A model generated the notes under the pieces. The model made no database searches and was not told where the DNA came from. It saw nothing but the letters and a program-made list of their open reading frames with translations. From a virus, in IMG/VR virus record IMGVR_UViG_3300037076_000241, positions 1-20,758 of that record: DNA of 20,758 nt. The stretch is one strand, 5' to 3'. Positions 1-20,758 of the stretch are shown piece after piece (position 1 is the stretch's first letter; each line of letters begins with the position of its first letter). The position numbers were made by a program, and so were the translations under genes.

Positions 1-675
1 CTAGAGTACATGCTTGGTGGGAAAATCAAGCAAGAGGATTGGTATATTGATGGAACAACCGTGGTCAAGAAGAAATGGACCGCTAAAGAGTTCAGCGACC
101 TTCGCAAAAAAGTCAGTGACCGTGGCGTGCATTACTATGGTGAAACTGACAAGTGGCTATACGAAGCACTCGAACTATGTCCAATCAATGGTATCAACGT
201 AGCAGTTATGGGGTCCACCGAACCGTGGTATGAGACTATCGTCTTAGAGTTTGGTGGAACGCCTACCACTATCGAATACAACCTGCCGGGATATGGACAT
301 CCTAATATGGAAGAGATTTCAGTCCAAGATTATTGGAAGAACCCCAAGCAATTCGATGTAGCTATCTCCATCTCGTCATTTGAACATGATGGCCTTGGAC
401 GCTACGGAGACCCACTCAATCCAAGCGGAGACCTCCGAGCAATGGCAGAGATGAAGAAGATTCTCAAGAAGGATGGCATCCTAATCCTTGCCGTGCCAGT
501 AGGTGCTGACAAAGTGGTATGGAATGCCCACCGCATCTACGGGCCAGTCCGATTTCCTATGCTTACCGCAGGATGGAAACTCGAAGGGTGCGTCGGAATG
601 GACGAATCCTTCATATCCCGAGACACGGGCAACTCGGGAGCATATCAACCAGTCGTAGTGCTCAGAAACGTATAA
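1..675 (+). CDS. DUF268 / methyltransferase-like protein, 5' end probably missing
   Basis: The reading frame is open to the left edge. An in-frame ATG at position 10 lacks a Shine-Dalgarno sequence, so the true start may lie outside the window. The central stretch from about residue 117 after that ATG (SISSFEHDGLGRYGDP, then LNPSGDLRAM, then ILILAVPVG) matches my recollection of DUF268, a family with a SAM-methyltransferase-like fold found in polysaccharide loci. EFGGTPTTIEYN resembles a Rossmann strand-loop with an acidic residue, and LKKDGILILAVP resembles the late strand of class I methyltransferases. The substrate is unknown; a sugar or glycan precursor is inferred from the neighbours. 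The TAA stop shares one base with the ATG of the next gene (TAATG), implying translational coupling. The family call is fairly sure, the activity is not. Confidence 0.75.
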   Translation, partial: LEYMLGGKIKQEDWYIDGTTVVKKKWTAKEFSDLRKKVSDRGVHYYGETDKWLYEALELCPINGINVAVMGSTEPWYETIVLEFGGTPTTIEYNLPGYGHPNMEEISVQDYWKNPKQFDVAISISSFEHDGLGRYGDPLNPSGDLRAMAEMKKILKKDGILILAVPVGADKVVWNAHRIYGPVRFPMLTAGWKLEGCVGMDESFISRDTGNSGAYQPVVVLRNV

Positions 676-1670
676 TGAAAGCAGCGTTCTTAACCGAAAT
701 GGGGTTCCGTGGGACTATCCCACACAACCACAATAACATGCGAACCGAGTTTGCATGGATGCACGCTTTGAAGGCTGACCACTTCAATATCCACGACTAT
801 TCTCAGGTCCACGAATACGATGTCGTGTTCATCATCTTTCCCAAAGCCACGGTCAAATTGAATACCGTAGGAGTAGAGATGACCACACCCGGAGCAGACA
901 AAGACATCGGTATCTATTCCAGAGACATCGTGACATGCCTCAAGAAGAGCAATCAACTTGTCTGTGCCGTCCAAGAGGGACCAGCATGGTTCTTCAACGA
1001 GTATGACATGCCGACCCAGTTCAATTTCTACAACCAATTGGCTGAGTGTGACATCATCTTTGCCCACAACGAATACGATACCCATTTCTACAAAGGGTTG
1101 TTCCCTCAGACTCGCATCAAGGTAATACCAACCTTGATGATTGCCAATAATGATACTTGCCCCTTCGTGGCAGCACCAGAGAACAAGACTATCATTGGTG
1201 GAAACTTCTGTCATTGGTATGGTGGGTTTCAAAGCTATCTTGTAGCTACCGAGTTTAATTGCCAAATTTACGTCCCCGCTTCGCACTGCAAACGTAAGGG
1301 AGAAGAGCAGGCTCCGGGGTTGCACCACCTACCGTGGGTCTTCTGGACCAAATGGATGGAACAGCTATCCACGTTCAAATACGCTGTAAACCTGATGCCT
1401 ACGATTGCAGCAGGAACGTTTAGTTTGAACTGCGCTTACTTTGGTATCCCTTGCATTGGTAATGAGAAGGTAGATACCCAACTGGCATTCTTCCCCGACC
1501 TCAGCGTGGATGTTCATGATGTGTTCCAAGCCCGTCATCAGGCTATCCTGCTATGCAAACAGGAATACTACGACGGAGCCAGCCATCACGCCAAGAAGAT
1601 GTTCAAGGAAAGCGTCCACGGAAATGTTGATAAGTGGATGGAAGTAATGAAAGACAACATCTATGGATAA
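675..1670 (+). CDS. Putative glycosyltransferase, GT-B-like C-terminal region (331 aa)
   Basis: The frame extends upstream to 519, but ATG 675 is preferred because it overlaps the previous stop codon in TAATG. The upstream 52 codons are antiparallel-free shadow of the DUF268 gene and look unlike protein. No signal peptide or membrane segment is seen. In the last third, YAVNLMPTIAAGTFSLNCAY followed by FGIPCIGNEKVDTQLAFFPD resembles the nucleotide-sugar-binding half of GT-B glycosyltransferases, where a small-residue loop precedes a 'new name, same place' segment with a G-IP-IG pattern. HNEYDTHFYKG and RIKVIPTLMI in the middle fit the inter-domain strand pattern. No EX7E motif is obvious, so the GT family cannot be named. 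The 3' end overlaps the GT2-GT11 gene by 8 nt. It likely adds one sugar of the glycan built by this operon. Confidence 0.6.
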   Translation: MKAAFLTEMGFRGTIPHNHNNMRTEFAWMHALKADHFNIHDYSQVHEYDVVFIIFPKATVKLNTVGVEMTTPGADKDIGIYSRDIVTCLKKSNQLVCAVQEGPAWFFNEYDMPTQFNFYNQLAECDIIFAHNEYDTHFYKGLFPQTRIKVIPTLMIANNDTCPFVAAPENKTIIGGNFCHWYGGFQSYLVATEFNCQIYVPASHCKRKGEEQAPGLHHLPWVFWTKWMEQLSTFKYAVNLMPTIAAGTFSLNCAYFGIPCIGNEKVDTQLAFFPDLSVDVHDVFQARHQAILLCKQEYYDGASHHAKKMFKESVHGNVDKWMEVMKDNIYG

Positions 1671-3210
1671 CCGCTTCATTATCGTTATCGGAAGCTATAA
1701 CAACGAGAAATGGGTCTCCCAGAACATAGAGTCTGTGCTGAAACAGACCCACAAGAACTGGCGAATGGTATATTACGACGCCTGCTCCGAGGACAACACC
1801 TACGAGATTGCCAAGAGATACATGGAGCAGGACAGTCGTATCAACCTCATTACCACAGGGCAGAGAAACCTCAAGACGTGGCTGTTCGATAAGCTTACAG
1901 AGTTCGAGAATATCAAACCCAATGACATCATCTGCGTTCTGGATGGTGATGACTTCCTTGCCAGCGACGACGTGCTCAATTATCTCAACGAAGTCTATAA
2001 CCAGACTCACTGCTGGATGACCTATGGCGGTATGATTTGTTGGGAAGGCGGGGACAAGACCCGAGAAGCATATCCACAGAACTCCGAACCTCCACCAGAG
2101 GTATTCACTCAGAAACTATACCGAAGAGACTTGTGGCGTTACTCGCACATGAGAACATGCCGTGGGTTCCTATGGAAAAAGCTTACACACGAGAATTTCG
2201 TTTCAGAATACGACGGAAACTATTTCACGTTGGACGACCTATGCACGGTCTATCCTATGCTTGAAATGTGTCCTGCCAGAAAGATTTACAGAGTAGAAGA
2301 CCATATCTACATCTGGAATGCCAGTGAGAGCCGTGGTTGTGCAGAGAACAAGACTAACAATATCGGGCAGCATTATGAGGCGGAACTCCGTACTCGACGC
2401 CCACCATCCAAAGAACTAACCGTTGTTAGTCCCGTCCTAGCCGGGGGCTTGGGCAATCAAATGTTCGAAATCGCTGCCGCTGCCTCACTGGCAAAGGATA
2501 ACAATGCTCTGTTGGTCATCAACCCAACAGAGCATATCCTGCCCAATCAAGGCAAGCCAGCAGGTAGCTACTTGTCCAGCGTGTTCAGTCAGATTATCAT
2601 AGATGAAGCACCGCCGACCAGTGACCACATTACCGTAGAGACGCTATGCTACGAGCCGATGGATTTCAAGCCCAACATCAAGCTTCGGGGCCATTTTCAA
2701 TCCTACAAGTACTTCCACCACAACCGACAATATATCCTCGACCTCTTCGCACCGACGTTCGACATAAGGAACCACATTGCAAAGACTTACCCCGCAGACA
2801 AGTCGAAAATTACCGCTATACAGGTAAGAAGAGGCGATTATTCCAAATTTCCGAACAGTCACCCCCTTCTATCACCCGAATATCCCGCTAAGGCGGTAAA
2901 AATCATTGGTTCTGAGCGGGTATGGATATTTAGTGACGACCTCGAATGGTGCAAAGAAAACCTGCATTTTGACTGCCCCACGGAATACATAAAAGATGAG
3001 GATTACATTGAAATGTATCTCATGAGTCTCTGCAAAAACATCGTTATAGCGAACAGCAGCTTTGGATGGTGGGCAGGATACTTGAAGACGACTCCCGGTC
3101 AAGTATTTGCGCCTAACCCGTGGTTTGGCCCCGCCCTACTCACCAAAGGATTCAAATACGAAGACCTCATACCAAGCGATTGGACAGTTATAAGCACATG
3201 CAAAGAGTAA
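1663..3210 (+). CDS. Bifunctional glycosyltransferase: N-terminal GT2 fused to C-terminal GT11 fucosyltransferase
   Basis: Residues 1-240 are a GT-A, family 2 glycosyltransferase. They begin with IIVIGSYNNEKWVSQNIESV and carry the metal-binding DGDD at 94-97. Residues about 254-510 are a GT11 (alpha-1,2-fucosyltransferase type) domain with its three hallmark motifs: GGLGNQMF at 261-268, VRRGDY at 388-393 and NSSFGWWAGYL at 464-474. GT11 enzymes use GDP-L-fucose. A stand-alone GT11 protein is about 280-300 residues, so this domain is near complete, and the linker is short (about 240-254). Fusion would let two successive sugars be added by one polypeptide; that is inference. No membrane segment is seen, so the protein is probably cytosolic and acts on a precursor. 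It overlaps the preceding gene by 8 nt and the following GT10 gene by 13 nt. Confidence 0.88.
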   Translation: MDNRFIIVIGSYNNEKWVSQNIESVLKQTHKNWRMVYYDACSEDNTYEIAKRYMEQDSRINLITTGQRNLKTWLFDKLTEFENIKPNDIICVLDGDDFLASDDVLNYLNEVYNQTHCWMTYGGMICWEGGDKTREAYPQNSEPPPEVFTQKLYRRDLWRYSHMRTCRGFLWKKLTHENFVSEYDGNYFTLDDLCTVYPMLEMCPARKIYRVEDHIYIWNASESRGCAENKTNNIGQHYEAELRTRRPPSKELTVVSPVLAGGLGNQMFEIAAAASLAKDNNALLVINPTEHILPNQGKPAGSYLSSVFSQIIIDEAPPTSDHITVETLCYEPMDFKPNIKLRGHFQSYKYFHHNRQYILDLFAPTFDIRNHIAKTYPADKSKITAIQVRRGDYSKFPNSHPLLSPEYPAKAVKIIGSERVWIFSDDLEWCKENLHFDCPTEYIKDEDYIEMYLMSLCKNIVIANSSFGWWAGYLKTTPGQVFAPNPWFGPALLTKGFKYEDLIPSDWTVISTCKE

Positions 3211-4067
3211 CATACCACACTGGCGAAAAGCGCACCGACTACGTTGAACAGATTCCACCCCGAGAAGACACATGGGCATGGGTCAGTGGCAATGGCGGCG
3301 AAGTGCATCTTTTTGAAGACAGCCAACTCCCCGAACACGTCAACTTCAACGGCAAGAAGAAGGTTGCGTGCATTGTGGAGTCTCCTTCTATCTACGATTA
3401 CTGTAAGGCTGGCCACTCATGGGTATTCCACCCGTATCAGTGGATTAAGGACAATCACCAACACTTTGACGTGGTTATGAGTCCTATGACATACCTAAAG
3501 GAACTCGTGGGAGACAAGTACTGGTGGGTGCCCGCTGGCGGCAACCGCATCAATCCCGAAGATTTCGGACTGTGGGAGAAGGAACGTATCCTTTCCATCG
3601 TAGCATCCGACAAACAATGGACGGATGGTCACAAGCTTCGCCATCAAATCGTCCAGAAGTTCCGTGACAAAATGGATGTCTATGGGCGTGGGTTCAATGA
3701 CCTTGTGGATAGGTATGATGATAACCGCCGAGGCAAGATTCTGGCGTTAGGTCCGTATTATTACTCGCTGGCCATCATCAATTCGCAGCATGACGATTAC
3801 TTCACAGAAATCTTGACAGACGTGCTCGCCTGTGCTACAATACCTATATTCTGGGGAACGAAAAATGTCGGCAAGTATTTCAACCCCGATGGCATCATTC
3901 AGTTCAATACCATCGAGGAATTTGAAGCACTCCTGCCGACGCTGACGCCTGAACTGTATTACAAGAAGATGCCAGCCATCGTTGAGAACATCGAGAAGGC
4001 AAAAGCATACAATACTCGGTTCGACTGGATATACGACAATTACAAGGACAAACTCGAAGCACTATGA
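3198..4067 (+). CDS. GT10 family (alpha-1,3/1,4-fucosyltransferase-like) glycosyltransferase
   Basis: I chose ATG 3198 over the upstream end of the frame at 3120 because residues before it are shadow of the fused glycosyltransferase; this start gives a 13-nt overlap. The 289-residue product carries the GT10 signature at about 190-228: SLAIINSQHDDYFTEILTDV, then a small-residue stretch with PIFWG, then YFNPDGII. It matches the family pattern DY-TEKL...G-VPIYWG-PN...YF. In well-studied GT10 enzymes the first part reads FENS; here it is IINS, so the usual acidic residue is absent. GT10 enzymes transfer fucose from GDP-fucose. With the GT11 domain next door, two fucosyltransferase families sit side by side. 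Acceptor unknown. The stop overlaps the next ATG (ATGA). Confidence 0.83.
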   Translation: MQRVTYHTGEKRTDYVEQIPPREDTWAWVSGNGGEVHLFEDSQLPEHVNFNGKKKVACIVESPSIYDYCKAGHSWVFHPYQWIKDNHQHFDVVMSPMTYLKELVGDKYWWVPAGGNRINPEDFGLWEKERILSIVASDKQWTDGHKLRHQIVQKFRDKMDVYGRGFNDLVDRYDDNRRGKILALGPYYYSLAIINSQHDDYFTEILTDVLACATIPIFWGTKNVGKYFNPDGIIQFNTIEEFEALLPTLTPELYYKKMPAIVENIEKAKAYNTRFDWIYDNYKDKLEAL

Positions 4068-4894
4068 GATACGCAGTACTAGGTTCAGCAGGACAAATCG
4101 GTGCCCATCTTACGGAGTATCTCCGTGCCCGTGGGGAATACGCTATTGAGTTCGACCTCGAAACTTCCCCCGCCATGGACTTACGCAACGATTACGCAAT
4201 GGATGACTTCATCGTCACCGCTGACTTCGTATTCTTTCTCGCCTTTGATGTAGGTGGGTCTCAGTACTTGAAGAAGTATCAGACCACCTTTGACTTCGTG
4301 AATAATAACACTCGCATCATGACCAACACATTCCGTGCATTGAAAGACATGAAGAAGCCCTTCATCTTCGCATCTTCCCAGATGTCGAACATGCACTGGT
4401 CTAGTTACGGCGCATTGAAGTCTGTGGGTGAGCACTACTGCCGTGCCCTCAATAGCCCTATTGTCAAGTTCTGGAATGTCTATGGTATAGAGAAAGACCC
4501 GCAGAAGACGCATGCCATCACCGACTTTGTAAAGATGGCAGTGAAGGGCGACCCAATCACCATGCGAACCAATGGCACCGAAGAACGTCAGTTCCTCTAT
4601 GCCGATGATTGCTCCGAGGCACTACACACAATGGCACAACAATATGACAAGTTGTCCCGCCTTAGCGAGTATCATATTTCGTCGTTCGAGTGGGTTACAG
4701 TCAAACATATTGCCGAGACCATCTCCCAGTTCTGTAATGGAGCCTCTATCATCCCCTCCAAGGAAGAAGACACAGTGCAGCGAGACAATAGGAACGAACC
4801 CAGTCGGTTCATTCTGACCGAGGGAATTTGGAAACCACAGACTTCATTGACCGAAGGCATTCGCCGAATAGTTGAGTATGAGCGACCCCACTAA
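4064..4894 (+). CDS. NAD(P)-dependent extended SDR, nucleotide-sugar epimerase/dehydratase or reductase
   Basis: The 276-residue protein begins with the Rossmann motif GxxGxxG (GSAGQIG, residues 7-13). The SDR catalytic pair is Y115 and K119 in SSYGALK, and a sugar-binding half follows with WNVYG and REQ-like ERQFLYADD around 174-182. FLAFDVGGSQYL near 58-69 recalls the GG loop of GDP-fucose synthase and GDP-mannose 3,5-epimerase, so a role in GDP-fucose or a related GDP-sugar is possible, especially next to two fucosyltransferase domains. The precise substrate cannot be read from the sequence. The length is somewhat short for the family (usually 300-350). It starts by ATGA overlap and overlaps the following small gene by about 17 nt. 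Its role is donor-sugar synthesis in the cytosol. Confidence 0.82.
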   Translation: MRYAVLGSAGQIGAHLTEYLRARGEYAIEFDLETSPAMDLRNDYAMDDFIVTADFVFFLAFDVGGSQYLKKYQTTFDFVNNNTRIMTNTFRALKDMKKPFIFASSQMSNMHWSSYGALKSVGEHYCRALNSPIVKFWNVYGIEKDPQKTHAITDFVKMAVKGDPITMRTNGTEERQFLYADDCSEALHTMAQQYDKLSRLSEYHISSFEWVTVKHIAETISQFCNGASIIPSKEEDTVQRDNRNEPSRFILTEGIWKPQTSLTEGIRRIVEYERPH

Positions 4895-5099
4895 AGCAGA
4901 AAAAGATTGGTATATCAACTGGTATAACAAACTACCAGTCGCCACGCAAAGTCCTTGTGAAAAATGGGGGCTAAGAACTATTTGTCCATCTTGCCGAGAA
5001 CCCATCTTCGCCAAACTCAACGAAGATGGTGATGTCTGCATGGATATGAAGCACAAAGACGACTGCCAACTATTGAAAGAATACAATGCCGCTCACTAA
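4878..5099 (+). CDS. Small zinc-ribbon-like protein of unknown function (73 aa)
   Basis: ATG 4878 is preferred; an in-frame TTG lies two codons upstream at 4872. The protein is small and soluble. It has a CPSC knuckle near residue 36 and two further cysteines in CMDMKHKDDC about 20 residues later, which could make a four-ligand zinc site. I do not recognise a family. It overlaps the SDR gene at its 5' end and the RfbH-type gene at its 3' end (14 nt), so it is co-translated with sugar enzymes. A structural or accessory role is possible but no function is claimed. Confidence 0.62.
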   Translation: MSDPTKAEKDWYINWYNKLPVATQSPCEKWGLRTICPSCREPIFAKLNEDGDVCMDMKHKDDCQLLKEYNAAH

Positions 5100-6453
5100 G
5101 GAATACATCCAAGAACTTGTCGCTCAATACATCATTGAGAAGCACAGGGATAAGAAATGGACCCCCGGTAAAGATTGGGTCCAATACTCTGGTCCATACT
5201 TCGATTTCAATGAGTATGTCAATGCTGTTGGCACCCTACTCGATGAATGGCTTGTGCTTGGAAACGACGCCATTGAGTTTGAGAAGAAGTTTCCGCCTCT
5301 CCTTGGACAGAAGCATGGCGTAGTGGTCAATAGCGGTTCTAGCGCCAACCTGTTAATGATGGCGGCTCTAATGGCGAGGAAGTCATTGGCACCACAAACG
5401 AAAGTTATCGTCCCTGTAGCAGGGTTTCCAACCACGCTCAATCCAATCATTCAACTCGGTCTAAAGCCAGTGTTTGTGGATATTGATTTGGATACCCTCA
5501 ATCTTAATCTCGACCAAGTTGAAGAGTGCCTCACTCCGAACACTATTCTTACGTTCGCCCACGTCCTCGGCAATCCCCCGAATATGGATAGGGTGATGGA
5601 AACAGTACAGAAGAATCACATTACCCTCTTGGAAGACTGCTGTGACGCACTTGGCTCTACTTATGACAACAAACCCCTTGGCAGCTTCGGACGCTTTTCT
5701 TCTTGCTCTTTCTACCCCGCTCACCATATCACAATGGGTGAAGGTGGGTTTGTGGCGTGCAATGATGCGGAAGACGAGAAAGTCATTCGTAGCCTCCGTG
5801 AGTGGGGTAGAGGATGCTACTGCGTTGGAAAGAAAGCTAACCTGTCCACCAAGGGCACCTGTGGTTGCCGCTTCAAGAACTGGTTGCCGAGCCTTCCGAA
5901 TGAAATTTTCGACCATAAATACGTCTATGAGACCATTGGTTACAACATGAAGCCGATTGAACTACAATGCTCAATGGGACTCGCCCAACTCAATAAGCTT
6001 CCCGATATTCACGCCAAGCGCCGTGCTAACCATGCTCGCCTGACTGAGATTTTCTCTCTATACGAAGAGTTCTTTCACTTCCACAAGGCAACCCCAAAGT
6101 CTAATCCATCATGGTTCGCATTCCCGATTACGGTCAGAGACGGAGCACCATTCACACGTTCGGACTTCACGAAGTATATGGAAGACAACAAGATTCAGAC
6201 CCGCAACTACTTCGGCGGAAATCTATTACTTCAACCCGCCTATCGCAATCTCGACTGGACTGATTGGAGACAGTCTCCCGGTGTGTTTGTCCGTGAGCCT
6301 CCTACAATGAAAGACTATTTCCCAGTAGCTACCAAAGTCACAACCGACACTCTCTTCTTGGGAACAAGCCCTGTAATCACAGAGGAACAACTGGATTATG
6401 TCGCCGAACAGGTACATGCATTCATGCATGTAATGAAACAGATACGAGCATAA
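5086..6453 (+). CDS. rfbH-like: RfbH/DdhC (E1)-type PLP/PMP, iron-sulfur NDP-4-keto-6-deoxysugar 3-dehydrase
   Basis: This 455-residue protein belongs to the DegT/DnrJ/EryC1 fold but carries the features of the E1 dehydrase subgroup. The internal-aldimine lysine is replaced by histidine (SFYPAHHITMGEGG, H213), as in RfbH/E1 and ColD, so PMP would be bound without a Schiff-base lysine. Cysteines C186, C244 and C246 reproduce the C-X57-C-X-C spacing of the E1 [2Fe-2S] site. The fourth cysteine is C259 (or C261) after a longer loop than the usual seven residues. NSGSSANLL and EDCCDALGS are the phosphate- and cofactor-binding motifs of the fold. E1 works with an iron-sulfur flavoprotein reductase (E3) to remove the C3 hydroxyl, giving 3,6-dideoxy-4-ketosugars; no E3 is in this window. 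The substrate may be CDP- or dTDP-linked: the RmlB-like gene nearby hints at dTDP, as with SpnQ. Confidence 0.88.
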   Translation: MPLTKEYIQELVAQYIIEKHRDKKWTPGKDWVQYSGPYFDFNEYVNAVGTLLDEWLVLGNDAIEFEKKFPPLLGQKHGVVVNSGSSANLLMMAALMARKSLAPQTKVIVPVAGFPTTLNPIIQLGLKPVFVDIDLDTLNLNLDQVEECLTPNTILTFAHVLGNPPNMDRVMETVQKNHITLLEDCCDALGSTYDNKPLGSFGRFSSCSFYPAHHITMGEGGFVACNDAEDEKVIRSLREWGRGCYCVGKKANLSTKGTCGCRFKNWLPSLPNEIFDHKYVYETIGYNMKPIELQCSMGLAQLNKLPDIHAKRRANHARLTEIFSLYEEFFHFHKATPKSNPSWFAFPITVRDGAPFTRSDFTKYMEDNKIQTRNYFGGNLLLQPAYRNLDWTDWRQSPGVFVREPPTMKDYFPVATKVTTDTLFLGTSPVITEEQLDYVAEQVHAFMHVMKQIRA

Positions 6454-6456
6454 ACT

Positions 6457-7158
6457 ATGGCAATCTTCCGTGTAAAACATAACGACTTCGAACAGAAGTT
6501 TGACGCAGACAAAATAGACACTCTCGAAACTAACGAGTGGGAGAATGCTACACGCCTCGGCGAACAGGGGTGGGACAGCCGCTATGACTACGAAGCCCAG
6601 ATGATTCGGGGAGTTATTGCCGATACCAAGGCCAAGACCATCTTGGAGATTGGGTCAGGTCCGGGCGTCCTTAGCCAGAAGATACAAAAGCTTTTGCCCG
6701 AGCCAGTTCTATATGACCTCGTGGATAAACCATTCGCAAAGAAGTACTTCGAGGACAACAAATTCAAGGGACGCTTCTTCGTCAAAGACATCTCCATGAC
6801 CTTGGATTGGGAAGGGCTGGAAGCTGCTTACGACTTGATTATCTGCAACGACACCTTGGAGCATCTGATTGCCCCGTCAAATGTTGTCAAAATGATTCGT
6901 GGTCTCATGCATCAAGACACAGCATTCTTCGTCAGCGTTCCAAACTGGCGTATGGCCCATCAGTTTCTATACCGAGGACTGTGGGACTATGACAACTTCA
7001 TCTATTTCATGCATATTCACGGGTTCGAGATGGAATCGGTATATCCATCTTGCCTACAAACTCCTGACTACCCTAAAACGGATACAGAAGAGAGTATGCC
7101 CGACGAGCTAACTCGAAGCTGGAACTGGTACTTCGTCATGAAGTTGAAGACCAAATAA
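6457..7158 (+). CDS. Class I SAM-dependent methyltransferase
   Basis: The 233-residue protein has methyltransferase motif I at 62-70 (ILEIGSGPG), an acidic strand-2 end around YDLVDK, a motif II-like VKDIS segment, and motif IV-like YDLIICNDTLEHL near 125-137, as in the Methyltransf_11/23 families. The late strand is FFVSVPN. Nothing shows whether it methylates O, N or C atoms of a sugar. The operon context suggests a sugar or glycan acceptor. It follows the RfbH-type gene after only 3 nt, and its TAA shares a base with the next ATG (TAATG). No clear Shine-Dalgarno sequence is seen, so coupled translation is likely. Confidence 0.85.
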   Translation: MAIFRVKHNDFEQKFDADKIDTLETNEWENATRLGEQGWDSRYDYEAQMIRGVIADTKAKTILEIGSGPGVLSQKIQKLLPEPVLYDLVDKPFAKKYFEDNKFKGRFFVKDISMTLDWEGLEAAYDLIICNDTLEHLIAPSNVVKMIRGLMHQDTAFFVSVPNWRMAHQFLYRGLWDYDNFIYFMHIHGFEMESVYPSCLQTPDYPKTDTEESMPDELTRSWNWYFVMKLKTK

Positions 7159-8120
7159 TGAAAGTAGTATATGTAACTGGCTGTTTGGGCTTTATTGGAG
7201 CCTATGTAACCGAAGCCTGCCTCAAGGAAGGATGGCACGTCATTGGCGTGGATAAGATAACCTATGCCGCACAGCCAGAGCGTCTCCATGACTTCGAAAC
7301 CTATGGTCCCAACAAGTTCAAGTTCATTCAAACCGACATCAATAACTTGGACCGACTCTGCGATTGTGATTACGTCATCAACACCGCAGCAGAGACACAT
7401 GTTGACAACTCGATTGTCAGCAGTGATGCTTTCCTTCACTCAAATGTAAACGGCGTTCATCACCTACTGGAATTGGTCAGAAGCAAAGAAAGGTTTCGTA
7501 TGCCTACGCTTCTCCACTTCAGTACTGATGAAGTGTATGGGGATATTGCGAAAGGTGCTCATAAAGAGACCGACCTTCTAAAGCCCTCGAACCCGTATTC
7601 TGCAACCAAGGCGGCTGCGGACATGCTGATTCTGGCTTGGGGCCGAACCTTCAAAGTTCCCTATGTTATTGTCAGGCCAACCAACAACTATGGTGTAGGC
7701 CAATACACAGAAAAACTCATTCCGAAGACATGCAAACTACTCCAACTCGGACGAAAGGTGCCTCTACACAACAATGGAACTCCAAGGAGAACGTGGTTAC
7801 ACGCAAAGGATACGGCCTCTGCTATAATCACGATTATCAACACCGGAGTCCAAAACGAAATCTACAATATCGGGGGAAACGCCGAATTACAGAATGCAGA
7901 AGTTGTTGGCAAAATCCTCTCCATCCAAGATGGGCGGAAAAATTTATTTGATGGCGAGTTGGACGACTTCTGTGATTTCTCCTACCACCGAGATGGTCAG
8001 GACGTGCGGTACAGCCTCGATGACAGTAAACTCCGCAAACTCGGATGGAGCAATAAATGTGACCTTGACAAAGAGCTACCAACTGTGGTAACATACTATC
8101 AGAATAAATTCGTATGGTAA
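7158..8120 (+). CDS. rmlB-like: dTDP-glucose 4,6-dehydratase-like extended SDR
   Basis: The 320-residue protein shows all marks of the RmlB branch: GxxGFIG at 8-14, AAETHVDNSI at 77-86, the catalytic TDE triplet in STDEVYGD (122-129), Y147 and K151 in NPYSATK, and RPTNNYG near 173-179. In RmlB the Asp-Glu pair takes part in water elimination after C4 oxidation by NAD+, giving the 4-keto-6-deoxy sugar. That product class is the substrate of the E1-type dehydrase encoded just upstream. CDP-glucose 4,6-dehydratases use a different triplet in my recollection, so dTDP is the more likely nucleotide, though UDP-sugar relatives exist. Gene junctions are TAATG upstream and a 7-nt overlap downstream. 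No RmlA-type nucleotidyltransferase is in the window. Confidence 0.88.
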   Translation: MKVVYVTGCLGFIGAYVTEACLKEGWHVIGVDKITYAAQPERLHDFETYGPNKFKFIQTDINNLDRLCDCDYVINTAAETHVDNSIVSSDAFLHSNVNGVHHLLELVRSKERFRMPTLLHFSTDEVYGDIAKGAHKETDLLKPSNPYSATKAAADMLILAWGRTFKVPYVIVRPTNNYGVGQYTEKLIPKTCKLLQLGRKVPLHNNGTPRRTWLHAKDTASAIITIINTGVQNEIYNIGGNAELQNAEVVGKILSIQDGRKNLFDGELDDFCDFSYHRDGQDVRYSLDDSKLRKLGWSNKCDLDKELPTVVTYYQNKFVW

Positions 8121-8713
8121 CTAAGGAACAACTCATTGCATTTGAAGAAGATATAGCCCACTGCTTCAACACGAAGCAAATCCACGCCCCTATCCATCTT
8201 TACAATGGCAATGAAGACAAGATGATGGAGATTTTCCAGTCGGTGGACAAGAACGACTGGGTGTGCTGCACTTGGAGAAATCACTACCAATGCTTATTGA
8301 AGGGAGTCCCGCCAGAAGACCTCAAACGTCGCATTCTGAATGGGAAATCAATGGTCATGTGTATTCCCGAGCACAAAATCGTATGCAGTTCAATCGTAGG
8401 CGGCATTCCATCTATAGCCGTGGGCATTGCATGGGGTCTAAAACGGAATAAGCCCGAGGGACAAAAGCATTCCAATCGAGTATGGTGTTTTGTCGGAGAC
8501 ATGTCATCCCGCACGGGTGCTTTCCATGAAGCTTACAGCTACGCTCGTGGGCACTGTCTTCCGATTACATGGGTCATCGAGGACAATGGGCTGTCAGTAG
8601 AAACTCCAACCGATGTGGCGTGGGGAACCTACCCATCAACTCACATGATTCGATACAAATACAAAAACACCAAGTATCCTCATGCTGGTGCTGGCGTAAG
8701 AGTTCAATTCTAA
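8114..8713 (+). CDS. Thiamine-diphosphate enzyme, E1-alpha-like (PP domain) subunit, compact
   Basis: The 199-residue protein matches the E1-alpha subunit of 2-oxoacid dehydrogenases but is much shorter than the usual 320-400 residues. TWRNHYQCLLKG near 53-64 aligns with the E1-alpha RDH motif, and SSIVGGIPSIAVGIAWGLK with the IVG...GAGIA segment. The ThDP motif is GDM at 128-130 followed after 27 residues by N158, matching GDG-X(24-27)-N except that the third glycine is Met. E139-A140 in FHEAY aligns with the FEAY of the family. It pairs with the next gene, to which it is joined by TAATG. In a sugar operon a carboligase role, adding a two-carbon unit to a ketosugar, is more plausible than an oxidative dehydrogenase role. 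This resembles the proposal for the AviB1/AviB2 pair in avilamycin synthesis, and is inference. Confidence 0.82.
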   Translation: MVTKEQLIAFEEDIAHCFNTKQIHAPIHLYNGNEDKMMEIFQSVDKNDWVCCTWRNHYQCLLKGVPPEDLKRRILNGKSMVMCIPEHKIVCSSIVGGIPSIAVGIAWGLKRNKPEGQKHSNRVWCFVGDMSSRTGAFHEAYSYARGHCLPITWVIEDNGLSVETPTDVAWGTYPSTHMIRYKYKNTKYPHAGAGVRVQF

Positions 8714-9243
8714 TGAAATACTACGAAGAAATCAAGAAGGCGATGACGTTGCTCGCCAATCACCCTAAGACCATGTTCATAGGGCAAGCTGTCCGTTACC
8801 CCGGCACAGGAATGTATGACTCTCTCGCTCATCTTCCCGATGAAAAGAAATATGAGTTCCCCGTTACTGAAAACCTACAGATGGGAGTCTGCACTGGGCT
8901 TGCTATGTCAGGATGGATTCCAGTTGCCATCTATCCCCGATGGAACTTCCTTATCGTTGCCACCGACCAGATTGTGAACCATCTGGACAAGTATCCACTC
9001 ATGTCCAATGGAGAAGTCGTTCCAAAGGTCATTATCCGTGTAGCCATTGGAAGCGAACAGCCAGTGGACCCACAGGCACAACATAAAGGTGATTTCACAG
9101 ACGCATTCAAGTCCATGTGTCGAAGTATCCATATCGTTCGGCTTGACGAGCCAGAGCAAATTTGCCCCGCCTACGAGGATGCCTTAAAGAGTCATTTCAG
9201 CACCATTCTTGTAGAGAACGCTGACTTCTGCAAGACAAAATGA
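8713..9243 (+). CDS. Thiamine-diphosphate enzyme, E1-beta-like (PYR domain) subunit, compact
   Basis: The frame continues upstream to 8569, but ATG 8713, sharing a base with the preceding TAA, is the sensible start and gives 176 residues. The protein covers only the pyrimidine-binding domain. FPVTENLQMGVCTGLAMSGW near 49-68 aligns with E1-beta, placing E53 as the glutamate that activates the thiamine aminopyrimidine. PVAIYPRWNFL then ATDQIVNHLDKY follow the family pattern, and DPQAQHKG near 119-126 matches the PQHSQ active-site loop. The C-terminal transketolase-type domain found in standard E1-beta (about 325 residues) is absent. With the alpha subunit it should still form a ThDP site at the PP/PYR interface. 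The ATGA overlap with the next gene keeps the operon continuous. Confidence 0.82.
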   Translation: MKYYEEIKKAMTLLANHPKTMFIGQAVRYPGTGMYDSLAHLPDEKKYEFPVTENLQMGVCTGLAMSGWIPVAIYPRWNFLIVATDQIVNHLDKYPLMSNGEVVPKVIIRVAIGSEQPVDPQAQHKGDFTDAFKSMCRSIHIVRLDEPEQICPAYEDALKSHFSTILVENADFCKTK

Positions 9244-10103
9244 AAATCCTAATCACGGGCGGTCAAGGGTACATAGCACGAAACCTCGTGCCTCTCTTCG
9301 TCAATGCGGGATATACCGTAGATGCCCCATCACGTACAGAGATGGACTTGCTAAACCCCGAACGGGTGGAGGAATACCTCACCAACTCCAAGCCCGACGT
9401 TATCATCCATGCTGCTGTCAAAGGTGGAGACCGAGACCACAAGGATACTTGGGAAGACGTATTCGTCCCGAACATGAAGATGTTCGAGAATCTATATCTA
9501 TGCGCCATGAGGCCCGATTTTGAGTCCTGCAAGTTCATTGTCATAGGTTCGGGTGCTGAGTTTGACAGGAGATACCCAATTAACGGACGATTTGAGGAAA
9601 CGGCAAAGTATAGTTGGCCCGTTGACCCATATGGTCTATCCAAGAACCTCATTACTCGCCGATGCCACGAAGACCTCGACAACATATGGGTAGTGCGCCT
9701 CTTCGGATGCTTCAACTTCGACGAAGACCCTTCTCGCTTCATCAAGAATGGTATCCTTAACCTCAAGCGAGGACTACCAATCGAAATTCATCAAAACAAA
9801 AAGATGGACTACTTTTATCTTGATGACATATTCACGGTGATAGACTTCATCCTCAATCATCCAGAAAATATACCAAAAGACATCAACTTAGTCTATCCTG
9901 AGAAGAAGACTCTACTTGATATTGCGAGTCTGATTCATAAGCATATGAACGTATTCCACCCCACCATCAAATTGAATGAAATGGGTGAGGGCTACGACTA
10001 TACTGGGAGTGGATATTTCCTAGATAGAATGCGAAAAGTAGGCAATCTTCAATTGCTTGGCCTCGAAGAAGGCATCCGACGAACCGTGCTAAAACTCACA
10101 TGA
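9240..10103 (+). CDS. Extended SDR, GDP-fucose-synthase/RmlD-like sugar reductase-epimerase
   Basis: The 287-residue protein has an N-terminal Rossmann motif GGQGYIA (7-13, with Ala in the last Gly position). SRTEMDLLNPERVEEYL then PDVIIHAAVKGG at about 31-63 is the pattern seen in GDP-fucose synthase and RmlD-type reductases. Y131 and K135 (DPYGLSK) are the SDR catalytic pair, and VVRLFGCF then MDYFYLDDI follow as in the family. Such enzymes epimerise and/or reduce 4-keto-6-deoxy sugars using NADPH. It could make GDP-L-fucose for the GT10/GT11 domains, or reduce the product of the E1 and ThDP enzymes; the sequence does not decide. Both ends are ATGA overlaps, the downstream one with the HNH endonuclease. 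Confidence 0.82.
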   Translation: MKILITGGQGYIARNLVPLFVNAGYTVDAPSRTEMDLLNPERVEEYLTNSKPDVIIHAAVKGGDRDHKDTWEDVFVPNMKMFENLYLCAMRPDFESCKFIVIGSGAEFDRRYPINGRFEETAKYSWPVDPYGLSKNLITRRCHEDLDNIWVVRLFGCFNFDEDPSRFIKNGILNLKRGLPIEIHQNKKMDYFYLDDIFTVIDFILNHPENIPKDINLVYPEKKTLLDIASLIHKHMNVFHPTIKLNEMGEGYDYTGSGYFLDRMRKVGNLQLLGLEEGIRRTVLKLT

Positions 10104-10561
10104 AATGGTCAAAGCCATGCCCCGAATGTGGAAAAGAAATGGTTTATACAAACCAATCCAATCTCATTCAGTCTAAACGATTAGGGAAATCATGCAGAAG
10201 TTGCGGCCAAAAAATAAGACCCTACGAAAACCTCTTTCATTACCTTCTCCACAAATGCAAAAAGAAATCTCTTCACTGTGGAATTACGTATAACGATTTC
10301 GTCCGATTCACCAAAACTCCCACTTGCCACTATTGCCATAGCCCCGTGAAATGGCTGAAACATTCAACGTACATGGGAGGCGAATCCTTTTCGTATAATC
10401 TTGACCGAAAAGACAATTCAAAAGGTTACACCAAGTCAAATTGTTGCGTATGCTGCTCTATATGTAATGCAGTAAAGAGTGACCGATTCACTCATGAAGA
10501 AATGGTGAAACTAGGTCACACCATCCGAGCAATTCGAAAGGACAGAACATGCAGCCAATAA
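10100..10561 (+). CDS. HNH endonuclease with N-terminal zinc ribbon, probable free-standing homing endonuclease
   Basis: The 153-residue protein starts with a zinc-ribbon-like module (C7-x2-C10 ... C32-x2-C35). The HNH-type core follows: CHYC at 76-79, the central YNLDRKDNSKGYTKSN at 99-114, and CCSICN at 118-123. The LDR-DNSKGYTK-N pattern is the common phage HNH variant, with Asp-Arg in place of the Asp-His start of the classical motif. Free-standing HNH enzymes of phages cleave recipient genomes lacking the gene and so spread themselves and flanking DNA. The gene is visibly more A-rich than its neighbours. It nonetheless fits the operon exactly: ATGA overlap upstream, and a 13-nt overlap downstream with the Shine-Dalgarno sequence of the next gene inside it. 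Confidence 0.85.
   Translation: MKWSKPCPECGKEMVYTNQSNLIQSKRLGKSCRSCGQKIRPYENLFHYLLHKCKKKSLHCGITYNDFVRFTKTPTCHYCHSPVKWLKHSTYMGGESFSYNLDRKDNSKGYTKSNCCVCCSICNAVKSDRFTHEEMVKLGHTIRAIRKDRTCSQ
10537..10542 (+). promoter_or_regulatory. Ribosome binding site inside the HNH gene for the downstream glycosyltransferase
   Basis: AAAGGA lies six bases before ATG 10549, within the last codons of the HNH gene. It fixes the start of the GT2-like gene and means that gene can be translated from a site carried by the endonuclease reading frame. Confidence 0.65.
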
Positions 10562-11445
10562 GTTTTTGTATCAATACCGCAAAAAATGAGAAGGACTACA
10601 TCACACTTCTCTTGAATTCACTTCTCAATGGAATTGACGTTAATCTCCACGAGATTCTGATTTTTGTGGATTCGGATAACCAAGGCACCGCTAACATGTT
10701 GGTGGGTCTTAAAGCCAATTTCCCAAATCTGAGGGTCGTTCGGAATGACGGGCCTCCTGTAGGTTATGCTGGAAATATCAATTGGATGTTTAAGAATGCG
10801 AAACATGAAGTGGTTTCTTACCTCCAGTCTGATATGGTTATAAGTTTGAAATATGACGAAAAACTACTATGCCACGTCAAAGAAAACCGTATCCTATGTT
10901 CTACCCGTGTAGAACCCCCCCTCCATTGCCCAAACGATAACAATGTCACCTTTGTCCAACGCTTCGGATTCGACCCCGCAGAATTCAAGTATGAAGACTT
11001 CCTACGCTTCGCTGAGGCGAATAAGGACACCAACAAGCTGACAAACTACTTCTTCGCCCCGTTCACGCTGTACAGGCACCTGTGGAACGATATAGGGGGT
11101 CATGACGTAAGCTTCAAGAAATCCCGGGAAGACAGCGACATCGCCCTTCGATTCGCTCTTAAAGGAGTCGAGTTCAAACAGTGTTGGGATGCCATCGTGT
11201 ATCACTTCACCTGTACAAGCAGCCGTGGCATCGAGTGGTGGAAGCCAGAGAACCAAGAGCGGGACAAGAAACGCATGGAACTTGACCATGTTGAACTAGA
11301 CAGATTTGTAAAGAAATGGGGAACCTTCCTTCACCCTACATGCCCCGAAGAAGTCGAACCCCTTCTTAAACAACTCCCCAATCTACGTGACAAAATCGTA
11401 GTTACCAACCCGCCCATTGACGAGACGAAACTGACCATCCTGTAA
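10549..11445 (+). CDS. GT2-like (GT-A fold) glycosyltransferase
   Basis: The 298-residue protein opens with ISFCINTAKNEKDYITLLLN and continues with EILIFVDSDNQGTANML and a conserved-looking NDGPPVGYAGNINWM, which fits the nucleotide-binding half of family 2 glycosyltransferases. YLQSDMVIS at about 91-99 occupies the DxD position as QSD, so one acidic residue is lost. SREDSDIALRFALKG in the C-terminal half resembles the ED-x-D-L-R catalytic region. The start has a good Shine-Dalgarno sequence. No membrane helices are seen. It is the last gene of the continuous glycan operon; after it come 11 bases and a membrane-protein gene. Confidence 0.78.
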   Translation: MQPISFCINTAKNEKDYITLLLNSLLNGIDVNLHEILIFVDSDNQGTANMLVGLKANFPNLRVVRNDGPPVGYAGNINWMFKNAKHEVVSYLQSDMVISLKYDEKLLCHVKENRILCSTRVEPPLHCPNDNNVTFVQRFGFDPAEFKYEDFLRFAEANKDTNKLTNYFFAPFTLYRHLWNDIGGHDVSFKKSREDSDIALRFALKGVEFKQCWDAIVYHFTCTSSRGIEWWKPENQERDKKRMELDHVELDRFVKKWGTFLHPTCPEEVEPLLKQLPNLRDKIVVTNPPIDETKLTIL

Positions 11446-11456
11446 TAGTTATAGGT

Positions 11457-11783
11457 ATGGAAATCATATGTCTCATTGCCCTGATTCTTCTGATATGGTT
11501 CAGAACTGACGCTTGGTTGGAATACTGCCGACTTCTTCGTCTAAATGCTCTATCCTTCTACAAGGACTACGAAGACAAGAAGTATAATGACGCAACCCTC
11601 ACGTATCTGAACTATCTCCGACGTGACCACAACTGCTTCTTTGTACGATTGATAACCTGTCCGATTTGCTTGGCAGTCTGGTTATCCATTATACCCGCCG
11701 CACTGACCTCCATCTTCCTCTTTCCAGTATTCGTTATAGGAGGACTCCTACTATTCACTGCGATTAACCGCCTGTTGGGATAA
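11457..11783 (+). CDS. Small integral membrane protein with CPIC motif (DUF1360-like)
   Basis: The 108-residue protein has a hydrophobic N-terminus (residues about 3-15, IICLIALILLIWF), a charged middle (about 30-56), and two further hydrophobic segments (about 64-84 and 88-102). RLITCPICLAVWLS before the second segment resembles the CP-C-x-W motif of DUF1360-type small phage and bacterial membrane proteins; that match is from memory. Location should be the inner membrane of the infected cell. Function unknown. It lies 11 nt after the GT2-like gene and 4 nt before the next gene, so it may be co-transcribed with the glycan island. Confidence 0.65.
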   Translation: MEIICLIALILLIWFRTDAWLEYCRLLRLNALSFYKDYEDKKYNDATLTYLNYLRRDHNCFFVRLITCPICLAVWLSIIPAALTSIFLFPVFVIGGLLLFTAINRLLG

Positions 11784-11787
11784 TCAT

Positions 11788-12081
11788 ATGGATATTCGCA
11801 ATGCCACTCAGTTTGCTAACTTCGTCAGCAAGGGAAACTTGCAGAATTTAGACATGACATTCCAACAGGTTGTTTTTTGTATAAACAACTACAATGCGGC
11901 GTGTAACTGTTGGAAAGCGGAAGACAAAAAAAAATTGTACGACAACTGCACCGTGACGTATATGAATGCAGTTAAGAGTGTCGTCCCCAAGTTCAAGAAC
12001 GAGTTCCTATCCAAAACAGAAGAGCGGCAGATTCAATTCTATACCGACAACGGTGCCCTTATAGGGTTAGTGTGCCGATAA
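11788..12081 (+). CDS. Hypothetical protein (97 aa)
   Basis: I do not recognise this protein. It is soluble and starts MDIRNATQFANFV; three cysteines cluster in the middle (CINNYNAACNCW), followed by a lysine-rich stretch and an amphipathic helix-like segment. No strong Shine-Dalgarno sequence precedes ATG 11788. Its 3' end overlaps the convergent dNMP kinase gene by 23 nt, so the two transcripts are antisense at their ends. It is the last gene of the rightward block. Confidence 0.6.
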   Translation: MDIRNATQFANFVSKGNLQNLDMTFQQVVFCINNYNAACNCWKAEDKKKLYDNCTVTYMNAVKSVVPKFKNEFLSKTEERQIQFYTDNGALIGLVCR

Positions 12082-12760
12082 CAGGTTCGGGGTGCTTGAA
12101 GAATTTAGTTTCGTTAAGAGCAGATAGTACAACCCGTTGAAGGTCAACCTCTATGGAAGCATCGGCTGCGGATGGCTTTCCCTTTCCTTCCCACTCCGTC
12201 TTAACATCGGCCAGAGCCTCCACAAGCGGGTCTTGCTTGGCTTCTTCTTCGTTAGGAGCGGGGTCATAGACCTTAACCAAAACCTCATCACTTCCATCTT
12301 GACCACCCTTACGCCATTCACTCTTCCACTTCTTTAAGTGGATAACTTGCCCACCCCACTTCTCATGAACCCACTTTGCTTCATTAGGAAACCGAACATC
12401 GGATACGAGAACTATCATCCGGTCAGTTGATTCACCCGCTGCCGTACAATCGGCAATGAGGTCTTCAATCTGTCGGTCCACTTCATTTACCCAGTACATG
12501 CCGCCCTCACTCTCATATCGGCGCTGACACCCCCACCATACCATCAGAGGACGCATCTGGGTCTTCACTGCTGGGTCATCAGTCTTGACTGTGGCCTTGA
12601 ATTCATTGTTCTTCAACATGCCCGTAACTTCATCCTTGAGCATGTCAGCAAAAGCAACTCGGGTTGCCCTGTAGCCATTCTTTTGAAGGAGGGTCTTGGC
12701 GATATGAACAAACGTGTCTTTACCGCAACGTGCGAAACCTGCAATTCCAATAACTTTCAT
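12059..12760 (-). CDS. Deoxynucleoside monophosphate kinase (T4 gp1-like)
   Basis: The 233-residue protein starts MKVIGIAGFARCGKDTF, a P-loop (G8-x4-G13-K14-D15-T16) with the GKDT form typical of phage dNMP kinases. The LVSDVRFPNEAKWV segment in the middle is another marker of this family, in the Walker B/substrate region. The enzyme phosphorylates dNMPs to dNDPs to feed phage DNA synthesis; T4 gp1 accepts dTMP, dGMP and hydroxymethyl-dCMP. A charged stretch of about 40 residues (GGQDGSDEV through EEEAKQDP) may be a lid or insertion. It is the last gene of the leftward replication operon, joined by ATGA to the preceding gene, and its end overlaps the convergent gene. Confidence 0.87.
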   Translation of the reverse strand: MKVIGIAGFARCGKDTFVHIAKTLLQKNGYRATRVAFADMLKDEVTGMLKNNEFKATVKTDDPAVKTQMRPLMVWWGCQRRYESEGGMYWVNEVDRQIEDLIADCTAAGESTDRMIVLVSDVRFPNEAKWVHEKWGGQVIHLKKWKSEWRKGGQDGSDEVLVKVYDPAPNEEEAKQDPLVEALADVKTEWEGKGKPSAADASIEVDLQRVVLSALNETKFFKHPEPVIGTLTL

Positions 12761-13023
12761 TTATCCTTTATGGGTAAACCTTCTTGTTTCAATTTCTCTG
12801 CGAACATGTCCTCATACCGCTTACCGAACGCTTCCTCAAGAGCAATCTTGGCATTGGCAAGGGCTTGCTGTCTTACGGCCTTGGCATCGGCTATTGCTTC
12901 TGCCAAAAGTTTGGGACTAATCCCGGAACTATACGAGGCGGGAGGCGGGTTCTGTCTTTCTCGTAGAATGCGTTCGTCCCGTGCCCGCATCGCTTCCAAT
13001 AGTCTTTCGTCGTACGTCTTCAT
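12757..13023 (-). CDS. Hypothetical charged, helical protein (88 aa)
   Basis: The frame reaches upstream to 13065, but ATG 13023 is preferred because AAGGATAAGG lies just before it. The product begins MKTYDERLLEAMRARDERIL, has a proline-rich break (NPPPASYSSG), then an alanine-rich amphipathic helix (LLAEAIADAKAVRQQALANA). No family is recognised. The first 95 nt overlap the end of the preceding gene in another frame, and its stop overlaps the dNMP kinase ATG. The context suggests a replication accessory, which is weak inference. Confidence 0.6.
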   Translation of the reverse strand: MKTYDERLLEAMRARDERILRERQNPPPASYSSGISPKLLAEAIADAKAVRQQALANAKIALEEAFGKRYEDMFAEKLKQEGLPIKDK

Positions 13024-13453
13024 CCTTATCCTTATATTTGGCTTCCCACCTTGGCAATCCCTCAACAGGATGGCGAAGCTTTCCTATTGCCCACCACCAG
13101 CATCCATCCTCTCGCTCTACCATCAAGTAAGAATCTGCCGAATACCTATGAAATTGGGGAGCCTCTTTCCAGCTTTTCACCCATGAAATTTCCATCAACT
13201 CTTCCAATGTGTCGAAGCTGACGCACCGTGGGTCAAACCCATCCGCAAAATTAGGAATGTGTTCAACTATCCGATTCTTCTTTGTCTCGCCCTCGGGTTG
13301 AAAGTTTACACATTCTTTGTGATGGCCCTCGGCCTCTGGCTGATTACAACAACGAAACGTCGGAGGTCTTGGCTTAGATGCCTCGGCCTTAGCCGCTTTC
13401 ACTTTAGCCATTTGGGCTAAATACCACTCGGCTGTGTCTTGTTCATTCTTCAT
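12929..13453 (-). CDS. Hypothetical protein with Cys/His-rich segment (174 aa)
   Basis: ATG 13453 overlaps the end of the clamp-loader gene by 11 nt and is chosen over the GTG/ATG choices upstream, which would read through that gene. The N-terminus is a Lys/Ala-rich helix (MAKVKAAKAEAS). FRCCNQPEAEGHHKECVNF near 35-53 could bind zinc (CC, HH, C). The central part (EELMEISWVKSW, FHRYSADSYLMVEREDGCWW) looks like a compact folded domain of unknown type. The last 30 or so residues, rich in K, D, R and T, overlap the next gene and look less protein-like, so the overlap may be tolerated rather than functional. Function unknown. Confidence 0.62.
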   Translation of the reverse strand: MKNEQDTAEWYLAQMAKVKAAKAEASKPRPPTFRCCNQPEAEGHHKECVNFQPEGETKKNRIVEHIPNFADGFDPRCVSFDTLEELMEISWVKSWKEAPQFHRYSADSYLMVEREDGCWWWAIGKLRHPVEGLPRWEAKYKDKDEDVRRKTIGSDAGTGRTHSTRKTEPASRLV

Positions 13454-13964
13454 CTTTTGCCTTGTCATCAAAGACCTCTTCCATCTCTTTGTCATCCATT
13501 CCGAATGCCCGACAGATGGATACAAGTTCCCCCTGACCTTCTTCGGTCTTCAAAAGGATATTGGTGTAGTCGTTGGCCTCAAACTGTGATACTCCGAACC
13601 TCTTGGCTACGATTTGAAGGAGTTCCTTCTTATGCTTCATCTTGCGGGACTTAATCCACTTGTAAAAGCGAAAGTCCTGCGGCACAAGTGCCACAAGCAA
13701 TTGGTAGAACTGAGGGGAAGGAATCTTGTCGAATAGCTGATAGAGTTGCGCCATCTCTTCAACGATGGCGGCGTCCATTGACAGCGCACGAACAATCATG
13801 AAATGATTGAACGACTTGCGGTCATCCTCTGACAGGTTGTTATAGTAATTCGGGTCTTTGTCTTGCCGAATTGCTTTAACATGGTCAAACAGACTTTTGC
13901 GCTTCGGTAGCTGCTGCTCGCTCTTGCTGCTTTTCGATTTGACGGATGTCTTTCTTGGTGCCAT
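13443..13964 (-). CDS. 62-like: DNA polymerase clamp-loader small subunit (T4 gp62-like)
   Basis: ATG 13964 is preferred to a GTG at 13985, giving 173 residues. After a basic Ser/Lys-rich head comes KSLFDHVKAIRQDKDPNYYN, then SFNHFMIVRALSMDAAIVEE, then FYQLLVALVPQDFRFYKWIK. This is the F-D-V-AI ... N-F-NR-LSM ... Y-LL-P---F-KW-K pattern of gp62 proteins in T4-like phages and cyanophages. With gp44 (the ATPase) gp62 loads the gp45 sliding clamp onto primer-template DNA. The C-terminal helix-rich part (FGVSQFEANDYTNILL) fits the family. The gene sits in a leftward operon with dNMP kinase. Its start overlaps the end of the membrane-anchored gene by 80 nt. It is the strongest marker of a T4-type replication system here; gp44, gp45 and polymerase are not in the window. 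Confidence 0.8.
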   Translation of the reverse strand: MAPRKTSVKSKSSKSEQQLPKRKSLFDHVKAIRQDKDPNYYNNLSEDDRKSFNHFMIVRALSMDAAIVEEMAQLYQLFDKIPSPQFYQLLVALVPQDFRFYKWIKSRKMKHKKELLQIVAKRFGVSQFEANDYTNILLKTEEGQGELVSICRAFGMDDKEMEEVFDDKAKDEE

Positions 13965-14235
13965 AGAATGCTTTTTCCATATCACCCTGTAGGGTGTCTT
14001 GGTTTCCTCTTAAGGTCTCACACCATCCGACGATGACTGGTATGCGGTCATCAATCTTGTCAACTCGCTCATACAGAACCTTCAACTGGTCGTCAAGAGT
14101 TTTGAGAGGGGTATTGAACTCGGTTAAGGCGAGTTGTAGTGATTCAACCTTCTTGGTGAGGGCAACAATCATCTTGGCCAAGACTGCAATTGCAGCAATG
14201 GTAAGCAACAGTAGGATAGATAGTACGATAATCAT
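13885..14235 (-). CDS. Membrane-anchored coiled-coil protein (116 aa)
   Basis: The protein starts MIIVLSILLLLTIAAIAVLA, a single N-terminal transmembrane helix (about 2-28, followed by lysines, so the rest is probably cytoplasmic or, if a signal anchor, periplasmic). The remainder is an amphipathic coiled coil with regular Leu/Ile/Val spacing (LKTLDDQLKVLYERVDKIDD). It resembles small phage inner-membrane or spanin-like proteins only in layout; no lysis genes are nearby, so I do not call it a spanin. Its ATG overlaps the TGA of the preceding 51-residue gene. Its last 80 nt overlap the clamp-loader start. Confidence 0.65.
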   Translation of the reverse strand: MIIVLSILLLLTIAAIAVLAKMIVALTKKVESLQLALTEFNTPLKTLDDQLKVLYERVDKIDDRIPVIVGWCETLRGNQDTLQGDMEKAFYGTKKDIRQIEKQQERAAATEAQKSV

Positions 14236-14387
14236 GTGTTTGTCTGTGTTATGTCATCAGAGGCGGGCGCTCTCTCGTCCTCTTTGGACTGCTTCTTCGG
14301 CTTCTTCCACGGTTGATGGTCCTTATTGAACACCCGCCCGTGCGCCTTCGGACGGAACGGCTTATCTCTGCGGTACGTTTTGCCCAC
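14232..14387 (-). CDS. Small basic protein with GTG start (51 aa)
   Basis: This short gene is the first of the leftward operon. It starts at GTG 14387, seven bases after a perfect AAGGAG, and its TGA overlaps the ATG of the next gene (ATGA). The product begins MGKTYRRDKPFRPKAHGRVF and continues with a KKPKKQ cluster and an acidic-to-neutral tail. It is strongly basic and probably disordered or nucleic-acid binding. No family is recognised. The Shine-Dalgarno sequence, exact coupling and protein-like composition support it despite its length. Confidence 0.72.
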   Translation of the reverse strand: MGKTYRRDKPFRPKAHGRVFNKDHQPWKKPKKQSKEDERAPASDDITQTNT

Positions 14388-14394
14388 GTCTATT

Positions 14395-14400
14395 CTCCTT
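14395..14400 (-). promoter_or_regulatory. Shine-Dalgarno AAGGAG for the GTG-start small gene
   Basis: CTCCTT on the + strand reads AAGGAG on the - strand, seven bases from GTG 14387. It decides the start of a gene that an ATG-only or length-limited search would miss. Confidence 0.75.
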
Positions 14401-14525
14401 AGAAAAAGTATTGTCTCTCATTGTAAATAGTCTATCACACCACAAAACATCAAGCAACTTTTTTTAACAGAAAAGATTTCGTAAGATTTTTCGTAATAAT
14501 CTATTTTAGGGTAATACTTATTGGT
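14401..14525. promoter_or_regulatory. Divergent AT-rich intergenic region, likely holding promoters for both directions
   Basis: This is the longest non-coding stretch in the window and lies between a leftward and a rightward gene block. On the - strand TACAAT (a five-of-six match to the -10 box) lies near 14420, with TTGATG about 22 nt farther upstream; the spacing is poor. On the + strand the octamer TTTCGTAA occurs twice, at 14477-14484 and 14489-14496, one helical turn apart. No clear rho-independent terminator is seen. Promoter placement is tentative. Confidence 0.4.
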
Positions 14526-14681
14526 ATGGGAAGAAAACGAGTTTATAGAACAAAGGAGGAACTGGATGAACGAAACCGAAAATATAGAATGTCCAGCTAT
14601 TGGAGACATGTCGAACAGGAACGGGCGGCATCGCTCAAACGATATTACAGGCGTAAGTGGAATATACAAAATAGTCAATAA
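14526..14681 (+). CDS. Protein-like 51-codon ORF overlapping the GIY-YIG gene in another frame
   Basis: From ATG 14526 the frame reads MGRKRVYRTKEELDERNRKY, then a run with RYYRRKW, ending at TAA 14679-14681. It is rich in Arg, Lys, Glu and Tyr and resembles the short basic leaders that precede many phage GIY-YIG/NUMOD endonucleases. It overlaps the first 116 nt of the endonuclease gene, whose own N-terminal residues there look less protein-like. It may be a separate small gene, or the original N-terminus of the endonuclease now separated by a frameshift. Its own ATG lacks a close Shine-Dalgarno sequence. Confidence 0.42.
   Translation: MGRKRVYRTKEELDERNRKYRMSSYWRHVEQERAASLKRYYRRKWNIQNSQ
14552..14559 (+). 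promoter_or_regulatory. Shine-Dalgarno AAAGGAGG deciding the GIY-YIG start
   Basis: AAAGGAGG ends six bases before ATG 14566, an almost ideal site. It argues for ATG 14566 over the TTG at 14521. The site lies inside the overlapping 51-codon ORF. Confidence 0.75.
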
Positions 14682-15240
14682 AACCAACGGCAAATACTAC
14701 GTTGGAAGTTCCAACAACATTGACGGAATGTACGGACGATGGTATGAACATATTAACGACTTACGAGCAAACAGACACGATAATGACCACTTACAAAAAT
14801 CGTGGAATAAATATGGAAAAGATGCGTTTGAGTTTATCATAGTAAAGGAAGTCTCCCCGGACAAACTTCTCATAGAAGAACAAACATACCTCACCATTGC
14901 TTCCGTAGAAACAGATAAAACATACAACATGAGCTTCTTATCCACAGGTGGGGGAGGATTTACTGGTCACCGACATACCGAAGAATCAAAACTAAAAACT
15001 TCTCGAAAACTCAAAGGCATTCCAAAAAGAAATCATGGAACAAAACGTCCCCAAGTAAGTGGGAACAAAAATCCACAATGGAAACCGGTGGATAGTATCA
15101 CAAAAAATATACTATTGGAAACTTATAAGACATATGGATATGGAGCATTGAAGTCAAAAGCGAAAACTACATTTGGTCTCGGCGCAACCGTCGTTCATCG
15201 TCTGTCAAAAGAGTTTAGACTCATATCAAGATATTTATAA
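14566..15240 (+). CDS. GIY-YIG homing endonuclease with NUMOD3-like region
   Basis: With ATG 14566 the product has 224 residues. The GIY-YIG domain spans about 29-110: GIY at 32-34, YVG at 45-47, the catalytic Arg in YGRWYEH (R58) and the metal-binding Glu in LLIEEQTYL (about 104-105). The HLQKSWNKYGKDAFEF stretch is typical of phage Seg-type enzymes. GFTGHRHTEESKLKTSRKLKG-type sequence after residue 130 is a NUMOD3-like DNA-binding repeat, and a helix-turn-helix-like tail (ALKSKAKTTFGLGATVVHRL) follows. These free-standing enzymes nick or cut homologous loci in competing phages. The gene is AT-rich and sits in a divergent spacer. A small unknown gene follows after 6 nt. Confidence 0.9.
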   Translation: MNETENIECPAIGDMSNRNGRHRSNDITGVSGIYKIVNKTNGKYYVGSSNNIDGMYGRWYEHINDLRANRHDNDHLQKSWNKYGKDAFEFIIVKEVSPDKLLIEEQTYLTIASVETDKTYNMSFLSTGGGGFTGHRHTEESKLKTSRKLKGIPKRNHGTKRPQVSGNKNPQWKPVDSITKNILLETYKTYGYGALKSKAKTTFGLGATVVHRLSKEFRLISRYL

Positions 15241-15246
15241 CCACCT

Positions 15247-15549
15247 ATGTTAGCCCAAAATGTCATAAACTCAGAAAAACAGGGTAAAATTGCTGGGGCC
15301 GTGTTCCATCTCTTTTACATGAACCTCAATACTCTCGTCTTCTTCGACAAAGACTTAAATATACCTATCATATGGGGCGGAAAAACAATAGTCATCGGGC
15401 ATGTCAAGAAGCTTGATGAACTCATGAATGTTCCCAAGGCAACAAAGGTGCTAATTTACTCCTACATCTTGGACACGAATGGATTCAGAAGGATTCAAAC
15501 CTACAATGGTCCCATCGAAACCATTGGCAAGTACCTCATTCGATACTAA
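15247..15549 (+). CDS. Hypothetical protein (100 aa)
   Basis: I do not recognise this protein. It is soluble, with alternating beta-like hydrophobic segments (FHLFYMNLNTLVFFDKDL, TIVIGHVKKL, VLIYSYIL), perhaps a small alpha/beta fold. It lies 6 nt after the GIY-YIG gene, so it probably shares its transcript. Its stop codon overlaps the end of the convergent gene by 4 nt. Confidence 0.6.
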   Translation: MLAQNVINSEKQGKIAGAVFHLFYMNLNTLVFFDKDLNIPIIWGGKTIVIGHVKKLDELMNVPKATKVLIYSYILDTNGFRRIQTYNGPIETIGKYLIRY

Positions 15550-15731
15550 TGCACCAACGTCGTAAAGCAGATGATGTCGGCATCTTCACCATAGTCATCC
15601 ATTTCAAACTGTAGTTCTACTTCGTCATAGTCAAGGCTGACGTATATCAACTCCTTGGTGCTGAAATTGAAGATGCCGTATATCTGGTAAAGTTTAGGTC
15701 GTAACTTTTTGAGAATCTGGTCTTTGTCCAT
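15546..15731 (-). CDS. Hypothetical small acidic protein (61 aa)
   Basis: ATG 15731 is taken; a GTG three codons upstream (15740) is possible, and neither has a clear Shine-Dalgarno sequence. The protein starts MDKDQILKKLRPKLYQIYGI and ends in a strongly acidic segment (FEMDDYGEDADIICF). No family is recognised. It follows the next gene to the right by 28 nt and is probably co-transcribed from the promoter near 16180. Confidence 0.55.
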   Translation of the reverse strand: MDKDQILKKLRPKLYQIYGIFNFSTKELIYVSLDYDEVELQFEMDDYGEDADIICFTTLVH

Positions 15732-15759
15732 ACCAAACACACGGCATCAAAGGTTGAGG

Positions 15760-16131
15760 TTAGGTCGCTGTCGCCGTGGCTGTTGCTGGCGCACTTACAT
15801 TCACAGACGGGGTGGAAACGGGGTTGGTTACAGAAACGTATTGAACCAACTTGTCAGCATTGTCCACGAGATTGATATGCTCGGCTCTAGCCTTTTCCAA
15901 TGTCAGCTTTGTCACAGGAGTCATGGAAAACACCTTCTGTGGGCGACCCTTCTCACCGGGGATGGAACCAATCTCAGCAACTTTCTGCGTCTCTGTAATT
16001 GCCTTACCCAACCTCACCCGAAGTGTAATCTCGACGAACTTCGGATTGAGACGATGGAGTTCCTTGATGGTGAATAACGTAGCGGTGGGCCATGTTACAA
16101 CTTGATTTGTCTTGTTTTTCTTTTGTTTCAT
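15760..16131 (-). CDS. Hypothetical protein with helix-turn-helix-like N-terminus and Ala/Thr repeat tail (123 aa)
   Basis: After a basic head, WPTATLFTIKELHRLNPKFV and ITLRVRLGKAI look like a small winged-helix or helix-turn-helix unit, followed by EKGRPQKVFSMTPVT, which could be a wing. The last 20 or so residues are low complexity (VSAPATATATAT). It resembles a recurrent small phage protein of unknown function in my memory; DNA binding is a guess. It is the first gene downstream of a good promoter, with an expected leader of about 27 nt. Confidence 0.62.
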   Translation of the reverse strand: MKQKKNKTNQVVTWPTATLFTIKELHRLNPKFVEITLRVRLGKAITETQKVAEIGSIPGEKGRPQKVFSMTPVTKLTLEKARAEHINLVDNADKLVQYVSVTNPVSTPSVNVSAPATATATAT

Positions 16132-16164
16132 ATGGGTTAACTAGATGTTCTCGGGATTGTAGTC

Positions 16165-16193
16165 ATACTACCACGGCGGATATAATATGTCAA
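16165..16193 (-). promoter_or_regulatory. Sigma70-type promoter for the leftward small-gene pair
   Basis: On the - strand TTGACA (16193-16188) is followed after 17 bases by TAGTAT (16170-16165). The -35 box is a perfect consensus, the spacing is ideal and the -10 matches four of six. Transcription would begin near 16158, about 27 nt before ATG 16131. The -35 overlaps the TGA stop of the GIY-YIG gene. Confidence 0.68.
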
Positions 16194-16984
16194 GCATTAT
16201 TTTTATCTACGTCTGAAATAAACGTAAACCCCCGCCATTCCCCCCGTCTCATTAAACGATTTACGTTCATACGGAGCCGTTTTTCTCGATTGAGATTTAC
16301 AAGTTCCCACTTTCCATTTATAGGGATTTCTTCTCCATTAGGAGTTTTGAGAATTCCCCGAGACCATTTGGACGGTGGTCGCTTCCCATCTATAGTCATC
16401 TTCCATCCTTTGTTTTCTCCACAACTTTCAAGCATTTGATACCCGATTCGCTTTCGGTCATTTTTATGAAGATGGCGTCCCATCTTTTCTAAAAACACTT
16501 TTGTCTCATAAGAATTTGAGAATTCGTAAATTATTCCCTCGGGGGAAGTAAGAGTATGTTTCTTGGAAAGACCACTTATAATATTTTTTCTTGTTTTAGG
16601 GTCCGTCCACATCTTTCTGGCGGCGGTTGATATTTTTTTTCTTGTTGACTCGGAGAATGTATCATACTTGTTAAGACAAGTGTCTCGATGCTCCCCGATA
16701 AAGTCATTCTCTATCTTAAGAATTTCCCGACGTGTTGCTGACATTGCTACAATGTCAAACGTGGCCCGTTGGAGGTCGCCAGAATCAAACAACTCTTGGA
16801 GTTTAGGGTTATGGCACTTTCTCTTTAGAAATACACATTTGTACTGCCGAAGCCGCCCAAATATATCTTTGGTTTGACCCACATAAATTACCTTTCCATC
16901 CAACTCTATAGTATAAACGAAATAACTAATCGTTTCTATGCTAAACATCAACTGATAAAAATTTCCGTGGTCTCCTAATGTCAT
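16190..16984 (-). CDS. GIY-YIG homing endonuclease (264 aa)
   Basis: The N-terminal GIY-YIG domain has FVY at 22-24 for the first motif and YVG at 34-36 in VIYVGQTKDIFGRLRQYK, with catalytic R44 and the acidic E92 in EILKIENDFIGEH. The linker SESTRKKISTAARKMWTDPK is NUMOD3-like. A C-terminal region with two TPNGEEIPI/SPEGIIYEF-type beta segments (NUMOD1-like) ends in a basic helix (REKRLRMNVNRLMRRG). ATG 16984 has AAAGGA ten bases upstream. It lies between the VWA gene and a promoter-led small gene, in the same direction, as expected for a free-standing intergenic homing gene. It is AT-rich relative to the VWA gene. Confidence 0.88.
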   Translation of the reverse strand: MTLGDHGNFYQLMFSIETISYFVYTIELDGKVIYVGQTKDIFGRLRQYKCVFLKRKCHNPKLQELFDSGDLQRATFDIVAMSATRREILKIENDFIGEHRDTCLNKYDTFSESTRKKISTAARKMWTDPKTRKNIISGLSKKHTLTSPEGIIYEFSNSYETKVFLEKMGRHLHKNDRKRIGYQMLESCGENKGWKMTIDGKRPPSKWSRGILKTPNGEEIPINGKWELVNLNREKRLRMNVNRLMRRGEWRGFTFISDVDKNNA

Positions 16985-17026
16985 ATGTATAGTATCCTTT
17001 CTCCTATGCGTTCATACAATACATAT
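16983..17026. repeat. Short inverted repeat flanking the GIY-YIG start
   Basis: ATATGTAT at 16983-16990 and ATACATAT at 17019-17026 are inverted copies 28 bases apart. They bracket the 41-nt gap between the VWA stop and the GIY-YIG ATG, so the start codon and the Shine-Dalgarno sequence could be involved in a weak hairpin. The arms are AT-rich and short, so this may be chance. Confidence 0.35.
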
Positions 17027-19290
17027 CATTGACTTCCTCTTTTCGTCAGAAATAATTCGTTTAGTGTTTTTGCTAAATCAGTTATTTCATTAACACGGAT
17101 AAATTTCGCATTCCGACCATACATCTTCCGAAACCATACCATCCTCGGGTCATCCTTGGACTTCTGCTTCTGCTTCTGCGATGCCTGAACGTTCGGGTCT
17201 CCCCATAGGTAATCCTCTTCGATGTAATAACTCAGAATCTCCACCCCGAGGCGACGAATCTTATCCACTTGGGTCTTGGTGTGCTCGGCACCTGTCTCGC
17301 CACTGTAGGATAGTCCTAACCCCGTGTCGGGCGCAACCATGTGAAAACAAGGCTCACCATCGGAGAGGTTAAGGAAATAGCGGTCTTCTTCGTCAGGAGT
17401 AATACCTTCAAACAGACTCATGGTAGCACCAAACGCCAATCCTTCGGGAGTGCAGCCAGCGGGAACCAGATATGGGAATAGAGTCCTGACTTTGTTAAAC
17501 TTATCCACCTTAGAGTCATATGCCAATACAACATACGGTAGCATAACTCCACCTGACGATTGGGTTGTGCGGAAAGATACAGTGACATGGATATTGTCAA
17601 TCATGCTCGCCGCCTTGCATATGGCTACCACAGCGGTCATGGTCTTGTACCATTTCGGACCACCCATTGAGCTACTTGCGTCCACCGTGATATGCAGATT
17701 CGCTCCGGTACGCTCTTCAATGAGTATCTTATGGAAAATGTCCTCAGCATCCCATGCCGCCTCGTGGAGTTGACGTTTGTTGATTTTACCAGCCTTTTTA
17801 CGAAGTTCCTTGATGGGGTTGACTTCCATACGTATTTGCAGCTTCCTGCCGAGTTTGGTGCCCAATAGGATGCCCTTTTTAACCGCCTCAGCAACGTCAC
17901 TGGGGGGTTCCGGGGTGTCTTTGCCCATCTGCATAGCCCCCGCCATCGGAAACACGCTATTGCCCGACAGGACGAGTTCTTTGGTCATTTTATGCACCAC
18001 TATGCAATCCACCTTGAAGCACGCATCGTTGCCCGATACCACCATTGGAACGTCCACTTGGACTATAACAATGCCATGTTTCTCAATCAGGTCTAAAAGT
18101 GCCTTTTGATAATCTGTCACCGCTTCCTTGGTGATGTCCCCTTGCATGAACTTTCGCTGTTTGTCCATAAGGGCGTCAATTTCACGAGCGTCTTTCCTAT
18201 CCACCGGCATGTCGGAAGTTTGATTGACTGCCTTTTCATTATCCTTAAGCTTTTCGGGGTGAGGGTCTCGTCCGCTGATGACATCAGAGATTTCTTTTAT
18301 CATCTCAGTCCCAACATCCTTTGTCTCTTCTTCGTCGGAACCAAAGCCATCTTTCTTACCCTTGCCTTCGGGCGTCTTTTCATCCCCATCGTTGGCTTGA
18401 GTTTCCCCATCCCCGAAATCGAAATAGTCCCGTGGGTCAGCCAACCCTTGCTGTTTCCTCTGGGACTTACCACCACTACCAGCACCGCTGGCTTCAAGCT
18501 TCTCTTGCCTATCTATACAATCTAATACAACCTCTGTTACCTCGAATGCACATTCGATGCGGTCTCTCGTAGTAGTGAGTCGGTCTATGTGACTTATATC
18601 AATAATGCGGGCTATATCTTCAAGCCGAGGCAGAGCAAGAAGGTCTGTGTTTTCATTGGTGAAATTAGTAATACGAAAGTCGTAGGATTTGAGACTCGGA
18701 TAGCGGCAGTCGTCGCTCATTAACTTCATGTCTATCTCCACCGAGTTCCACATTTCCTCATACATGGCAGCATAGTAACCACGGTAGCCGGGAGCCTCGT
18801 TGAAGACATAGGTGTCTATATAACGGTCCTCAATCACGTTCCACATGCCATGCATGAACCTTTCCATCGAAGCACGCCGAATATTCTTGGAGTCTGAGAG
18901 TTTGTATATCTTTCTCGGCACGTTCTGATAGGCGTGCTTTACTATGTCAAAGTCAGTAAGAAGAGTATGCCCCGCCTCATGAAGGGCCAACCCCACGGCC
19001 ACGTCAAAGTCCCGCTTAGTGTTTATCTTGGCCGAGATATAGATTTGCTTTCCCGCATAATTGAAACTGTCGGGTGAATTGCAGAAATAGACGGGAATGA
19101 CTCGGCGGGTGAGAATGCGGACGAAGTTGGCCACGGCAGACCGAATGGAAGCAAGCCGCACCATATCAATGTTAAAGACAAGACTCTTGTTCTTGGGGTC
19201 AAGCCCCTCTTCGATGAAGTTTGCATACCTCTCGGTATCCAGCCAGAAGTCACAATTACTTGGTGAAATGGATTTACTCCCAAAATTCAT
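17026..19290 (-). CDS. VWA-domain protein with HEAGH metallopeptidase-like N-terminus (CobT/VWA-type), 754 aa
   Basis: The N-terminal part carries LALHEAGHTLLTD (HEAGH at 104-108), a zincin HExxH-like motif, and WNVIEDRYID (151-160), whose Glu could be the third zinc ligand. This pairing is known from VWA-containing putative metallopeptidases and CobT-like proteins (HE-xxH plus N-LED). A long acidic, low-complexity linker spans about 263-370 (SGAGSGGKSQRKQ, then DGDEKTPEGKGKKDG). The C-terminal VWA domain has the metal-ion-dependent adhesion site DASSS at 537-541, a Thr in GCTPEG near 614 and LSDGEP at 642-647, so the MIDAS looks intact. In large phages such proteins often go with a MoxR-type AAA+ ATPase and may remodel protein complexes; no ATPase is seen in the window. 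The start overlaps the preceding stop by ATGA. Confidence 0.82.
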   Translation of the reverse strand: MNFGSKSISPSNCDFWLDTERYANFIEEGLDPKNKSLVFNIDMVRLASIRSAVANFVRILTRRVIPVYFCNSPDSFNYAGKQIYISAKINTKRDFDVAVGLALHEAGHTLLTDFDIVKHAYQNVPRKIYKLSDSKNIRRASMERFMHGMWNVIEDRYIDTYVFNEAPGYRGYYAAMYEEMWNSVEIDMKLMSDDCRYPSLKSYDFRITNFTNENTDLLALPRLEDIARIIDISHIDRLTTTRDRIECAFEVTEVVLDCIDRQEKLEASGAGSGGKSQRKQQGLADPRDYFDFGDGETQANDGDEKTPEGKGKKDGFGSDEEETKDVGTEMIKEISDVISGRDPHPEKLKDNEKAVNQTSDMPVDRKDAREIDALMDKQRKFMQGDITKEAVTDYQKALLDLIEKHGIVIVQVDVPMVVSGNDACFKVDCIVVHKMTKELVLSGNSVFPMAGAMQMGKDTPEPPSDVAEAVKKGILLGTKLGRKLQIRMEVNPIKELRKKAGKINKRQLHEAAWDAEDIFHKILIEERTGANLHITVDASSSMGGPKWYKTMTAVVAICKAASMIDNIHVTVSFRTTQSSGGVMLPYVVLAYDSKVDKFNKVRTLFPYLVPAGCTPEGLAFGATMSLFEGITPDEEDRYFLNLSDGEPCFHMVAPDTGLGLSYSGETGAEHTKTQVDKIRRLGVEILSYYIEEDYLWGDPNVQASQKQKQKSKDDPRMVWFRKMYGRNAKFIRVNEITDLAKTLNELFLTKRGSQ

Positions 19291-19982
19291 ACAAATATTC
19301 TACCCCATAAACTTTGTTTTGGTTTAGGAGTTAGGTCTTCCAACATCTCATTAAATACTCCGTGGGGAGTTTCTCTTTCAGCCACGAGTTTCACCAAATC
19401 AATAATGTCTATTTTCATTTCGTCATGCGCCAAACGCAACAAAGCAATGATTATCTCATTTCTATTTTTATCGGACATTCCTTCCACCACCCTCTTCAAC
19501 AAGTCATAAGATAAACATAGTATTTTATCTGGCTCCTTCTCCTTCATTTTTGCCATCAACATCAGCAAATCTATGATTATATCACAATCGGGGTTAGGAA
19601 TTTTATTCATTAGTCGCCTATACAATACATCGCAATTTTCTAATGAGAGGCACGCTTTATCTTTGTAATATCTTTCTTTTTCTGTTTCGTATATTTTCTT
19701 TTCTGCTTCACGTCTAATCCGTTCTGCTCGGTCTCTCTTTGCTTTCTCTCCCAAAGCGACTTCCAACTCGTCTTTTGACTTATCTATTTCGTAATCTATA
19801 TTTTGCTTCTCCAGCAACGATAGCCACGAGTCATTACCAAGACGACCATCATAATACCAAGAAAGATTACCTCTTGCATATCCAAAATAGTCGCTCGCTT
19901 CTCCATCCAAACCATTCGCTTCGGCAATCAGTCCTCTGATATAAGCCAACTCCTGTTTTTTATCGTTACGATAGGTTTGCAT
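19287..19982 (-). CDS. Hypothetical charged helical protein (231 aa)
   Basis: No family is recognised. The N-terminus has an aromatic- and Gly-rich stretch (EASDYFGYARGNLSWYYDGR). A strongly charged coiled-coil-like segment follows at about 66-105 (DRAERIRREAEKKIYETEKE), then a helical, Leu/Ile-rich region (IIIDLLMLMAKMKEKEPDK and IIIALLRLAHDEM), perhaps a helical repeat. It overlaps the end of the right-hand endonuclease by 17 nt and the start of the VWA gene by 4 nt, so it may be a partner of the VWA protein. No Shine-Dalgarno sequence is obvious, which fits coupled translation. The gene is AT-rich like the endonucleases. Confidence 0.6.
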   Translation of the reverse strand: MQTYRNDKKQELAYIRGLIAEANGLDGEASDYFGYARGNLSWYYDGRLGNDSWLSLLEKQNIDYEIDKSKDELEVALGEKAKRDRAERIRREAEKKIYETEKERYYKDKACLSLENCDVLYRRLMNKIPNPDCDIIIDLLMLMAKMKEKEPDKILCLSYDLLKRVVEGMSDKNRNEIIIALLRLAHDEMKIDIIDLVKLVAERETPHGVFNEMLEDLTPKPKQSLWGRIFV

Positions 19983-20758
19983 AAGAATAGTTTTTAACGG
20001 AGGTAATGGGGGTCACAAGATTATTTTTGTAATACAATTTCACCCGCTCACTATTCTGCTTTCTATGTTCTGGGTCAGAATAGTACTTTTTCAAGGATTG
20101 TCTGAGTTTTTCCTTGGTTTTATCACTGCGTTTCAGTCCTCGGTTAGCAGCGTTAAGTTTTTCCTGATGCTCTTTGGTCCGTGGTTTTTTAGGAATGCCC
20201 TTTTGAGCATCACTTATACGCTGTCTCCATTCCTCGGTAATAACCCGACCACGCATTTTCTCTGACATTACTATCCTAAAATGCTCGGGTTGCTTACGTC
20301 CAACGCACGCAGCCAACCGGCGTTTTTCAAACTCTTCCTTATGGTCTGCTCTATACTGCATCAAAGCATTGCCCGACTTTTTCCACCCATCCAACATTTT
20401 TTGGGTAATCTTTCGGGTTTTTTGAGCGACCGACATTCGTTGGCATGTTTCGGTCGAACGCTTTTGTCCAGTTAATGAGGCACTTCGCTTTTGGTTTGCC
20501 AAGTCATCATTTAACTTAGCATATTTATCCACATTGTAAAAATATCGCTTTCCAAAATGCTCATCCAGTAATCTTTGCTCCTCAGATATACAACTCTCTT
20601 TCGGGACAAGTTGAAGGACATTAAACTCAAAAACACTTTCTCCGTATTTTTTCCACGCTCGTTGTAAATGGGCATTGTGATGATTTCCAGTTTGGAGAAG
20701 ATAATGATGAATATAAAATCTCCGCTCTATATCTGACGAACTGCCGATATAAAAATGC
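19966..20758 (-). CDS. GIY-YIG homing endonuclease, N-terminus beyond the right edge
   Basis: The frame is open to the right edge and is not limited to the GTG at 20532. Reading from the edge the protein runs HFYIGSSSDIERRFYIHHYL, then HLQRAWKKYGESVFEFNVLQ and ISEEQRLLDEHFGKRYFYNV, which is the second half of a GIY-YIG domain with its YIG motif, the Arg of DIERR and an acidic EEQ. It continues into several NUMOD3-like repeats (SLTGQKRSTETCQRM, ACVGRKQPEHFRIVMSEKMRG, DAQKGIPKKPRTKEHQEK, AANRGLKRSDKTKEKLRQSL) that wrap DNA in such enzymes. About 263 residues are visible; only the first GIY strand is missing. Its 3' end overlaps the next gene by 17 nt. Confidence 0.85.
   Translation of the reverse strand, partial: HFYIGSSSDIERRFYIHHYLLQTGNHHNAHLQRAWKKYGESVFEFNVLQLVPKESCISEEQRLLDEHFGKRYFYNVDKYAKLNDDLANQKRSASLTGQKRSTETCQRMSVAQKTRKITQKMLDGWKKSGNALMQYRADHKEEFEKRRLAACVGRKQPEHFRIVMSEKMRGRVITEEWRQRISDAQKGIPKKPRTKEHQEKLNAANRGLKRSDKTKEKLRQSLKKYYSDPEHRKQNSERVKLYYKNNLVTPITSVKNYSYANLS

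Follow-up and report, generated by a model that had tools for sequence, protein, structure and literature searches.

Carbon-branched sugars are, to our knowledge, known so far from bacterial lipopolysaccharides and antibiotics. The yersiniose pathway of Yersinia O-antigens combines RfbH (DdhC), the thiamine diphosphate (ThDP) enzyme YerE and a reductase, and the YerE-like lyases, a family that includes ErwE and JanthE, branch 3,6-dideoxy-4-ketosugars. A viral contig fragment of 20.8 kb, analysed here over its whole length (20,758 nucleotides, hereafter the window), carries a gene block that raises the question of whether a phage could synthesize a sugar of this kind. The original prediction proposed that it could, by 4,6-dehydration, 3-deoxygenation and a ThDP-dependent branching step. 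No description of phage sugar branching was found in the literature searched, with subscription journals and preprints outside its coverage, and a combined query on phage dideoxy sugar genes returned no results. Here we present evidence that the operon probably encodes a phage pathway to a nucleotide sugar whose C4 bears a carbon branch; a 4-C-branched 3,6-dideoxy sugar is the product that we favour.

The operon and its sugar-modifying enzymes

Five genes occupy positions 5086-9243 on the plus strand as a coupled operon: RfbH, a methyltransferase, an RmlB-like dehydratase and the two genes of a ThDP enzyme (Table 1). All were found where the original prediction had placed them, with spacings of 3, -1, -7 and -1 bases. 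After the dehydrase, methyltransferase, dehydratase and ThDP pair (the pair counted as one), the fifth linked member is a short-chain dehydrogenase/reductase (SDR), left out of that prediction, whose frame overlaps the E1-beta-like frame by 4 bases. The surrounding genes include three glycosyltransferases, one of which (GT10-like) probably has its real start downstream of 3120, and an upstream SDR that gave no matches when used as a control query. No tRNA or Rfam matches were found within the 20.8 kb window.

Table 1. Predicted genes of the block and of its surroundings in the window
Feature	Length (aa)	Position	Strand	Evidence
GT2-GT11 fusion glycosyltransferase (context)		1663..3210	+	Pfam Glycos_transf_2 + Glyco_transf_11
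GT10-like fucosyltransferase (context)		3120..4067	+	Pfam Glyco_transf_10, 40 bits
SDR epimerase-like gene, upstream of block (context)		4064..4894	+	Pfam Epimerase
RfbH/E1-type PLP/[2Fe-2S] sugar 3-dehydrase	455	5086..6453	+	NCBIfam RfbH, PDB 3bcx
SAM methyltransferase	233	6457..7158	+	Pfam Methyltransf_23, 47 bits
RmlB-like NDP-glucose 4,6-dehydratase	320	7158..8120	+	TIGR01181, PDB matches
Mini E1-alpha, ThDP diphosphate-binding (PP) domain only	199	8114..8713	+	Pfam E1_dh 45 bits, TIGR03182
Mini E1-beta, ThDP pyrimidine-binding (Pyr) domain only	176	8713..9243	+	Sequence, AF2 fold
SDR reductase	287	9240..10103	+	Pfam Epimerase 93 bits
GT2 glycosyltransferase (context)		10549..11445	+	Pfam Glycos_transf_2

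The sequence argues strongly for the identity of the first enzyme as RfbH. Its score of 448 bits passes the NCBIfam equivalog cut-off of 423, and its top PDB match is 3bcx, a CDP-6-deoxy-L-threo-D-glycero-4-hexulose-3-dehydrase (316 bits). Alignment with 3bcx places a catalytic histidine (YPAHH, within SFYPAHHITMGEGG) where aminotransferases have lysine, and the [2Fe-2S] cysteines are present (EDCC, the CxC motif CYC and a subsequent Cys), the last two sites being set apart by a 5-residue insertion. No partner reductase (E3) was recognized among the genes examined in the window, so that a host ferredoxin or flavodoxin would have to serve; the contig is a fragment, and the partner may come from the host.

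The dehydratase is RmlB-like as judged by its family scores: TIGR01181 is by far its best family (296 bits, against 65 bits for CDP-glucose 4,6-dehydratase), although the equivalog cut-off of 365 is not reached. The protein shows the STDE and YSATK motifs and resembles dTDP- more closely than CDP-glucose dehydratases, the top PDB matches being dTDP-glucose 4,6-dehydratases. The methyltransferase, listed in the original prediction and genuinely present, probably decorates the sugar; its position in relatives is taken by other genes, making it a variable rather than a constant part of the set. Of the 57 RfbH loci possessing a ThDP gene, 37 have the SDR gene immediately behind it. The SDR enzyme likely finishes the sugar; we propose that it reduces the new side-chain ketone.

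A half-size E1-type pair

Full-length E1 subunits run to about 320-370 aa (alpha) and 330 aa (beta, with its C-terminal domain), a yardstick of which the phage pair, with 199 + 176 aa, falls well short. The E1-beta C-terminal domain is absent but the catalytic residues are kept, which makes a normal dehydrogenase subunit unlikely. The best start of the E1-beta-like frame is the ATG at 8713 (8569 in the list of open reading frames), where start codon and alpha stop codon overlap by one base (TAATG) in a translationally coupled arrangement; conservation of the split, with its short coupled junction, across relatives rules out a single frameshifted gene.

AF2 models of the two chains (pLDDT 92.9 for alpha and 92.3 for beta) have as their best PDB folds PDH E1-alpha and, for the beta chain, E1-beta over its N-terminal half (with TMq 0.85 and TMt 0.46), matches that span about half of the target and for which the top TMt values are 0.38-0.48. 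Among aligned relatives, H28, H57 and N158 of the alpha chain are invariant and R55 is retained in 34 of 36, as are E53, Q123 and H124 of the beta chain in all 25, and nearly all family members have GDM or GEM rather than GDG as the ThDP motif. PDH E1 outscores TK and DXS throughout, in sequence and in fold, and a transketolase was rejected on that basis; the E1 residues and a 2-oxoacid dehydrogenase E1 as best fold favour a 2-oxo acid as donor. Clustering with ordinary 2-oxoacid dehydrogenases was the outcome that the original prediction had named as speaking against itself. The pair instead falls outside them, in its own clade with 100/100 support, although PDH E1 still supplies its best named families and its nearest solved folds. 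We reject ordinary PDH E1 genes on grounds of length, phylogeny and gene context; genes for the E2 or E3 of a 2-oxoacid dehydrogenase were not seen in the window. Confirmed relatives of the alpha chain number 188 in IMG/VR viral contigs, and the clade has about 30 further members in bacterial genomes. The fused homologue L111 was dropped as a structure target because the beta rows aligned onto its alpha half.

Several known enzymes invite comparison. With the E1 of PDH and BCKDH the pair has in common the fold of both catalytic domains and the active-site His and Glu; its half size, separate clade, lack of E2/E3 partners and place in a sugar operon set it apart. PHROG 34187 proteins, annotated 'transketolase central region' in the cyanophages S-SM2 and P-TIM68, are homologous PP + Pyr enzymes (about 41% identity) that also lie in sugar gene clusters, but each is one fused 402-aa chain on a deeper branch of the family, beside a zinc alcohol dehydrogenase and without RfbH. 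Split-gene or mini transketolases likewise carry PP and Pyr on two chains, but their sequences and folds place them in another ThDP superfamily. The mini-E1 core, two separate single-domain chains, would be the smallest E1-type carboligase known to us, and no literature report of an E1-type carboligase of this kind in phages was found. Comparable in presumed function are the alphaKADH2 pairs (KbDH-alpha/beta, AviB1/AviB2, Pau11/Pau12 and that of aldgamycin), PDH-like alpha/beta ThDP enzymes of antibiotic clusters for which acetyl transfer onto a ketosugar is proposed or shown (PMC12247030, PMC4425429), in vitro for KbDH and by feeding and knockout for aldgamycin (PMC12247030). The original prediction took the phage pair to be PDH-like, which does not extend to its size: Pau11 and Pau12 measure 325 and 345 aa (PMC4425429), whereas the phage chains, compared with them by size and domain content, are about half as long and without the C-terminal domain. 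A search of 247 actinobacterial genomes for AviB-like references, which yielded short flanks only, identified no clear antibiotic-type pair.

Alternative ThDP enzymes in one slot

Across 74 viral contigs with RfbH, the ThDP slot is occupied by a YerE-like enzyme in 29, by a mini-E1 pair in 14, by both in one more, and by a mini transketolase (mini-TK) pair in 13. These relatives supply the strongest evidence for carbon branching. The best PDB match of the YerE-like phage enzymes is JanthE (8rph, 474 bits). A TK pair sits in exactly the same slot in contig L165, whose RfbH, methyltransferase, RmlB and SDR are 73%, 70%, 71% and 67% identical to those of the window, and again in L270, the closest contig by RmlB (87%). 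Such unrelated ThDP enzymes in the same place point to a shared sugar-branching job. The phage glycan clusters compared are mosaic in make-up.

Of 51 long RfbH contigs, 45 have a ThDP gene close by, as do 48 of 49 long RmlB contigs, against 2 of 50 long control contigs around a sugar aminotransferase, the contigs in these sets being related rather than independent samples; one of the two positive controls (L350) is the query's own contig, picked earlier for its mini-E1 pair. Together with the 188 alpha relatives, this linkage places the gene grouping far from chance. The control set was drawn up because RfbH and ThDP presence are unassociated inside the RmlB set (p = 0.68), a consequence of nearly every RmlB locus having a ThDP gene.

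About half of the RmlB/ThDP loci have no RfbH within about 7 kb, so that 3-deoxygenation is optional and a 3-deoxy acceptor is not required. The original interpretation is supported in part: the YerE/JanthE-like or mini-TK enzymes in the slot of sister phages give its chemistry a much better footing than analogy did, with 3-deoxygenation as a step that varies. In a second clade of mini-E1 pairs, the neighbouring genes encode ColD-like His-type dehydrases, which offer the other known way to reach 3-deoxy-4-ketosugars. At seven YerE-type loci there are also genes for acetaldehyde dehydrogenase and 4-hydroxy-2-oxovalerate aldolase. These two enzymes produce 4-hydroxy-2-oxopentanoate, which is known to serve YerE-type enzymes as a donor and belongs to the donor class that ErwE prefers (PMC12247030).

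A candidate branching pathway and its implications

The computation shows the enzyme families with their catalytic residues and folds, the structure and linkage of the operon, and the replacement of the pair by YerE-like enzymes or mini-TK pairs in relatives; substrate, donor, step order, nucleotide and destination are inferred. The RmlB-like enzyme would convert NDP-glucose, probably dTDP-glucose of the host, into a 4-keto-6-deoxy sugar, from which RfbH and host electron carriers would remove the 3-hydroxyl to give a 3,6-dideoxy-4-ketosugar. The mini-E1 pair, for which a ketosugar substrate agrees with the context and which has no characterized close relative, would use ThDP to decarboxylate a 2-oxo acid, most likely pyruvate, and place the two-carbon unit on the C4 ketone, yielding a 4-C-acetyl tertiary alcohol. 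The downstream SDR may then reduce the acetyl ketone to a yersiniose-like 4-C-(1-hydroxyethyl) sugar, with methylation also possible, and a glycosyltransferase of the operon would attach the product to a virion or host glycan. This scheme shares with the yersiniose pathway a 4,6-dehydratase, an RfbH-type 3-dehydrase, a ThDP enzyme and an SDR, and sister phages hold an actual YerE/JanthE-like enzyme in the slot. It differs in that the ThDP enzyme is an E1-type pair and not a single chain of AHAS-like fold (decarboxylase superfamily), the dehydratase is dTDP-like and the carrier is a phage.

In the Salmonella rfb pathway, RfbH and an SDR suffice for the known dideoxyhexoses, and the window enzymes might in the same way make a plain 3,6-dideoxyhexose of the paratose or abequose type, leaving the ThDP pair to serve a different sugar or molecule of the same glycan cluster, as the mosaic nature of such clusters would allow. 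We hold this to be quite improbable, given that RmlB and the SDR flank the pair immediately, with frames that overlap, that unrelated ThDP replacements stay in the same slot and that ThDP linkage far exceeds the control. Even less credible is the view that the pair has nothing to do with sugar and is what is left of a shrunken or decaying 2-oxoacid dehydrogenase E1, supplying acetyl groups or host metabolism: PDH E1 does provide the best named families and folds, but about 190 relatives have kept both the size and the active-site residues, with stop-start coupling, and the missing C-terminal domain, the separate clade and the lack of E2 or E3 in the window all speak against it. Closer to the pathway proposed here, the pair might branch the ketosugar with another donor, either a ketose phosphate or hydroxypyruvate (a transketolase-like hydroxyacetyl transfer) or a longer 2-oxo acid. 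A true mini-TK pair fills the slot in sister phages and genes for a longer donor are present at other loci; we nonetheless think such a donor unlikely for the window pair, which has the signature residues and nearest folds of E1 and not TK, and pyruvate is the donor of those alphaKADH2 enzymes whose branching activity is known (PMC12247030).

With pyruvate-dependent branching as the favoured reading, it seems somewhat more plausible than the contrary that a modular pathway to C-branched (di)deoxy sugars is common to phages from many aquatic habitats, in which the C-C step is swapped among three unrelated ThDP types, sometimes with donor genes, and of which the window holds a version with a minimal two-chain E1 core. 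In that case C-branched sugars are also phage products, which presumably coat the virion or modify host glycans in response to receptors, defences or competing phages. For tertiary-alcohol synthesis the pair would offer a minimal carboligase of E1 type, with about 375 residues in total, and the slot would be a natural experiment, one pathway position being filled from three ThDP superfamilies. The roles of the cyanophage 'transketolase central region' genes would become testable as well.

Operon layout and dehydratases

The glycan-modification block makes up the first half of the 20,758-base window, with glycosyltransferases on either side of the sugar genes. The original prediction of a coupled run of RfbH, methyltransferase, RmlB-like dehydratase and two-gene ThDP enzyme is borne out by successive gaps of 3, -1, -7 and -1 bases, followed by -4 before an SDR gene; the alpha stop and beta start overlap in TAATG (at 8713). 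Assignment of the first enzyme as an E1/RfbH-type 3-dehydrase also holds, as it passes the NCBIfam RfbH cut-off (448 versus 423 bits), has E1 (3bcx, 316 bits; distinct from E1 of 2-oxoacid dehydrogenases) as its closest solved relative, and carries the catalytic His (YPAHH) and cluster cysteines. The RmlB-like dehydratase scores 296 bits as a dTDP-glucose dehydratase versus 65 bits as a CDP-glucose dehydratase, and its top PDB matches are dTDP-glucose enzymes, which suggests that the yersiniose route runs here on dTDP-linked sugars.

The small ORF overlapping the start of RfbH could be a genuine gene in the operon's sole gap, and the clamp loader A subunit-like gene hints at a T4-type phage. 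Compared with related contig L005, the HNH and GT2 proteins are 100% identical, RfbH, beta and SDR 94-95%, and methyltransferase, RmlB and alpha just 79-85%; this patchy divergence suggests recombination within the sugar block.

Features of the window and of related contigs
Feature	Contig	Position	Remarks
GT2 + GT11 fucosyltransferase-like	window	1663-3210	domains fused in one gene
75-aa ORF	window	4872-5099	TTG start, CPSC motif, overlaps RfbH start
Region compared with L005	window	5086-11445	
RfbH	window	5086-6453	
Methyltransferase	window	6457-7158	
RmlB-like dehydratase	window	7158-8120	
E1-alpha-like	window	8114-8713	
GDM/GEM motif	window	8495-8503	alpha residues 128-130
E1-beta-like	window	8713-9243	
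SDR	window	9240-10103	
Clamp loader A subunit-like	window	13443-13985	
GIY-YIG endonuclease-like (two)	window	14521-15240, 16190-16984	
754-aa protein	window	17026-19290	no Pfam match
TK-type pair	L165	9033-9668, 9665-10162	211 + 165 aa, between RmlB and SDR
Acetaldehyde dehydrogenase, 4-hydroxy-2-oxovalerate aldolase	L177	11000-11860, 11857-12855	both above curated cut-offs
AroB-related cyclising phospholyase + FabG-like SDR	L179	12085-13742	TIGR04425, 376 vs 400
Bacterial cluster with mini-E1 pair	L097	2685-15349	
Bacterial sugar clusters, full-length E1 pairs	L147, L121	8938-14011, 8875-11006	ColD-like dehydrase adjoins in L147

The half-size E1 pair

Both chains gave confident AF2 models (pLDDT 92.9 and 92.3). 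Alpha resembles the PP domain of PDH E1-alpha. Beta resembles the Pyr domain of E1-beta, where a TMt of 0.46 despite a TMq of 0.85 means that half of the target is absent from beta. The residues that align with the active-site His/Arg (alpha) and Glu and His (beta) of human PDH E1 show little or no variation among the relatives. An unusual change of the ThDP motif, GDG to GDM or GEM, occurs in 35 of 36 aligned mini-E1 alpha members.

The C-terminal domain of E1-beta contacts E2 in PDH. Membership of a dehydrogenase complex is disfavoured, since the pair lacks this domain and no E2 or E3 gene was recognised among the window genes. The clustering with ordinary 2-oxoacid dehydrogenases that would have counted against the original prediction is not seen: all mini pairs, viral and bacterial, separate from full-length E1 at 100/100, with the window in an RfbH-linked, all-viral subclade (100/99).

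Three ThDP types and related loci

An RfbH search gave 75 viral contigs, 74 with a usable gene. An AHAS-like single-chain enzyme occurs in 29/74, a mini-E1 pair in 14, a mini transketolase (TK) pair in 13 and AHAS-like plus mini-E1 in one; 17, many of them truncated, have no ThDP gene within reach. After RfbH dereplication at 90% identity (n=33), the numbers are 16 AHAS-like, seven mini-E1, four mini-TK and six without. The AHAS-like type matches JanthE (8rph, 474 bits), a YerE-like lyase (PMC12188165), and six such loci carry the unusual CDG motif reported in JanthE (PMC12247030). The window's closest relative by RfbH, L165, has a TK-type pair in the exact position of the E1 pair, and its closest by RmlB (L270, 87%) also holds the TK type there. 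All three types have a single chemistry in common, in which a carbanion bound to ThDP attacks a carbonyl; the known acceptor in the YerE family is a 3,6-dideoxy-4-ketosugar (PMC12247030). In some phages an AroB-related phospholyase and FabG-like SDR sit between the YerE-like gene and SDR.

A second mini-E1 clade (phages, Nitrospira, Piscinibacter, SAR116, Pelagibacter, others) adjoins another His-type dehydrase, with ColD as closest solved relative, and heptose kinase, guanylyltransferase, GDP-fucose-synthase-like and B12 radical SAM genes. Mini-E1 pairs thus accompany enzymes that make 3-deoxy-4-ketosugars, RfbH or a ColD-like dehydrase, in two different nucleotide pathways, which lends the predicted branching role independent support. 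Bacterial clusters L097, L093, L102, L085 and L099 combine the pair and ColD-like dehydrase with HddA/HddC-like heptose kinase and guanylyltransferase, a GDP-fucose-synthase-like SDR and B12 radical SAM; their product is probably a branched heptose-derived sugar. A Marinomonas ColD-like enzyme adjoins a full-length E1 pair, and the full-length pairs of L147 and L121 may connect the mini family with PDH E1.

Seven YerE-type phage loci (L177, L188, L206, L212, L213, L214, L217) follow the ThDP gene with acetaldehyde dehydrogenase (acetylating) and 4-hydroxy-2-oxovalerate aldolase, whose product, 4-hydroxy-2-oxopentanoate, is among the preferred donors of ErwE (PMC12247030). Judged from sequence, these genes would supply the donor for a longer carbon branch.

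Predicted route and module core

C-branching by YerE is already known in LPS. It is likewise known for PDH-like pairs in antibiotic clusters (PMC12247030, PMC4425429). A published list of viral auxiliary genes already includes RfbH (PMC10653327). Our literature search found no report of C-branched sugars in phages, of swapping between ThDP types or of a half-size E1 like this pair. In the proposed pathway, NDP-glucose would become a 4-keto-6-deoxy and then a 3,6-dideoxy-4-keto sugar, which the mini-E1 pair would convert with pyruvate to a 4-C-acetyl sugar; the SDR would reduce this to a 4-C-(1-hydroxyethyl) sugar, optionally methylated, and a glycosyltransferase of the operon would transfer it. 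Two points make pyruvate the preferred candidate donor: the pair has an E1-type active site, and pyruvate serves the known alphaKADH2 branching enzymes (PMC12247030).

Among contigs of at least 12 kb, counting all three types, a ThDP gene lies near RfbH in 45/51 and near RmlB in 48/49, versus 2/50 for a control Lys-type sugar aminotransferase (Fisher p about 1e-19 and 1e-24, values that call for caution as the contigs are related). Because linkage is far above control and 36 of the 38 RmlB contigs without RfbH keep the ThDP gene, the core of the module is RmlB-ThDP-SDR, with RfbH an optional member that decides if the C3 hydroxyl stays.
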